Assembly: GCF_009392895.1 (NCBI RefSeq)
Contig: NZ_CP045489.1
Location: 248,001 to 312,000 of the forward strand
DNA from: Natronorubrum aibiense
GTDB taxonomy: Archaea; Halobacteriota; Halobacteria; Halobacteriales; Natrialbaceae
Direction of reading: 5' to 3'
DNA length: 64,000 bases
Shown: one piece after another, positions 1 through 64,000 of the stretch
Layout: every line of letters begins with the position of its first letter
Position numbering within the stretch: the stretch's first letter is position 1
The notes under the pieces: generated by a model
What the model saw: only the letters and a program-made list of their open reading frames with translations
Databases searched by the model: none
What the model was told of the DNA's origin: nothing
Program-made: the position numbers and the translations under genes

Positions 1-1
1 C

Positions 2-1084
2 GGCATCTTCGCTGAGACGGGAAGCGAGGAACTTTCAGTACCGCTAGTAAATGAGATGCTCGCGGAAACAGGGCTCACAGGCGACGACGTCGATGATATT
101 CGCTGGGGTTGTGCAAAGCAAGTGAACGAACAGAGCAACAACATTGCCCGCATCATTGCGCTGCTCTCTGATTTGGGTGAACGGGTCCCGGGAACAACGA
201 TCGACCGACTCTGTGCGTCCTCTGCAGAGGCGATTATGAGTGCCAGCGACGCGATACGCGCAGGCCAGCGTGAGGTCATCATCGCCGGGGGCGTCGAGAA
301 CATGTCTCGAAACGAACGTCGAAACGGAATCGACTCCTACGCTGGCATCCGCGAACAATACGACACGGCCGGCCTCGCAATGGGACAGACCGCTGAAAAG
401 GTTGCCCGCAAGTACGACATATCTCGCGAGCGTCAGGACGCATACGGTGCTCGAAGTCAACAGCGCGCGGTCGAAGCAGCGGAAGACGGTACGTTTGACA
501 ACGAGATGATCCCGATCGAGACCGAAGACGGCCTCGTTCAGGAAGACGAGGGCCTTCGTCCCGGCACCACAAAAGAAAAAATTTCGGACCTTCCACCAGT
601 GTTTGCGGAGGACGGCACCGTCACTGCCGCCAACGCTTCCCAGATCTCTGACGGTGCTGCTGGTGTTGTGATCACGAGCAAAGAATTCGCCGAGGTCGAG
701 GACCTCGAGATCATGGCTGAGATCAACGATCACAACGTCGCAGGTGTCGATCCAACGATTATGGGAATTGGACCAATCCCTGCCGTGAGAGGGATCTGGG
801 AACGGAACGGCCGGAGCGCCGAGGAGTACGATTTGGTCGAACTCAACGAAGCGTTCGCCAGCCAGACACTGTACTGTCAGGACGAACTCGGTTTCGATGA
901 CGACGTGTTCAACGTCAACGGTGGCGCGATCGCCATCGGCCATCCGCTTGGTGCGTCAGGGGCCCGCCTGCCTGTGTCATTAATTCACGAACTCAGACGT
1001 CAGGGTGGTGGACTCGGACTCTCGACGATGTGTGTCGGTTACGGCCAAGGTGCAGCCGTCGAGTTTCGAGTGCCTGAACAGTAA
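2..1084 (+). CDS. Acetyl-CoA C-acyltransferase (thiolase), 5' truncated by window edge
   Basis: Thiolase-superfamily enzyme that cleaves 3-ketoacyl-CoA with CoA or condenses two acetyl-CoA. The reading frame is open to the first base of the window (GIFAETG precedes the first visible Met), so only the N-terminal strand is missing. The nucleophile Cys lies in RLCASSAEAI. The C-terminal half carries NEAFASQ, the GGAIAIGHPLGASGAR histidine block and the second catalytic Cys in CVGYGQGAA, so all catalytic residues are present. It converges on the acyl-CoA dehydrogenase with a 6-nt gap. With the ligase and dehydrogenases next door it most likely closes a beta-oxidation-like route. Chain-length specificity cannot be read from the sequence. 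Confidence 0.93.
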   Translation, partial: GIFAETGSEELSVPLVNEMLAETGLTGDDVDDIRWGCAKQVNEQSNNIARIIALLSDLGERVPGTTIDRLCASSAEAIMSASDAIRAGQREVIIAGGVENMSRNERRNGIDSYAGIREQYDTAGLAMGQTAEKVARKYDISRERQDAYGARSQQRAVEAAEDGTFDNEMIPIETEDGLVQEDEGLRPGTTKEKISDLPPVFAEDGTVTAANASQISDGAAGVVITSKEFAEVEDLEIMAEINDHNVAGVDPTIMGIGPIPAVRGIWERNGRSAEEYDLVELNEAFASQTLYCQDELGFDDDVFNVNGGAIAIGHPLGASGARLPVSLIHELRRQGGGLGLSTMCVGYGQGAAVEFRVPEQ

Positions 1085-1090
1085 CCTAGT

Positions 1091-2230
1091 CTATAGGATC
1101 TGATCAGCGATAATGTTCTTCTGAATTTCGCTGGTGCCTTCATATATTTTCGTAATACGAGCGTCTCGGTAGTAGCGCTCGGCAGGGTAGTCCGTGACGT
1201 AGCCTGCACCACCATGGACCTGAACACCTTCGTCGGCGACTTCGACCGAAATTTCGGAGGCGAACAGCTTCGCCATACTCGAGTACTGCGCGGCGACATC
1301 CTGATTGTTCTTCTCGACCTGTGACGCTGCACGGTAGGTAAGCGAGCGGGCAGCCTCGACCTTGGTCGCCATCTCAGCAAGCTTGTGCTCGATAGCTTGG
1401 AACTCTTTGATTTTCTGGTCGAACTGCTCGCGCTCGTTGGCGTACTCGATAGCGGCATCAAGTGCACCCTGAGCAGCACCAACGGCCTGCGAAGCAACGC
1501 TGGTGCGGCCGGAGGCGAAGAATTCCATAAGCTGATAGAATCCGTGGTCGACTTCGCCGATAACGTTCTCTTTCGGAACGTGGACGTCGTCGATGATAAC
1601 TTCAGCAAGGTCGGACGCACGGATACCGAGTTTGTTGTCAATCTTCTCGGTTGTGACGCCATCACGGTCCATCTCAACGAGGAAGGCAGTGATGCCCCTG
1701 TGGCCCGCATCAGGACTCGTCTTGGCCATCGCGACGCCGACGTCGGCGACGGTCCCATTGGTGATCCACATCTTGTTTCCGTTGAGGACGTAGCCGTCGG
1801 CATCCTCCTCGGCTACCGTCTCGATGCCAGCGACATTTGACCCGTGTGCAGGTTCGGATATCATGGAGCATGAGGCAGTCTCCCCGTTGGCGACTTTGGG
1901 GAGCCACTCTTCTTTCATCCACTCGTCACCGAACTCGATGATCATGTTCGTTCCAAAGCCGGCACTGCCGACGGCCGACCCGATTCCGGGATCCGCTCGC
2001 CAGAGTTCTTCGGTAACGATCGTACTCGAGATTTTGTCCATCCCGGCCCCACCGTACTCGAGAGGGATGGCCGGTGCGACGAAGTCATACTCGGCAGCTT
2101 TCTTCCGGATCTCTTCGGGATACTTGTGCTCTCGATCGTGCTCTTCTGCAACCGGAGACATCTCGTTTTCGCCGAATTCGCGCACGGCTTCGCGAATTGC
2201 TTGATGCTCCTCAGACAGCATGAATGCCAT
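1091..2230 (-). CDS. Acyl-CoA dehydrogenase
   Basis: FAD enzyme of 379 residues, the normal family length, which introduces the alpha-beta double bond into acyl-CoA. The substrate/FAD signature is seen in ASCSMISEPAHGSNVAG and WITNGTVADVGV. The C-terminal region has VQVHGGAGYVTDYPAERYYRD followed by the IYEGTSEIQ block where short- and medium-chain members keep the catalytic Glu. The ATG at 2230 is supported by the conserved N-terminus. It is transcribed in the same direction as the upstream ligase gene, about 140 nt away. The closest named families are butyryl-CoA-type (bcd/acd) dehydrogenases, and exact chain length is uncertain. Confidence 0.93.
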   Translation of the reverse strand: MAFMLSEEHQAIREAVREFGENEMSPVAEEHDREHKYPEEIRKKAAEYDFVAPAIPLEYGGAGMDKISSTIVTEELWRADPGIGSAVGSAGFGTNMIIEFGDEWMKEEWLPKVANGETASCSMISEPAHGSNVAGIETVAEEDADGYVLNGNKMWITNGTVADVGVAMAKTSPDAGHRGITAFLVEMDRDGVTTEKIDNKLGIRASDLAEVIIDDVHVPKENVIGEVDHGFYQLMEFFASGRTSVASQAVGAAQGALDAAIEYANEREQFDQKIKEFQAIEHKLAEMATKVEAARSLTYRAASQVEKNNQDVAAQYSSMAKLFASEISVEVADEGVQVHGGAGYVTDYPAERYYRDARITKIYEGTSEIQKNIIADQIL

Positions 2231-2367
2231 ACGTAATGGTTGTGATCCGGTACCAAAATAGCTTCGGTGCGCTCAACAGTTGCAAACTATAGGTTTGAGT
2301 TCTGGTGTCGCTAAAAAGCTGCCCTCACAGCATCTTCATCTGGGGCTGATCTGATCCGAAAGAATGA

Positions 2368-3927
2368 CTACTCCTCTTCATTACGGAGTTCGAACTTCTG
2401 GACTTTTCCAGTGGTCGTCCGCGGTAGTTCTTGGACGAACTCAACCTGACGAGGGTGCTTGTATTCTGCGAGGTTAGTTAGACAGTACTGCTTGATATCC
2501 TCGGGTGTTGCGTCAGCGTTAGGCGTGGGAACAATGAACGCCTTGACAGTCTCACCGCGGCGCTCGTCTGGAACTCCGACGACAGCCGCGTCGATAACGT
2601 CTTTATGTTCGAAGAGGAGTTCCTCTACTTCGTGTGGATAGACGTTGTACCCGCCGGTGATAATCATATGCTTTTCTCGATCGACAATATAAAAGAAGTT
2701 ATTCTCATCCCAGTAACCAATGTCGCCGGTGTGGAACCAGCGTTTGCCATCGGATTCGGTAAACGCCTCCTCGTTAGCTTCAAGTAGACCGTAGTAGCCT
2801 TTCATAACGTTGGGACCACAGATGACGAGTTCGCCTGTGATATCCTGAAGATCAGCTTCCTCTTCGACGATTGGCCCTCTCTCGACGCGGGTGACTTCCT
2901 CGAAATTATCGTCGACAATCTTCGCGTCGACGCCCTCGAGCGGTTGACCGATACTCCCCTTTCGGCGAGCGTCATTCGTGTTCGCGTGCGTGACTGGACT
3001 CGTTTCGGTCAGCCCATAGCCCTCGTTGAGCTGGACGCCCCAAAGTTCCTCAAACCGTTCGAGGACCTCGAACGGAAGACTTGAACCGCCTGAGTTGGCA
3101 AAACGCAACGCCTCGAACTCATACTCGGCGGCGTCTGGGTGATTAATCATGTCATTGAACATGGCGGGGACGGCGAACATAATCGTAATTTCGTCATCCT
3201 GGAGTTGGTCCATCACGGTCGATGAGTCCCACTTGGGAACGGGATAATAGGTGCCGCCGCTGTACATGGCACCGTTCATCACGACGGACATGCCGTAGAT
3301 GTGAAACAGCGGGAGTGTGCCGATGAGTCGGTCGGAGACCTGAAAGCCGCCCGGGGGGACGCTCGCGTTGGCCCGCGTCGTAAAGGCGAGGTTGTGGTGG
3401 GTCAACAGCACGCCCTTCGGCGTGCCGGTCGTCCCTGACGTGTAGGGCTGGACCGCGACGTCGTCGTTCGCGCGGTCGACGGTCTCTTTGGTCTCCTCGG
3501 CGAGGAAGTCGTCGAACGCCGTCGCGCCGTCGACGTCCGCGCCCACGCTGACGATCTGTTCGACATCCGTGTTGTCTTGGACCTCGAGGACGTTGGGAAC
3601 GAGGTCGGCCAGAGAGACGACCGCTTTTGCCCCACTGTCACCCAGCATGTGTCTGATCTCACGAGCCTTGTACTGAGGATTCATGGGGACAATGATTCCG
3701 CCAGCACGCAGGGTTCCGTAGAAGGCTGTAACGAACTGCGGCAGGTTTGGCAAGTAGATTCCGACGCGGTCTCCCTCGCCGATTCCACAGCTTGCGAGTG
3801 CTTGAGCAAACTGTCCGGCTCGCTCCCAGAAGTCCTCATAGGTCTGTTCATTCCCATCGTAGGAGATTGCAGCTGAATACGGGTTCGCTTCCACAGTCTC
3901 AGCGACATCTGTCACGAGGTTCGTCAT
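2368..3927 (-). CDS. AMP-dependent acyl-CoA synthetase (fatty acid-CoA ligase type)
   Basis: ANL-superfamily ligase of 519 residues that activates a carboxylic acid with ATP and CoA. The phosphate-binding loop is YTSGTTGTPKGV. The adenine-binding motif is GYGLTETSP, the hinge region is WFHTGDIGYWDENNFFYIVDR, and the C-terminal Lys is in TTGKVQKFELR. It probably feeds the acyl-CoA dehydrogenases and thiolase on either side. The substrate could be a fatty acid, a dicarboxylate or an aryl acid, and the sequence does not decide this. An AT-rich stretch upstream (about 3960-4030) could hold the promoter. Confidence 0.93.
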   Translation of the reverse strand: MTNLVTDVAETVEANPYSAAISYDGNEQTYEDFWERAGQFAQALASCGIGEGDRVGIYLPNLPQFVTAFYGTLRAGGIIVPMNPQYKAREIRHMLGDSGAKAVVSLADLVPNVLEVQDNTDVEQIVSVGADVDGATAFDDFLAEETKETVDRANDDVAVQPYTSGTTGTPKGVLLTHHNLAFTTRANASVPPGGFQVSDRLIGTLPLFHIYGMSVVMNGAMYSGGTYYPVPKWDSSTVMDQLQDDEITIMFAVPAMFNDMINHPDAAEYEFEALRFANSGGSSLPFEVLERFEELWGVQLNEGYGLTETSPVTHANTNDARRKGSIGQPLEGVDAKIVDDNFEEVTRVERGPIVEEEADLQDITGELVICGPNVMKGYYGLLEANEEAFTESDGKRWFHTGDIGYWDENNFFYIVDREKHMIITGGYNVYPHEVEELLFEHKDVIDAAVVGVPDERRGETVKAFIVPTPNADATPEDIKQYCLTNLAEYKHPRQVEFVQELPRTTTGKVQKFELRNEEE

Positions 3928-4072
3928 ACCTTGTCTATGAGTCGTATGAGCGGCACAAAAGGATTGTTATACTGTATTTCAATTTGATATGTATATTCGA
4001 TTCAATTTTTTCGGTTTCTAAACTCAAAATATAACTGACACCGGTACACGAGTAGCCAAAATGAAAATCAGG

Positions 4073-6160
4073 TTAGTCTGTTGTCGGTGACTCCATATTG
4101 GACTCGTCGATATCGTAGCCAACAATGACTCGCGCATGAACGAGCGCACCGATGATCGCAACCGACGCAGCGATCTGAACGCCAATATGAGCAACCGAGC
4201 CGAACATGGCACCAAACGCAGCAATGACGTAGATACCGCGGATTGGATACGACAGATCTCGAGCGCCGTCAAAGCCGATGGTTGCAACGATGAATCCCAC
4301 TGTGCCTGCAAGGACAGCAGGAAACGCAACCAACGTCGCTTGTGACCAGTAGATGAGACTGTTGTTCGTGACGAACGCGAATGGAATCACGAACCCAGGT
4401 GCACCAAGTCGAAGCGCCTGTACACACGATCCCATGAAACTCGAGCCAGCGATTCGTGAGCCAATGGCGACTGAAATTGCGACCGGTGGCGTGATCGCTG
4501 ACAGCATCGCAAAGTAGAACACGAACATGTGTGTCGTAACCTCTGGAACACCCATCTCGATAACACCGGGTGCAACCAGCACGACGACAAGAATGTACGC
4601 CGCTGGTGTCGGCATCCCAAGGCCGAACATGATACTCGCAATCATCGCCAGGAGTAACACAACAAGAAGTTGCCCGCCACCCATCCCAATAATGGTCGTG
4701 CTGACTCGTGTAGAGAGGCCGGTAAACGTTACCATCTCGATGATGACGCCCATCGCAGCCAGTACGCCCACAAGAGGTGCCATCTCGAGACCGCCGGTTC
4801 GAAGCCCCAAAAGAGCCTGTTTGCCGAGTTTCTCAATGGTTTCACCATCCAGTTCGGAGTCACGAGCACCAGTGTAAATTACCTTCAGCGAGCCGACAAC
4901 GAAGATCGTGATGATCGTGTATAGCCCGGCAGTGAGCGGGGTATATCGGAGGTAGACTAGGGTAACGAGCAGAACACCGAGAGGGATTGCGAAGTGGATA
5001 CCACCGAGTAGCATCCGGAAATCGAACGAACCTGTATTCGGCGAAGTCCATCCGTACTTCAGGACAGCAAAGTGAAGTCCGATACCGACGCTGAAGTAGA
5101 ACAGCGCGGCTGGAATGATTCCTGCTTGAATGATATTGACATAGCTGACACCGAGGAGATCCGCCATGAGGAACGCAGCGACACCCATCACTGGTGGCAG
5201 CATCTGTCCCCCGGCGGAGGCAACGGCCTCAATCGAAGCTGCGAAGTCGTCGTCAACACCCTGGTCTTTCAACATGGGGATCGTGAAACTCCCCGTTGTC
5301 GCCGTGTTCGCTGCTGCACTTCCGGTGATCGACCCCATGATCATGCTCGCGATCACAGCGATCTGGACAACACCGGTCCGCAGCGCCTTACCGAGTTCAC
5401 GACCGACCTCCAACACGAAGTCCATCAGTCCATAGGCCTTCGCGATGCCGGCGAATATGATGAAAATTGCGACCCACGTCGAGCCGATCCCCATCAGCGT
5501 CTGATGGTAGACACCAGTTAATTCGATCGCACCCTGTCTGGAGATTCGCGTCCAGTCGAACCCAGTATGACGGAACACACCTGGAAGGTTCGGACCAATA
5601 TATGAGTGTGCATAGATGATCGATCCAACGGCAACGGATGCGATTATGTTCCCGAACGCGCGTCGGGTTGCATCGATCACCAGAACAATCAGTGCAACCC
5701 CGACATAGAGATCGATCTGAGTATGACCCAATAAATGGACGTCTTGCTCGAGTCGCGTAAAGTGATACTCAACGTATGCCGTCGCCGTGAGCGCAACCCC
5801 TGCAAAGAGGATCGCGATCAGTGGATCGATCCGCGCATAGGCAGATTTTATGCGGCTGAGTTTCGTTATCGACCCAGTATCAACCACGGATGACCGAGGT
5901 TCCCCGTCCAGTTCCGGCGTGTCGGTATCAGAGTCATCGTAATGGTTTCGAGCGACATCGAGATAGTACAGGGCGAGTCCAAGTCCCAAGAAGATGTTTG
6001 AGTATCGGAGTCTAACGAACATCAGGGAGTAGGCATAGTAGATCGTATACAGCGTGAATACGATGGCAAGAGCTGAAACGGCACCATTGAGCACCGACAG
6101 CGGTGTAAAACGTCTACTGCTGAGAGACGATCCTTCCGTAGTGGACGAGTTTGCAGACAT
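4073..6160 (-). CDS. TRAP transporter permease, fused DctQM (4TM/12TM) type
   Basis: Large integral membrane subunit (695 residues) of a TAXI-type TRAP transporter, with the small DctQ and large DctM domains on one chain. The N-terminal quarter has four hydrophobic helices. The remainder carries many helices, including GSITGSAAANTATTGSFTIP, GGQMLPPVMGVAAFLMADLL and GMPTPAAYILVVVLVAPG, which are DctM hallmarks. Such permeases move organic acids with a cation gradient. It starts 10 nt after the binding-protein stop, so the two form one operon. An acidic tail follows the last helix. Confidence 0.95.
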   Translation of the reverse strand: MSANSSTTEGSSLSSRRFTPLSVLNGAVSALAIVFTLYTIYYAYSLMFVRLRYSNIFLGLGLALYYLDVARNHYDDSDTDTPELDGEPRSSVVDTGSITKLSRIKSAYARIDPLIAILFAGVALTATAYVEYHFTRLEQDVHLLGHTQIDLYVGVALIVLVIDATRRAFGNIIASVAVGSIIYAHSYIGPNLPGVFRHTGFDWTRISRQGAIELTGVYHQTLMGIGSTWVAIFIIFAGIAKAYGLMDFVLEVGRELGKALRTGVVQIAVIASMIMGSITGSAAANTATTGSFTIPMLKDQGVDDDFAASIEAVASAGGQMLPPVMGVAAFLMADLLGVSYVNIIQAGIIPAALFYFSVGIGLHFAVLKYGWTSPNTGSFDFRMLLGGIHFAIPLGVLLVTLVYLRYTPLTAGLYTIITIFVVGSLKVIYTGARDSELDGETIEKLGKQALLGLRTGGLEMAPLVGVLAAMGVIIEMVTFTGLSTRVSTTIIGMGGGQLLVVLLLAMIASIMFGLGMPTPAAYILVVVLVAPGVIEMGVPEVTTHMFVFYFAMLSAITPPVAISVAIGSRIAGSSFMGSCVQALRLGAPGFVIPFAFVTNNSLIYWSQATLVAFPAVLAGTVGFIVATIGFDGARDLSYPIRGIYVIAAFGAMFGSVAHIGVQIAASVAIIGALVHARVIVGYDIDESNMESPTTD

Positions 6161-6169
6161 TAGCTGAAA

Positions 6170-7207
6170 TTAGGGTTCGTCGTGGCGCTCGAAGTCGTCG
6201 TGCCAGAGGCCCTTCTCCTCGTAGAAGTCGGCAGCTGCGGCGTGGAACGGAACTTCGTCGTACATGTTCTCGACCCAGAAATCCTCTTCCTCCATCCGTG
6301 CGAGGACTGCGCTGTAGTCTTCCAGTTCCGCGCGATTCTCATGCATCGTTTCGAGGAAGTTATAGACAGTGTCATAATCGAGGTCAGCCCGACTGACGAA
6401 GTTGTACGCGAACGTCGGACAGTGAACCTCGTCTGGCGTATATGCTGCGTCCTCGAGTTCATCCCCGTCGAACGACTGAATCAGCAGTCGGTCGTCGTCT
6501 TCCCACTCATTGAGGACGTTGTCGGCACCGAGCACCCGAAAGTCGATGGTACCCATCATCTCCTGAGTCCAGCCAGGGACGATACCGAAGTTCATGTACG
6601 TTCCAACGCCAACATCGAGCCGTCCTTCGTTCATTGCACTCGCCTGTTCACCGTACCCGATACTGATCCGCTCATAGTCATCAGTTGCATACCCAATCGC
6701 CCGCTCGAGTGCCGGTGCCGTTCCCGAGCCTTCTGGCGTCGGTGAGACAGTGGTATCGCCATCGATGTCTGAAATAGTGCTCATCTCCTCATTGGCAGTA
6801 CAAAAGAACCATGGCAGATCATAGAAATGGAAGATCTGAGCCATCTCAAAGTCGAGATTGCCGAAGGCACCTTCCCCGGAAACGACATCTTGGACTGACC
6901 AGTTCTGGATGTATACCATTTCGGCTTCCTCGTTGTTGAGAGCGCCGATGTTTGCCTCTGTTCCAGAACTCGTCTGAGCTTCGACGAACAGATTATCCGA
7001 GTAATCGTTGATGACCGCGGCGATGCCTTCGTTTGCGGCGTAGGCGGCCGTCGTCGATTCTGACGTCCGCATCCGCACCGTTCCTTCATCAGCGCTATCA
7101 TCATTACCGAGACAACCAGCGAGTGCCGTAGTCGCACCGATGCCAGTTGCTGTGAGAAATGCTCGACGAGATTTTCCTCTTCTAGTGAAATTCCTTTGGT
7201 TCACCAT
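6170..7207 (-). CDS. TAXI-family TRAP transporter solute-binding lipoprotein
   Basis: Extracytoplasmic binding protein of 345 residues. The N-terminus has a twin-arginine signal (RRGKSRRAFLTATG) ending in a lipobox-like LAGC, so it is exported folded and anchored by lipid. The body matches the TAXI family (WSVQDVVSGEGAFGNLDF, ISIGYGEQASAMNEGRLDVG), which binds glutamate, 2-oxoglutarate or other dicarboxylates in characterised cases. I chose the ATG at 7207 (MVNQRNF) because the longer frame adds a non-signal-like stretch. A TATA-like AT-rich element lies near 7233-7243. Together with the downstream permease it forms a two-gene importer next to gcdH, suggesting a dicarboxylate or acyl acid substrate. 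Confidence 0.93.
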   Translation of the reverse strand: MVNQRNFTRRGKSRRAFLTATGIGATTALAGCLGNDDSADEGTVRMRTSESTTAAYAANEGIAAVINDYSDNLFVEAQTSSGTEANIGALNNEEAEMVYIQNWSVQDVVSGEGAFGNLDFEMAQIFHFYDLPWFFCTANEEMSTISDIDGDTTVSPTPEGSGTAPALERAIGYATDDYERISIGYGEQASAMNEGRLDVGVGTYMNFGIVPGWTQEMMGTIDFRVLGADNVLNEWEDDDRLLIQSFDGDELEDAAYTPDEVHCPTFAYNFVSRADLDYDTVYNFLETMHENRAELEDYSAVLARMEEEDFWVENMYDEVPFHAAAADFYEEKGLWHDDFERHDEP

Positions 7208-7317
7208 GTGATGACAATACATACGTATCACCTATAATACTTCCGCTCCATCCAATTCCATGCGGTTAATTCAGAGATACGGACCCAATCATGCTGTGTA
7301 AACGATGAACGATACAT

Positions 7318-7334
7318 CGCTGATTGAATCAGCG
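7318..7334. promoter_or_regulatory. 17-bp perfect palindrome upstream of gcdH
   Basis: CGCTGATT-G-AATCAGCG is a perfect inverted repeat 67 nt before the gcdH start, in the divergent region between the TRAP operon and gcdH. It is a candidate operator. The nearest regulator is the IclR protein encoded downstream, but the assignment is inference. Confidence 0.5.
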
Positions 7335-7354
7335 ACGATCTCACCCCCAATTGC

Positions 7355-7378
7355 TAATAGGCACCACAATGCCTATTA
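7355..7378. promoter_or_regulatory. 24-bp inverted repeat just before gcdH start
   Basis: TAATAGGCA, six bases, then TGCCTATTA. The arms match perfectly and end 22 nt before the ATG, where the transcription start of a nearly leaderless haloarchaeal transcript would fall. A repressor bound here would block initiation. The sequence differs from the 7318-7334 palindrome, so two proteins may act on this promoter. Confidence 0.5.
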
Positions 7379-7400
7379 CGCCGTTAGCACACGTTGAAGT

Positions 7401-8564
7401 ATGTTGGATTTCGTTCAACTTGAGGACGACCTCGATCAAGAAGAGCGCATGATCCGGGATACGGCCCGAGAATTCGTTGAAGAACACGTCAAACCCGACA
7501 TCGGAGAGCATTTCGAGAACGGAACATTCCCTAAAGAACTGATCCCAATGATGGGCGAGCTTGGTTTTTACGCACCCAATCTCGAGGGCTACGGCTCGCC
7601 GAACGTCTCAGAGACGGCCTACGGACTATTGATGCAGGAGCTCGAGGCGGGTGATTCAGGACTGCGGTCGATGGCCTCAGTGCAGGGCGCGCTCGTGATG
7701 TACCCGATCCACGCCTATGGCTCGAAGGCACAGAAAGAAGAGTGGCTCCCGAAACTCGGACAAGGCGATGCAGTCGGCTGTTTCGGCCTCACGGAGCCGG
7801 AACACGGCTCGAATCCATCAGGGATGGAGACCTACGCCGAACGTGACGATGACGGCTATGTCCTGAACGGCTCGAAGACGTGGATCACGAACTCCCCCAT
7901 CGCGGACGTCGCGATCGTCTGGGCACGTGACCGCTCGAGCAAGGAAAATCCAGTTCGGGGATTCCTCGTTGAGACGGATCGAGATGGTGTCTCGACAAAC
8001 AAGATTACGGAAAAACTGTCGCTCCGAGCGTCGATTACCGGCGAAATCGGGCTGAACGATGTCCACATCCCCGAAAAAAACGTCCTCCCCGGTGTCTCCG
8101 GCATGAAAGGGCCACTATCTTGTCTTACACAGGCTCGCTACGGTATTGCGTGGGGCGCCATTGGTGCCGCACGGGACGCCTTTGAAGAAGCTCGCCAGTA
8201 TGCGAAAGACCGCAAACAGTTTGGTGGCCCGATCGGCCGGTTCCAACTCCAACAACAAAAGCTCGCAGAGATGGCGACCCAGATTACACTCGCACAATTG
8301 CTGGCCTACCGTCTGGCAGAGCTGAAAGAGTGTGGGGATATGCAGCCACAGCACGTCTCGATGGCGAAACGTAACAACGTCCGAATGGCCCGCAATCAGT
8401 CACGGATCGCTCGCGAAATGCTCGGTGGGAACGGGATTACGACCGACTACTCACCAATGCGCCACATGGCGAACATGGAAACGGTCTACACGTACGAGGG
8501 GACTCACGACATCCACACGCTGGTTATTGGCGAAGCGTTGACCGGGCTCCAGGCCTATCAGTAA
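7401..8564 (+). CDS. gcdH: Glutaryl-CoA dehydrogenase-like acyl-CoA dehydrogenase
   Basis: FAD enzyme of 387 residues that, if a true GcdH, oxidises and decarboxylates glutaryl-CoA to crotonyl-CoA. Resemblance to mitochondrial GCDH runs along the whole chain. GLRSMASVQ includes the Arg that contacts the distal carboxylate. CFGLTEPEHGSNPSGMET, WITNSPIADVAIVWARD and ARYGIAWGAIGA follow. MLGGNGITTDY and the catalytic-Glu block TYEGTHDIH complete the set. The ATG at 7401 is the only sensible start. It is divergent from the TAXI-TRAP operon and followed by an IclR gene, so import and oxidation of a dicarboxylate or glutarate-yielding compound is a reasonable reading. Plain acyl-CoA dehydrogenase activity remains possible. 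Confidence 0.85.
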   Translation: MLDFVQLEDDLDQEERMIRDTAREFVEEHVKPDIGEHFENGTFPKELIPMMGELGFYAPNLEGYGSPNVSETAYGLLMQELEAGDSGLRSMASVQGALVMYPIHAYGSKAQKEEWLPKLGQGDAVGCFGLTEPEHGSNPSGMETYAERDDDGYVLNGSKTWITNSPIADVAIVWARDRSSKENPVRGFLVETDRDGVSTNKITEKLSLRASITGEIGLNDVHIPEKNVLPGVSGMKGPLSCLTQARYGIAWGAIGAARDAFEEARQYAKDRKQFGGPIGRFQLQQQKLAEMATQITLAQLLAYRLAELKECGDMQPQHVSMAKRNNVRMARNQSRIAREMLGGNGITTDYSPMRHMANMETVYTYEGTHDIHTLVIGEALTGLQAYQ

Positions 8565-8851
8565 CAACGCATTTGGCTCTCAAAGCTGTTTTTCAGCAAC
8601 CGAGCCCGACAGCACCGTTGCTGACAGAGAAAGTGTCCACAACATCCGGAACGACTGTGCTGATATCCAGCCGTGCGCGGTCACAGTCACAAAAATGGAA
8701 CAGTAGATGAGAACAGTGTATCTATACAACCACTTTATTCGCGCCAGTTTATCTCGCATCGAAAAAGTTCTGTGACATGCCATACCGCATAGTGAAACAA
8801 TTCTGTTCCCATCTCTTCTAATCTCCCCGTATCCCGCATAGTAACATGAGA
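8565..8851. other. Intergenic region without a supported gene
   Basis: No convincing coding sequence on either strand. A 12-base motif GACATGCCATAC at 8774-8785 recurs exactly at the start of the second IclR gene (49012-49023). The rest is probably the 3' region of gcdH plus the IclR promoter. Confidence 0.5.
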
Positions 8852-8868
8852 TTTCCGTTATCCGGAAA
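8852..8868. promoter_or_regulatory. Inverted repeat in the iclR promoter
   Basis: TTTCCG, five bases, CGGAAA: a 17-bp inverted repeat 31-47 nt before the IclR ATG, which is where the TATA/BRE of a leaderless transcript would lie. GGAAA/TTTCC half-sites are common in IclR-family operators, so autorepression is plausible but unproven. Confidence 0.45.
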
Positions 8869-8898
8869 GTTAATGAGGGATCTGTCCAATACTCGATT

Positions 8899-9651
8899 AT
8901 GAACACAGATCGAGATATGGGGGTCGCAACGACCCGGAAGACGTTCGCAATTCTTGAGGTCCTCAAAGAAGAAGAGGGACTCACGATTACTGAAATTACA
9001 CAGCGAACAGATCTGACTAAGAGTACCGTCTATCGGCACTTGAAGACCCTCTCCGAGATGGGGTACGTGATTGAACAGGACGATGGTTTCTACATCGGTC
9101 TACGATTGCTCGAGATCGGTGAAAAAACTCGAAACCGCGAGGCGGGATACACGGCTGCAAAACGCAAAGTGTTCGAACTCGGGAAGGAAACCGACGAGCG
9201 AGCGCTATTTTTTGTTGAGGAAGAACTCGATGGTGTCTATCTCCATCGCTACGGCAGTCTGTCGGAGACAATGATTGGTAAGCGCCGACCGCTTCACTCA
9301 TTGGCGTCAGGTAAAGTCATTCTCGCAGAGTGGGACGACGACAAGGTCGATCATTACATCGCGGAGAAGGGTCTTACTGAATACACATCGAACACAACTA
9401 CAGATCCCGATGTGCTATACGAAAAGCTAAATCAAATTCGCGATCAGGGATACGCCGTTAACAACGAGGAGTACATGGACGGCCTCTGTGGAGTCTCCGT
9501 CCCAGTTTACACGCCCGACGATGAACTACTTGGCGCACTCGGAGTATTCGGACCGACGAGTCGGTTCAAAGACAAGTACATGCGAAACGACCTGGTTGAT
9601 CAACTATGGGACAAGGCCGGAGAAGTTAAAGTCACCATCGCATACGGATAG
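8899..9651 (+). CDS. IclR-family transcriptional regulator
   Basis: Regulator of 250 residues. The N-terminal winged helix is TITEITQRTDLTKSTVYRHL at about residues 28-47. The C-terminal effector domain has RRPLHSLASGKVILA and GVSVPVYTPDDELLGALGVFG, typical of IclR. These proteins usually bind a carboxylic acid or aromatic metabolite and control adjacent catabolic genes. It lies 334 nt downstream of gcdH on the same strand, so the likely targets are gcdH, the TAXI-TRAP operon and its own promoter. It appears intact. Confidence 0.93.
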   Translation: MNTDRDMGVATTRKTFAILEVLKEEEGLTITEITQRTDLTKSTVYRHLKTLSEMGYVIEQDDGFYIGLRLLEIGEKTRNREAGYTAAKRKVFELGKETDERALFFVEEELDGVYLHRYGSLSETMIGKRRPLHSLASGKVILAEWDDDKVDHYIAEKGLTEYTSNTTTDPDVLYEKLNQIRDQGYAVNNEEYMDGLCGVSVPVYTPDDELLGALGVFGPTSRFKDKYMRNDLVDQLWDKAGEVKVTIAYG

Positions 9652-10429
9652 TGGAAATAGATACTGAGAGATCTGCACTGCTCGGGCAGTTCGTACGACG
9701 TATTTTGCTATATGAAACAGAAGGTGTCGCTGATAGTGGATGCTCTCTCGAGGAAGAGTAACCGGTTTGTACGATGTTTGATGTTTTTACACTCATACTA
9801 TTGTATATAAGACGCCAAATCGCATGGGTAAAAATTCACAATGTGAAATGCCGTCATTCACCAGTAAGGGATCTCAGACCATAATCAGAAATAATCAAAG
9901 ATAGTGAGCCCCTAACTATATCGTACTGAACAACGCAGCTGAGATCACGGATTTGGTGAGTCACATCATCTATCCAGCGTTCTCGTTGGATCGAGGAGAT
10001 GGATACGAGATCCACACGAATGCGTTCTGGAATCACCAGACGTATCTCGGTCTTCGCGAGGATCTGGCTGCTAACGAATGTGTGCGTATTTTTTGTATGA
10101 CTCACGTCGAGACCGGACACCGCTTGGTCACGTTCACCAATCACATATTCGTGACACAATATTCTACGTTACCTATAAAGTCTACAGTAGTTAGGGATCC
10201 AACTATATTACGGGCTGTAAATGATCTTCTGGGTCGGAGACGATTACCAATTCGCCTGAGATCATGTATTTCAGCCTCGCTAACCATCCCATAGCCTCTT
10301 ACCCAAAGCCCCAGATTTTAGTATAGCATTATATTGTTTATAGATTGCGTTATCGTACACTCGAGTGCTCGAGACTGTCGAAATAGTCCGAATTAGCGGA
10401 TTTTGTGTTCACTGTGCGTTAGGGCAGTA
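9652..10429. other. Gene-poor stretch with weak open frames
   Basis: Two overlapping open frames (about 100-113 codons) occur on opposite strands but neither resembles a known protein or has a convincing start. The stretch contains a 287-bp segment bounded by short inverted repeats (annotated separately), and AT-rich DNA leads up to the integrase relic. Confidence 0.4.
9910..10196. repeat. 287-bp segment bounded by 9-bp inverted repeats
   Basis: CCCTAACTA at 9910-9918 and its exact complement TAGTTAGGG at 10188-10196 bound a segment that encodes no recognised protein. Size and layout resemble a small non-autonomous element (MITE), but the repeats are short and no target duplication is obvious, so chance is not excluded. 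Confidence 0.3.
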
Positions 10430-10668
10430 ATGTACAGTGGATATATGCACCACCACACTGTACAGATATCCGAACAATTGGATCCGAACAATTCAGCGGC
10501 TACGCCCAGAGAACGCGCCCTCGAAGACGCTATCGACAACTTCCTCGAATCGGACAACAAGGCCGGCAGCTACCACGATGGTCTCGAGCGTGCCTTGAGC
10601 GACTGGCAACAGCGCCTCGAGGCCGGTATGATCGGCCAGCAATTATCGATGACCTCAATGCGTTGAAT
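10430..10668 (+). pseudogene. Tyrosine recombinase/integrase N-terminal fragment, frameshifted
   Basis: The frame encodes RERALEDAIDNFLESD and YHDGLERALSDWQQRLEA, which resemble the N-terminal SAM-like DNA-binding domain of haloarchaeal XerC/phage-type integrases. After RLEA the frame goes off and stops. A +1/-1 shift restores IDDLNALN at 10645-10668, the next conserved stretch as I recall the family. The catalytic domain (R...HxxR...Y) is absent because the siderophore MFS gene begins here on the other strand. It is a dead remnant and suggests the siderophore cluster was joined to an integrative element. Confidence 0.6.
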
Positions 10669-11851
10669 CCTCTAGATTGACCACAACGGTCGCCAGCACT
10701 CCGATGAGGGAAACGACCGCGGCGGCAGTGTACATCGATGCGAAGCTGACCAGATCACCAAGTACACCGAACCCGATCGCGCCGAGACCCACTCCCAGAT
10801 CCATCCCGATCAGGATTGTCGCAGTCGCACTCCCGTTTTTCGACTCCGGCGTCGCTGCGACTGCAACACTCTGTAGCAGTGGGAACACGAGTGCGAACCC
10901 AACCCCGAATACTGCTGCCCCTGCCAGCAAGCCAAGTGGAAGTCGGTTGATGACTAGGAGACGCGGAGCAAGCGCAAGAAGCGCCAGCCCGGCAGATTGA
11001 CAGACGAACGATACCAAGAGCAATGCAGGTATCGAGCCTGGGAGCCGTCCACGAACCGCACGTGTAAGGAGAATCGCCCCACCCATGACGGTAAAGAACA
11101 AGCCAGCATTATTGAGGCCAACAGTGGGAGCATAGAGCGGCAATAGTGCGTCAATCGCCCCAACAGGAATGCTCCCGAGCGCAACCAGAGCGGCGGCTGG
11201 GAGCGCCTCCGGCGCGTAGAACTCGCCAGCACTGCGTGTCGCCGGTGTCGTCTCCTCGAGTGCAGCCAACGGACCCAACACGAGGAGCGCGAGCAGGGCT
11301 GCGCCAGCGAATTGCATCACGAACCCGTAGCGGTGTGCTATCCACAGTCCGGCCGGTGGCAGCATCATAAGCGCAATGTTCGGCACGATACCGAAGTACG
11401 CGAACCCTTCGGATTGACGGACGGATGGTACCACGTCGGCAGCAATCGTCGGTGTCGCGGTACTGCTGACACCCCAGGCTAGCCCGTGGAGTACCCGAAG
11501 GCCAATCGCGACCCAGGTTACGGTTGCCCACGTGAACGAGAAAGTCGTACCCGCAAGTGCGACGGCAGCTATTGCCTGGACACCACGTCGACCGACGCGG
11601 TCGAGCAGCCATCCAGCAACGGGCCGTGCAACCACGGCTGCAAACGTGAACGCGCCGAAGGCTACGCCGATGAGCGACTCGCTATGCGTAATCGTTTCCA
11701 GATAGACCGCGAACGTCGGGTGGATCGCAGCGTAACTGCTGTACGCGAGCAGCTGTGTCCCGCAAACGAGCAGAAAGGCGCGCGTCCACAGCGGCGGCTC
11801 CTCGTCGGCGACGAACGCTGCCCTGAATCGCCGTGATAGCGCGCCACGCAT
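10655..11851 (-). CDS. MFS transporter, probable siderophore exporter or importer
   Basis: Major facilitator of 398 residues with about twelve hydrophobic helices. An MFS loop 2-3-like motif is seen in RPVAGWLLDRVGRRGVQ and repeated ARPV/TRAV-type turns follow. It is the last gene of the siderophore operon, 3 nt after iucC, so it most likely moves the siderophore across the membrane. The equivalent rhizobactin locus has an MFS permease (rhtX), which imports, while other NIS clusters use MFS exporters. Direction is therefore open. Its last codons overlap integrase-derived DNA, so the native C-terminus may have been trimmed. Confidence 0.88.
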   Translation of the reverse strand: MRGALSRRFRAAFVADEEPPLWTRAFLLVCGTQLLAYSSYAAIHPTFAVYLETITHSESLIGVAFGAFTFAAVVARPVAGWLLDRVGRRGVQAIAAVALAGTTFSFTWATVTWVAIGLRVLHGLAWGVSSTATPTIAADVVPSVRQSEGFAYFGIVPNIALMMLPPAGLWIAHRYGFVMQFAGAALLALLVLGPLAALEETTPATRSAGEFYAPEALPAAALVALGSIPVGAIDALLPLYAPTVGLNNAGLFFTVMGGAILLTRAVRGRLPGSIPALLLVSFVCQSAGLALLALAPRLLVINRLPLGLLAGAAVFGVGFALVFPLLQSVAVAATPESKNGSATATILIGMDLGVGLGAIGFGVLGDLVSFASMYTAAAVVSLIGVLATVVVNLEDSTH

Positions 11852-11854
11852 GGT

Positions 11855-13693
11855 CTAGTCGTCAGCGGGGCTTGGCTCGGCCGCGCTCTCCGGCGTATCG
11901 GCTACGACCTCGTAGAGCGGATTCGTCACTGTGCCGTGCTCGGATGCATGGGGTCGACCGGGCGCGTCATCGTATCCATAGTCGAAGATTCGGTTTCGAT
12001 TGAGGCTGAGCTTCGTGAACTCCGGCTGGAGCAGGTCAAAGAGCTCGAATCGCTCTTCCAGTTCAGGGAATTTCGACTGGTAGTCGAGGATCGTCTTACG
12101 TGCGTGAGTCCAAAACCGTTCTTCGGAATAGTTCTCGTGTTCCTCGAGGAGATCAACAACGTACCGGAGAACGCAGACGAACAGTCCACAGAAGATGAAC
12201 TGGCAGAGTCCTTCCGGCGGCTCCTTTCGAAGCACGTCGTGCATCTCGTCTGCGAGTGCGTCAAGTTCGGGAAGCGGCTGGTCGCTCACGTTCACGTCGT
12301 CGACGAAGTCCTTGACCGCGAGACGCGAGGGGATCCCGTCTTCGACGACCAAGATCGTATTCTGCCCGTGGGGGGAGAAGACCGTGCCGTAGCGATAGAG
12401 GAAGTGCAAAAGCGGTGGGAGAACCGTATCGAAGAATTCCGCGAGCCACTCGTCGAGTGTAAGCTCCGACTCCGCGACCAGTTGCGAAATGTAGGGCTCG
12501 CCCTCGCTGTCGACGTGCATCAGCGAGGAGAGCGTGATAGCCTCCTCGTCGTCCTCTAGGAAGGTGTAGATTGATTCTCGCCAAATAGTGCCCAGTAGTT
12601 CGTGGTACTGATAGGGCGAACCCTCGATGTCAGTGAATTCTGAGTGGTCATAGTTGATGCCTGCAACCTCTCCTGGGAGGATGAGTTCTCGATCTTGCAG
12701 GAACTCGTCCTGCGCATAGATTCCCTTGATATACTCGGTGACGGTCGGAGCGAGTTCGGTTCGCTCGCCGGGGAGCCCACGCCAGACCAGCGTGTTGAGG
12801 ATCCGCATCGGCACTTTCACGTGGTGTTTCTCCTTGTCATCGACATTGACGAAGGTTCGGACTGACTGCTGTGGCAGGTACTCGTCGGGTCCCTCGCCAA
12901 GCGGAACGATTTCGTCCGCCGCGATGTGATCGGGAAACAACGGGACGATACTGTTCTCCCACTGCCAGTCGTGAACCGGCAGAAAGTAGTAAGCATCCGG
13001 ATCGAGCCCCTGTACGGCTAGTCGATCGCGGAATTCATCGTAGCGGGACCCAAGCTCGCGCTGGACGAGCGAGTCGTGATCGATGCTTTCGGTAGCGACG
13101 AAGGTGGCCTTCTCTTTGCGGACAGCGACCCAGGAGAGCGTCACCGGGTTCTTTTGCTCGGGGGCGAACGCCTGGTAGTCGTCGTACCCCCAGCCGAGAC
13201 GGCCCTTGTTGTACGTGATCCACGGGTGACCCTCCATTTCGCCTTCGAGTTCGGCATACTCGAGGTCCAGCAGGTCGAAGTCGTCGCGGTCCTGCTTGCG
13301 TGCCTCGACGTGAGCATCGGCGAGAAGCGTTCGCTTGTACTCACGGACGAGGTTCCCTTCGGTCAGTCCGTCGAGATCAGTGGTTTTGCCGAGGTCGCGA
13401 AGAAGTCCGAGCGGATCCGTGAGTCCGGTCCAGTCCTCGTCCCCGTCACGACGTTCGATAGTGTCGCCGTAGACGTGGAGACTATCCATCAGCCGCTCTG
13501 TCGCTTCGAATCGGTACGACGTCCCACCGAGGTCGAAGCGGTAGGTAGCGCGCTCGTCGACATCGACTTTTCGTGGCGTGATGATCTCCTCGTATGTGAA
13601 CTCCTCGAGCATCTTCGTGAGAAGGCGGCGTTCGACCGTTTCCCATGTTTCGCTGTCCAGTGCGTCCTGTAGCGTTGTGTTGTTCGGATTCAT
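11855..13693 (-). CDS. iucC: NIS siderophore synthetase, IucC type
   Basis: IucA/IucC-family ATP-dependent synthetase of 612 residues, which joins a citrate (or citrate-amide) carboxylate to a hydroxamate amine. The ATP-site HxxQ-type motif is LPVHDWQWEN, the basic block is KVPMRILNTLVWRGLPGE, and the catalytic region includes FSPHGQNTIL and LAVKDFVDDV. It is the sixth biosynthetic gene of the operon, in the position of rhbF in the rhizobactin cluster, and probably performs the second condensation. It starts 2 nt after the hydroxylase stop, consistent with translational coupling. Confidence 0.93.
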   Translation of the reverse strand: MNPNNTTLQDALDSETWETVERRLLTKMLEEFTYEEIITPRKVDVDERATYRFDLGGTSYRFEATERLMDSLHVYGDTIERRDGDEDWTGLTDPLGLLRDLGKTTDLDGLTEGNLVREYKRTLLADAHVEARKQDRDDFDLLDLEYAELEGEMEGHPWITYNKGRLGWGYDDYQAFAPEQKNPVTLSWVAVRKEKATFVATESIDHDSLVQRELGSRYDEFRDRLAVQGLDPDAYYFLPVHDWQWENSIVPLFPDHIAADEIVPLGEGPDEYLPQQSVRTFVNVDDKEKHHVKVPMRILNTLVWRGLPGERTELAPTVTEYIKGIYAQDEFLQDRELILPGEVAGINYDHSEFTDIEGSPYQYHELLGTIWRESIYTFLEDDEEAITLSSLMHVDSEGEPYISQLVAESELTLDEWLAEFFDTVLPPLLHFLYRYGTVFSPHGQNTILVVEDGIPSRLAVKDFVDDVNVSDQPLPELDALADEMHDVLRKEPPEGLCQFIFCGLFVCVLRYVVDLLEEHENYSEERFWTHARKTILDYQSKFPELEERFELFDLLQPEFTKLSLNRNRIFDYGYDDAPGRPHASEHGTVTNPLYEVVADTPESAAEPSPADD

Positions 13694-13695
13694 TG

Positions 13696-15066
13696 TTAGT
13701 CGTCGTTGGTTGGGATCGCTTCGCTCCCGTGCTGACGGGAGGCAGACGGTGCATCTTTGACGAACTGCTCCACAGCAAAGTCCTGGTAGACAGTGTCAGT
13801 GTCCTCGGGGTAGGCTTCACGGCCGACGAGATGGTTGACGAACTTCGTGTTCCGATAACAGCCGAGCCCGAGGTCGGGGACCCCGACCCCGTGGGTGTGG
13901 AACTCAGCGTTCTGGAGAAAGACATCCCCCGACACATCAACGTCGAGTCGGTGGTCCCTGGTCACCTCGAAGCGTCCCTCATCATCCCACCTGATCACCG
14001 TTTCGAGCGGCTCGAGAAAGCCTGGAATCGGGCGCTTGTAGCCGGTTCCGAGGACGATGACCTCGCTCTCGTGCACGAACGACTCTTCAGTCTGCCACTG
14101 ATGGCAGTCGAGGGCATACGCGTCATCCATGTCGACGATATCCCGTACCTCGGTCATCGCGAAGAGCCCGACGTCGGGCTCGCGGTCACCGATCGAGCGG
14201 TGATAGAGAAGATCGTAGATTTCGGCGCTCGTTTCCGGGTCGATTCCTTTATAAAGCAGACCCTGCTCTGGGATGAGATCGTCCTTGACTGCTTGGGGGA
14301 GGTCGTAGACGTACTGCTCGTACTCGGGGGTAAAATGTTGCAGCCCCAGCTTGGAGTACTCCATCGGGAAGAAGCCATCCGATCGGGTCAGCCAGTCTAA
14401 CCGGTAGTCACCATCCGGCTGGCGTTCCAGAAGGTCCTGGAACACCTCGGCAGCACTCTGTCCCGATCCTACGACCGTGACTGACTCGGCGTCCATCACG
14501 CGTTCGCGGTTGTACCGATAGTGTGCCGTGTGGAAGACATCCTCCTCCGAGTGCCCCTGGAGCGGCTCCGGAATCTGCGGTCGCGAACCGATTCCGAGCG
14601 CGAGGTTCTCAGCACGATATTCGAACTGCTCGTCCGTCTCCGGATGGCGAGCCACGACGACGTAGTGTTCGTGCTCGTCATTCCACCGGACTGTAGTCAC
14701 CTCGCGGTTGAACCGGCAACTGTCGAGGGTCTCGCTGACCCACTTGAGATAATCGTTGTACTCACGACGAGGCGTCTGGAACGTCTCGTAGAAGTAGAAC
14801 TCGTAGATGCGCCCCGTCTCCCGCAGATAGTTGAGGTAGCTGTGGGGGTTCGTCGGGTCGGCAAGCGTCACGAGATCGGCGATGAACGGCACCTCGAGGG
14901 TTGCCCCCTCGAGCAGCATGCCCTCGTGCCAGTCGAAGTCGGGCTCTCGTTCGAGGAAGACGGCATCGACAGATTCTTCGACACCGTCCAGCAGAGTTGC
15001 GAGACCGAGATTAAACGGCCCCAGTCCGATACCGACGACATCGTGAACGTGCTCCGATTCAGTCAT
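13696..15066 (-). CDS. Lysine/ornithine/diamine N-monooxygenase (IucD/RhbE type)
   Basis: Flavin- and NADPH-dependent N-hydroxylase of 456 residues, converting a terminal primary amine to a hydroxylamine. The FAD motif is GIGLGPFNLGLATLL at the N-terminus. The NADPH motif is VVGSGQSAAEVFQDLL mid-chain, and the family's ATGY-like motif appears as LGTGYKRPIPGFL. Because dat and ddc in the same operon make 1,3-diaminopropane, that diamine is the expected substrate rather than lysine. The gene overlaps the acyltransferase stop by 8 nt. Confidence 0.92.
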   Translation of the reverse strand: MTESEHVHDVVGIGLGPFNLGLATLLDGVEESVDAVFLEREPDFDWHEGMLLEGATLEVPFIADLVTLADPTNPHSYLNYLRETGRIYEFYFYETFQTPRREYNDYLKWVSETLDSCRFNREVTTVRWNDEHEHYVVVARHPETDEQFEYRAENLALGIGSRPQIPEPLQGHSEEDVFHTAHYRYNRERVMDAESVTVVGSGQSAAEVFQDLLERQPDGDYRLDWLTRSDGFFPMEYSKLGLQHFTPEYEQYVYDLPQAVKDDLIPEQGLLYKGIDPETSAEIYDLLYHRSIGDREPDVGLFAMTEVRDIVDMDDAYALDCHQWQTEESFVHESEVIVLGTGYKRPIPGFLEPLETVIRWDDEGRFEVTRDHRLDVDVSGDVFLQNAEFHTHGVGVPDLGLGCYRNTKFVNHLVGREAYPEDTDTVYQDFAVEQFVKDAPSASRQHGSEAIPTNDD

Positions 15067-15715
15067 CGGCGCTCACCTCGCTGCCGTCGTCCGCTTTCTG
15101 CTGTGGTGCAGCCGTCGCATCGGTGAGTATCTCAGTTTCGAACCGGTTTCGATCGCAAACCATCAGTACAGCATCCTTCTCGGCCTCGTCGAAGTGGAAC
15201 TCTGCTTGCGATTCGAACCCACACTGTTCGAAGACGTGGATAACGCGGTCGTTGCGAGCATCGGGTTCCGCGATAACCCGTTCCGTCCCGGGATGGCGAA
15301 ACTGCATCGCGACCACGGCCCGCAACAGCGGGAGAGCATAGCCACGGCCGAGATACTCGTCAGGGCCGATAAGTAAGTGGACGCCCTGGTCGGTCGGGTC
15401 AGCGTCATAGTGGTTCGCGACGTCATCCTCGGCGGCCCAGTAGCACTCCCAGTAGCTCATCGGAACGTGGTCCAAACACCCAATATAGGGCGTCAGGTGG
15501 TCGTCTGCGAGCTTCGCCGCGAGTCGGTCGCTAAACGCCGGGAGCGGTAGGTCGAGCTGCCAGTATGGTTTCACGTGAGCGCTCCCGAGCCAAGCGTGGA
15601 GCCGACCGAGGTCACGGTCGAGCGTCGCCTGCCGAAGTGATACGGTCCGTTTGATGCTTGGGTCGTACGTCTGGTAGTCGTAGTCCGTCGCGATAGTTGC
15701 GTCTGGTCCGGTCAT
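15059..15715 (-). CDS. iucB: Siderophore hydroxylamine acyltransferase (IucB/AlcB/RhbD type GNAT)
   Basis: GNAT-fold protein of 218 residues with the AlcB signature. YWQLDLPLPAFSDRL precedes HVPMSYWECYWAAEDDVANHYDADPTDQGVH (shown in the middle of the chain), and the acetyl-CoA loop GPDEYLGRGYALPLLRAV follows. It would acetylate the N-hydroxylated diamine to give the hydroxamate used by the NIS synthetases. ATG overlaps the upstream iucA stop (ATGA), indicating coupled translation. Acetate as acyl donor is assumed from schizokinen chemistry. Confidence 0.9.
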   Translation of the reverse strand: MTGPDATIATDYDYQTYDPSIKRTVSLRQATLDRDLGRLHAWLGSAHVKPYWQLDLPLPAFSDRLAAKLADDHLTPYIGCLDHVPMSYWECYWAAEDDVANHYDADPTDQGVHLLIGPDEYLGRGYALPLLRAVVAMQFRHPGTERVIAEPDARNDRVIHVFEQCGFESQAEFHFDEAEKDAVLMVCDRNRFETEILTDATAAPQQKADDGSEVSADD

Positions 15716-17526
15716 AGGTCGAGTTCAGTGACGAGGGGATTGTTCACGTCCGTGTAGACGGACTGGTTCTCGAGGTCATTCTCCAGTTCGTCCAGTCCGC
15801 GAAACCGTGTCAGAAGATTGGCCTTACACGGGATAGTTGGCGATTCCAGCAGCGGCGTCAGGAAGTCCGACGAGGGACGATCGTAGTGCTCGCGGGCCCG
15901 CTCGAGTTCCGATCGGAGGAGCGCAAGCAGGCGTTGCTCGGCGACGAGTCCGGCACTTCCAAAGGCGTTGATGACATCGATCGCGTTGTTCAGAATGACA
16001 TAGTAGCGGAGTCGCTCGTCGGCGATGGCGTCTTCACAGACGGTGTCGGCCCGCTCGCCAACGCCTGGAAGATAGGCGTCGACGTCGGGGTACTGCGATT
16101 CGGGGAAATAGAACCCCTGATTGTCGCGATAGCGGAATTCACACGGATAGCCGTCTTCATTGAGCGTAAGTACCGAGTTCTGCTGGTGGGCTTCTACGCC
16201 GACACCCTGAACAAGATAGAGCCACAGAATTGGGCGAATCGCGATTTCCAGGTACTGGCGGCACCATTCTTCGCTGACCGCCGCGGGATCGCTGTCCTCG
16301 CGCTCAGCGATGGTCGTGATGAGACGACCGAGACGCGACTGGCCCGTGATGGCATCCTGACAGAGCGCGACCAGTGGGGTCGAACGCTCGGCCAGTTCAC
16401 CGCGGAAGGGATTGGCCCGGAGGACCGTCTCGAGTCCGGACTCGCGTTCGTCCCCGATATCGAGCGCGAGGAAGGCAGGATCGCGGACGATGTCGAAGTT
16501 CGGGAACGCCTCGGTAAGTTCGTCGCCGAACGCGGTATCAAGGAGTTCTGTGACAGCTACACCACGGTCGAGTTCCGGGCGCTTGTTCGTCCGCACAGAG
16601 TTCGTTATCTTCACGCATAACGATGATTTCACCATGAACGGGGTATCCGGGCTGTAGAGCGTCCGGACCGAGGTAGTCGGATAGAACTCCTGCCCGACTG
16701 CTCCGAGGTATTCGATCCCGCTTCCGAGATGGCGTCGGACGTGTGGCTGGTCACAGAGATAGTCCGCCTGCCACGGATGGACCGGCAACAGAACGTCGTC
16801 ACTGTCGACGTGATCGTCGACGAACGTCTCGGGCACGGTGTCGTCCTTGCGCAGAGCGTCTTTCACCCAAGTCGTGGCGCTCCGATCGAGGGCCGACTGC
16901 TCCGCGACGAGGTCGGGATCCGCGCGGAAATAGTGGAGCGGGAACGCCCCGCGGAGTTCCGGCGCATACGTTTCTTGGTTCCGGGAAGCGATACCCTGTC
17001 GGCTCTTGGGTGTCGGATGACGATGATGTCCAAAGACGAGCGCCTGCTCCGCGTCGCAGAACGACAGCTGCTCGTCGTAGAGGTGTGCTTCGTCGCCCGT
17101 CCGTGCACGGACGAAGGTTTCGACGTTTCGCTTGCTGCGAAGGACCCGCTCGAGCAGTTCGTCCGGAACGGATCCGCCCTCTCGTGTGCATGAGAGGTCT
17201 TTCACGACGAGCGAGGCAAGCGTCGCGGCGTCGACCGGGTAGACTGTGCCGTCGGGGAGACGATACCGAACGGGCAGGTCGAACAGATGGCGCTCCGTTG
17301 GTGACCGGTACTTGAGGGGAGCCAGTATGTCGATTCCCTGTTCGGGCAGCCGGGTCCGAAGCAGTCCGTCCGGACCGGGTGTAACGTCTGCCACGCTCTC
17401 GTCGTGGACGGTGTAGTCGCCGGTCTCACGAAGGTAGCAGTTAAGGAATGCGTGCACCGTGGCGTCGTCGGCCCGTTCAGCGGGATCGACTTCCTGGTCC
17501 ACACGCCCATCAAACTCCAGTGTCAT
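15712..17526 (-). CDS. iucA: NIS siderophore synthetase, IucA type
   Basis: IucA/IucC-family synthetase of 604 residues. Motifs are LLPVHPWQADY, KSSLCVKITNSVRTNKRPE in the basic ATP-binding region, GVEAHQQNSVLTL and the YRDNQGFYF block. It occupies the rhbC position and probably makes the first citrate-hydroxamate bond. I set the start at the ATG at 17526 (MTLEFDG), which overlaps the ddc stop as ATGA with a GGAGGTGG Shine-Dalgarno just upstream. The longer frame adds only low-complexity residues. Confidence 0.93.
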   Translation of the reverse strand: MTLEFDGRVDQEVDPAERADDATVHAFLNCYLRETGDYTVHDESVADVTPGPDGLLRTRLPEQGIDILAPLKYRSPTERHLFDLPVRYRLPDGTVYPVDAATLASLVVKDLSCTREGGSVPDELLERVLRSKRNVETFVRARTGDEAHLYDEQLSFCDAEQALVFGHHRHPTPKSRQGIASRNQETYAPELRGAFPLHYFRADPDLVAEQSALDRSATTWVKDALRKDDTVPETFVDDHVDSDDVLLPVHPWQADYLCDQPHVRRHLGSGIEYLGAVGQEFYPTTSVRTLYSPDTPFMVKSSLCVKITNSVRTNKRPELDRGVAVTELLDTAFGDELTEAFPNFDIVRDPAFLALDIGDERESGLETVLRANPFRGELAERSTPLVALCQDAITGQSRLGRLITTIAEREDSDPAAVSEEWCRQYLEIAIRPILWLYLVQGVGVEAHQQNSVLTLNEDGYPCEFRYRDNQGFYFPESQYPDVDAYLPGVGERADTVCEDAIADERLRYYVILNNAIDVINAFGSAGLVAEQRLLALLRSELERAREHYDRPSSDFLTPLLESPTIPCKANLLTRFRGLDELENDLENQSVYTDVNNPLVTELDL

Positions 17527-19007
17527 GCAACCACCTCCTGTTCCTGGACGGCCGCCATGCCACAATCCCGGATGACATCCAGCATTGCAGCGATGTCCTC
17601 GAGCGTGGCGGTCGGGTTCAGCAGCGTAAACTTCAGACTGGTCACGCCCTCAACTTCCGTCCTGGCGACGACGGCGCTGCCGTCGTGGAGCAACCGCTCT
17701 CGGATATCCGCGTTCAACCGGCTGACTGCCTGCTTACTCATCGCCTCACGCGGCTGATAGCGGAAGACGACCGCGTTCAGCGTCGGTTCGTGCAACAGTT
17801 CGAAGTCGGTGGCATCCTCGATGAGTGATGTCGCATCGGAAGCCAACGCCACGGTCTCCTCGACAAGGTCCGACATTCCCTCACGACCGAGGGCACGGAA
17901 CGCGAGATAGGGTTTCAGCGCGTCGAATCGGCGTGTCGTCTGGACCGATTTCGCGACGAGGTTCGGAACGCCGGTTTCGTCGTGTTCCTCTGGGTTGAGG
18001 TAGGCGGCGTTACGCGCCATCCACTCGAAATCATCCCCGTCGCCGAGGAGAAACGCACCACAGCTGATGGGCTGGTAGAAGAGTTTGTGGAAGTCCACGG
18101 CGATGGAGTCGGCACGCTCGATGCCCTCGAGCAGGTCGTCGAAATCGGTCAACGCGAGGGCACCGCCGTACGCTGCATCGACGTGGTACCAGAGGTCGTG
18201 CTCGGCGGCCCGGTCGGCGAGTTCGTCCAACGGATCAATGCTGCCGAAGTCGGTCGTTCCGGCTGTCCCAAGCAGCGCGAAGGGAGCCGCATCGCTAGCA
18301 TCGAGCTCGGCGAGTATTTCGTCGAGTGCGTCGGAATCCATCCGGCGTTGCTCGTCGGTCGGAACGGCGACGACCGCGTCTTCGCCGAGTCCGAGGTGGT
18401 GAGCCGCCTGCTTGCCGGTAAAGTGGGCTTCCTCCGAGCAGAGGATGCGAAGCGACTCGGCCGCTGGCGGGAGTCCATCTGCTTGCACGTCACGGCCGAA
18501 CTGGCGACGACAGTATCGGTCGCGGGCTAACAGGAGAGCCTGGAAGTTCGACTGCGTCCCCCCACTCGTGAAGACGCCATCTGCGGCATCCGAAAGGTCG
18601 AACAGCTCACAGAGTGCGTCGACGAATTCCTGTTCGAGGATGGTGGCGGCGGGCGCCTGATCGAAGGAGTCGAGCGACTGGTTCGCCGCGGTGAGCATCG
18701 CCTCTGCGGCGAGCCCCGGAATCATCGGTGGACACTGGAGGTGAGCTGCGCACCGCGAGTTCGAGGTTCCAACTGAGTGGGCGAGAACCTTGGTGGCGAC
18801 TTCATCGATGGCAGTGCCCAGACCTATGCCGGTTTCGGGGATAACCGGATCTGCGAACTGCTCGGAGAGTGCTTCGGGTGACTGCCCCGAGTACGGGTTC
18901 TCGGCGATGGCGAGGCTATCCACAACGGCGTCGGTCGCTCGTTGTATGGCCTCACGATAGGCGGCAGTGCCCGCTTCAGAGTTAAGGAATAACTCATCTG
19001 CGCTCAT
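17523..19007 (-). CDS. ddc: L-2,4-diaminobutyrate decarboxylase (PLP)
   Basis: Group II PLP decarboxylase of 494 residues. Evidence is the PLP-stacking segment TSGGTQSNFQALLLARDRYC, HVDAAYGGALAL with the PLP-binding Asp, and the Schiff-base Lys in ADSIAVDFHKLFYQP. Next to dat, it should decarboxylate L-2,4-diaminobutyrate to 1,3-diaminopropane, the amine arm of schizokinen-type siderophores. Called bdb in some haloarchaea. It overlaps the dat stop as ATGA. Confidence 0.92.
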   Translation of the reverse strand: MSADELFLNSEAGTAAYREAIQRATDAVVDSLAIAENPYSGQSPEALSEQFADPVIPETGIGLGTAIDEVATKVLAHSVGTSNSRCAAHLQCPPMIPGLAAEAMLTAANQSLDSFDQAPAATILEQEFVDALCELFDLSDAADGVFTSGGTQSNFQALLLARDRYCRRQFGRDVQADGLPPAAESLRILCSEEAHFTGKQAAHHLGLGEDAVVAVPTDEQRRMDSDALDEILAELDASDAAPFALLGTAGTTDFGSIDPLDELADRAAEHDLWYHVDAAYGGALALTDFDDLLEGIERADSIAVDFHKLFYQPISCGAFLLGDGDDFEWMARNAAYLNPEEHDETGVPNLVAKSVQTTRRFDALKPYLAFRALGREGMSDLVEETVALASDATSLIEDATDFELLHEPTLNAVVFRYQPREAMSKQAVSRLNADIRERLLHDGSAVVARTEVEGVTSLKFTLLNPTATLEDIAAMLDVIRDCGMAAVQEQEVVA

Positions 19008-20377
19008 ACGGTCACCCCCGCCGGTTCTGCTTCAACGTCGGCAGCGGCGGCGACAGCCTCCTTGAAGATGGTCGCGATCTCGTCGATCTGTGTCTTCGAC
19101 ACGACGAGTGGTGGGAGGAACCGGGCCGTCGCACTTTCGCGGCCGCCGAGTTCGATGATAAGCCCGCGGTCGAAACACTCAGCCTGGACTGCCGCCGCAA
19201 AATCACTGTCCGGAGCGTGAGGGCCTGCGCCTTGCCAGTCGGCATCCGGATCGACGAACTCGACGCCCAGCATCAGCCCGCGACCCCGGACGTCTCCGAC
19301 TGCACTGAATCGCTCGGCCATCGTCTCGAGGTGGTCTCGCAAACGTGCGCCCATGTCGGCGGCGTGATCGTCGAGGTCATTCTCGAGCACGTAATCGATA
19401 GTGGCTTCCCCGGCTGCCATCGCAAGCTGGTTCCCGCGGAACGTTCCGGCGTGTGCTCCAGGCTCCCAAACATCGAGCTCTTCGTCGTAGACGACGACGG
19501 CGAGCGGGAGACCGCCACCGATGGCCTTCGAGAGTGTGATCACGTCGGGCATTATTCCGGCATGCTCGAAGGCGTAGATCTCGCCTGTCCGTCCCAGACC
19601 CGCCTGAATCTCATCCAAAATGAGAGGAATGTCTCGTTCACGCGTAATTCGACGGATCTCTCGGAGCCACGCATCGGGCGCAGGAATCGCACCGCCTTCA
19701 CCCTGGACGGGCTCGAGAATCATCCCGGCGGGGTCGGTGATTCCACCTTCGCCGTCATCGAGGAGGTTTTCGACATAGTCGCTCCCGATTCGATGTCCGT
19801 CCTTGCCGCCGACGCCGAACGGGCATCGATAGTCGTACGGGAAGGGGAGATGATGGACCTCGTTCATCAGCCCCGAAATGGGTTCTTTGGCACCAGTGTC
19901 ACCCATCAGCGAGAGAGCTCCGCTCGTCATCCCGTGATAGGCACCCTGGAACCCGAGGATACTCCGGTTTCCTGTGGCCGTTTTGACAAGCTTTAGCGCA
20001 GCTTCGACGGCGTCCGTTCCGGCCGGGCTACAGAACTGGACCTTCGCTCGCTCGCTGAACTCGTCGGGCAGGCTCTCGAACAGCGAGTCGACGAACCGTT
20101 CTTTCGCGGGCGTAGAGATGTCGAGCGTGTGGAGCGGTCGCCCGGTCTCGAGCGTGCGCTCCATCGCTTCGACGACCCGCGGGTGATTGTGACCAAGCGC
20201 GAGTGTCCCTGCCCCGGCGAGACAATCGTAATACTCGTTCCCATCCATGTCCGTCACGGTGATGCCCTGCGCTTCACGGATGGCCAAGGAGAGATGCCGA
20301 GGGTACGTCCGCGCGTTCGATTCTCGTCCAGCCTGCTGGGAGAGGATGGCGCTATTCCCCTGTTCGAGGTAGGTCAC
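19004..20377 (-). CDS. dat: L-2,4-diaminobutyrate:2-oxoglutarate aminotransferase
   Basis: Class III aminotransferase of 457 residues that makes L-2,4-diaminobutyrate from aspartate semialdehyde and glutamate. The core has NEYYDCLAGAGTLALGHNHP, the PLP site LILDEIQAGLGRTGEIYAFE and the Lys in ITLSKAIGGGLPLAV. It is the first gene of the iron-regulated siderophore operon. No good ATG exists. A GTG at 20377 (VTYLEQGN) is preceded by GGAGGTG with seven bases of spacing, so I chose it over the upstream TTG. It corresponds to rhbA by gene order. Confidence 0.92.
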   Translation of the reverse strand: MTYLEQGNSAILSQQAGRESNARTYPRHLSLAIREAQGITVTDMDGNEYYDCLAGAGTLALGHNHPRVVEAMERTLETGRPLHTLDISTPAKERFVDSLFESLPDEFSERAKVQFCSPAGTDAVEAALKLVKTATGNRSILGFQGAYHGMTSGALSLMGDTGAKEPISGLMNEVHHLPFPYDYRCPFGVGGKDGHRIGSDYVENLLDDGEGGITDPAGMILEPVQGEGGAIPAPDAWLREIRRITRERDIPLILDEIQAGLGRTGEIYAFEHAGIMPDVITLSKAIGGGLPLAVVVYDEELDVWEPGAHAGTFRGNQLAMAAGEATIDYVLENDLDDHAADMGARLRDHLETMAERFSAVGDVRGRGLMLGVEFVDPDADWQGAGPHAPDSDFAAAVQAECFDRGLIIELGGRESATARFLPPLVVSKTQIDEIATIFKEAVAAAADVEAEPAGVTV

Positions 20378-20454
20378 CGTACGCCACCTCCGCACCAAGT
20401 CGAAGCTACTGCACGAGGAGTCTGTGCTCTTGTATTTGGTTTTCCCATATGAGT

Positions 20455-20470
20455 TTTAGGCTGGCCTAAA
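20455..20470. promoter_or_regulatory. DtxR/IdeR-type iron box 1 (siderophore operon)
   Basis: TTTAGG-CTGG-CCTAAA is a perfect inverted repeat of the kind bound by DtxR-family metal repressors (known core TTAGGTTAGSCTAA). It lies between the TATA box and the expected transcription start of dat, so a bound Fe-repressor would block polymerase. The cognate regulator is not in this window. Confidence 0.8.
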
Positions 20471-20480
20471 TAATATAAAG
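20470..20480 (-). promoter_or_regulatory. TATA-like element of the siderophore operon
   Basis: On the minus strand the DNA reads CTTTATATTA, the only strong TATA-like element upstream of dat. It sits between the two iron boxes, which predicts a leader of about 65-75 nt carrying the Shine-Dalgarno of dat. Confidence 0.6.
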
Positions 20481-20485
20481 CCGTC

Positions 20486-20505
20486 GATTTAGGTCAGCCT
20501 AAATC
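20486..20505. promoter_or_regulatory. DtxR/IdeR-type iron box 2 (siderophore operon)
   Basis: GATTTAGG-TCAG-CCTAAATC is a perfect inverted repeat and matches the DtxR core TTAGGTTAGSCTAA at 13 of 14 positions. It lies on the upstream (BRE) side of the TATA element. Together with box 1 it places the promoter inside a two-operator array, the arrangement expected for tight iron repression. Confidence 0.82.
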
Positions 20506-20586
20506 ACACCTCCTATTTTCTCGACTTAAGTATTGATGATACAGTAACCATCAGAATTTTTCACTCAAAGACTGTTGTTGACTGTA

Positions 20587-20949
20587 GTGGATCATCTCGA
20601 CGAGATCTCTGTCGAGGAATTGTAAGATGCTATCAACAATGTAGAGGGAAAGAAACCGATACAACGGCTCTTGGCCGTAATAGCGTACAAAAACGGTCTC
20701 ACGCAGACTGGACTAGCCGAGTGGTACGACGTTCAGCGACGGATGATCTATAGCTGGCTCAAGCGACTCGACACGGACGAGTCGCTTAAGCAGGCCGTTA
20801 CTGATGCTCACCGGTCTGGAAGAAAACCAAAGCTCTCAGAAGATGAGCAGAGATAATTCAAAGAAGCTGTCCACGAATCACCTGAGGAAGTTGGTCTTGA
20901 CGCGACGGCGTGGACACCACCCTCGACCAACTCACGGTTGCTAAAATGA
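20587..20949 (+). pseudogene. IS630-type transposase N-terminal relic
   Basis: Reading from GTG at 20587 gives VDHLDEISVEEL, a TAA stop at 20623, then the helix-turn-helix segment GLTQTGLAEWYDVQRRMIYS. A second TAA at 20854 follows, then FKEAVHESPEEVGLDATAW. This is the N-terminal DNA-binding part of a haloarchaeal IS630/ISH16-like transposase with two in-frame stops. Past 20920 the frame is lost, and the DDE domain is missing. It separates the siderophore promoter from the nickel genes. Confidence 0.75.
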
Positions 20950-21011
20950 GTAACTATTTCTAAATTCGCTATACACCCACGCATCGGACAAGTTGCTGTC
21001 TCGAGTGAACC

Positions 21012-21419
21012 CTATTCCGAATCATCGGGGGCAGTATCTCGGAGGAGCATCGTCTTCACGCGACCGACTCTATCGAAATCACGGAGCCGATACACGAGCT
21101 CTCGGACCCGCGCCGCATCGCCGTGACAGAAGACTGTCTCTAAACACCAGTCATCCTGGTGAGTATGGCTCATTGTCTCGATGACATCCTGAAACTGATG
21201 CTGGGCGGAATGAAGATCGTGAATCACCTCGTGATGCTGATAATCGAAAGCCAGAACGGCGACAACCTCACCAGAAACCTCTTCGAGTTGTGAGTGCCCT
21301 TCGATATATTCCTGCATCGCTTCGCGAACCGCCCGCGAGCGAGAGTCCAGTCCTTCGGCCTGCCATGTCTCGTCGAACTCGTCGAGAATGTCCTCAGACA
21401 CGTTCAAGCTCGTTCGCAT
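21012..21419 (-). CDS. nikR: Nickel-responsive regulator NikR
   Basis: Ribbon-helix-helix repressor of 135 residues. The N-terminal RHH is MRTSLNVSEDILDEFDETW with SRSRAVREAMQEYI. The C-terminal ACT-like metal domain has AFDYQHHEVIHDLHSAQHQF and the Ni-site HTHQDDWCLETVF, where His, His and the following Cys match known NikR ligands. It is divergent from a nickel/cobalt permease with a 103-nt promoter region that includes a palindrome. It likely represses uptake (or controls efflux) when nickel is plentiful. Confidence 0.92.
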   Translation of the reverse strand: MRTSLNVSEDILDEFDETWQAEGLDSRSRAVREAMQEYIEGHSQLEEVSGEVVAVLAFDYQHHEVIHDLHSAQHQFQDVIETMSHTHQDDWCLETVFCHGDAARVRELVYRLRDFDRVGRVKTMLLRDTAPDDSE

Positions 21420-21488
21420 ACTCGCCAGTTGGTTCCCTACTGTCTTGAGCCTTCGATTATTACGAAATTACCGTTTTGGTCTTAACAA

Positions 21489-21502
21489 GCGCTATACAGC
21501 GC
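21489..21502. promoter_or_regulatory. Candidate NikR operator
   Basis: GCGCT-ATAC-AGCGC is a perfect inverted repeat 20 nt before the transporter ATG and 70 nt before the nikR ATG. Its position near the transcription start fits repression. It does not match the E. coli NikR site (GTATGA-N16-TCATAC), so the link to NikR rests on location. Confidence 0.45.
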
Positions 21503-21522
21503 AACAATAGAAGCATAAGTGA

Positions 21523-22332
21523 ATGATCCACGGAGAAGCGTTTCCACTATTAGCCGGCGCAATAGCGCTTGGATTCGTGCACGGCGTCGAGCCCGGACAC
21601 GGGTGGCCGATTGCTGCGAGTTATGCGCTCGATCAGTCCAACAAGTGGCTTTACGGATTCGCTGCCAGCTCTCTCATTGGAATCGGACACCTTATCAGTA
21701 GTCTGGCGATGGTCGGCGTGTTCTTCTACACAAAATCCTACTTCCAGTTGACCCAAGTGAACGAGCCGATCTCGATCCTCGGGGGCATCACCATCGGCGG
21801 CCCGGTGAGTATCGTTGCAGGTGTGTTACTCATCGGTCTCGGAGTTCGAGAGTATACACACGACCACTCCCACGATCACGACCACCCCCACGAAGAGCAC
21901 ACGGGAGGCCAGTCCGCTCATCACGACCATCCCACATCACATATGCAAGAACACACCTCAGATGGGCTTCTTGAACGAGTAAAAACTCGGCTTGGAGGAA
22001 TCAGTGGACATTCCCACGAGCATGGAACTGGGCCAGCTACTGACGCCGACCGCGGACTGCTCGGAATCGCCTGGTTCGCATTCGTACTCGGATTCGCCCA
22101 CGAGGAGGAGTTCGAAATCATTGGCCTCTGTGCCGGTTCGACGTACTGCCTGGAACTGATGACCGCGTATGCGCTGACAGTCATCGTGGGTATCGTCGGG
22201 TTGACGATGCTCCTCATCGCTGGCTATCAAGAGTACGAGGAAACGGTCGAAAAGTACACACCGTACCTTCCGCTGTTCTCAGCGACCGTCCTCGTCATCA
22301 TGGGGTTCGGATTTATTTCCGGTACCTTCTGA
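21523..22332 (+). CDS. Nickel/cobalt transporter, NicO/HupE-like membrane protein
   Basis: Membrane protein of 269 residues. The first helix contains HGVEPGHGWP, resembling the H-X4-D/E-H metal signature of nickel permeases. A second signature-like FAHEEEFEI lies after a cytoplasmic loop at residues 108-165 that is extremely His-rich (EYTHDHSHDHDHPHEEH and further His), an apparent metal-buffering segment. Divergent nikR supports nickel as substrate. NicO relatives include both importers (NiCoT-like) and exporters (RcnA), and direction is not decided by the sequence. Confidence 0.85.
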   Translation: MIHGEAFPLLAGAIALGFVHGVEPGHGWPIAASYALDQSNKWLYGFAASSLIGIGHLISSLAMVGVFFYTKSYFQLTQVNEPISILGGITIGGPVSIVAGVLLIGLGVREYTHDHSHDHDHPHEEHTGGQSAHHDHPTSHMQEHTSDGLLERVKTRLGGISGHSHEHGTGPATDADRGLLGIAWFAFVLGFAHEEEFEIIGLCAGSTYCLELMTAYALTVIVGIVGLTMLLIAGYQEYEETVEKYTPYLPLFSATVLVIMGFGFISGTF

Positions 22333-22511
22333 ACCGGGACGAACCGTCTTAGCGCCCCCAATTTCTGCTAAAAGGTGCCGTAGATTGCTCTTATCACGGT
22401 GTCGCTTAAGGGATGCATCACATGGAGAATATCCGACTCGACATCAAGTAACTCCGAGTCTTCGTCCCGTTCGGACAAGAATAGGAGTACCGACTGGTTG
22501 GCACAGCCCGG

Positions 22512-22631
22512 AGTCTACCTTCACGACTTGTCCTGTGGATTCCAACCGCAGGAACAAGTGGTAGACTGCAAACCGAAATACCCCAACTGCGGTCGGGATT
22601 CCTCCGACAGAAGTCGGAGGAGGATGTCAAT
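22512..22631 (+). ncRNA. Relic right end and omega-RNA-like structure of an IS200/IS605 (TnpB) element
   Basis: A long stem-loop pairs AGTCTACC (22512-22519) with GGTAGACT (22560-22567), with inner pairing ACTTGTCCTG/CAGG-ACAAGT. It is followed by a perfect right-end hairpin CCTCCGAC-AGAA-GTCGGAGG (22601-22620) and the terminal AGGATGTCAA. The intact element at 27.1-28.9 kb ends with the same GAGGATGTCAA (read on its minus strand). No tnpB reading frame remains upstream. Whether an RNA is still made is unknown. The following 22632-22932 stretch is AT-rich and shows no gene. Confidence 0.6.
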
Positions 22632-22932
22632 AAGCGGGATGCTCTATCTCTGAATCCAGACAGACTTGGTGACTATTATTCAGGACAGAGGGTGATATCA
22701 AAAAATCAAAGTAGCGTTCACTATAGCTACTGAGAGAATTCAGTTAATGATTTTAGCTGATGAAATAGTTAAAATATTGAATTATATAATAAGACAGACA
22801 ATATGAAGCATATCTTAAAAGATAAAATAAAACAAGGGGTTTGTTGATTTGCAATTTAGAGAAAAGAGGGTCATTTTAAGTTCTATAATTAGTGTATAAT
22901 GAAATGATTAGTGAATGTGAATAGATGATGTA

Positions 22933-24591
22933 ATGAAGTCAAATACAGACAAAGATAGACTCCGTGCAAATGAACAAGGTACCTTACGTCGATCGTACCT
23001 CGGCGCGCTAACAGCCTTTGGTGTGAGTGGCGTGCTCACTAACTCTTCTTCAATGGAATCAAACGAAACGGCAAGTAGCCAGAGTCCTTGGCAGGGGATC
23101 AACTTGTCTGATTCGGGGACGACTGTCACCGAAAATCTCGCCCATCTCGATTTCGGATCATCGCTTGCAGCGACCGAGTTCGACGACAATAGTGTTCGGA
23201 TTGACCTCGAGACAGGTACGTCGAATCCGAACATTGTCAACGTTCGAACCGATCTAGGAGTCGAACCGGAAGAGGATGATCTCTGGGGCGCGATCTACGA
23301 CCACTACCAGTCGTTTAGCCCCAGCAATCGAAATCACATGTACGTGGTCCCATCGGGAACATGGTTCGTCGAAACGGACAATATCAACCTCGAAGCCCAC
23401 GAATTCTTTGGTATCTCCGGAAATCAATCTGCAACACTCCGAATCAACGACCAAGATGTCGATCGTATGATGACCGTCGGGACGATCGGCAACTCGCGCC
23501 CGCACGCACAACGAACTGTAATGCGGGACCTTGAGATTGACATCCGTGGCGACTATGACACTGGAATCGGTCGATGGTACACTTACAAATTCGGCCTCAT
23601 GGAGCGGATCACAATGCTCGGTTCACGAAATAGGCTCCATCCAGAGTACGGTGGTGACCGTCACACGATCATGGTGAACGGCGTTAAATCAACGACGACG
23701 AACCTCATCAGGGCGTGCCATCTCAACAATTGGGATGTACAATACGACGCTCCTCAGGTCGGTCACGCGATTGCGTACAGCTCGGAACCGAGCCATCTAG
23801 GGTTGAACATATGGGAAGGGTGTCAAGTGACCGGCTACACGGACAATGGGTTCTACATGTCGACCAGCAATGGACGGAACCTCATTGCAGGCTGTACGGC
23901 AGTCAACTGTGCCGGCGCAGGCATTCGTATCGGTGCAAACGACATGGTCCGCAACTGTAAAATCATCATGCGGGAAGAACCTGCACATTCGTGGAGTGGG
24001 CTGTGGCTTGAGAACGGCGGTGGACAGGTAGTTGAGAAACTCTACATTCGAAACCAGATCGAGAAATCAACCGAGATCATCCGCTGTACACAAAACGGCA
24101 GCGCGCGACTCACAGACGTTCATATTACCGACCGTGGTTCCGGTGGTCGAGTAATCCGGGTAAATGACGATAACGATAGCAGAACTTCCTTCGATTCGTG
24201 TACCATAGACGATCAATCGAGTCCGACAAATGACGATTACGGAGTGTACGTACAGTCATCGAACGTTCAATTCCGCGATTGTGAGTTCGATTTCACATCA
24301 CGATCGGATAGCCAACGCCATGGAATATTTGTAAATGGTCGAGGTGACAACGTTAATCGACTCGTCATCGACAACTGTGACATCGACGCGGATGGCGCAA
24401 GTTTGCGATTCGCCGACAGCGGAGAAAAACACAAGATTCAAAATTCGGTCTTTGAGGCGCTCGTGATGAGCGACAATGGAGCAGCGCTCACAGACGTACT
24501 GTGGCTTGGGAATCATCACGAAGGGAGGACGGTCTTCCACGGAGAGCGATCGAACTGGAAGGGAGACTTCAACTGGGGATTCGAATTGTAG
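22933..24591 (+). CDS. Secreted right-handed parallel beta-helix protein
   Basis: Protein of 552 residues with an N-terminal twin-arginine-like signal (LRRSYLGALTAFGVSGVL), so probably exported folded. From about residue 200 onward short repeats of the form NxxxxCxxxN/xGxxI occur (NGRNLIAGCTAVNCAGAGI, GVYVQSSNVQFRDCEF, RLVIDNCDIDADGA), matching pectate-lyase-like parallel beta-helices. Such proteins are polysaccharide lyases, hydrolases or surface adhesins. No catalytic motif is recognised, so the activity is open. It stands alone between an IS relic and a gene graveyard, with an AT-rich upstream region suggesting its own promoter. Confidence 0.85.
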   Translation: MKSNTDKDRLRANEQGTLRRSYLGALTAFGVSGVLTNSSSMESNETASSQSPWQGINLSDSGTTVTENLAHLDFGSSLAATEFDDNSVRIDLETGTSNPNIVNVRTDLGVEPEEDDLWGAIYDHYQSFSPSNRNHMYVVPSGTWFVETDNINLEAHEFFGISGNQSATLRINDQDVDRMMTVGTIGNSRPHAQRTVMRDLEIDIRGDYDTGIGRWYTYKFGLMERITMLGSRNRLHPEYGGDRHTIMVNGVKSTTTNLIRACHLNNWDVQYDAPQVGHAIAYSSEPSHLGLNIWEGCQVTGYTDNGFYMSTSNGRNLIAGCTAVNCAGAGIRIGANDMVRNCKIIMREEPAHSWSGLWLENGGGQVVEKLYIRNQIEKSTEIIRCTQNGSARLTDVHITDRGSGGRVIRVNDDNDSRTSFDSCTIDDQSSPTNDDYGVYVQSSNVQFRDCEFDFTSRSDSQRHGIFVNGRGDNVNRLVIDNCDIDADGASLRFADSGEKHKIQNSVFEALVMSDNGAALTDVLWLGNHHEGRTVFHGERSNWKGDFNWGFEL

Positions 24592-24874
24592 TCCTCCGCA
24601 ACTCTCCTGCAGATAGCAGCCTCATTGCGCTGGGAAAAATTTACATCGCGCACGGTGTTGGGCAGATGATGAAATCGTAGGGCGTGGGAACAATGACGCT
24701 CGTCTAAAGTTCGCCTCTAGTAACGTCCACTGACACCTCCATTTCGATGGCTGTTTTGGCTGACCGGTCGAGCATTTCACTGGCAAACACCGCAAAATCA
24801 TTCCAACTATCAAGGAGTGGCAAACTGCACGAGTTTATTCTCACTCACGAACGTCGTCAATCGAATCGGAGACG

Positions 24875-25117
24875 TCACAGGTCGCCTGTACTATCGAATC
24901 GATTGATCAGAAGATCGACTCCTCGACTGGCGAGGTCGCTGATGAGAACCCCGACTTCATCCAGTCGGGCGCCGCCGCAGTCGTCACCATCCGACCGCAG
25001 AAACCACTCAGCATCGAGCCGTCCAGCGAAATCTCTGAACTCGGGAGCTTCGCCATCCGCGACATGGGCCAGACCATCGCAGCCGGCAAGGTCCTTGAGG
25101 TCCACGAGCGGACCTGA
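24875..25117 (+). pseudogene. C-terminal fragment of translation elongation factor 1-alpha (aEF-1A)
   Basis: The frame reads [18 protein letters not shown], then [40 protein letters not shown], and a TGA. This is the conserved last 80 residues of archaeal EF-1A domain 3. Nothing of the GTPase domain precedes it (upstream frames are closed), so it is a detached fragment, not a gene. EF-1A is a chromosomal single-copy core gene, so a partial copy here implies duplication or recombination with the chromosome. Confidence 0.85.
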
Positions 25118-25515
25118 CGACAGCGTCGAAAAACGCGCTTGTCGTCCCCGCCGCCGCGCTCGAGGCACGAGAGGGCGTCGTGTGCCTTTTTAATGAGTCG
25201 CTCTTCGGTAGATTAGCGGAATACATTGACGGCGACGCAATCGATGAAACCGTGGATCGGTGCACCAGTCAGGTTTAGTGACCGGAGAAAACCGTAGGTG
25301 CGAGCGGACTGCTCCAAGCCTGAGGGTGTCATACAATAGTTCTCAACACCCATTATTCACGAGACCAGTCATGAATAAAGCAGACAATTGGCAAAATTAC
25401 CAGATTACACGTAAAACGAGAACGCTATAACCTCCGGGTAGCGGGTGTGAGACGAATTCTATGACACGTTCACTGATTTTGTATAGTGTATCCCATACAA
25501 CACACTACTATTGGG
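25118..25515. other. Relic stretch between EF-1A fragment and IS5 element
   Basis: An open stretch on the plus strand (25130-25279) reads LVVPAAALEAREGVVCLFNE and GRLAEYIDGDAIDETVDRC before a TAG. It looks protein-derived but I do not recognise it and it has no start. Downstream DNA is AT-rich with short palindromes (GTAT-CCC-ATAC at 25488-25498). Upstream, 24600-24870 also shows no intact gene. Confidence 0.4.
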
Positions 25516-26424
25516 TGCTCTATTGAATAGCGATCTAATCAGCCGATATCACTAGCTTAGAAGGATGAAGCCGAGGAATTCGATTCTGTCCTATGGAAAT
25601 CGATCTCCTCGACTTCATTGAGCAGTGTCGTGACCTAGCCAAACAAGCGTTGGGGAAGCACGCGGGCGAGCCCGCCAGCGGCGGGTTCGCCCGCTGGGTC
25701 CATGTCGTCCTACACTGTTTTCGGCTCGAAAAAAGCCACAGCTACCGTGAAACGCCGAATCGGTTGAAGTATATGACCGAGATTCGTGACGTACTTGGTC
25801 TCGATCAAGAGAATCTCCCCGACTACAGCACGATCTACAAGTCGTTCGACCGGCTGAAATTGTGGGTGTGGCGGGCGTTGCTGTGCGTTTCAGCGCAGCA
25901 ACACCCGCAGTCTGGCCACGCTGCTCTCGACAGCACGTTCTTTGACCGCGCCGTTCTTCGTCGTACTTCCGCCAGCGGTCAGGAAATACCGTGCAGACGC
26001 TGAAAGTGACGACATTAACTGAGATAGAGTCGCTCGCTGTTCTTGACGTCCATATCACAGCACGGTGGAAGCACGATACAAAGACCGGACCGCAGGCCGT
26101 CCGCCGAAACGCGGACGACCTGCAATCCGTAGTTGCCGACAACGGGTTCCAAGACTGGCACACTGAGTACGAAATCTCCGCACTTGATGTTGAGTACCTT
26201 GTTCACTACCGCGGCTCATCACCGAATGCAGTCGTGAACAACGCGCTCATCCGGGCAAAAGGTTACTCTCAGCGCTGGATGGCCGAAACCTCGTACTCAA
26301 CAACGAAGCGCTCGCTCGGCTGGTATCGCCAGTTCCGTGAAATTGTCCTGATGTTCGCCCTCATCAACATAGAATCGCTGTGTGAGCCTCTGTGACCGTG
26401 GTTCAGCAACTATTCAACAGAGCA
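25516..26424 (+). mobile_element. IS5-family insertion sequence, degraded
   Basis: About 909 bp bounded by imperfect terminal inverted repeats: TGCTCTATTGAATAG at 25516-25530 and CTATTCAACAGAGCA at 26410-26424 (one mismatch). It contains a single transposase gene that is frameshifted, so the copy cannot move on its own. Confidence 0.75.
25593..26395 (+). pseudogene. IS5-family transposase, frameshifted
   Basis: The first frame covers residues 1 to about 120 (EIDLLDFIEQCRDLAKQAL ... HAALDSTFFDR with the first DDE Asp). Around 25950 the reading passes to another frame that continues SSSYFRQRSGNTVQTLKVT through LDVHITARWKHDTKTGPQ (second Asp) and WMAETSYSTTKRSLGWYRQF (the Glu). Combined length is about 270 residues, full size, so a single-base indel is the main lesion. 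Confidence 0.82.
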
Positions 26425-26564
26425 AAGGGTTCAATCCAGTAGTGCCGTTTTGACTTAAATACCAATATGACAATGTGTGAAGCTGAGCTACCTCTCCAGT
26501 CGTCCCTGAACAACGTTCGTCCGAACACGGAACCTAAATATGTTTTCCTCGGTGATATACACCC

Positions 26565-28407
<1,843 letters not shown>

Positions 28408-28411
<4 letters not shown>

Positions 28412-28788
28412 TCGTCGTCACCTTCCTGTTCAGCGATGTACTGTTCGACAGCGCCCTTCGAGGCACTTCCCGCTGTACCGACGTAGTAGGTACGAGTCCA
28501 CTTCACGCGGTCGTCGTACCGCTGGTTATACTTCCGCGCCGAGATGCCCTTGACCCAGTTGACGATGAGGGACGGGGCGTTCTTTGGTGGACTTCCGATG
28601 AACAGGTGTACGTGGTCGGGCATAACCTCGGTCTCGGCCAGTTCGAGGTCTTTGTCCTCACAGACTTCCGCGAAGATGGTTTCGAGACGTTCCTTCATCT
28701 TCCCCGTCAGGTGCGAACGCCGAGACTTCGGCACGAACACTATGTGGTAGTAGAGTTCGTATTTCGCGTGACGGGTACTCTTTACCAT
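28408..28788 (-). CDS. tnpA: IS200/IS605 transposase TnpA (Y1 HUH)
   Basis: Single-strand transposase of 126 residues. The HUH motif is [11 protein letters not shown], and the catalytic Tyr lies in the C-terminal helix ([10 protein letters not shown]). Length is typical. It peels and pastes single-stranded DNA via end hairpins, which are present at both element ends. It is intact and coupled to tnpB. Confidence 0.93.
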
Positions 28789-28863
28789 CTATGTATACTA
28801 TCACAGTCGGACGGCTTAAAAATCGTGTTGGAACCCCGTCTGTGCCGTCGTTGGCGGTTGAAT

Positions 28864-28895
<32 letters not shown>

Positions 28896-28930
28896 ACGAG
28901 GCTTTCGCCTCGAATTTTCCGTAAGTGGAG

Positions 28931-29752
28931 TCAGTTGGTGTTGTTAGTCAGCCACCGCTGGATTGCAAGTCCGACGATCGGGACGACTATCGTGATTACG
29001 AGCACAAGCGTCGCAAGCACGTTCACCTTCGGCGTGATCGTCGTTCGCACCATCGAGTAGATGACGACCGGAACCGTGGTCGTTTCCCGCTGTACCCAGA
29101 ACTGCGAGGCGGTGAACTCGCCGAACGAGATAACAAACGAAAGAACCATCGCCGTGACAATTGCCGGCGCGACCTGTGGAAGCGTGATCTCCCGAAACGT
29201 CACCAATCGATCCGCACCAAGGGTCATCGCCGCATCCTCAAGCGTTTCATCGAAGAGGTAGAGACGACTGCGGACGATCAGGAACGCGTAAGGTAACGCG
29301 AGTAACGTGTGCATGACGATCAGCCACCAGATATTCCGATCCAGACCGATCTCTGCGAAGAAGCTCGTTGCCGCGATGCCAACGATCACTGGCGGGACGA
29401 TCATCGGGGTTAGGAGTGCGATCGAGAGCGCCTTCTTCATGGGGAACGGCTTTCGGACGAATCCCATGGCGGTGAGTGTGCCGATCGCGCCCGCCAGTAT
29501 CGCAGCGGCGATTCCGACCTGTGTACTCACCCAGACCGCGCTGAGAAACATGTCGTCCCTGAAGAACTCGACGTACCAGTCTAGTGTCAGTCCCCTCGGC
29601 GGAAAGGTCGCGATCCGTTGCGCACTAAAGGAGTTGACAACGACGACGATTAGCGGGAGGATCATGGTCAGGTAGACCAGCGCAGAGATGAGTCTAATCC
29701 CGTGCCAGTTCCAGTTCGTTTCGACATCGGATACATACTTGCGAATGCTCAT
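28931..29752 (-). CDS. ABC transporter permease (PotC-like)
   Basis: Inner-membrane permease of 273 residues with about six helices and the coupling (EAA) motif EDAAMTLGADRLVTFREITLP in the cytoplasmic loop. It is the last gene of the minus-strand PotDA-M24-BC operon and overlaps potB-like stop as ATGA. By family it imports spermidine/putrescine or a related cationic or polar compound. Here the enclosed M24 enzyme hints at a non-polyamine substrate. The IS200/IS605 left end sits about 10 nt past its stop. Confidence 0.9.
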   Translation of the reverse strand: MSIRKYVSDVETNWNWHGIRLISALVYLTMILPLIVVVVNSFSAQRIATFPPRGLTLDWYVEFFRDDMFLSAVWVSTQVGIAAAILAGAIGTLTAMGFVRKPFPMKKALSIALLTPMIVPPVIVGIAATSFFAEIGLDRNIWWLIVMHTLLALPYAFLIVRSRLYLFDETLEDAAMTLGADRLVTFREITLPQVAPAIVTAMVLSFVISFGEFTASQFWVQRETTTVPVVIYSMVRTTITPKVNVLATLVLVITIVVPIVGLAIQRWLTNNTN

Positions 29753-30681
29753 AGCTGGGTCCCCTCGAGTGCTTCCTCGATGTCTGCTTTTCGACTGAAC
29801 AGGTAGAGTATACCGACAATCATCGCCACGTAGACAAGCGACAGCGTCGCCGCGAACGGCCAGTTGAAGTCCTGGCTGAACACGGTCTCGATGACAGGTG
29901 CGATCAGTCGGTCATTGGTCCCGCCGAGTAACTGAGGTGCAAGATACGATCCCGCCGAGAGGATGAAGGTGAACAGGATTCCAGAGACGACACCAGGCCA
30001 GGAGAGTGGAAGCGTTACCTCCCGGAATGCCCGGGCGTCGCTTGCACCCAGGGTCTTCGCCGCCTGGATAATCTCCTCGTCGATCGTGCTGACGATCGAG
30101 TACACCGGCAGTACCATAAATGGCATGATGCTTACCGCCAGTCCGAGAATCATCCCGTGGGTCGTATAGAGGATCTCGACCGGTTGACCGACGACGCCGA
30201 GCCACAACAGGAAGTCGTTGAAGATTCCCTGTCGACCTAGGATCGGGATCCACGCATAGGTGCGGATCACGAGCGGGACCCAGAACTGGACAACGACGAG
30301 CCCCAACAGGATCGGCGTCCAGCGGCTCTTGGACCGTCCCAGGAAGTACCCGAGCGTGTAGCCGAACGGTAACACGATCAGCGTCGTCACGACGCCGATC
30401 AGCAGTGACCGAGCGATCACGCGATGATAGACGGACCCGTTGACGAACCGCCGGTAGTTCTCGAGTGTCGGTTCGTAGATGATGGTCCCGAACTCGCCTG
30501 CCCGGAATAAACTGAACGCGACGATGACAGTCATCGGCAGGAACAAGAACAGCAGTACCCATAGTAGCCCAGATCCCGGCGAGAGCAGGTAGCCGAACCG
30601 CTCACTCTCCATCAGTCGCTGCCGGATCGAATCGATTCGATTGGGTGCCTCTGCCGTCGTTGATGCGGTTTCGTTACTCAT
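29749..30681 (-). CDS. ABC transporter permease (PotB-like)
   Basis: Permease of 310 residues with an N-terminal cytoplasmic extension, about six helices and the EAA loop QAAKTLGASDARAFREVTLP. It forms the heteromeric channel with the PotC-like subunit. It starts 9 nt after the M24 hydrolase stop and couples to potC by ATGA. Confidence 0.9.
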   Translation of the reverse strand: MSNETASTTAEAPNRIDSIRQRLMESERFGYLLSPGSGLLWVLLFLFLPMTVIVAFSLFRAGEFGTIIYEPTLENYRRFVNGSVYHRVIARSLLIGVVTTLIVLPFGYTLGYFLGRSKSRWTPILLGLVVVQFWVPLVIRTYAWIPILGRQGIFNDFLLWLGVVGQPVEILYTTHGMILGLAVSIMPFMVLPVYSIVSTIDEEIIQAAKTLGASDARAFREVTLPLSWPGVVSGILFTFILSAGSYLAPQLLGGTNDRLIAPVIETVFSQDFNWPFAATLSLVYVAMIVGILYLFSRKADIEEALEGTQL

Positions 30682-30690
30682 TGGTTCTCC

Positions 30691-31890
30691 TCAGACAAAC
30701 TTCTCATGATCGGGATGAGGGGTTCGCGAGAGTACCTCGCGGCCGCGGTCGGTTACGAGTACCATATCTTCGAAGCGAACGCCGGCGACGTCTCGCCGGA
30801 ACAGGCCCGGTTCGATCATAACGATCATGTTCTCCTCGAGCGTGACGTCCGCAGTCGGGCCCACATACGGCGGTTCGTGGGCGACGACACCGATGCCGTG
30901 GCCGATGTCGCCGTTGGTCAACCACTCCTCGTAGCCGAACTCGACAAAGACGTCGCGCGCGGCGTCGTACACCTCGCGACCGGTCGCGCCGGGTTCGATG
31001 GCGTCAATCGCCGCCTCGTGGGCCGCGAACGTCGCCTGATACATCGATCGCTGTTTGTCGGACGGCGTACCGGGGAACGCCATTCGGGCCAGTTCGCTGT
31101 AGTAGCCTTTCCACATCGGCCCTTCGTCAAGTTGGACGAACTCTCCCCGCCGGATGCGCTTTCTGGAGGGATACTCTTGGCAGCGCGACCAGCGGACGCC
31201 GGAGCTGACGATCGCCGGGAGGGCGTAAGCACCGGCTGCGCCGGCCGAGATCATGGCATCCATGATCGTTCCGGAGACCTCGCACTCGCGGACGCCAACC
31301 TCAACCGCCTCGATTCCGGCCTCGATCGCGAGTTCGGCGATCGAGAGCCCTTCGTCGATGAGCGCGATCTCCGCGTCCGTCTTGACAGCCCGTGCTTCGA
31401 AGAGCAGGTCACCCGCGTCACGCAGCCGGCACCCTGGGAGCGACACCTCGAGTTTCCGGGCGAACCGGTACTCCATGTGCGGATCGAGGGCGACAACGCC
31501 GTCCGCGACGTCGCGCTCCTCGAGCACCGTCGCGAACGTCTCCGCAGCCTCACCTTTCGTCGTCGAGAACGGGACGACATCCGCGAGCCAGTGGCGGTCA
31601 TCAAGGTCCGCGGCCAGTCGAGGGGCGACGACGATCGTCGGATCTCCCATCCGGGTCACGACTACACCGTGTTCAGCCGATAGGGAAAAACTGTCGTAGG
31701 GGCCGTAGCCGGTGAGATATCGGAGGTTGTCGGACCGGTTCACGATCAGGGCGTCGACATCCGATTCAGCCATCCGTTCCTGTACCAGTTCAAGATTCTC
31801 CCGTGCGACTGGTTCAAGGACTCGGTGCAGTTCTTGGCGCTCGTAGTCATGGTGTCCCGTCTCGCCATGCTGGATCCGTGCGCCGGTCAT
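30691..31890 (-). CDS. M24-family hydrolase (Xaa-Pro peptidase / creatinase / ectoine-hydrolase-like)
   Basis: Pita-bread-fold enzyme of 399 residues: creatinase N-domain to about residue 160, then the M24 catalytic domain. The metal-ligand positions read QLDEGPMWKGYYSELARMAF, GHGIGVVAHEPPYVG, VMIEPGLFRRD and GVRFEDMVLVT. The second Asp of canonical aminopeptidase P (DxTR) is Glu here (SELAR), as in non-peptidase branches. It is embedded between the ATPase and permease genes of an ABC importer (ATGA overlap upstream), so it probably acts on the imported compound. Creatinase and ectoine hydrolase (DoeA/EutD) belong to this fold. True dipeptidase activity is not excluded. Confidence 0.85.
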   Translation of the reverse strand: MTGARIQHGETGHHDYERQELHRVLEPVARENLELVQERMAESDVDALIVNRSDNLRYLTGYGPYDSFSLSAEHGVVVTRMGDPTIVVAPRLAADLDDRHWLADVVPFSTTKGEAAETFATVLEERDVADGVVALDPHMEYRFARKLEVSLPGCRLRDAGDLLFEARAVKTDAEIALIDEGLSIAELAIEAGIEAVEVGVRECEVSGTIMDAMISAGAAGAYALPAIVSSGVRWSRCQEYPSRKRIRRGEFVQLDEGPMWKGYYSELARMAFPGTPSDKQRSMYQATFAAHEAAIDAIEPGATGREVYDAARDVFVEFGYEEWLTNGDIGHGIGVVAHEPPYVGPTADVTLEENMIVMIEPGLFRRDVAGVRFEDMVLVTDRGREVLSRTPHPDHEKFV

Positions 31891-32999
31891 CGCCCCTCCG
31901 CGGGAATCTCGGGTCGTTCCGACCCATCGGCCGATACCTGCGACGCCGTGTAGATGACGTCCGAAGGATCGATGCTCACCCAGACCTCGTTGTCGGGCTC
32001 GAGCATGCTCGCGTTCGCGTGGTGGTTCACCTGCATCGTCGTCCCGAACGCGGGGACGGACACGAAGTAGACGGCACCCTGTCCCTGGTAATCCACGCTC
32101 TCGATGGTTCCCCGGAAGGTGTTCTCGACTGCGGGTCGATCCGTACTGAGGGACGCGAGTTCGGTCCGGACGAAGACGGCGACGTCGTCGCCGTCGTCGA
32201 ACCCGTCACGAGCCTCGACGATCATACTCGAGTCGCCGAACTGAACGTTGGGCGTCGACCTGAGTTGGAGGGTCCCGTCGATCCTGCTCGAGGTTCCGAG
32301 GAAGTCCGCGACAAACGGCGATGCTGGTCGCTCGTACGCCGTCTTCGGGTCGTCGTACTGCTCCAGACTACCGTCGTTCAATACCGCGATCCGGTCGCCC
32401 ATCGAGAGCGCCTCCGTCTGGTTGTGGGTGACGTAGATCGTCGTGATGCCGGTTTCGCGCTGAATGCGTTTGAGTTCGGTTCGCATCGTTCCCCGAAGCT
32501 TCTTGTCGAGGTTGGACAGCGGTTCATCCATCAACACGAGGTCGGGATCGAACGCGAGCGCTCGAGCGACGGCTACCCGTTGTTGTTGTCCGCCGCTGCA
32601 CTCGTGTGGATACTCGTCCTCGTAGCCCTCGAGATTGATCATCGAGAGCATTTCGGCGACTCTCTCTTCGCGTTCGCGTTCGTCGGCGCCGCGCATCTTG
32701 AGCCCGAAGGCGATATTCTCCGCGATGGTCTTGTGCGGAAAGAGAGCATAGTCCTGGAAGACGACGCCGATATCGCGTTCGTACGGCGGGAGGTTCGTAA
32801 GGTCGGTTCCCTGCAGTCGGATCGATCCGGCCGTCGGCGTCTGGAGGCCAGCGATGTTGAGGAGTGTCGTCGTCTTCCCACAACCGCTCGGGCCGACGAC
32901 CGTGACGAACTCCCCTTCCTCAACGGAAAAGGAAATTCCGTCGACGGCGACGGTCTCACCAAACGCCTTTCGTAAGTTGTTTATATCGAGAAATGACAT
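31887..32999 (-). CDS. ABC transporter ATP-binding protein (PotA-like)
   Basis: ATPase of 370 residues: Walker A GPSGCGKTT, Q-loop FQDYALFPH, signature CSGGQQQRVAVARAL, Walker B LVLMDEPLSNLD, H-loop YVTHNQ. A C-terminal TOBE regulatory domain follows (residues about 245-360), as in PotA/FbpC/CysA proteins. It energises uptake with the neighbouring PotB/PotC-like permeases and PotD-like binding protein. Confidence 0.94.
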   Translation of the reverse strand: MSFLDINNLRKAFGETVAVDGISFSVEEGEFVTVVGPSGCGKTTTLLNIAGLQTPTAGSIRLQGTDLTNLPPYERDIGVVFQDYALFPHKTIAENIAFGLKMRGADEREREERVAEMLSMINLEGYEDEYPHECSGGQQQRVAVARALAFDPDLVLMDEPLSNLDKKLRGTMRTELKRIQRETGITTIYVTHNQTEALSMGDRIAVLNDGSLEQYDDPKTAYERPASPFVADFLGTSSRIDGTLQLRSTPNVQFGDSSMIVEARDGFDDGDDVAVFVRTELASLSTDRPAVENTFRGTIESVDYQGQGAVYFVSVPAFGTTMQVNHHANASMLEPDNEVWVSIDPSDVIYTASQVSADGSERPEIPAEGR

Positions 33000-33039
33000 G
33001 TTATATTTGTATGTATGTTTTCAGTCAGTGGAACAACTA

Positions 33040-34173
33040 CTACGATTGGATACTCTCCCACTCCTCTGACCACTCGTCGGAGTGCTCCTCCTGGTATCCG
33101 GGGTCCAAGAAGGTAAGCCGTTCACCGCCCGTCGGATCGTAGTCGCCGAGGTTTTCGATCACATCAGACGTCGCGTCGGTCGCCGGCGGGTAGCCGAGCG
33201 CCTCCGCAAGCGGGACTAATACATCCTCGGTGAGTAAGAAGTCGAAGAACGCCATTGCAGTGCTTCGCTTATCGTCGTCGATTCCGGATACCATTGCCCA
33301 GTTGTCAGACCAGCCGTACGCACCCTCCTCCGGAATGACGTAATCGAGGTGGTCGTGGCCGTCGTCGATAGCGGCCTTGATTCGGCCGCCCCACGCTTCG
33401 CCGACGTACGCCTCGTTTTGCGCGTACATTCGGACGTGCTCGTCGCCCGTGGACCAGTAACTGGAGACCAGATCCTTTTGCTCGCGGACCGAATCCCAGA
33501 CCCGTTGGATTCCGTCCTCGTAAGAGCCGTCGGCGCCGATCTCGTTGGGATCCATTCCGAGATAAAGGGCGGTCGTGAAGACGCGCACGAAGTCGGTCCC
33601 TTGCATGGTGATGCCGCCGGCGTTCGCCTCGTCCCAGCACGCTTCCCACGAGTCAAGTTCTCCGAGTTCGTCGCGGTTGTACGCCATCCCGATGGTTCCG
33701 TACACTGTCGGAATGCCGTGGACGTCGTCTCCGGCGTCGTAAACCGGGTTCTTGAACGTATCGGCGAGACTATCATAGTTATTGAGCTCACCCGTGTCGA
33801 TCGGCTCCCAGACACCCTCGCTCGCACCCATGTACAGTGTGTTCGCGGATGTAATCGTCACGTGTGCGTCGGACTGACCAGACTGAATCTGATTATATCC
33901 GTCGAACTGATCGCTTATCTGGTTGACCTCGACGTTTACGTCTCTCTCCTCTTCGAACGCTGAGAACACCTCGCTTTCATACGAGTCGATGTAGTTTCCG
34001 CCGGTAACTTGAACGACGAACGGGTCACTCGAGCCACCGCCGATACAACCCGCAAGACCGGCGAGACCTGCAGCGCTAACGCCGCCGATCGATTGTAATA
34101 CCCGACGTCGGCTCTGGCTTCCCCTCGAAGAGCTACCGGCGTCACCGACCGCCCCATTGAGAGATTCTCTCAT
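33040..34173 (-). CDS. ABC transporter solute-binding lipoprotein (PotD-like)
   Basis: Extracytoplasmic binding protein of 377 residues. The N-terminus has a twin-arginine signal (SQSRRRVLQSIGGVSAAG) and a lipobox-like GLAGC. The mature part shows the PotD/extracellular-binding-protein pattern (YESEVFSAFEEE, GIPTVYGTIGMAYNRDELG). It is the first gene of the importer operon. A TATA-like TTTTATTATC lies about 30-38 nt upstream of its ATG, suggesting a leaderless or short-leader transcript. Substrate unknown. Confidence 0.92.
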   Translation of the reverse strand: MRESLNGAVGDAGSSSRGSQSRRRVLQSIGGVSAAGLAGLAGCIGGGSSDPFVVQVTGGNYIDSYESEVFSAFEEERDVNVEVNQISDQFDGYNQIQSGQSDAHVTITSANTLYMGASEGVWEPIDTGELNNYDSLADTFKNPVYDAGDDVHGIPTVYGTIGMAYNRDELGELDSWEACWDEANAGGITMQGTDFVRVFTTALYLGMDPNEIGADGSYEDGIQRVWDSVREQKDLVSSYWSTGDEHVRMYAQNEAYVGEAWGGRIKAAIDDGHDHLDYVIPEEGAYGWSDNWAMVSGIDDDKRSTAMAFFDFLLTEDVLVPLAEALGYPPATDATSDVIENLGDYDPTGGERLTFLDPGYQEEHSDEWSEEWESIQS

Positions 34174-34253
34174 TGTACACGAGTAGCATAGAGAAAGTGG
34201 ATAATAAAACTTGCTACATTGATGCCGGATATGCGGAAATCATGATCGTCAGT

Positions 34254-34269
34254 TTGCCAAATTAGGCAA
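34254..34269. promoter_or_regulatory. Near-perfect palindrome in the divergent catabolic promoter
   Basis: TTGCC-AAATTA-GGCAA, with the central AATT also palindromic, lies midway between the divergent importer and M20 genes. It is the best candidate operator for joint control of both arms. No regulator gene lies next to the locus. Confidence 0.5.
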
Positions 34270-34372
34270 TCAAGATAAAAGAAATAGGGCATAAAGCTTA
34301 ACACCATTTGGGATAATTGGTGACTGATGGCACATCGCTATTCATCGCACCGACGAGTGACGGAGGTTGAAA

Positions 34373-35680
34373 ATGAAACCGTATGACATTGAGACAGCGG
34401 CGAGCGAACGCGTCGAAGCCGCCGTCGATGAGATACGCGACGACGTCGTCGACTTCGCGGCCGATCTCGTTCGTGTTCGAAGCGTTCTGAACGAGGAACA
34501 ACCCGCCCAGGAGCGCGTTCGAGATCAGCTCGAAGCGCTCGACCTCGAGGTCGAGGAGATCCGCGTCGACGAGGTTCCGGGAATCGAAGATCACGACGAG
34601 TATGTGGAACGCGATCTCTCGTCCGAGGACCGGCCGAACCTCCTTGCGACTCGCGAGGGAGCGGGCAACGGGCCGTCGTTGCTTTTCAACGGGCACGTCG
34701 ACGTCGTCCCCGAAGGCGACCGTGAGGCGTGGTCGTTCGATCCGTTCGCCGGGACGGTCGAAGACAGACGGCTCCTCGGCCGGGGAGCATCGGACATGAA
34801 AGGGGGTGTCGCCGCGATGATCTTCGCGCTCGAGGCCCTCGATCGCGCGGGAATCGAACTGCTCGGCGACCTCTCTCTCAACACAGTCATCGAAGAGGAG
34901 TACGGCGGCTCGGGTGGGACGCTCGCGAGCGTCCTCGGAGGCGTCGACGCGGACGCAGTCGTGATCCCAGAACCGACGGGATTTGACACATGGATCGCGA
35001 ACGACGGCGTCTCCTACTTCCGGGTGTCCGTCGAGGGGAAGAGTGCGCACGCGGCGGAGACCGACGCCGGCGTGAACGCGATCTCAAAGCTGTTGCCGAT
35101 CTATCACGCGCTCGAGGACCTCCACGGCGAACGCAAGACGACGGTCCACGACGAGCTATTCGAGGAGTGGCACGAACACACGGTCTCGCTGAACCTTGGA
35201 ACGATCCAGGGCGGCGACTGGGTCTCGAGCGTCCCCGACGAAGCGCACCTCGAGGCGCGGATCTCGCACGCGCCCGAAGAGACGCGCGAAGACCTCCGCG
35301 AGACAGTCGAGCGGACGGTCGAGCGGGCCGCCGAGGGAGATCCGTGGCTCGAAGAGTACCCGCCCGAGATCGAGTGGTTCGGCTGGCGCGGGCGGTCGGC
35401 GAAGATCGATCCCGACGAGCCGATCGTTCGGACCGTTGAGGACGTCGCTTCCGAGGCGCTAGGCCGGGAGAGCCACGCCAAGGGGTTCCCCGGCGGGATC
35501 GACTCGCGGTTCTTCGTCAACGAGAACGGGACGCCAGCCGTCTGTTTCGGGCCGGGCGCGTACAATATCCACGGCACCGACGAGTACCTCCCAGTCGCGG
35601 AACTTGAGGAACTCACGCTCGCGCTCGCGTTGACTGCCATGTCGTGGTGTGGCTACAGGGTGACGCCGGATGAGTCGTGA
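34373..35680 (+). CDS. M20-family amidohydrolase/deacylase (ArgE/DapE type)
   Basis: Zn-dependent hydrolase of 435 residues that releases an acyl or carbamoyl group from an amine. Metal ligands are visible: His and Asp in NGHVDVVPEGD, the bridging Asp in RGASDMKGGVAA, the Glu-Glu pair in EEEYGGSGG, and the final His in NIHGTDEYLP. The dimerisation (lid) domain begins near GKSAHAAETDAG. The ATG at 34373 follows GGAGG by six bases, so I preferred it to the upstream TTG. It is the first gene of a five-gene plus-strand operon and overlaps the creatininase-family start by 11 nt. Confidence 0.92.
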   Translation: MKPYDIETAASERVEAAVDEIRDDVVDFAADLVRVRSVLNEEQPAQERVRDQLEALDLEVEEIRVDEVPGIEDHDEYVERDLSSEDRPNLLATREGAGNGPSLLFNGHVDVVPEGDREAWSFDPFAGTVEDRRLLGRGASDMKGGVAAMIFALEALDRAGIELLGDLSLNTVIEEEYGGSGGTLASVLGGVDADAVVIPEPTGFDTWIANDGVSYFRVSVEGKSAHAAETDAGVNAISKLLPIYHALEDLHGERKTTVHDELFEEWHEHTVSLNLGTIQGGDWVSSVPDEAHLEARISHAPEETREDLRETVERTVERAAEGDPWLEEYPPEIEWFGWRGRSAKIDPDEPIVRTVEDVASEALGRESHAKGFPGGIDSRFFVNENGTPAVCFGPGAYNIHGTDEYLPVAELEELTLALALTAMSWCGYRVTPDES

Positions 35681-36551
35681 CGGCGACTCGGTACCCCGTC
35701 GTTACGACGAACTCACGTGGTCCGATATCGACGACGCCGCGGCGAACGGTGCGATGGTCGTCGTTCCCGTCGGCGCGACCGAAGACCACGGTCCTCACCT
35801 CCCTCTGGACGTCGACCGTCGAATCGTCGAAGCGATCTGTGAACCGGCCGTCGCCGCCAGGGACGACGCGCTGTTGTTTCCGACGGTCGATCACGGCTAC
35901 CTCCCCCATCACATGGACTTTCCGGGCGGAATCACGATCGACTGGCGCACGTTCGTCGACTACGTCATCGACGTCTGCGTCTCGCTCGCCCACCACGGGT
36001 TCGAGCGGATCCTGCTCGTCAACGGACACGGTTCGAACCACCACCTCCTTGAGCTGGCCAGCCGACAGGTGCTGCTCCAGTATCCCGACGTCCACTGCGC
36101 GATGCTCTCGTGGTGGGAGATCGACGAGGTCCGCGAGACCGCGAGCGCGGTTCGCGAGGCCGGCCCGCAGGGGTCGGCCCACGCCGGCGAGATGGAGACG
36201 TCGATCTACATGCATCTGTTCCCGGAGCGCGTCGACATGGACGCCGCCGTCCGCGACGTCGAGTATCCCGACAGTCGTCACTTCAACAACCTCGATCTCG
36301 CGGGCCAGACCCGTCCGGAGGACTCGACGCCCGTGACGATGCTGGGGTGGTGGTCGACAGTCTCAGAAACCGGCGTCATGGGCGACGCGACCGTTGCCAC
36401 CCCCGAAACCGGCGAGCTACTCCTCGAGGCCGCGATCGAGGGGCTCGGCTCCGTCCTCGAGGAGTTCGCCAAACATCCGATCCGATCGATCGACGATCAC
36501 CACGCGCGATCCGTAAATGACCGCGAATACGACCCTTTCAGACCGCGATGA
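35670..36551 (+). CDS. Creatininase-family amidohydrolase
   Basis: Metal-dependent cyclic amide hydrolase of 293 residues. The signature GATEDHGPHLPLDVD carries the Glu, His and Asp metal ligands. LVNGHGSNHH supplies the next His and SAHAGEMETS the catalytic Glu. Known members open creatinine or cleave formamide/amide bonds in cofactor pathways (e.g. MftE, FAPy deformylase). Being coupled to an M20 deacylase on one side and a CoA-transferase on the other (ATGA overlap) suggests hydrolysis of a lactam or cyclic amide during catabolism. Confidence 0.9.
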   Translation: MSRDGDSVPRRYDELTWSDIDDAAANGAMVVVPVGATEDHGPHLPLDVDRRIVEAICEPAVAARDDALLFPTVDHGYLPHHMDFPGGITIDWRTFVDYVIDVCVSLAHHGFERILLVNGHGSNHHLLELASRQVLLQYPDVHCAMLSWWEIDEVRETASAVREAGPQGSAHAGEMETSIYMHLFPERVDMDAAVRDVEYPDSRHFNNLDLAGQTRPEDSTPVTMLGWWSTVSETGVMGDATVATPETGELLLEAAIEGLGSVLEEFAKHPIRSIDDHHARSVNDREYDPFRPR

Positions 36552-37522
36552 CACACACCATAGACGCTATCAACCAGCAGGACGGCATCGGTGACGAAAT
36601 GGACGACCGCGAGAAGGTCATGGACCTCGCCACCGCGATCGAGAGATACGTAACCGACGGCTCGAGCATCGCCTTCGGCGGGATGGGCGGCCGCGATCCA
36701 GAGGCGGCCGCCCGCGAAATCGTCCGCCAGGGGACGACGGGACTGACCGTTCTCGACGACGCTCGAACGACCCTGCTCGATATCATGGTCGGTGCGGGCT
36801 GCGTCGACGAATACGTCGGCTCCTGGGTCGGGACGAGTCTCATCTCGCAGGGACACAACATCCGAAACGCAGTCGAGAACGACGTCCCCCACCACCTCGA
36901 GATGCGCGACGTCTCGAACTTCGGCTCCTCGCTGATGTTTCTCGCTGGGGCGATGGACCTCCCGTTCGTGCCGACACGATCGATGCTCGATACGGACATA
37001 CCGACGTACAACGACGACCTTGAGGTGATAGAGGACCCGCTTGGGTCAGGTGATCCGCTCGTACTCGTCCCCCCGGCGCGCCCCGACGTCGCGGTTATCC
37101 ACGTCCAGCGGTGCGATCCGATGGGAAACGCACAGATACTGGGCAACGTCGTCAACGATCACCTCAAGGCCCGGGCCGCCGAACACACAATAGTCACCTG
37201 TGAGGAACTCGTCCCGACCGAAGAGATCCAGCGGCGACCGGAGTTCACCCGCATCCCGTTCTACACGGTCGACGCGGTCGTTGAGGTTCCGTTTGGCTCC
37301 CATCCGTGGCACTGTTACGGGCAGTACTACGCCGACCTTCCGTTCTACCGGGAGTACGGTCTCCGATCGCAGGACTACGACGAGTTCTGCGAGTGGCTCG
37401 ACGAGTGGATCTGCCCCCACGAAGAGTACCTCGAGAAAGTGGGTACCGATCGGTTGGCAACGCTTGAGCACATGGAACGGACGATCAACGGTGCCAGCCC
37501 CGTGGAGGGTGCCGATGAGTGA
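36548..37522 (+). CDS. CoA-transferase family I, alpha subunit (glutaconate CoA-transferase-like)
   Basis: Alpha subunit of 324 residues: Rossmann-like N-terminus GSSIAFGGMGGRDPEAAARE, then VPPARPDVAVIHVQRCDPMG and the C-terminal VEVPFGSHPWHCYGQYYAD stretch shared with glutaconate and related CoA-transferases. It forms a heteromer with the next gene, which supplies the catalytic Glu. It would transfer CoA from acetyl- or succinyl-CoA to an organic acid. IpdA-like ring hydrolases share this fold, so a hydrolase role is an alternative. Confidence 0.9.
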   Translation: MTHTIDAINQQDGIGDEMDDREKVMDLATAIERYVTDGSSIAFGGMGGRDPEAAAREIVRQGTTGLTVLDDARTTLLDIMVGAGCVDEYVGSWVGTSLISQGHNIRNAVENDVPHHLEMRDVSNFGSSLMFLAGAMDLPFVPTRSMLDTDIPTYNDDLEVIEDPLGSGDPLVLVPPARPDVAVIHVQRCDPMGNAQILGNVVNDHLKARAAEHTIVTCEELVPTEEIQRRPEFTRIPFYTVDAVVEVPFGSHPWHCYGQYYADLPFYREYGLRSQDYDEFCEWLDEWICPHEEYLEKVGTDRLATLEHMERTINGASPVEGADE

Positions 37523-38465
37523 CCGATCTACGGCGGGTGAGACCGCCGCGCCGGCCGAGGCGTCGGTGAACCCGGTTCGCGTCGATCGGCCAGATGCGAC
37601 GGCCGACGACTACACGACGACCGAACTTCTTGCCGTCGCCGCCGCGCGCGAAATCGACGACGGTGAGACCGCGTTCATCGGTGTCGGTATGTCGCTGATG
37701 TCGGGCATCCTCGCGAAACACACCCACGCACCGGACTGTCAGCTCGTGACCGAATCGGGCTACATCGGCTCGTTCCCGCCGGGTGTGGTACAATCGATCT
37801 CTGATACCATTCTAGGGGTCGACGCGCTCGTTGCGACCGATCAGTGCGAAATCTTTATTGACAACCAGCGCGGGGCCTTCGACGTTGGAATCATCGGTGC
37901 GGGACAGATCGACAGCCGCGGCAACACGAACTCAACGGCGGTGATCGGCGACGCGACGTACGACCGGCCAAAAGTGCGGCTGCCCGGCTCCGGCGGGAGC
38001 AACGACATCATGACCTCCTGTGGCCGGACCGTCGTCATGATGCGCCAACAGCGCCGCGCGTTCACGACCAAGGTCGATTACATGACCGCGCCGGGTCACC
38101 TCGAGCGCCCCGGCCGGCGCGAGGAACTCGGCTTCGTCGGCGGCGGTCCCTGCGCGGTCGTCACGGATATGGCCGTCTTCGGCTTCGACGACGACGGTGA
38201 GATGGTCCTCGAAACGACCCATCCCGGCGTCAGCGTCGACGACGTCCGCGAGGAAGTCCAGTGGGACCTCCGCGTCGCCGACGACGTCCGGACGACACCG
38301 GAGCCGACGCGGGGAGAGGTCGCGATGTTGCGGGCCATCGACCCCGCGGACGTCGTCCTGCGGGGCACCGATTACGTCTACGAAGTCAGCTTCGAGGAGT
38401 GGAGCAGTACCGTCCTCGACCACTGGGAGCAACTTCGAACGGTTCAGAACGATACCAACAACTGA
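37515..38465 (+). CDS. CoA-transferase family I, beta subunit
   Basis: Beta subunit of 316 residues. The segment AFIGVGMSLMSGILAKHTHA leads to LVTESGYIGSFPPGV, whose Glu aligns with the catalytic Glu that forms the glutamyl-CoA thioester. Next come the oxyanion glycine motif PGSGGSNDI and DYMTAPGHLERPG. The ATG at 37515 overlaps the alpha-subunit stop by 8 nt. A longer open frame upstream is only the shadow of the alpha subunit. Substrate not deducible. Confidence 0.9.
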   Translation: MSDRSTAGETAAPAEASVNPVRVDRPDATADDYTTTELLAVAAAREIDDGETAFIGVGMSLMSGILAKHTHAPDCQLVTESGYIGSFPPGVVQSISDTILGVDALVATDQCEIFIDNQRGAFDVGIIGAGQIDSRGNTNSTAVIGDATYDRPKVRLPGSGGSNDIMTSCGRTVVMMRQQRRAFTTKVDYMTAPGHLERPGRREELGFVGGGPCAVVTDMAVFGFDDDGEMVLETTHPGVSVDDVREEVQWDLRVADDVRTTPEPTRGEVAMLRAIDPADVVLRGTDYVYEVSFEEWSSTVLDHWEQLRTVQNDTNN

Positions 38466-38474
38466 GACACAGAC

Positions 38475-39860
38475 ATGACGAAACACGAGAAAATCCAACG
38501 ACAGACGAGAGCCGGAACCGACCTTGGGGGAATGTTCCCCCGCGCGTTCGCCGACGAGTTCGTCACCATCGTCCACGGCGACGGGCCGTGGGTCTGGGAC
38601 GCGGACGAAAACCGATACCTCGACGCTATCTCCGGAAACCAGAACGTCAACATCGGCCACGGCCGCGAGGAGGTCGCCAAGGCCGCGAAAGAACAGCTCG
38701 AGCGCCTCGAGTATACTTCGAGTATGCTGTTCGCGAACGAACCCGCAATGGAGTACACCGAGAAGATCGCGGAGTTCACGCCCGACGGGTTCGAGAAGAC
38801 GTGGCTTGTCTCAAGCGGCTCCGAGGCGAATGAGAGCGCGATCAAGATGGCCCGACAGTATCACTACGAACGGGGGAACCAGGGCAAGTACAAGGTAATC
38901 TCTCGCCGTCGGAGCTATCACGGAAACACTGCCGGCGCGATGGCAGTGTCGGGATTTCCGGCCCGGAAGACGAAGATGGAGCCGCTGTTCGCGAACTTCC
39001 CAAAAGCGCCGAGCGCAACGCCGTACCGCTGTGAGCGCTGCGATGCGGACGGCGGGCACGCTTGCGGCGTCGAGTGTGCAAATGCTGTCGAGCGACTCAT
39101 TCAGGACGAAGGACCGGAGACGGTCTCGGCGTTCATCACGGAGCCGGTCACCGGTGCGGCCAACGCCGGCGCCTATCCCCACGATGGCTACTTCGAGCGG
39201 ATCCGCGAGATCTGTGACGAGTACGACGTGCTATTCATCGTAGACGAAGTCATGGCCGGGTTCGGGCGGACCGGAGAGAACTTCGCGATCGAGCACTGGA
39301 ACGTCACGCCTGACATCATCACCGGTGCAAAGGGAATGAGCGGCGGTTACTCGCCCATCGGCGGCACGATGCCCCACCGCCGTATCGCGGAAGTCTTCGA
39401 GGGTGTCGAAGACGGTTTTCAGCACGGCCACACTTTCTGTTTCAACCCGGCTTCGGCCGCGATCGGCACGGCCGTCCTCGAGTACATGGACGACCACGAC
39501 CTCGTGGACAACGCCCGCAAGGTCGGCGCGCATCTCCACGACCGGTGCGAGGAGTTCTACGAGTACGACTTCGTCGGCGACGTCCGCGGGAAGGGGCTGA
39601 TGATCGGCGTGGAGTTCGTCGGCGATCGAGAGACCAAGGAACCGCTCCCGGAGACCGGTTCGGAGTTCCAGTCACTCCTGTTCGAGGCGGGACTGGATAA
39701 CGGGATCGTCACCTACCCCGGCGGCGGCCACGTCGACGGACAGTACGGCGATCACGTGCTGATCACGCCGCCGCTGACGATCGACGACGAACTCGCCGAC
39801 GAGGTCGCCAACCGGATGCACGCGACCTTCGCGGATGTCGGATCGGCGCTCGGACGGTAA
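38475..39860 (+). CDS. Class III (omega) aminotransferase, PLP
   Basis: Aminotransferase of 461 residues. It has SSGSEANESAIKMARQYH, the PLP Asp in LFIVDEVMAGFGRTGE, and the Schiff-base Lys in IITGAKGMSGGYSPIG. A Cys-rich insert, YRCERCDADGGHACGVEC (about residues 178-195), is also found in omega-amino acid aminotransferases of the YhxA/taurine-pyruvate group. It is the last gene of the operon, 9 nt after the CoA-transferase, and would remove an amino group from the product of the hydrolases. A diaminobutyrate or beta-/gamma-amino acid substrate would fit. Confidence 0.92.
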   Translation: MTKHEKIQRQTRAGTDLGGMFPRAFADEFVTIVHGDGPWVWDADENRYLDAISGNQNVNIGHGREEVAKAAKEQLERLEYTSSMLFANEPAMEYTEKIAEFTPDGFEKTWLVSSGSEANESAIKMARQYHYERGNQGKYKVISRRRSYHGNTAGAMAVSGFPARKTKMEPLFANFPKAPSATPYRCERCDADGGHACGVECANAVERLIQDEGPETVSAFITEPVTGAANAGAYPHDGYFERIREICDEYDVLFIVDEVMAGFGRTGENFAIEHWNVTPDIITGAKGMSGGYSPIGGTMPHRRIAEVFEGVEDGFQHGHTFCFNPASAAIGTAVLEYMDDHDLVDNARKVGAHLHDRCEEFYEYDFVGDVRGKGLMIGVEFVGDRETKEPLPETGSEFQSLLFEAGLDNGIVTYPGGGHVDGQYGDHVLITPPLTIDDELADEVANRMHATFADVGSALGR

Positions 39861-39888
39861 CCGCGCTTTGGCCCCGAATAGGCCGTTA

Positions 39889-41475
39889 TCAGTTGATCCG
39901 CCGCTCCTCGTCCGCCCAGTATCGCTCACGCAGCGCCTCCCTGTCGATTTTCCCGTACGGCGTCGTAGGAAGCGTTTCGAACACGTCGACGGACTTCGGT
40001 CGCTTGTAGCTCGCCAGCCGCTCGCCGGCGAACGCGAGAAGGTCGTCGACATCGATATCCCGTCTCTCCGCCGGGACGACGATCGCGTGGACGGCCTCAC
40101 CCCAGTCTTCATGTGGGACGCCGATGACGGCGACGTCGCCGACGGCCCCGTGCTCACCGAGCGCGTGCTCGACCTCGCCGGTGTAGACGTTCATGCCGCC
40201 GGTGACGACGACGTCGCTGCGTCGGTCGAGCAGGTAGAGGTAGCCGTCGTCGTCAATCCGGCCGACGTCGCCGGTCCGAACCCAGCCGTCAACGAGCGTC
40301 TCGTCGGTCGCTTCCGGTAGCTCGAAGTAACCATCGAAGGCATAGGGGGCCCGCACGAGCAGTTCGCCCACTTCGTCGGTTCCGAGGTCCTCCCCGGTGT
40401 CAGGATCGACAACTTTCACGTCCGAGAGCAGACAGGGCTGCCCGGCCGATCGCAATAGTCGTTCGTCGCCGTCCTCGAGCACGCGGGCATGATCGCGCCG
40501 GTCAAGCGTGGTGATGAGGTTCGGGACCTCGGTCTGTCCGTAAAACTGGGTGAGAATTGGCCCGAGTCGGTCGAGGGCGTCCTGCAACCGGTCGGGACAG
40601 ATCGGTGCGGCCCCGTAGATCACGTTCTCGAGCGAGGAGACGTCGTGGGCCGCGAGCGGCCCGTCCAGCAGCCTGTAAAGCATCGTCGGGACGAGAAAGG
40701 TCCACGTCACACCGTGGGTTTCGACGGCTGCACAGAAATCGGTCTCGTCGAACCCGCGGCGGAGAACGACCGTCCCGCCCGCGATCAATGTCGCGAGGAG
40801 AAATGTTCCCGCGGAGTGGGAGATAGGCGTCGCGACGAGTCCGGTGTCGTCGCTCGAGAAGCCGAGATCGGCGGGGTGGGCGAGCAGGTTCGTCGCCAGA
40901 CAGGACTGCGTGTAGCAGACGCCTTTTGGGTCGCCCGTCGTCCCGCCGGTGTAGAAGTGGCCGGCGATGGCGTCTGGTTCGACCGACACGGACGGGCTAT
41001 CCGCGGCCGTTCCGTCCTCGAGCCGCGCCGCAGAACGCCAGCCGGTCGGCGGATCCGTCGATTCGATGGCGACGCATACCGGTCGCGTCGGTAGGTCCTC
41101 GACGAGGTCCTCGACGTCGTCGAGGCGAGACGCGTCACAGACGACGACGGCCGGTTCGGCGTCCGAGAGGATGTAATCGATCTCCGTCACGGAGAGATCG
41201 GGATTGATCGGGAGCCGCGCCGCACCCGTCTTGTACGTAGCGATATCGACGATCGGTGCCTCAAGCCGATTAGGGAGGATCATCGCCACGCGCTCTTCGG
41301 GCTCAAGTCCGAACTCGAGGAAGGCGTTAGCGAGCGCGTCCGAGCGCCGATCCAGTTCGCCGTACGTAAGCGAACCGGTTTCGTCTCGCAGCGCGATCCG
41401 CTCGGGACGCCGGGAGATTGTGGTCGTGAGAAGTGACGGGAGTGTTTGAACGCTCATTCGAGTATCTGGCTGCAT
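39889..41475 (-). CDS. AMP-dependent acyl-CoA ligase
   Basis: ANL ligase of 528 residues: YTGGTTGDPKGVCY, FYGQTEVPNL in the adenine site, VRTGDVGRIDDDGYLYLLDR at the hinge and TPYGKIDREALRERY with the catalytic Lys. It converges with the aminotransferase operon, 28 nt between stops, and has the same high GC. It may activate the acid produced by the locus. The start at 41475 could alternatively be the ATG at 41457 (MSVQTL). Confidence 0.9.
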   Translation of the reverse strand: MQPDTRMSVQTLPSLLTTTISRRPERIALRDETGSLTYGELDRRSDALANAFLEFGLEPEERVAMILPNRLEAPIVDIATYKTGAARLPINPDLSVTEIDYILSDAEPAVVVCDASRLDDVEDLVEDLPTRPVCVAIESTDPPTGWRSAARLEDGTAADSPSVSVEPDAIAGHFYTGGTTGDPKGVCYTQSCLATNLLAHPADLGFSSDDTGLVATPISHSAGTFLLATLIAGGTVVLRRGFDETDFCAAVETHGVTWTFLVPTMLYRLLDGPLAAHDVSSLENVIYGAAPICPDRLQDALDRLGPILTQFYGQTEVPNLITTLDRRDHARVLEDGDERLLRSAGQPCLLSDVKVVDPDTGEDLGTDEVGELLVRAPYAFDGYFELPEATDETLVDGWVRTGDVGRIDDDGYLYLLDRRSDVVVTGGMNVYTGEVEHALGEHGAVGDVAVIGVPHEDWGEAVHAIVVPAERRDIDVDDLLAFAGERLASYKRPKSVDVFETLPTTPYGKIDREALRERYWADEERRIN

Positions 41476-41544
41476 AGTTGTTCTCTGTGATGAACGTTCC
41501 GACCAGACCTACTCAAACTGACGGTCGGAGCCGAATTTTCGCAA

Positions 41545-41866
41545 CTCGTTCGAGTTTTACGAGAGGTGCCCGGAACTCGTCGAGAGCGTACTCGAGCTAG
41601 TCGCGCGAAATCGAAAGCGGCGGCTGGAAGCGCATGACGTTCTTGTAGTAGCTACCGACGACCATCACGATGTTCGACTCGTCGCGGAGGTGCTTGTTGA
41701 CGGCCGCCGCCAGGTCGCTGTCTGGCCGCAGGGCGATATTTTGTGGCCTCGGCGTCCCCGGCTTGACGAGTTCAATGCCCCACATCAGCCCGAGTCAACG
41801 CGTCTGTCCAACGACGTCGAACTCCGCTTCGAGTGCCGCGAGTTTGGACACGAGCGGCGATGGAAT
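41545..41866 (-). pseudogene. Class III aminotransferase C-terminal relic
   Basis: On the minus strand the frame gives KLAALEAEFDVVGQTR, a TGA, then LGLMWGIELVKPGTPRP and KHLRDESNIVMVVGSYYKNV, MRFQPPLSISRD, a TAG and LEYALDEFRA. This is the last 100 residues of a 4-aminobutyrate-type aminotransferase with two in-frame stops and no N-terminal part. Confidence 0.8.
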
Positions 41867-42056
41867 TCGAGGTGCAGTCGATCGTGGTAGTGATAGTATT
41901 ATCGTTGACACGCTTGGACTGGGGAACGTCCCTGAAGACATGGCTACTGCCGTCAAAGATGCAATCAAAATGGGCGTCACAGTTGCCGTTACGACACGGT
42001 GCCGGAACGGCATCGTCTCTGATGTCTACGGCTCTGCCGTCAGCGGGTCGCTCTGA
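41862..42056 (+). pseudogene. Type I L-asparaginase C-terminal relic
   Basis: The plus-strand frame gives GIRGAVDRGSDSIIVDTLGL, GNVPEDMATAVKDAIKMGV and TVAVTTRCRNGIVSDVYGSA. This resembles the C-terminal domain of L-asparaginase (DGIV..GxGNVP...VVVTSRC..G.V..YG). No N-terminal threonine nucleophile motif is present upstream. Its left edge abuts the aminotransferase relic. Confidence 0.65.
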
Positions 42057-42059
42057 GCT

Positions 42060-42172
42060 TCGTGTGTCCAATTCCAAATTACACCGTAAGAACGATCAAT
42101 GCCGAGTAATTCGGTGACTGCGACGACCTCCTGTACTGACAATTCCATTGAATGCAGAGGCACCCAAACACC
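42060..42172 (-). pseudogene. IS6-type transposase fragment
   Basis: Minus-strand frame LHSMELSVQEVVAVTELLGI followed by DRSYGVIWNWTH matches the N-terminal HTH region of haloarchaeal IS6-like transposases (compare RLHSTGCSLRETQVILRLIG in the intact copy at 49.4 kb). Only about 38 codons remain. Confidence 0.65.
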
Positions 42173-42839
42173 CTAATGGATGTCGGAGTGCGCACATTCA
42201 CTCATATCTCATCACAATCCACGTCTAAGGTCTCTCTGAACAGGTTTGAGAGTTGCATGGATACTTTTCGCTACGACTTGCTCACTTCTCAAATTCCCTT
42301 AACTAGACAGTGCCACGACCACAGTGTCATCACGATCATGAATTGTTATACTTATAGAAGAAGAGATATTATATTTGTTGTCAAATAATACCACAGCTGC
42401 CAAATAGTGTCTGTATTGAATTATATTAAAAATCATTATCCATAAGCCCATTGAGAGCTAGTCAACTATCCAAAACGGGGGTCACAAAATAAATCTACAA
42501 CTGAAATTACTGCACAGATACGTCACGGCAAATAAGTACTGCCTGACTCAGCAAATACTCCTGGCCATATGTTATTGCAATATAATCCGAACAAATGTCG
42601 CCGCATAGTCTATAATTTTATTATAATTTGAAAATCTTTACGCAAGGCACGTGGTGGAATGATGTTGACGATACCACGATTCATGAGTAACTGATCGACA
42701 TACGTTATCATCTCTATTTCATGTTTAGATATAAATAACAGATAATCATCATAGCTCTAGAAGGGTATTTTAAAATATATAATGGCAAAACACGCAGATC
42801 ACACACCATTTGAACGACGAACGAGGATACAGATCAAGC
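42173..42839. other. AT-rich stretch with no gene seen
   Basis: About 670 bp of markedly AT-rich DNA, unlike the high-GC catabolic locus to the left. No recognisable protein on either strand and no clear repeat beyond simple AT runs. Confidence 0.5.
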
Positions 42840-43049
42840 TCAGATCCATCGTTCTTCGATCATCTCCGTGTCAGACAAAAGGAACTCTCCGCCGATGCCG
42901 TCTTCGATTCCGCTCCGATACACGTGTTCCGCAATGGCGATATCGATCGACCCGAGCCCTATCAGGGTGAAGACAGCGCGGTCGTCCTCCCGTATCCGTC
43001 CGTCGTATCCACCGTCAATCATTTTTCCAATTGTCGCATCTACATTGGA
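42840..43049 (-). pseudogene. Ornithine cyclodeaminase/mu-crystallin family C-terminal relic
   Basis: The frame SNVDATIGKMIDGGYDGRIR then EDDRAVFTLIGLGSIDIAIA and EHVYRSGIEDGIG resembles the C-terminus of OCD-family proteins (the family includes EutC of ectoine catabolism). A TAG interrupts the frame just before SNVDAT and the NAD-binding domain is absent. Confidence 0.6.
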
Positions 43050-43163
43050 CTATGTCAGTTCGTTCCGGTCGAGCTGGTTTTATCATAGATAACCAAACTT
43101 TCCTGTTTCAACTCCTTCGATTTACTGACTTCCGCGATATTGTATAGCGATTCAACACAGCCC

Positions 43164-44225
43164 CTATGCTCGAATCGTCTGGCCGGGTAGTGCGCCAGTC
43201 ACTTCATTATCGCAAACGACGAACTCTCCGTTGACGAGAACATGGGGAATTCCCTTCGGATACCGTCGTGGGTTTTCGTAGTCGGCAGTAGTGGAGACGA
43301 GTCGCGGATCAAATACCACGAGATCGGCATCCATACCAGGTCGGATGAGTCCTTTATTCGAGAGACCCATGATTCGGGCGGGCAGTGACGTCATTTTCCG
43401 AACAACTTCTTCAAGGGAGAGAAGGCTTTCTTCACGAACGTACTTTTCCAGGATCTTCGGGAACGTACCGTAAACGCGCGGGTGGGGCTTTCCACTTCCG
43501 AATAAACCGTCAGTACCGACAGAAACGAGTTCATCTCGAACAATATGCTGAACCGATTCCTCACGTAGTTGGTGGAGTGTGATCGTTACTTGCAGGTCTT
43601 CTTCGATGAGGAGGTCACAAACTACGAAAACGGGATTGGAATCTCTTTCATTGGCTATTGATGCGATCGACCGACCAAGACAGTGTTCGTTGGTTTCGGA
43701 TTCGAGACTCGCGATTGCGATATTTTCCCAGCCGGTATACGGGCCCGGATTGTGCCAATTGTCGAGTCTCCAGTTTTCAATATCGGCCTTGATCTGCTGA
43801 CGCGTTTCGCTGTCTCGAAGTAACTCGACCGTTTCTGTCGAATCGCCGGTTTTCACCCACGGTGGGAGAAGTGCTTGGAGCATGGTGCTCCCCGCAGTAT
43901 AGGGATACTGATCGGCGGTGTAATCGATTCCCCGGTCACGTGCATATCGCATGAGGTCAGTCGCCCGTTCGGCAGTTTCGTACAGTGGTGGGCCAGTAAC
44001 TTTGAAATGCGAATGATGAAGCGGAATACCAAGCTCCGCTCCAATATCCATGAACTCGTCGAATGCCTCCCATATCTCGAACCGTTCATTCCGAATATGT
44101 GCGACGTATGGACGTCGATAAGGAACAAGTCGCTCTCCTAATGCCCGGATTTCCTCAGTCGTCGCGTTAAACTGCGGAGAGTACACCAACCCCGTCGAGA
44201 GACCAACTGCACCATCCTCGAGTGA
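43164..44225 (-). pseudogene. N-acyl-D-amino-acid deacylase, N-terminally truncated and fused to transposase DNA
   Basis: The frame encodes the C-terminal two thirds (about 353 residues) of an amidohydrolase of the D-aminoacylase family: GAVGLSTGLVYSPQF, YVAHIRNERFEIWEAFDEFM, HHSHFKVTG, DYTADQYPYTAGSTML, SVGTDGLFGSGKPHPRVYGT and GLIRPGMDADLVVFDP. The first metal-binding HxD segment and about 170 N-terminal residues are missing. They are replaced, in the same open frame, by a transposase N-terminus (44226-44600). Loss of the first metal ligands makes activity unlikely. Confidence 0.8.
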
Positions 44226-44600
44226 TTCACGAAGGAACCATTCTGTAAGATCGGCCGTAGCCGTCAAGTAGAGCCGTATATGGAGGGTTTTGTTTGCCTC
44301 TGGTTCAACCGCGGTGTACAGCCAATACCAATAGTCGTTGATTTGAACCACCGTTTTGTCGAGCGCAATGTGATTCGGATCAATGTCAGCTGCCGGCTGT
44401 AGATCGCATTTGTGAACCCAATCGTGGATCGATTTTCGACTGTGTTCGACACCAAACTTCTCCAATTTTCGAACAGTATTTGAAAGAGAGAATCCAGCAA
44501 AATGGAGTCGAATACCGCGTTCCATTAGCTGCGGCGGTGTCCGCTCTCGCTCCACAAAACTCAAATCGATCCAGTCGCTACATCCACTGAGGCGGTCGAT
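44226..44600 (-). pseudogene. IS6-family (haloarchaeal) transposase N-terminal half
   Basis: The frame reads IDRLSGCSDWIDLSFVERER, IRLHFAGFSLSNTVRKLEKF, HDWVHKCDLQPAADIDPNHI and DKTVVQINDYWYWLYTAVEP, the HTH and first-Asp region of an IS6-like transposase. It ends after LTEWFLRE and continues directly into deacylase sequence. The expected start reads ATGCCCAAATC where ATGCCCCAAATC would be in frame, suggesting a one-base loss. The open frame runs on upstream to a stop at 44775-44777. Confidence 0.78.
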
Positions 44601-44788
44601 TTGGGCATAGAGCACCACAAAATCGTACTCCTCACTTTTTACGCTTAACGAAACAGCGTCTCGTAACTCGAGAACGACGCCTCCGGCAAAAAACTCGACC
44701 GAAGCACACGTTGCCAACAGTGATTCAACGTACGCGCCGGTAACTGGAACGGCCAAATGGCCGAAGGCTGTCGGTTATCGGCAGCAAT

Positions 44789-45760
44789 TCAGTCGAGCAC
44801 TCGCTGCAGATCGGTGGCAACGTCGCCGATGAGTTCGCGGCCTCGAGTCAAGTCCATCGGTTCGACGAGCATCTGGACGATCCCGTGGATCGCGTCGTCG
44901 TAGTGGTGATGTGTGACGTCCACGCCGGCGTCTTCGAGGCGGGCTGCGTAGGCGGCACCCTCGTCACAGAGGGGATCGAACCCACAGGTAGCGACGGTCG
45001 CAGACGGAAGCCCCTCGAGGCTCTCGGCTTTCAGCGGCGACGCATACGGACTCATCGCGTCGATGTCGTCTCTGAGGTAGTGTTCCCAGAACCATTCCAT
45101 GTCGGCTTTTGTGAGGAGGTATCCCTCTGCGTTCTCTTGGTAAGACGTGGTGTCGAACTCGTGGTCCGTGACGGGGTAGATGAGTACCTGATGGTCAAAT
45201 GTCGGCCCATCGCGTTCGCGGGCTAGTAGTGTGACGGCTGCGGCGAGATTCCCACCCGCGCTATCGCCCCCGATCGCGACGTTGTCCGTATCGATCTGCA
45301 TCGGTTCCGCAGTATCGAACACCCACTCGGCGGCGGTGTAACAGTCTTCCACCGGCGTCGGGAACTCATACTCGGGTGCGAGTCGGTAGTCGACCGAAAC
45401 GACCATGCAGTCAGCTTTGTTGGTGATTGCCCGACAGGTCGCATCGTATAGGTCGATATCGCCAACGACCCAGCCGCCACCGTGGAGATACAGGAACGTT
45501 GGGTAGGGGCCCTCTCCCTCCGGAACGTATACGCGGATTGGGATTCCCTCGTCACCGATCTTCAGATCCATCGTGTCTCCGACGGGCTCTGGCTCCTCCC
45601 GTGTCGGGAACATGGCGCTGATCATTTCCCTCGCTCCCTCCGGTGAAAGCGAGTTAAACGTCGGTGCCGGGGCTGCTCCCATCTGCTCGAGGAGCCCCGA
45701 AATTTCCTGATGTGGTTCGTCCGCAGCCGTCACTTCTACCGGTGTCTTCGAGGACATCAT
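44789..45760 (-). CDS. Alpha/beta hydrolase, hormone-sensitive-lipase-type esterase
   Basis: Esterase of 323 residues. The oxyanion motif is LYLHGGGWVVGD, the nucleophile Ser is in IGGDSAGGNLAAA, the Asp is in CGFDPLCDEG and the His in DDAIHGIVQML, a complete triad. HSL-type enzymes cleave short to medium acyl esters. It lies downstream of the Baeyer-Villiger monooxygenase gene on the same strand with small genes between on the other strand, so hydrolysis of the ester made by that enzyme is a natural role. Confidence 0.92.
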   Translation of the reverse strand: MMSSKTPVEVTAADEPHQEISGLLEQMGAAPAPTFNSLSPEGAREMISAMFPTREEPEPVGDTMDLKIGDEGIPIRVYVPEGEGPYPTFLYLHGGGWVVGDIDLYDATCRAITNKADCMVVSVDYRLAPEYEFPTPVEDCYTAAEWVFDTAEPMQIDTDNVAIGGDSAGGNLAAAVTLLARERDGPTFDHQVLIYPVTDHEFDTTSYQENAEGYLLTKADMEWFWEHYLRDDIDAMSPYASPLKAESLEGLPSATVATCGFDPLCDEGAAYAARLEDAGVDVTHHHYDDAIHGIVQMLVEPMDLTRGRELIGDVATDLQRVLD

Positions 45761-45954
45761 TGTCGAATGTCAACGCCACCCACAATAAACGTGTTGATCT
45801 GTCATGCTAAATACCAATCATCGCTGTCTCCTCGGTCAACGGATACCACCACTGGACCGTAGAAGGACCGTTGATGCTGACTGGTTCGATCCGCGGTTAC
45901 TGGCTCACTGCCAGAGGCATGCGTTCATCGGGCTGTTCGAGTTTCAGGACAAGA

Positions 45955-45962
45955 TATATATA
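45955..45962 (+). promoter_or_regulatory. TATA box for the small zinc-finger gene
   Basis: ATATATAT lies about 25 nt upstream of the ATG at 45984, the spacing expected of a leaderless haloarchaeal transcript. Confidence 0.5.
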
Positions 45963-45983
45963 GACCTATGATGATGTCAATGT

Positions 45984-46154
45984 ATGGCGATATCATGCCA
46001 TATTTGTAGCAGTACCGTTCTCGAAAACGGCGGTTCGATTGCGGAAACCACCGACGGCTTCGAATGTGCAGATTGCGGTGAAGTGACCTGTGCCGGGTGT
46101 AAATCGCTCGGTGTCGCGATGAGTTCCGATCACTGTCAACGCTGTCGTGGCTAG
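45984..46154 (+). CDS. Small zinc-finger protein (56 aa)
   Basis: Short protein with four CxxC pairs: CHIC near the N-terminus, CADC, CAGC and CQRC at the end, enough to bind two zinc ions. Haloarchaea encode many such one- or two-domain zinc-finger microproteins, a few shown to affect biofilm and lipid phenotypes. Function here unknown. A well-placed TATA box supports expression. It is divergent from the esterase gene. Confidence 0.65.
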   Translation: MAISCHICSSTVLENGGSIAETTDGFECADCGEVTCAGCKSLGVAMSSDHCQRCRG

Positions 46155-46181
46155 GTGTGCGTTGGTATACAGTAGTGCGAG

Positions 46182-46349
46182 ATGTCACACCAGTGTCAAT
46201 CGGGGACCGATACCAGCAGTCAGGCCGGGAATGAACTGTTCAAGTCGGCTGTCATCTCAGACGAGGATCTCCCGTTCTTCGATCCAGCTCGGTATGGGTA
46301 CTGCTGTAGTCGGTGCGTTTCTCGAGCCACTATGCTATGCGTTGAATAA
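46182..46349 (+). CDS. Possible small Cys-containing protein (55 aa)
   Basis: Open frame starting MSHQCQSGTDTSSQAGN and ending YGYCCSRCVSRATMLCVE, 27 nt after the zinc-finger gene and in the same direction. The amino-acid make-up is haloarchaeal and CCSRC could bind metal, but I do not recognise it. It may be spurious. Confidence 0.25.
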   Translation: MSHQCQSGTDTSSQAGNELFKSAVISDEDLPFFDPARYGYCCSRCVSRATMLCVE

Positions 46350-46439
46350 GTGACCGTCCACTGTACACACTGACTTGGATCCAGCAATAATGCCACTCGG
46401 AGTGACACCAAAAAACGGGCCGCAGGAGGAATTCGCCGA

Positions 46440-48143
46440 CTAATCGCCTTCCATTACGCTCAGCCGAGGTTGCTCTCCCTGTCGTCCGAGGTCCTGGGCG
46501 GACTCGGTCAGTTCGAAACCTTCGTAGTCCTTTTCCGCGGCCTCGAGGATCGTATCGTGATAGACGTCAACGCCACCGACGTACGGTGTGAAGACGCGGG
46601 GTTTCCCGGGAACGTTGTCACCCATGTACCATGAATCGGCTTCGGTGTACAGCGTCGACTCGCCGACCTGTCGGTTGTGTTCGGTCCAGGCGTCTTCTGC
46701 GTTCTTCGTCGGTTCGATGAGCCGCACGTCCCGGTCAACGAGTGACTTGATCGTCTCGGAGACCCACTCGACGTGGTGTTCGATCGAGACCGGCATGTTG
46801 CTCAGCACCGACGGACTCTGCGGGCCGGTAATTGTGAACATGTTGGGGAAGCCGTGGACAGACAGGCCGAGATAGGTCTTCGGGCCGTCGCTCCACTTCT
46901 CCTCCAGCGTCAATCCGTCTCGGCCGCGGATATCCATCTGCAGCAGCGTTCCAGTCATCGCGTCGAACCCGGTCGCGTAGATGATCGTATCGAACTCGTA
47001 GTCGGCGTCGGTCGTCCGAACCCCCTCCGGCGTGATCCGTTCGATCGGTGTTTCGAGGACGTCAATCAGGTCTACATTGTCGCGGTTGAACGTCTCGTAG
47101 TAGTTCGTATGAAGCGGCGGGCGCTTGGTCGCGTAGTAGTGATCCGTCGGCACGAGCTTCTCGGCGAGCTCCGGATCGTCGACCGTCTCGCGGATCCTGT
47201 CGCGAATGAACTCGGAGACGTACTCGTTGGTCTCTGGATTGGTGATAAGATCGCCGAACGTGAGCATGTACCGGAAGCCGCCTTCCTCCCAGCGGGGTTG
47301 CAATAGTTCTTCGACCTCTTCCCTGGAGAGTCCTTCTGCAGTTTCGTGTGCTGCCTCGAAGGGGTGCCCGAAGCCGGAGTTGTGGGCTTTCTCGAGGATT
47401 TCGTCGTAGTTTCGTTTGATCTCTTCCCGATCCTCGTCATCGAGTGGCCGGTTCCGTGCCGGAACGGCGTAGTTCGGCGTCCGCTGGAAGACGGTTAGCT
47501 CGCCTGCTTCCGGTGCGACTTCCGGAATGACCTGGATGCCGGTTGCCCCTGTCCCAATTATTGCGACCCGCTTGCCACTGAAGTCGACTGGCTCGTGGGG
47601 CCACTTTCCGGTGTGGTACCAGTCGCCTTCGAATGAATCGACGCCGTCGAAATCGGGGATGAACGGTTTGGAGAGACAGCCGACCGCCGACACGAAGTAC
47701 TGGGCGGTCTCCTGTGAGCCGTCGTCGGTTGTGATCTCCCACCGGCCACCAGCTTCGTCGAAGACCGCCGACGTCACCTCTCGTTTGAAGTCGATGTCCC
47801 GTCGCAAGTCGAGGTGATCCGCGACGAATCTGAGGTACTCGAGCACCTCGGGTTGTTCGGGATATCGTTCGCTCCAGTCCCATTCCTCCAGGATTTCGTC
47901 GTTAAAGGAATAACAGTAGACGTGACTTTCGCTGTCGCAACGAGCGCCGGGATACCGGTTCCAGTACCAGGTGCCGCCGACGTCGTCCGCTTTCTCGATT
48001 ACTTTGACCGAGAGATCGAACTCGTCTCGCAGGCGGTGGAGCAGGTACAGACCGGAGAAGCCAGCGCCGACGACGATCGCATCGTAGTCCGTTTCTGCAG
48101 TCTCTGCCGTTACTGCCGATTCATGTGTGTTGTTCTCACTCAT
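46440..48143 (-). CDS. Baeyer-Villiger / flavin-containing monooxygenase
   Basis: Class B flavoprotein monooxygenase of 567 residues, converting a ketone to an ester or lactone with O2 and NADPH. The FAD Rossmann motif is VGAGFSGLYLLHRL. The Baeyer-Villiger fingerprint FxGxxxHxxxW appears as FEGDWYHTGKWP. The NADPH motif is AIIGTGATGIQVIPE. Length and RYPGARCDSESHVY match cyclohexanone/phenylacetone-type enzymes. The start is ATG 48143 (MSENNTH). It follows an IclR gene by about 100 nt, and an esterase lies downstream, which together make a plausible ketone-degrading set. Confidence 0.92.
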   Translation of the reverse strand: MSENNTHESAVTAETAETDYDAIVVGAGFSGLYLLHRLRDEFDLSVKVIEKADDVGGTWYWNRYPGARCDSESHVYCYSFNDEILEEWDWSERYPEQPEVLEYLRFVADHLDLRRDIDFKREVTSAVFDEAGGRWEITTDDGSQETAQYFVSAVGCLSKPFIPDFDGVDSFEGDWYHTGKWPHEPVDFSGKRVAIIGTGATGIQVIPEVAPEAGELTVFQRTPNYAVPARNRPLDDEDREEIKRNYDEILEKAHNSGFGHPFEAAHETAEGLSREEVEELLQPRWEEGGFRYMLTFGDLITNPETNEYVSEFIRDRIRETVDDPELAEKLVPTDHYYATKRPPLHTNYYETFNRDNVDLIDVLETPIERITPEGVRTTDADYEFDTIIYATGFDAMTGTLLQMDIRGRDGLTLEEKWSDGPKTYLGLSVHGFPNMFTITGPQSPSVLSNMPVSIEHHVEWVSETIKSLVDRDVRLIEPTKNAEDAWTEHNRQVGESTLYTEADSWYMGDNVPGKPRVFTPYVGGVDVYHDTILEAAEKDYEGFELTESAQDLGRQGEQPRLSVMEGD

Positions 48144-48243
48144 GGCATCGTCCAACAGTGTCTGTCAACGCACTGGGCAATAAAGTTACTGGTGAACTCG
48201 ATCCCGAACGGCACACGAAAAGCCGCTTCGACTGACCCGACTA

Positions 48244-49011
48244 TCACGTTGTATACAGATCGTCGAAGTCGTACTTCACCAGTCGGTGCTCGACTTCTTG
48301 TACGGTTCGATCGAGTAGATCCGTCAGCTCCGTCCGCGCCTGCTGGTCATCCAGTCGGTGGCGAATCGTACTGATCATCAGCGAGCCGTGAATTTCGCTA
48401 CCCGTCTTTACGGGAGCCGCTACCGCCCAGATATTTTCGTGTGTCTGTCCATCGTCGACGAGGAGTCGCTGATTCGTGATCGCCTCGAGTTCTCGCTCGA
48501 GTTCGTCTCGACGCTGCGTATCGAGATCGTCCGTCTTGAGGATATCTTGTCTAAATTCGTCCGGCATATGGGCCAGGATGACCTTCCCTTGCGGGGATCT
48601 CGTTAGGTGAAACGATTCGCCGAGAAATCGCGTTGGCGTCTCCACGGCGAAATGGCTATTCGCCTCGTGAATCATCACGGCGCTGTGTTTCTCTCTGACG
48701 AAGACGGAGAGGTACTCGTTGATCACCTTCGCCAGTAGATCTATCGGTTCGATCGCCGCGTGCATGACCGGGTACGAGTTTCGAATCATCCGACCGTACT
48801 TGAGGAAAGTTAAACTGAGTTGATATTTTCCATCGTTCTCGACAATGTAACCTTTGTTTTCCAACGTTTTAAGATAGTTATAAATAGAGCTAACAGATAG
48901 GTCGATATCCTCGGAAAGTTCTGTACAGGTTGGCTGGTTTCTCTCCGCTATCGCTTCCAGAATAGCAAAAATGTTTTGCGCCGTTTTGATGTTCTTTGTC
49001 TGTGTTGTCAT
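48244..49011 (-). CDS. IclR-family transcriptional regulator
   Basis: Regulator of 255 residues. The winged helix is NQPTCTELSEDIDLSVSSIY then NYLKTLENKGYIVEND, followed by the ligand domain with TRSPQGKVILAHMP and AVAAPVKTGSEIHGSLMIST. The ATG at 49011 is preceded by a TATA-like CTTATATAAG about 25 nt upstream. The adjacent motif GTATGGCATGTC runs up to the start codon, so autoregulation is likely. It probably controls the monooxygenase gene directly downstream. Confidence 0.93.
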   Translation of the reverse strand: MTTQTKNIKTAQNIFAILEAIAERNQPTCTELSEDIDLSVSSIYNYLKTLENKGYIVENDGKYQLSLTFLKYGRMIRNSYPVMHAAIEPIDLLAKVINEYLSVFVREKHSAVMIHEANSHFAVETPTRFLGESFHLTRSPQGKVILAHMPDEFRQDILKTDDLDTQRRDELERELEAITNQRLLVDDGQTHENIWAVAAPVKTGSEIHGSLMISTIRHRLDDQQARTELTDLLDRTVQEVEHRLVKYDFDDLYTT

Positions 49012-49023
49012 GACATGCCATAC
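49012..49023. promoter_or_regulatory. 12-bp motif shared by the two IclR gene regions
   Basis: GACATGCCATAC here is identical to 8774-8785 upstream of the other IclR gene. Here it immediately precedes the start codon, downstream of a TATA box, where a bound repressor would block initiation. Confidence 0.4.
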
Positions 49024-49356
49024 AATATTATGCCTTATATAAGTTAGTGACACATGTATCCGCCCTGCAGACGTGATGTTTGTACAATACTGGAATTGTC
49101 ATTACTGACGCTTCTCTCGGGTGAAAAGGAGGGATAAGGCTTGAAGCCGGTAAGTAAAATCCACCACGAATCGAATAGCACCGATTCAAAATATTACAAC
49201 AATACGTATGTAAACACCCCATCGATGGGCTGTTCTGTGACTTTCGTACGACGATCGAGACGCTCTTGTCGGCGGGCGAGGTCCGTTCTGACCCTCCGAT
49301 ATGTTCTCTCATCTCAGTGCCATACTCCTATCGTCTCTTGAACCAACGAGTTGCTG
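49024..49356. other. Intergenic region between iclR and IS6 element
   Basis: Contains the iclR TATA-like element near 49034-49043. No gene or convincing relic seen in the remainder. Confidence 0.45.
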
Positions 49357-50100
49357 GGGCACCGTCTAGTTAGCGCAGTTTGAGGAACGAGCAGGTCGTA
49401 GAGTTAGTTTGGAATGTTGCTCGCAGACCTGCTCAGCGAGTGCTACGCAGTGGAATTTGATGAAGTTTGGGAGCGTGAGCGGACGGCGACGCCCGTCAGG
49501 GTGTTCGCCGTCCGCCTCCATTCAACCGGTTGTTCACTCCGAGAGACACAAGTGATTCTTCGCTTGATCGGCGTAGAACGCACTCATCAAGCGATCTGGC
49601 ATTGGATACATCGGCTGGCTAACAGCGTGCTAGACCCGCCGACAGCTTCGCCGTCGCGGGTCGCAGTTGATGAGACTGCTGTCAAGATCAACGGCGACTG
49701 GTCTTGGGTGTACACTGCAATATACCTAGACTCGCAGCTACTTCTTGATGTCGCAGTGTTCGGACGGCGAGGTACCGATCCAGCTGCTGCGTTCCTGTAT
49801 CGACTAAACGAGAAACACGATCTCGACGACACGGTGTTTCTCATCGATGGCTATGGATATCTGACTTCCCTCTTCCGATTGGGATTGAGCGGTCAGCTTG
49901 ACTACGTCGAGAGAAACCTGATCGAAAAGTGGTTTCATACCCTTAAGATACGGGTTGACCACTTCCATAATTCGTGGGTGGACAGTCAGTCAAGTGTTAG
50001 GGAATGCCTTGAACATTTCATACACTACTATAACACACAACGACCACATCAGTCACTCAACGGACAAACGCCAGCGAGGGTTTCAAACTAGACAGTGCCC
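49357..50100 (+). mobile_element. IS6-family insertion sequence
   Basis: 744 bp bounded by inverted repeats GGGCACCGTCTAGTT (left) and AACTAGACAGTGCCC (right, one mismatch). It encodes one intact transposase. The 8 bp flanking each end (AGTTGCTG and AAAAACGC) do not match, so no target duplication is visible. This suggests a past deletion or replicon fusion mediated by this element. Confidence 0.85.
49414..50091 (+). CDS. IS6-family transposase
   Basis: Transposase of 225 residues, full length. The N-terminal HTH is LHSTGCSLRETQVILRLIG. The DDE residues are in VAVDETAVKINGDW, DDTVFLIDGYGYL and the C-terminal ERNLIEKWFHTLKIR. The C-terminus HYYNTQRPHQSLNGQTPA is typical. No stops or shifts, so probably functional. 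Confidence 0.9.
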   Translation: MLLADLLSECYAVEFDEVWERERTATPVRVFAVRLHSTGCSLRETQVILRLIGVERTHQAIWHWIHRLANSVLDPPTASPSRVAVDETAVKINGDWSWVYTAIYLDSQLLLDVAVFGRRGTDPAAAFLYRLNEKHDLDDTVFLIDGYGYLTSLFRLGLSGQLDYVERNLIEKWFHTLKIRVDHFHNSWVDSQSSVRECLEHFIHYYNTQRPHQSLNGQTPARVSN

Positions 50101-50351
50101 AAAAACGCATAAGCTACAATTCTAACTTGAGCCAATCATTCCAATCGATTATCCGTAACATGCTCGACTTCAGGCGTGGATAGAAGGCAGGCACGTCAGA
50201 AATAATCGGTTGGATTTCTCATTCAAAGGACTTTACTTCACGACCGCTTCTCGCGGACTAGCCGTTCAATACAGGTGAATGAGTGAATGGCGTAGGGAAT
50301 TTCACGTAGATGGTCACAAAAAATTATAGCAAAAGAAGGTGAAAAGCCTCT

Positions 50352-50540
50352 ATGGCCGATGGTGAACGTAAAAGAGCAATCGCCAAATGTTGCTCTTGCA
50401 GTTCTGCCTATGCTGTTAACGTATGGACTGACGGAACGATTCAGCCCATTGGAAGAAGCAGTTGTGGTTGTGGCTCAACCGAATTTCAAATTATAGAATC
50501 TTCTTCCGACACCTCCATTCAAGATGAGAAGATTGACTGA
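50352..50540 (+). CDS. Small zinc-ribbon protein (62 aa)
   Basis: Encodes KCCSCSSAYAVNVWTDG then RSSCGCGSTEFQIIE: a CxxC plus CxC arrangement on a beta-ribbon-like sequence, typical of small haloarchaeal zinc-ribbon proteins found beside mobile DNA. The acidic tail (SSSDTSIQDEKID) is also typical. Function unknown. It sits alone between an IS6 and an ISH8 element. Confidence 0.6.
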   Translation: MADGERKRAIAKCCSCSSAYAVNVWTDGTIQPIGRSSCGCGSTEFQIIESSSDTSIQDEKID

Positions 50541-50625
50541 CCAGATTGTTCGATAAGCACGCTGTACTTATCGGATGTTCTCTGTTCAGGGTTTCATCAA
50601 GATACATACTAATATATAAGACGTT

Positions 50626-52028
50626 TATTCGTCTTTAGCTAAGACTCACACCTCGGTTGCGTAGCGGTAGCGAGCGTCTCTTGTAACACTGGCCGTTGCT
50701 GGTGGATCTTCTGTGCGTCGTCGATCAGTCGGTCGAGCAGCGGTGGCGGCGAGTAGCCGAGATATTCGCTGAGTTCGTGGAGGATGAGCTAGGCGTGCGA
50801 CCGAAAGGTCGCCGCCCAGCGTTCTGGCGGAAACACGATCTCATCGTCCGCCTGTTCGGTGACCAGATCGAGCAACTCACGACTAACAAGCAGCGACAGC
50901 AACGCCGCGTACAACAGAATTTCGACGACATGCTCCTTCGTCGTATCGAACTCGTCCAGTTCGTACTGCGTCTTCAACTCCCGAAACAGCAACTCCACCT
51001 CCCACCGACAGCGATAGATCGTCCTTAGATCCGATGGCAGAAATTCTTCTCTCGGTAGATTCGTGATATACAGGTGGTAGTCGTCGGCGTCCTCTTTGCG
51101 GACGCCGACGACGCGAAACTGCTTCCTATCGCGTGATTGCGTTCCTCCGTACGGTCTTCGGTCGAACTCGGCTTCGACTTCCACGTCGATGTACTCGCGG
51201 TGCAGGTTATCCACAACATCGTGGATCTGCTCACCATCCAAGGGAATGGCGCGCCCGCGCCATTCCCGTAATTCCTCTGTTATCACCGGGTTTGCACTCT
51301 CTTTCAGCCGGCTCACGAAGTAGCCGCCGTTCTCGTCGATCAACGCGAAGCGGCGGTACTTGAAGTAGGCTCGATCGAACAGAACGAGTCGATCTTCGAG
51401 CCACGATCCTGTGTTAAACAGCGTGCTGTCGTGCGTTTTCTCGTCAGTCACGTCGAGCCGTTCTATCGTCTGCTCGGTGGCATTGTGGAGCAGGTGGAGC
51501 TTCGCTCCAGCCTGCTCCTCTTTCCGGGCTTCGTACTCTTTGGAGAGAAACTCGTGCAACCGCAGGACGGTTCCATCAGCGATCATCACGTCCCTGAAGC
51601 GGTCGATATCGGCGTCAACAGTGTCAGGGACAGCGACCTCGTCGAGGCCGTGCTCGACGAGGTCACGGAAGTACTCTGCGAGAGACGGCGTCAACCGGTG
51701 ATAGAAGCCGCCGGGAGAGATCGTTTCGTCGGCTGTCGAGTTGTAGCTGCGTCTGAAGCCAGCGAGTGTTCGGCTTTCGCCTGCGGCGAAGCCGAACACG
51801 AATGCCCAGACGAAGGCGGGGATCTGGAGCTTGCGGTCACGTTCGACCACGCCGAGTTCCTCGGCGTGCTCTTCAAGGAACTCGGAGGGAAACAGTGTAG
51901 TGAGCCGACGCATAATCCGAGATGAGGAGGCATTGGTGGACACAGCCGTTGCCTCCTCATTTCTCTCGAAAAGATGCCTCGATAAGCCGCCGCTGTCACG
52001 TGGTTCTTCGCTTAGCTAAAGACGGATA
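50626..52028 (-). mobile_element. ISH8 (IS4-family) insertion sequence
   Basis: About 1.4 kb, the usual ISH8 size, bounded by inverted repeats that share CGTCTTTAGCTAAG (50630-50643 and complement at 52011-52024). It carries one transposase gene with a nonsense mutation. Flanking bases do not show an obvious target duplication. Confidence 0.85.
50639..51913 (-). pseudogene. ISH8 transposase with amber stop near the C-terminus
   Basis: IS4-type transposase. It starts MRRLTTLFPSEFLEEHAEEL. DDE residues are in MIADGTVLRLHEF, VLFDRAYFKYRRF and the Y-(2)-R-(3)-E-(6)-K block YRCRWEVELLFRELK. After PERWAATFRSHA a TAG at 50789-50791 replaces what is usually a Gln codon. The frame then continues intact for 49 more codons (LILHELSEYLGYSPPPLLDR and on) to a natural stop at 50639. 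Truncation removes only the tail, so partial function is possible. Confidence 0.88.
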
Positions 52029-52251
52029 TCCAGCGCAGTAGACCACCACACCTCGCCACTCGAGACGGAGCTGCCAACCCCCGGTAAGCCGACACCGGAC
52101 TTTCGAACACGAAGACGTCTTTCGGAGAGACGGCCACTGCGCTTTCTCGAGATGGCTCTCGAGTCGTCAGTCTACTGCTCTACCAGCGTTCCCGACATCG
52201 ACCAGCAGCGCGAGTCGAATCGCCCGACGATGCCACCGAAACCAGAATCAA

Positions 52252-53118
52252 ATGAGCGCGAACACAGACTGTCCCGACCCTGACGCACAGACACTCCAAA
52301 CACTTGCCGACGAACTCGAGCGCCTTCACGAACGCGTCACAACCCTTGAAAACGAACTCTCCCAAAAGGACAACCGCATAGGTAACCTCGAGGCCGAACT
52401 TGAGGAAGCCCACACCGAAAACAAGGCTCTCGAAGCACGGCTCGAGGACCTAGAGCAATCACGGACACCGATCGAAGCACGACTAGACGCCCACGAGAAG
52501 AAACTCAACGCCAACAAAGATCGCGTCGGTGAACTCCAAGCACGAGAACTCGAGAAAGGCGCACACCTCCTGGAGGAACACATCGATAATGGGGAGATCG
52601 ACGTTGTGGATAGCCGCCTCGAGCGCATCCAGAAAGACGACGGTGAGAACTACTTCCGATTACCCGAGAGTGACGACCCGCTCGAACGTGGTGGCGACAT
52701 CTCCCTCTCGTATGGGGATCTGCTTCCACTCCAGCAGCTCGCGAAGATGGACGAGGATATGCTCCGGGCGACAACATCGTCGCTTCCGTCACGGCTCGCT
52801 GCAAAGCTCTGGAAGGCACGTACCGATCCGGCAGTTGGAGACAACCCCTGGCGGAAGGGGAGTACAAGCGTTCGAGAGTACGTCACCGCCGGCGATATGA
52901 AACACTGGATCCGACGGCAGGAGAAGGGCATCAGTGACGACTACGCGAAGAAGTTGGTCTCGCGAACGATCGATGCGTTGCTCGATCTCTCAAAGAGCAG
53001 GCTGGCAGTCAAAAAGCAGACACAGCGCAAGAACGGCCTCGAGTACACAGAACGACGTGTCTTGTTGATGGACGATGTCGACATTCCCGGTGAGATGGCC
53101 GGTTCCGGAGACACCTGA
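52252..53118 (+). CDS. Coiled-coil protein of haloarchaeal plasmids/viruses
   Basis: Protein of 288 residues. Residues about 15-105 form a long heptad-rich coiled coil (LADELERLHERVTTLENELS and further). The C-terminal part has a helical segment (VREYVTAGDMKHWIRRQEKG, AKKLVSRTIDALLDLSKSRL) that could be a winged-helix-like DNA-binding unit. I recall similar architecture in haloarchaeal plasmid proteins of unknown role. It opens the plasmid-type segment. A partitioning or replication-accessory role is a guess. Confidence 0.7.
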   Translation: MSANTDCPDPDAQTLQTLADELERLHERVTTLENELSQKDNRIGNLEAELEEAHTENKALEARLEDLEQSRTPIEARLDAHEKKLNANKDRVGELQARELEKGAHLLEEHIDNGEIDVVDSRLERIQKDDGENYFRLPESDDPLERGGDISLSYGDLLPLQQLAKMDEDMLRATTSSLPSRLAAKLWKARTDPAVGDNPWRKGSTSVREYVTAGDMKHWIRRQEKGISDDYAKKLVSRTIDALLDLSKSRLAVKKQTQRKNGLEYTERRVLLMDDVDIPGEMAGSGDT

Positions 53119-53469
53119 CGTCGACGGTTGCGGGTGTCGCCCGACTACCCACAACCCCTGAGAAGGGTATCACTCTATCCGCCCACCTAATATCCAGCAC
53201 AAGAGCGGTTGTATGCAGTGTACCGTTAGTCTGTAGTACGTCATTTGATCGGTCGTTGTCGGTCTTACTCCCATGACTTCCCTGTAGCTGTGTCTGAAGA
53301 CGCCAGCTGTCTCCGGAAACCTCTCATCTCGAGAATGCCGTCTGGATTTTCTGATCGGTAGGTTTCCACCAGTATTTCTTTGGGAGAACTAATCAACCAC
53401 GGGAGGAACGCATATCACCGATAGAATCAAGATGCTCTTCTAGTTTTGTACTGGAGACGAGGTGCTCTG
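53119..53469. other. Intergenic stretch without a gene
   Basis: No coding sequence or strong repeat seen. The end of the stretch holds the likely promoter and a GAGGTG ribosome-binding sequence for the TRAM gene. Confidence 0.45.
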
Positions 53470-53877
53470 ATGGAAGTTCCAGACAATCTGCTCTGCCTAT
53501 ACAATGCAGAACTCGAAGAACAGGACGACAGCTACGTAATCGAAGTACCTGCTCGTGAGGTTTCTACCAACCAGATCGCTTCAGGCGAAGTATGTCGAGC
53601 TGCAGTACTCCAAAGGGAGACAAGAGACACAAACAACCACTCGACAGAATCAGATCGACAGAACACGGCACAGTCTGCGCCAGAGCCACCTGTTGAAGAG
53701 GGTGAGCGGCGAACTGTGACGATTGAAGACGTCGGTGATCAAGGTGATGGAATAGCCCGCGTTGAACGGGGCTATGTCATCATTGTGCCGGATACCAAAC
53801 TAGGTGACCAAGTAGTGATCGAAATCGAGAACGTCCGGCAGAACGTAGCTTTTGCTGACGTTGTCGGACAGGAGTAA
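53470..53877 (+). CDS. TRAM-domain protein
   Basis: Protein of 135 residues. The C-terminal 60 residues form a TRAM domain (RRTVTIEDVGDQGDGIARVE, RGYVIIVPDTKLGDQVVIEI, FADVVG). Small archaeal TRAM proteins act as RNA chaperones, rather like bacterial cold-shock proteins. The N-terminal half (NLLCLYNAELEEQDDSYVIE) also occurs in haloarchaeal relatives. The ATG at 53470 follows GAGGTG, so I preferred it to an earlier start. Confidence 0.85.
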   Translation: MEVPDNLLCLYNAELEEQDDSYVIEVPAREVSTNQIASGEVCRAAVLQRETRDTNNHSTESDRQNTAQSAPEPPVEEGERRTVTIEDVGDQGDGIARVERGYVIIVPDTKLGDQVVIEIENVRQNVAFADVVGQE

Positions 53878-53921
53878 CAGCAATCGTAGGCGAACTAACA
53901 CCGGTCAAGAGATCTGGGTTG

Positions 53922-54248
53922 CTACTGTTCGGGGACGCCGTACTCGATGTGAATGGTTGGTGTGCTCGGAGACTCTCCACTTTCCACGCCGTTCCAATCG
54001 GCAACGTGGATATTTGCTAACTCGCCAGAGAACTGGAAGCGTTGAACACCAACATCGATCGAACCCTCAACAGCGTTCTTCGTAACGACAGTCGCCTCTC
54101 CTACAGGATTGTCGCTCATCATTTCGATGTCACCGGCAACAGAGAACTCGAAGTTAGACGGAACGCCGCGTCCGACGACAGTAATGCAGTTCGGAAGTTG
54201 CTCCGTGTTTGACTCACTGGATGCGGCTTTACCGTTGATGCGCGTCAT
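53922..54248 (-). CDS. Conserved haloarchaeal protein of unknown function
   Basis: Protein of 108 residues beginning MTRINGKAASSESN, with a likely all-beta fold (LPNCITVVGRGVPSNFEFSV, GDIEMMSDNPVGEATVVT, SIDVGVQRFQFSGELANIHV). I recall similar short proteins on haloarchaeal plasmids, but no function is known. It converges with the TRAM gene and is divergent from the PadR-like gene. Confidence 0.65.
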   Translation of the reverse strand: MTRINGKAASSESNTEQLPNCITVVGRGVPSNFEFSVAGDIEMMSDNPVGEATVVTKNAVEGSIDVGVQRFQFSGELANIHVADWNGVESGESPSTPTIHIEYGVPEQ

Positions 54249-54437
54249 ACCCCGATAATTCGAACACCTCAGTATAGGCCTTCCTATCTGGAAAAAGATA
54301 TGATAGAGTGAATTTGTGGAAACAAGGAATTGAGACAGGTATGAGACCTACGTTTAGGATGTGTTTGGATAACTATAACATCTATGAGTTGCATATACAA
54401 GCAGGGTAACAAATACGCTGTTGATCGTGAACAGTGT

Positions 54438-54713
54438 ATGCACGATTTGACCGGCTTCCAACGCGACCTCTTGTATGTGATCGCAGGCGCTGACCAGCCG
54501 TCCGGCCAAGACGTCAAAGAGGAAGTCGAGCAGTACTACAGTACCGAGATCAATCATGGCCGACTGTATCCAAATCTAGATACGCTTGTCAACAAGGAAC
54601 TAGTCGAAAAAGGGCAGTTAGACCGCCGGACAAACTATTACGCAATCACAGAGGCCGGGCGTGAGCAGATCCAACAACGGCGTGAATGGGAAGAACAGTA
54701 CGTCGAATTTTAA
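54438..54713 (+). CDS. PadR-like winged-helix regulator
   Basis: Protein of 91 residues: DLTGFQRDLLYVIAGADQPS, the winged-helix core GRLYPNLDTLVNKELVEKGQ, and DRRTNYYAITEAGREQIQQR. The ATG at 54438 is chosen because the paralogue at 61581-61871 starts at the same residue (M-x-DLTGFQRDLL). Proteins of this kind on haloarchaeal viruses and plasmids (phiH-repressor-like) act as compact repressors. Targets unknown. Confidence 0.85.
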   Translation: MHDLTGFQRDLLYVIAGADQPSGQDVKEEVEQYYSTEINHGRLYPNLDTLVNKELVEKGQLDRRTNYYAITEAGREQIQQRREWEEQYVEF

Positions 54714-54761
54714 GCGTGGTTCGACGTGGGAGCATGACGAGGGATAATCTGATATCATGTG

Positions 54762-55022
54762 CTATATCGCACCAAACTCTTCGTCGGAGTCAGGAAGGTA
54801 CTCCATGATACTCCGATGGGCACCGAATTCGCTGATAATCGTCTGTAGTGCGTCGACGACAGTCGCGATGTCCCGGTTGAGTTCATATTCCCAGTACGAC
54901 GTACCCGAGATTGAATAGTTCTTGATAAAACCCCACTCAAGTATGAGTAAAGCCCGTATTTGACGGGTACTGTTAAGCGGATCACTGCCGAAATGACCAT
55001 ACAGAACTGCAATGGCTGGCAT
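54762..55022 (-). CDS. Possible small protein of unknown function
   Basis: Frame of 86 residues: PAIAVLYGHFGSDPLNSTRQ ... YWEYELNRDIATVVDALQTI ... MEYLPDSDEEFGAI. Composition is haloarchaeal, with an acidic C-terminus. The start overlaps the divergent gene at 55012 by 11 nt, which is unusual. It is not recognised and could be spurious. Confidence 0.35.
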   Translation of the reverse strand: MPAIAVLYGHFGSDPLNSTRQIRALLILEWGFIKNYSISGTSYWEYELNRDIATVVDALQTIISEFGAHRSIMEYLPDSDEEFGAI

Positions 55023-55284
55023 CACAGATCCACGACCACCACTCCCGGAGTGGATTCGCGAGTGCTACGACTTACTGTGCTCCCATGCAGATCCACCTGA
55101 TAATGGAAAAGCCGCTGTTCAGGTGATCGAGTACGATGATGCCACCGACGTGCTGCTCTCTGATTCAGAGTTAGCACTCGAGCAACGGGATGTCGAGTAC
55201 GCGCTTACACGGCTCCTCGAGCGAGGCTACTTCTACGAAGTCGAGGGCGAACTTCGGGTCACCTCCCCGGAAGAGCAGTGTTAA
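55012..55284 (+). CDS. Small conserved haloarchaeal plasmid protein (90 aa)
   Basis: Encodes LPEWIRECYDLLCSHADPPD then LLSDSELALEQRDVEYALTR and LLERGYFYEVEGELRVT. The C-terminal half looks like a small winged helix (two helices and a beta hairpin). I recall similar proteins in haloarchaeal plasmids, function unknown. Confidence 0.65.
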   Translation: MAGITDPRPPLPEWIRECYDLLCSHADPPDNGKAAVQVIEYDDATDVLLSDSELALEQRDVEYALTRLLERGYFYEVEGELRVTSPEEQC

Positions 55285-55422
55285 CGACTCTTCAAAGGGC
55301 TGTCCCGTATATCGACAGCTCAGCTCACTATATTGATCTTGAGCCACTGCACTGTCCTCGATTCGGTCCGACATCTTACCTCCCGATTACCGGAATTGTC
55401 CAGAAGTGATGGCCACGTTCTG

Positions 55423-57120
55423 CTAGAGCCCCACCCCGTACTCTTCGAACACAGACTCGAATCCCTCGTCGACGATCTGCTGGACGAGTTCAGCGAACGA
55501 ACTTCGATTCCCAGGATCCTCAACGAGCGACCGAAACGTGCTCTCGAAGTGATGCCCATGAGAAGGCCGATCCCGACTCGAGGTCTCATGCGCCGCCTCA
55601 TGCAGCATCACCAAATACAGGTCGTGCATCCAGACCGCACGCTGACGACTCGTCACAGCCGAGTCGGTGACCACGATGTACGTCCTGCCATCGGTCCAGG
55701 CATCGGCACTCGCCTCGCCGTAGTACACATCTCGTTCAATCCCAAGCTCCTTTGCGAGCACTCGAGCGAAGCGAAGATACCGCCGCTGATCAGCGTTCAA
55801 CTGCGATTCGTCCTCGATGCGATGATAGCCCGTCCAGACACCTTCTGACTCTGCTTGCTCGCCAACATCAAATGTCTTTGGCATCGTTATCGATGTGTCC
55901 TCGTCGGTGGCAAGGTCGCGAAGCCGCTGGGTTGCCGCATCACTCGTATCGAGGACGACGTAACCACGTTCGACGAGTTTGTCCGCGCCTTTCTGGGCTC
56001 CGTCGACCCACCCAATTTTCGGGGCCGCCTGGATCTCTTCGAGGCTGATGCGGGACTCCGTTGCCAGCTGGAATAGCTTGCGATCTGCCCACTGCTCGTC
56101 CGATGACTCGGACGCCATCGCTTCGATCATCACTTCCCGACTCTCGGCAGTCAGCCGATCGTCCGAGACCTCAGCATATAGATCGTCACGTGCCTGCTCG
56201 AGTGCGCTGTCGATCCGCTGCCAGCGGTCACAGCCGGATTGGATGTCGTTACGCGCAAAGTTCAGCGTCAGATTCCCTTTCGAGACGACCACACCACCGA
56301 GTCCGTACTCGCGTTTCGTCGTCACGTACAGACCGTTGCTGTAGATATCGAGTCCCTCGTGGGGTGTGTACTCGAGTGCGAGGATCGCATCCTCAGTTTC
56401 GCGTGTGAGCGACGGGTGTGGCGAGTCGGCCACTGCTTCGAGTGGATCACCCTTATCGACTGGCTCGCCGTTGATCACGACCGAGACGCCCGTTCGGGAC
56501 TGCACGTACGCGAAGCGCTTGCGAAGATCACGAACGTAGCGCCGCCAGCGGTAGCTGTCCGGATCCGGAACCTCATCTTCGTAGTGATCGATCTTGACGA
56601 GCATTCCCTCGAGATGATGCTCAGCGTCCACGAGCTGGCCATCGCGACCGCTGACGTCTGCCCATGGTCTAGAATCGCGTCGATCTCGGTAGTCAAAGCA
56701 CAGTGCGGTGTCGTGACTCCAGATGCGAACGGCGCCTTTCGCGATGATCGCACCCTTTCCAATTCCCCACTCTCCGATTGTCTCGTCGTCAGAGCGCTGC
56801 TTGCTTCCTGCGCCGAGTACTGAGAGGTTGCGCCGCCCTTCGGTTGACTCGAGGTCGACGCCAGCACCATCATCGAGGATGATCGACCGCTCAGGTGAGA
56901 TACTGACTAGGACGCGGGTTGACCCTGGGCTGTCGATGCCATTTTGGACAGCTTCACGAATTGCGTCTGTGAGATCCGCCATCTGATCCTCAATGAGGTA
57001 CGTTGCGACCCGCTCGTCAGCGGTCATCGTCACGGTCTCGTCAGTCGATAGCTGGTTGGCCGGCCTCGAGTCAGTCGTTTCGTTCGTAGCGAACTCTGCT
57101 AACGTCGGATGTTCTGTCAT
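55423..57120 (-). CDS. GHKL-ATPase / HExxH metallopeptidase-like fusion protein
   Basis: Protein of 565 residues. The N-terminal third is an Hsp90/MutL-type ATPase: N-box DAIREAVQNGIDS (Glu about 56, Asn about 60), G1 box ILDDGAGVD (about 82-88) and lid box IGEWGIGKGA (about 115-124). The middle is a MutL-like transducer (LEYTPHEGLDIYSNGLYVTT). The C-terminus has VMLHEAAHETSS (HEAAH about 507-511) followed by HGHHF, a zincin-type Zn site. ATG 57120 is preferred to the GTG nine bases earlier. It is divergent from a winged-helix gene. The role may be in plasmid maintenance or defence, and neither is proven. Confidence 0.82.
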   Translation of the reverse strand: MTEHPTLAEFATNETTDSRPANQLSTDETVTMTADERVATYLIEDQMADLTDAIREAVQNGIDSPGSTRVLVSISPERSIILDDGAGVDLESTEGRRNLSVLGAGSKQRSDDETIGEWGIGKGAIIAKGAVRIWSHDTALCFDYRDRRDSRPWADVSGRDGQLVDAEHHLEGMLVKIDHYEDEVPDPDSYRWRRYVRDLRKRFAYVQSRTGVSVVINGEPVDKGDPLEAVADSPHPSLTRETEDAILALEYTPHEGLDIYSNGLYVTTKREYGLGGVVVSKGNLTLNFARNDIQSGCDRWQRIDSALEQARDDLYAEVSDDRLTAESREVMIEAMASESSDEQWADRKLFQLATESRISLEEIQAAPKIGWVDGAQKGADKLVERGYVVLDTSDAATQRLRDLATDEDTSITMPKTFDVGEQAESEGVWTGYHRIEDESQLNADQRRYLRFARVLAKELGIERDVYYGEASADAWTDGRTYIVVTDSAVTSRQRAVWMHDLYLVMLHEAAHETSSRDRPSHGHHFESTFRSLVEDPGNRSSFAELVQQIVDEGFESVFEEYGVGL

Positions 57121-57291
57121 GGTGTCCACCCCTGTGGCACCACAAAAACCGAACAGAGCAACTCAGGCGCTTTCGTCTAGTCGCGGTTGCTGCTGGAATT
57201 GGTGACTCGATTCAGACAATGCAATCTTGCTTTGTCCTGTCAGTCTTTCCTGAAAAGGCTTATTGCAATCTGCGTGCAATTCGCTACTAAG

Positions 57292-57807
57292 ATGTCCACA
57301 AAAGAAGCAGATTGGAATACGCCTCTCGATACTGGAGGTGAGGCATTTGAACTCCTTAGGAACGCCCGGAAAGCGTGGATCTATACCTATATCCGTCACA
57401 ACGCGGAAACTACGACCGACGACGTTGTCGATTCCCTTGAGATCCCACAGCGGACTGCCTACGACTATATCAACGACCTCGAGTCTGCAGGATTCATTGA
57501 ACAGTCGAACGAGGGACGGCCCGCACGATATACTGCCCGTGAAGTCGATCTTCAACTTGTTCAGGATGATGTCCAACGGCAGATCACGCCGGCATTGATT
57601 GAGGCGATTGCACGCCGAGAGAAAGATGGGGATATGGATACGTACATTGAACGCCACGGTTTAGACGGGCTTGCGGTCGCTCTCGAGTATGCTCGGGAAT
57701 ATGTTGATGGATCCGTAACCCATCGAATTATGGCTCGAGAGCAGGACCTCTCGCCGTTAGAGGCAGCTATCATTCTGGATGCACTTTCCCCAATTGTTGA
57801 AGAGTGA
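57292..57807 (+). CDS. Winged-helix regulator
   Basis: Protein of 171 residues. The winged helix spans about residues 20-75 (HNAETTTDDVVDSLEIPQRT, AYDYINDLESAGFIEQSNEG, RPARYTAREVDL). A helical C-terminal domain follows (ITPALIEAIARREKDGDMDT, HRIMAREQDLSPLEAAIILD). It resembles the antitoxin-like regulators coded at 59785-60318. The start ATG is 57292. It is divergent from the GHKL/zincin gene, 171 nt away, so it may regulate that gene. Confidence 0.78.
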   Translation: MSTKEADWNTPLDTGGEAFELLRNARKAWIYTYIRHNAETTTDDVVDSLEIPQRTAYDYINDLESAGFIEQSNEGRPARYTAREVDLQLVQDDVQRQITPALIEAIARREKDGDMDTYIERHGLDGLAVALEYAREYVDGSVTHRIMAREQDLSPLEAAIILDALSPIVEE

Positions 57808-57884
57808 GTCGGATGGACACCGACAGAGAAATCGCTTTTCTTGACTCGTTAATATCCATTTATCCGTGGCGGTGAGGGTGCCAA

Positions 57885-59348
57885 GCCCCCGTCCTCAAGG
57901 AGCGACCGGAGGGGGCGAGTAGGGCGGGATAGTTCATCAGCGGTCGAGGTGGATACCCCGAGGCTTGACCTCGGGAGGAAGCCGACACTTGTGAAGCTGT
58001 TCACGTGCTACCACAGTGCCAACTCCCCCACGCTGCTAAACGCTAACCATTAAATAATACCACACTATCTTATGAAGTATGGCAGAGGTGGTCAGGAACA
58101 TCCAAGTCAAACTCAACATCCCCGAGTCACGACACTCGGATGTTGACCAGACGTTCGAGCAGTTCCGTCAAGCTGCCCAACACGTTGCAGACTACGGCTG
58201 GGACGACGGCCCAGACCATCTCGTTAAAGCCAAAAACAAACTCCACAAAGCCACATACACCGAAGTCCGCGAGAAAACCAATCTCCAATCCAGCCTCGTC
58301 CAATCCGCCAGAAACCTCGCTGCGACCGCCCTCGGGAACTGCAAAGACTTGCTCAACGACGATAAGAACACGAGCAAACCCGAGTTCCGAGGCACGGTCA
58401 TCGTGTACAACGGACGCACCATCACGTACAACGACGACCATGTGACACTCGCCACCACAGGCGACCGCGTGACAGCCGAGTACGTCCTCCCACACGACGA
58501 CGAAGGCACGCTGTTTGAGGACTACTGGGACGACGAGGAGTGGAAGAAAAAAGAGGCCACACTCCACAAGCGAGATGGCGAGTACTATCTCCACGTCGCA
58601 GTCGAGAAAGAAGTTGAACCTATTTCTAGCGACGAGAAGACCGAGAACGGAGTGGTTCTCGGTGTTGACCTCAACGTGGACGGATACCTCGCCGTCACCA
58701 GTACTGGAGCGTTCCTCGGGAACGCGAATGAGTTGAATCACAAGCGCGACGAGTACGAGCGTCGTCGTGGAAACCTGCAACAGACGGGCACGCGCTCAGC
58801 GCACCTCACCATCCAATCAATCGGGGGCAGGTTTGCCGAGTGGAGTCGTCATCGCCTACACGCCGTGTCGAACGGCATCATCCGAGAGGCCGTTGAAAAC
58901 GACTGTACGCACATCGCGTTCGAGCGGTTGAAGTACATTTGGACGCGTCTCTCGAACGGTTCCAAGTTCCAGCAGTGGGCGTTCCGCGAGATTCAACGAC
59001 AGGTCGAGTACAAGGCCGAAGAACACGGCATCGAAGTGGATACCGTGACCCCACAGTACACGTCGCAACGATGTAGTCACGGTGAGTGTGGATTTACGCA
59101 CGAAGAAAACCGAGACGGTGATGAGTTCGAGTGCTTGAAGTGCGGTAAGGAGTTGCATGCGGATTACAACGCTGCGCGAAATGTGGCGTGGCGTCTTGTC
59201 CAGAACTGGCTCAAGTCTGGTGCTGGACGGGCTACCAGTCAACTAGCCCTCAAATCAGGAACGGTGAACGCGAACGGCGATTTCACGCCTCCGCTTAACG
59301 GCGGCAGAGTGAGAGTTCACTGACAAGCCCCGGCCCTTGTGGTCGGGG
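57885..59348 (+). mobile_element. IS1341-type element: solitary tnpB with structured ends
   Basis: The left end has stems GCCCCC/GGGGGC (57885-57890 with 57911-57916) and a perfect hairpin CCCGAGG-CTTGA-CCTCGGG (57957-57975). The right end has a hairpin with CCCCG (59328-59332) paired to CGGGG (59344-59348). No tnpA is present, so the element depends on TnpA in trans, and its ends differ from those of the 27-29 kb element. Exact borders are uncertain by some tens of bases. Confidence 0.7.
58079..59323 (+). CDS. tnpB: TnpB-family RNA-guided nuclease (IS1341 type)
   Basis: Protein of 414 residues with a complete RuvC set: Asp in VVLGVDLNVDGYLAV, Glu in THIAFERLKYIWTR and Asp in LHADYNAARNVAW. 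The zinc ribbon uses CSHGEC and CLKC. The N-terminal bundle is typical (VRNIQVKLNIPESRHSDVDQ). Unlike the other TnpB of this window it keeps the RuvC-II Glu. An omega-RNA would be read across the tnpB 3' end and right-end hairpin. Intact and probably active as a nuclease. Confidence 0.92.
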   Translation: MAEVVRNIQVKLNIPESRHSDVDQTFEQFRQAAQHVADYGWDDGPDHLVKAKNKLHKATYTEVREKTNLQSSLVQSARNLAATALGNCKDLLNDDKNTSKPEFRGTVIVYNGRTITYNDDHVTLATTGDRVTAEYVLPHDDEGTLFEDYWDDEEWKKKEATLHKRDGEYYLHVAVEKEVEPISSDEKTENGVVLGVDLNVDGYLAVTSTGAFLGNANELNHKRDEYERRRGNLQQTGTRSAHLTIQSIGGRFAEWSRHRLHAVSNGIIREAVENDCTHIAFERLKYIWTRLSNGSKFQQWAFREIQRQVEYKAEEHGIEVDTVTPQYTSQRCSHGECGFTHEENRDGDEFECLKCGKELHADYNAARNVAWRLVQNWLKSGAGRATSQLALKSGTVNANGDFTPPLNGGRVRVH

Positions 59349-59356
59349 TTGTTGAC

Positions 59357-59788
59357 CTAGGCATGTAACGTCTGGACACGATCTTCGATCCACTCCAGCA
59401 CGGCGAAGAGGACATCCAAATGATGTTCACTCTTGAGTGAGGACTGCTCTACATTTGCGGACGCGTCTGGTGGCGGATGGAAATGCTCTCGAGGTGCCTC
59501 TGGTTTTGGGTGTCGATCCCATCGACATTGCCAGGTCTCATCTTCATGACTCTCGAGATTGTGAACTGTGTAGTCGCCTCCGACAAACCACCGGATGTCG
59601 ATCCGAGTCTCACGCACTTCCGAGGGATACTGTGTTCTGTCCAACTGTAGCTCAAGAACACGCGGAGATATTGCATCAGGCCGGAACTCCCACGTTGAAA
59701 CAAGTGGATGCGTTGCTGCACGCTGTGCGAGTACTTCAAGCGTCGGAACATCAAGGGGACCGCTTGGTGTTTCGTCTCGCCCCGTCAC
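59357..59788 (-). CDS. Probable toxin of a TA pair (TumE/DUF6516-like)
   Basis: Protein of 143 residues: LVSTWEFRPDAISPRVLELQ, VRETRIDIRWFVGGDYTVHN, WQCRWDRHPKP and REHFHPPPDA. The W-x-R-H and HFHPPPDA segments resemble the TumE-like family paired with HTH antitoxins in haloarchaea. It starts with GTG at 59788, overlapping the upstream stop (GTGA), so translation is coupled to the regulator gene. Toxicity is inferred from family and layout only. Confidence 0.6.
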   Translation of the reverse strand: MTGRDETPSGPLDVPTLEVLAQRAATHPLVSTWEFRPDAISPRVLELQLDRTQYPSEVRETRIDIRWFVGGDYTVHNLESHEDETWQCRWDRHPKPEAPREHFHPPPDASANVEQSSLKSEHHLDVLFAVLEWIEDRVQTLHA

Positions 59789-60318
59789 GTATTTGATTGG
59801 GCTCGACCATTATTTGACGACTCGGCCCGTTGAACGGCACGTTTCAAGATCATAATATCTTGACGAATCGTCCGCCATTTTGTGAGGTCGTCCCATCGGT
59901 CATGAAGCGCTTCGTGACCTTCGGTAGGATCATCAGAGATGACGACAGCATCCGGATCTGGGACCCCATACGTTTCCTGAAGGTCCTGGTCTGCGTCAAT
60001 GAGTTCTGACAAACGTGAGCGAAGCTCACCTGCACTGTGCTCGCGTGCAAGCGTTTCGACACGCTTCCACTGAAAGTACGACGGATTACGTTGATACTGA
60101 GCGGGGCGGTTTCCCGTTCGTTCTGCAATCCCCATCTCAACAAGTTGCTCGAGTGCCTGACGAGCACCGGTCTCAGAACAGCGAGCCCACTCTGCGAACT
60201 GTTGTGCAGAAACAGGATCGGTAGTGCCGACAAGAACGTCGTAGACACGCTGGAACGTCGTCCGATCCGAATCCCACTGTCTTGACGCATCGTTTGGTGG
60301 GTCTGGTCGTTTTGTCAT
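59785..60318 (-). CDS. HTH protein, probable antitoxin of the adjacent pair
   Basis: Protein of 177 residues. The winged helix TDPVSAQQFAEWARCSETGA, RQALEQLVEMGIAERTGNRP occupies about residues 32-75. A helical C-terminal part includes LSELIDADQDLQETYGVPDP and WRTIRQDIMILKRAVQRAES. It resembles the DUF7342 family of haloarchaeal HTH proteins. It precedes and overlaps the TumE-like gene, the usual order for an autoregulating antitoxin. The ATG at 60318 is clear. Confidence 0.68.
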   Translation of the reverse strand: MTKRPDPPNDASRQWDSDRTTFQRVYDVLVGTTDPVSAQQFAEWARCSETGARQALEQLVEMGIAERTGNRPAQYQRNPSYFQWKRVETLAREHSAGELRSRLSELIDADQDLQETYGVPDPDAVVISDDPTEGHEALHDRWDDLTKWRTIRQDIMILKRAVQRAESSNNGRAQSNT

Positions 60319-60393
60319 AATTCCTTCTTCGAGAACACTGCTAATATATCTTTCCTAAAGCACAGATATATGATCTCAATATGCGAGTTCTCT

Positions 60394-61332
60394 TCAGTTT
60401 GTTCCGGCCATCACCTCGTCGGCGACGTCGATGATATCCTGAGAAGTCGAACTAATCCGCTCGAGTTGATCGAGGACCGTCTCCGGTTCGTCCCCCTCCC
60501 ACGCGGCGAGGTAGAACGCTGACCCACTCGTGTCCAGCCCGAAATACCGACCGACGATGTAGGCAACGGCCTCGGCCTCGAGTTCACGCTTTGACCGTTC
60601 GTCTTCAGTATCAATACCACCGTGCAGCAGTGCGTGCGCGTACTCGTGAACGAGTGTGACGGCGAGATCAGCCTCGTTTTCACGATCGCGGACTTCCACG
60701 AGTGGCTGCTGCTCTAGGCGGTACTGACAGACGCCCTTGGCGCTGCCGTGAGACCACTTTCGAGGAGACACGACCTCGACAGCTACCTCGAGTACGGACG
60801 CCGCCTCGAGGAGTGCTGGGACCAATTCGCCGACGTTGCCGTTCGATTCGGTCTCGAGTTCCGGAAGTGGTTCGCCTTCTGTCTGCGATATATCGAAGAC
60901 TGGTGCTGGTCGAAAGCCGACGAGTCCCTTGTTCCACTCGGCAGACTCAGTGTCGTCATACTCACAGTCGCTGCGTTCGTGGTACGACGGTGAGTTCCCA
61001 CATTCAGGACACTGTTTCGCAATGATGGGTGCCCAGATCCAGATTGCTGTTTCACCCTCATTCACGTGCCGATCGAACTCGTTCTGCCACGTTCGGTAGC
61101 CGGCAACGCGCGTTGCGTGCGGACACTGAAGTTTGATCAACAGCGTGTTTCGGTGCGAGTAATCATGGAAGCGACTCTGGACATCCAACCACTGTTTGAA
61201 TTGCTCGCTCGAGACGGCGGTATCGACCTCATTGACGAGGTCCTGAATCCATGTTTTGATCGTACTGTGCATCTCGTCGTGCCGGGTGTCCGAATCGTCG
61301 AACGTCTCCCGGGTGCTGCTGCTCGTAGCCAT
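60394..61332 (-). CDS. ArdC-like ssDNA-binding / ImmA-IrrE-type metallopeptidase
   Basis: Protein of 312 residues. The N-terminal part (SSEQFKQWLDVQSRFHDYSH, RNTLLIKLQCPHATRVAGYR) matches the ArdC N-terminal domain, and a Cys pair CPECGNSP follows. The C-terminal part has the zinc-peptidase motif VTLVHEYAHALLHGG and a downstream Glu in KRELEAEAVAYIVGRYFGL. ArdC homologues protect incoming plasmid DNA from restriction in bacteria. Peptidases of this kind also cleave repressors. The start is set at ATG 61332 (MATSSST). Its presence fits a mobile replicon. Confidence 0.85.
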   Translation of the reverse strand: MATSSSTRETFDDSDTRHDEMHSTIKTWIQDLVNEVDTAVSSEQFKQWLDVQSRFHDYSHRNTLLIKLQCPHATRVAGYRTWQNEFDRHVNEGETAIWIWAPIIAKQCPECGNSPSYHERSDCEYDDTESAEWNKGLVGFRPAPVFDISQTEGEPLPELETESNGNVGELVPALLEAASVLEVAVEVVSPRKWSHGSAKGVCQYRLEQQPLVEVRDRENEADLAVTLVHEYAHALLHGGIDTEDERSKRELEAEAVAYIVGRYFGLDTSGSAFYLAAWEGDEPETVLDQLERISSTSQDIIDVADEVMAGTN

Positions 61333-61580
61333 GTTCAATCACTGCTTCTCGAGTCAAATCGAATCGAACCGAACTCGAGAAGACCTCCGCCCCTCTGGGG
61401 GTCTCAAAAATACGCCAGACTCGAGCAGTTGTAAGCTCGTTGGGCAGCGGATGTCGAAATTCAGAGCGAGCATGGCAACTGGTGCTGACTTACTGGCTGT
61501 GAAAATGTCGGGTAAGACAGCACGGAGACGGCTTTCGGGCTCGAGTGATCGCTTGGAAAATCTGCTTGACGGTATTTGAG

Positions 61581-61871
61581 CTACGAGTCTGCGAGCAGCT
61601 CACCAACATACTGTTGTTCCCATTCGCGTCGTGCTTCAGTCTCGCGTCGACCACGACGCGTTAGTGAGTAGTAGTTCGTTCGCCGATCGACCGTCCCTTT
61701 ATCGACAAGTCCTTTGTCGACAAGTGTGTCGAGGTTTGGATACAGTCGCCCGGCGTGAATATCCTTTTTGTAGTAGTTCTCGAGTTCATCTTTGATCGCG
61801 AGTCCGTGTGGCTCGTCGTGGCCAGCGATTGCATAGAGCAAGTCGCGTTGAAAGCCAGTCAAGTCGTACAT
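61581..61871 (-). CDS. PadR-like winged-helix regulator (paralogue of 54438-54713)
   Basis: Protein of 96 residues: MYDLTGFQRDLLYAIAGHDE, HAGRLYPNLDTLVDKGLVDK, GTVDRRTNYYSLTRRGRRET. It is very similar to the PadR-like protein at 54.4 kb, including the first residues. The paralogues could bind overlapping operators. No neighbour is obviously controlled. The 220 nt upstream show no gene. Confidence 0.87.
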   Translation of the reverse strand: MYDLTGFQRDLLYAIAGHDEPHGLAIKDELENYYKKDIHAGRLYPNLDTLVDKGLVDKGTVDRRTNYYSLTRRGRRETEARREWEQQYVGELLADS

Positions 61872-62093
61872 ACATCTGGCCTATGGAAGCAGGCGAGTTA
61901 ATTATATTGAACATAGACTTTCCTGATAGGAAATACAATTGGCGGAGCCCTGGCAGCAAGCGACTACTGGCCGTGAGCAACCCGAACCATGGAGTGATAT
62001 GAGTGTGTCAAACAAGCGGTAACGCCTATCTGAATGCGTAATGAGCGTTCAGTACAGGTAAAAGCGTTACCAGCAGGGTTGTCTATCCATCCG

Positions 62094-62405
62094 CTAACTG
62101 TTTTTACAATTGAATGCACCATCGGTGATTTTTATCTCCTTGTCACCCCTAACCAGAATGGTCCATCCCTCGTAGGTGAATTCAATGGACAGATCTGACT
62201 GATGTCGTTGTGAATGTTTCATCAGTCTGTTCAGTAATTCTGGCTCGACACTATTATATAATGGACTTAGATTGCACTCAGGAACTCTTTCTATTTCAGC
62301 AATCCCTCGTATTATTGTCTGTGATACCGGTTCGTTCGGTTCTCTCTTTATAAAAATCTCAGTCCCACCATCTGTAATTATTTGTGGGTCGTAGTGACTT
62401 TTCAT
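62094..62405 (-). CDS. HalOD1 output-domain protein
   Basis: Protein of 103 residues consisting almost wholly of the haloarchaeal output domain 1: VSQTIIRGIAEIERVPECNL, SPLYNSVEPELLNRLMKHSQ, LSIEFTYEGWTILVRGDKEI. HalOD1 occurs at the end of haloarchaeal sensor/regulator proteins and as small single-domain proteins. Its biochemical role is unknown. The ATG at 62405 gives the usual single-domain length. A longer open frame exists but its extra 49 residues are not family-like. Confidence 0.78.
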   Translation of the reverse strand: MKSHYDPQIITDGGTEIFIKREPNEPVSQTIIRGIAEIERVPECNLSPLYNSVEPELLNRLMKHSQRHQSDLSIEFTYEGWTILVRGDKEIKITDGAFNCKNS

Positions 62406-62584
62406 ATACAAATAAAATACTTGCTGGCTTTTCAAGCTTCTACCTAACAACGGATTTGCCGGTACATCTGCAGATCTACTTACCGGCCCATTCACCGTCG
62501 AAGTTAGTGGATTAAACCGATAGAGGAATTCTCTGCTGTCCGTCGAGAACAAGGTTTAGTCGGAACGGCGCATAACTTCCCCGT

Positions 62585-63553
62585 ATGCCATTCAGCGTCA
62601 GTTGGCACACGCTTCTCGAGCATCTTGATGAGTTGCCGGCGGACGCGACACTGATCACACCGTTGTCGCACTCTCGCATCCATATCACAGATGTTCAGGA
62701 ACACCGTGTCATCGCCCGATTTGACGAGTCCACCGAGAAGCGTCCGCTCCAACGTGAGCAGTTCGAGACACTCTACCATCAGATACAGACCGCCCACGAT
62801 GGGTTCAATCTCGACCGGCTCCCGCCAGATGCCGACCCGTATCCAGCGGTGTTGAGTGTCCATCCTCGGTTCGAGATTGACGAAGACGCGGGTGTGATCG
62901 CCGAGACAGACGGGTCGACGACGACCCAACTGGCCGACACAGCACACGAACCTGATGACGATGACCGAACCGAACCTGATGGTCTGGATATCTACTCGGA
63001 TAGCCTACTCCTGATCGATGCACTCGAGCGCCACGACGTAACTGACCTGCCTGAGTTGGAGACGGCCACACTGGTGAATCTCTATACGCTGCTGTCGGAT
63101 GTCCAGCGTGATGCTAACGACTTTCGACAGGAAGTCGCTGATGTGCTTCTCTCACGGCTTCATCACGACCGTCCTGTTGCCGGTCAGTACGGCTCCGTCC
63201 AGCGTACGAGTCGCCGTAACCGCTTGCTCAAAGATGACGAGTATGTCCTCTCGATGCTCGAGGCGGAAGGGATCGACCGCGAGCGCGTTATGAGCGTTGA
63301 CCGGCAGAAAGTCGACGAAGCACTCGAGGTGACGACGCTCACCGAGTCCGATGTCTACGAGATTGATGAGAGCGAATACGTTCGCAAAGCAGAAGTCGAC
63401 GACGACATCAAGGAGTCACGCCTCCAGGGCTTGAAGGATCGACTTGCCGCTAGTGAGGAGACAGAAACTGAGGAACTGCGACAGGAGATCGAAGCACTCG
63501 AAGACCGTATTGATGACCTCACAAGCTTCCGAGCGGGGACTGAAGTTCAATGA
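62585..63553 (+). CDS. Conserved haloarchaeal plasmid protein, unknown function
   Basis: Protein of 322 residues, very acidic. The N-terminal domain (SWHTLLEHLDELPADATLIT, VQEHRVIARFDESTEKRPLQ) is followed by a low-complexity acidic linker. A helical domain (LPELETATLVNLYTLLSDVQ) comes next, then a C-terminal coiled coil (EELRQEIEALEDRIDDLTSF). I do not recognise a named family. Coding quality is strong and it sits among plasmid genes. Confidence 0.7.
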   Translation: MPFSVSWHTLLEHLDELPADATLITPLSHSRIHITDVQEHRVIARFDESTEKRPLQREQFETLYHQIQTAHDGFNLDRLPPDADPYPAVLSVHPRFEIDEDAGVIAETDGSTTTQLADTAHEPDDDDRTEPDGLDIYSDSLLLIDALERHDVTDLPELETATLVNLYTLLSDVQRDANDFRQEVADVLLSRLHHDRPVAGQYGSVQRTSRRNRLLKDDEYVLSMLEAEGIDRERVMSVDRQKVDEALEVTTLTESDVYEIDESEYVRKAEVDDDIKESRLQGLKDRLAASEETETEELRQEIEALEDRIDDLTSFRAGTEVQ

Positions 63554-63647
63554 CGACTGTTGATAACCTTCTCGTCATCATATACGATGCAAGAGACTGG
63601 CGGTGTATCTCTCGGTCGTTCTGCAATCTGTTAGCAGGAGTACCAAA

Positions 63648-63875
63648 TTAGTCATCCTTATTCTGTGTTCGGAGTTCACTAGCTTTCTCTTCGAGTTGGC
63701 GGAGAATTGGGACACGTTGTTGGTGCTGGTTTTCGTAGGCGACGCAGGCCCGCAACGTGTCCATATCGTTGATCGTTGCAATGCTGGCATCGATGAGTCG
63801 CGGGTTCGGTGCTTCGAGCCGCTGTGCTGGTGAGAGATCGCTCGAGTCGTTGGAGTGCTCTGGAGTGTTACCCAT
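63648..63875 (-). CDS. Small conserved haloarchaeal protein (75 aa)
   Basis: Encodes DLSPAQRLEAPNPRLIDASI then MDTLRACVAYENQHQQRVPI and LRQLEEKASELR, a short all-helical protein. I recall close relatives in many haloarchaeal plasmids, usually beside the type of gene at 62.6 kb. Function unknown. It follows the truncated gene at the window edge on the same strand. Confidence 0.7.
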   Translation of the reverse strand: MGNTPEHSNDSSDLSPAQRLEAPNPRLIDASIATINDMDTLRACVAYENQHQQRVPILRQLEEKASELRTQNKDD

Positions 63876-63924
63876 TGGATGTTGCCTCTACCCCTGTCGA
63901 GGCACGAAAAACGAGTTGCAAACT

Positions 63925-64000
63925 CAGGCTCGGTTTTTGCTACACCACTCTTCGAACGCATTCTCGAATTCGCTGAATAAGTTCCGATGAAAGTCACCGA
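63925..64000 (-). CDS. C-terminal end of a gene cut by the window edge
   Basis: The minus-strand frame reads GDFHRNLFSEFENAFEEWCS then KNRA and TGA at 63925-63927. It is open to the last base of the window. Too short to assign, but the amphipathic helix and position suggest it is co-transcribed with the 75-residue protein downstream. Confidence 0.5.

Follow-up and report, generated by a model that had tools for sequence, protein, structure and literature searches.

GHKL proteins with an S5-like transducer work either as ATP-gated dimeric clamps (MutL, topoisomerase II) or as chaperones (Hsp90), and the N-terminal halves of MutL, Hsp90 and topoisomerase II dimerise upon ATP binding. Proteins crosslinked to DNA are cleaved by zincins of the SprT type, such as Spartan. 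An AAA+ ATPase and an HExxH zincin are joined in one chain in FtsH and, to our knowledge, the known ATP-dependent proteases use AAA+ motors. Among proteins of mobile elements, ArdC combines an ssDNA-binder with a Spartan-like zincin and is required in recipient cells against HsdRMS, and its protease glutamate is dispensable for antirestriction (PMC7213743). RIIA has been described as a GHKL ATPase with a variable C-terminal domain which acts in counter-defence (PMC7824862). In the open-access papers searched we found no description of a GHKL ATPase fused to a zincin, a scope that makes the novelty provisional, and nothing that brings GHKL together with plasmid, metalloprotease and conjugative. 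The one open-access paper that names both a SprT-like protein and a GHKL ATPase treats them as separate proteins, and a paper on leading-region anti-defence leaves ATPase, protease and Hsp90 unmentioned.

Such a fusion is encoded in the window, by which we mean the whole analysed stretch of 64,000 nucleotides. The gene lies on the minus strand at 55423..57129 and was established by ORF call, alignment, structure prediction and dN/dS. Its reading frame starts with a GTG at 57129, which gives 568 aa. Since relatives are annotated from an ATG three codons downstream (codon 4, here at 57120), the protein is probably 565 aa long. Together with a divergent HTH gene (57187-57807, plus strand) the ORF makes up the span 55423-57807. 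We divided the protein, in the 568-aa numbering, into a GHKL ATP-binding domain (residues ~36-185; 56575..57024), defined by alignment, the AlphaFold2 model and dN/dS, an S5-like transducer with the middle region (residues ~186-425; 55855..56574), defined by Hsp90/TRAP1/MutL/topo-II alignments and conservation, and a zincin domain (residues 426-568; 55426..55854), defined by profiles, structure and dN/dS. All three are on the minus strand.

The N box E59xxxN63xxD66, the G1 box D86xGxG90 and the lid G119...G124 are invariant in the alignment of archaeal and bacterial homologues. Residues E59, N63, D66, D86, G88, G90, G119 and G124 supply the ExxxNxxD N box, the DxGxG G1 box and the glycine-rich lid of a GHKL ATPase, and the middle domain has a conserved set of its own (K284, R293 and N294). 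In the zincin domain of the window protein we recognised an AWTDG strand motif, the series H510ExxH514, which reads HEAAH, the third ligand H524, and F528. The series H510-E511-xx-H514...H524 is invariant in alignments A1 and A3, kept in 18 of the 19 rows of alignment A2, and the site is retained in 34 of 38 members overall. We classify the protein both in the GHKL superfamily and among the zincins. The original prediction of complete N, G1 and lid boxes with a C-terminal zincin in one chain was borne out by alignment, structure prediction and the invariant catalytic sets; the ORF is real and the pairing is confirmed.

On its own, the window protein had no match in Pfam and none in the PDB by phmmer. 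It is too divergent by itself, and the family profile succeeded where the single sequence did not. Homologues pass Pfam HATPase_c_3, and the N-terminus of a 19-member profile matched PMS2/MutL (E 1e-6) and also HtpG/TRAP1, with MORC2 marginal. The sequence of the GHKL domain thereby places it nearer to MutL/PMS2 than to Hsp90. The C-terminus gave a weak, independent match to the SprT domain of Spartan (E 0.09, or E 0.018 with a C-terminal profile). The SprT-like family PF10263 matched 3 of the 19 members, the best at E 0.0018 and below the Pfam gathering score, and did not match the window zincin domain. Since the assignment is sub-threshold, we keep it as a resemblance and not as membership.

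The AlphaFold2 model of the full-length protein had a pLDDT of 78.5, with low values in the lid region (104-126). Residues 36-425 of the model align with the ATPase halves of Hsp90, MutL and topoisomerase II (Z 14-16 for TRAP1, MutL and topo II), in agreement with a Bergerat fold followed by an S5-like transducer. The best overall PDB folds were full-length Hsp90/TRAP1. The C-terminal 143 residues, folded alone, adopted a zincin fold with a pLDDT of 90.9, so that the check proposed earlier for the zincin site came out in its favour. The structural neighbours of this domain were minigluzincins, Spartan, ERAP, HtpX and other HExxH enzymes, all with modest scores (Z at most 5.7; Foldseek/VIA), and in VIA Spartan aligned with Z 5.1 and rmsd 3.5 over 83 residues. 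Because the scores are modest, the family of the domain is unsettled beyond 'zincin'.

The median dN/dS of 24 intact haloarchaeal copies was 0.081 for the full length, with 0.050 for the GHKL domain and 0.086 for the zincin. None of the 15 scored catalytic or motif residues, which include H510, E511, H514 and H524, varied among these copies. The pattern of substitutions indicates purifying selection that is keeping both halves functional, and the dN/dS values together with the invariant residues argue that the pairing is not due to chance.

The closest described systems share parts of this architecture. MutL/PMS2 and Hsp90/TRAP1 have the same Bergerat ATP site and S5-like transducer, but carry an endonuclease or dimerisation C-terminus at the place of the zincin. 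SPRTN/SprT, the DNA-protein-crosslink protease, resembles our protein in the HExxH...H series, an HGxxF-type motif and the zincin fold. However, the metal-ligand spacing is shorter in our protein (a 5-residue gap in the alignment), an ATPase stands where Spartan has its own DNA-binding parts, and the score is below the Pfam SprT-like threshold. FtsH resembles it in having an ATPase and an HExxH zincin in one chain, but the ATPase here is GHKL and not AAA+; a GHKL-coupled zincin, if true, would be a new way of gating proteolysis. ArdC (IncW R388) and the polyvalent proteins are likewise mobile-element proteins in which a nucleic-acid module is joined to a Spartan-like zincin. A gene of the ArdC type often lies nearby and in the same direction; in the window it is upstream at 60394..61338 on the minus strand, has ArdC-N ssDNA-binding and M78-like zincin domains by Pfam and a PHROG anti-restriction match (3.6e-9), and it recurs at 23 loci. 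In place of the ArdC-N of ArdC our protein has the GHKL ATPase, and membership in the ArdC/polyvalent group was rejected, as neither Pfam ArdC-N nor MPTase-PolyVal matched. Phage T4 RIIA also has an N-terminal GHKL ATPase and a divergent C-terminus on mobile elements (PMC7824862). Membership was again rejected: neither the window protein nor other members matched a RIIA PHROG, and the hhalign alignment with T4 RIIA extends over no more than ~88 columns, all within the GHKL domain.

The plasmid-type contig of the window (431,477 bases) carries a second copy of the gene with 94% identity. In Natrialbaceae we found 33 loci at 81-95% identity, several of them on plasmids and often several per genome. 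Long copies numbered 37 in 19 of 125 genomes, several of which were multi-copy. Only these long matches were counted, because the family tally of 120/125 genomes consisted mostly of ~40-residue cross-matches to other GHKL proteins. In addition there are several fragmentary or disrupted copies, one of them split by an annotated IS5 element, as expected on plasmids. Distant members with the same architecture (22-37% identity) were present on plasmids of Halobaculum, Methylibium, Thioalkalivibrio, Bosea, Variovorax, Photobacterium and others. The Variovorax member, used as a query, matched 197 plasmid records, 174 of them with 80% or more of the query covered. Typing made 91 of the 197 conjugative and 41 mobilizable (about two thirds together). 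Some plasmids with the gene are typed non-mobilizable. Plasmid hosts include Pseudomonas, Xanthomonas and Acinetobacter, with clinical Pseudomonas and Acinetobacter records among them. The family is common on conjugative plasmids and shared by archaeal and bacterial conjugative elements.

IMG/VR virus-classified contigs of up to 479 kb also carry the gene. In the few flanking proteins scanned on these contigs there was no capsid hallmark and phage-type DNA-metabolism genes were present, so the 'virus' label rests mainly on the IMG/VR classification. The window protein had no tblastn match in phage genomes, and DNA comparison of window 52000-57999 with phages gave none. In the tree, an archaeal clade (8 rows) is separate from a bacterial clade (30 rows), and each contains plasmid and virus-classified members. 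As anticipated, the homologues are on mobile DNA, plasmids and virus-classified contigs, and none was found in a housekeeping context. The metal site is intact across the family except in a few phage-type members from large virus-classified contigs (L060, L077, L078 and L079, the last three forming a clade), where it is degenerate: these lost HExxH and kept the ATPase N box. Since HExxH is lost, these members may work without proteolysis. Records of the family are annotated only as 'ATP-binding protein' or sometimes 'DNA mismatch repair enzyme', and we found no curated family model in this analysis.

Two related arrangements were seen on the side. A different phage-type GHKL protein, similar to phrog_6077/8203 (L088:7977-9635), has an HExxH motif (HEYDH) near its C-terminus, which suggests a second, perhaps independent, pairing of GHKL and zincin. 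On the Acinetobacter plasmid pD4, a separate M48 metallopeptidase gene (L089:9045-9839) directly precedes the GHKL-zincin gene (L089:10001-12115).

The gene is linked to genes for DNA transfer. Of the 19 Natrialbaceae genomes that carry a long copy, 16 have TrbL/VirB6, against 44 of the 106 others (Fisher p 8e-4), a co-occurrence for which shared plasmid content and relatedness may be partly responsible. All 16 copies on the same contig as TrbL (14 contigs) are co-directional with it, at a median distance of 47 kb and usually 27-64 kb. The window contig encodes TrbL, a coupling-protein-like ATPase and a TraG-like AAA protein on the strand of the GHKL-zincin gene, at 34-43 kb from it, and a 94-kb Natribaculum plasmid has VirB4, TrbL_3 and HerA-type genes along with ArdC, HalOD1 and the GHKL-zincin gene. 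In bacteria, topoisomerase III is directly upstream in three plasmids of one lineage, and on another plasmid the gene directly precedes SSB. A further plasmid has SSB and topo III ahead of the gene and an LPD7 (relaxase-type) gene downstream. In a P. savastanoi plasmid the gene sits between VirB11 and VirD4-topoisomerase-SSB in one gene run. Several megaplasmid members had no conjugation or DNA-processing gene within the 10-12 kb flanks inspected. The linkage to T4SS and DNA-transfer genes across lineages places the family in the backbone of conjugative plasmids, and its consistency favours a role in establishment or transfer over one in defence or maintenance.

We therefore tentatively prefer, at somewhat below even confidence, to see the protein as the product of a core gene of conjugative plasmids and large virus-like elements, acting as a DNA-processing or establishment factor. 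This is the most economical reading of what is known about GHKL clamps and chaperones, of the roles of SprT and ArdC, and of the gene neighbours. In the predicted mechanism, the GHKL and transducer half would dimerise on ATP binding, and the ATP-bound dimer would close as a clamp around plasmid DNA or a DNA-bound protein. The closed clamp would bring the C-terminal SprT-like zincin onto a DNA-attached protein, which would be cleaved, and ATP hydrolysis would reopen the clamp. Likely substrates would be proteins lodged on plasmid DNA that is entering the cell or being replicated, such as relaxase or topoisomerase adducts and tightly bound host restriction or defence proteins. DNA clamping, proteolysis and these substrates are all predicted by analogy; that an ATP-driven conformational change controls the putative proteolysis, as originally proposed, is plausible. 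Spartan, to which the zincin is nearest by profile and which is also one of its structural matches, supports a role in establishment, as does the neighbour ArdC with its requirement in recipient cells (PMC7213743). Weighing against it are the window zincin without a Pfam match, the sub-threshold SprT similarity, the phage-type members without HExxH, the megaplasmid members without a conjugation gene nearby and the dispensable glutamate of ArdC (PMC7213743). Possible, though doubtful, is the more specific idea of a GHKL-gated protease common to conjugative plasmids and large viruses of bacteria and archaea, in which a MutL/Hsp90-type clamp and not an AAA+ ring would control the access of a SprT-like zincin on DNA and clear proteins, covalent adducts included, from mobile DNA. 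If active in transfer or establishment, the protein would have a part, so far overlooked, in the settling of plasmids in new hosts.

The main rival to an establishment role is a counter-defence effector, and the chief difference between the two is the substrate. By analogy with phage RIIA, the GHKL half would recognise or unfold a host defence protein and the zincin would degrade it. The viral structure library returned many RIIA proteins, the neighbouring ArdC belongs to an antirestriction family, and SprT-like and ArdC-like proteases of jumbo phages have been proposed to target host proteins (PMC7824862). However, the RIIA PHROG models remained without a match, the similarity to the T4 profile is confined to part of the GHKL domain, and such strong purifying selection is met more typically in backbone functions than in arms-race effectors. 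We consider this role somewhat unlikely.

Less probable still is an Hsp90-like chaperone or maturation protease at work in the donor, where it would serve to assemble the machinery by which the element itself is transferred or replicated and the zincin would trim a substrate. The Hsp90/TRAP1 folds obtained as best overall matches are in line with it, and so are the linked, co-directional T4SS genes and the position between VirB11 and VirD4 in P. savastanoi. On the other hand, the GHKL sequence is nearer to MutL/PMS2, and the family extends to virus-classified contigs and to plasmids that were typed non-mobilizable.

Polyvalent proteins contain zincin-like domains more often than any others, and autoprocessing has been proposed for them (PMC5512222). 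By analogy, the zincin could free the GHKL part once the protein has been transferred into the recipient, but no domain other than GHKL and zincin can be recognised, and in the short members the zincin lies at the very C-terminus, which makes this very unlikely.

The haloarchaeal surroundings bear on the remaining proposal, that of an undescribed plasmid system which includes the regulator. As predicted, a winged-helix gene stands opposite (57187..57807, plus strand, probable start ATG 57292), with DUF7437 and a TrmB-like HTH by Pfam, and the antirestriction and TA-like genes described as nearby are the ArdC-like gene and a DUF7342/TumE-like pair. The DUF7342 HTH protein (59785..60318, minus strand; Pfam; 5 loci) is cargo between ArdC and the GHKL-zincin gene, and it is overlapped by a 143-aa ORF (59357..59788, minus strand; 4 loci) with weak similarity to the TumE toxin (Pfam E 0.051, below cut-off). 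A survey for constant partners did not support the regulator as a component of the system: it is facultative, was rejected as a partner at ~8 of 38 haloarchaeal loci, and DUF7437 had no match beside distant archaeal members. The DUF7342/TumE-like pair was rejected too, being present at 4-5 loci only. The most constant Natrialbaceae neighbour (33 loci) is a small convergent ORF of 90 aa without a Pfam match (55012..55284, plus strand), which had no match next to the distant members. Across the 38 haloarchaeal loci neither a toxin nor an antitoxin recurs as a constant partner, and a toxin-antitoxin module was rejected because no adjacent partner is constant and the most constant neighbour is convergent. 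A search of the whole protein with PADLOC returned no defence family, only a weak TmtA match in the GHKL region (E 0.0013). The pairing, its conservation and the mobile location thus stood, whereas a defence, conflict, addiction or maintenance system built on the regulator, suggested by the divergent HTH and the nearby ArdC and TA-like genes, is the least probable of all, and defence and toxin-antitoxin roles are unsupported.

ArdC, HalOD1 (22 of 38 haloarchaeal loci) and the GHKL-zincin gene point the same way, and the stretch between the last two is a slot for variable cargo. What the window has there is the DUF7342/TumE-like pair, an IS605-type TnpB insertion (58079..59323, plus strand; Pfam Cas12f1-like_TNB) and DUF7437. 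In the slot (57200-60390) and its equivalents at L003-L028, an SF1 helicase (in up to 11 of 38 loci), the DUF7342/TumE-like pair, DUF7437, a PQQ-propeller and others alternate, and the slot is possibly a hotspot for accessory or defence genes. A DUF7342/TumE-like pair with 29-34% identity to that of the window also stands ahead of the second copy on the window contig (contig 147296-149008; L002, L101). Plasmid backbone neighbours are a phrog_35116 protein of unknown function (62585..63553, plus strand; PHROG; 16 loci) and, on the other side, a coiled-coil protein (52252..53118, plus strand; Pfam search; 13 loci).

Elsewhere in the window, at 43164-44756, what looks like a transposase N-terminus runs in frame into the C-terminus of an amidohydrolase/deacylase, and this ORF is probably a chimera made by insertion. 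Judged from translations only, 10655-20398 resembles a siderophore-biosynthesis cluster, with two IucA/IucC-like synthetases, a monooxygenase, an acetyltransferase, a decarboxylase, an aminotransferase and an MFS exporter.
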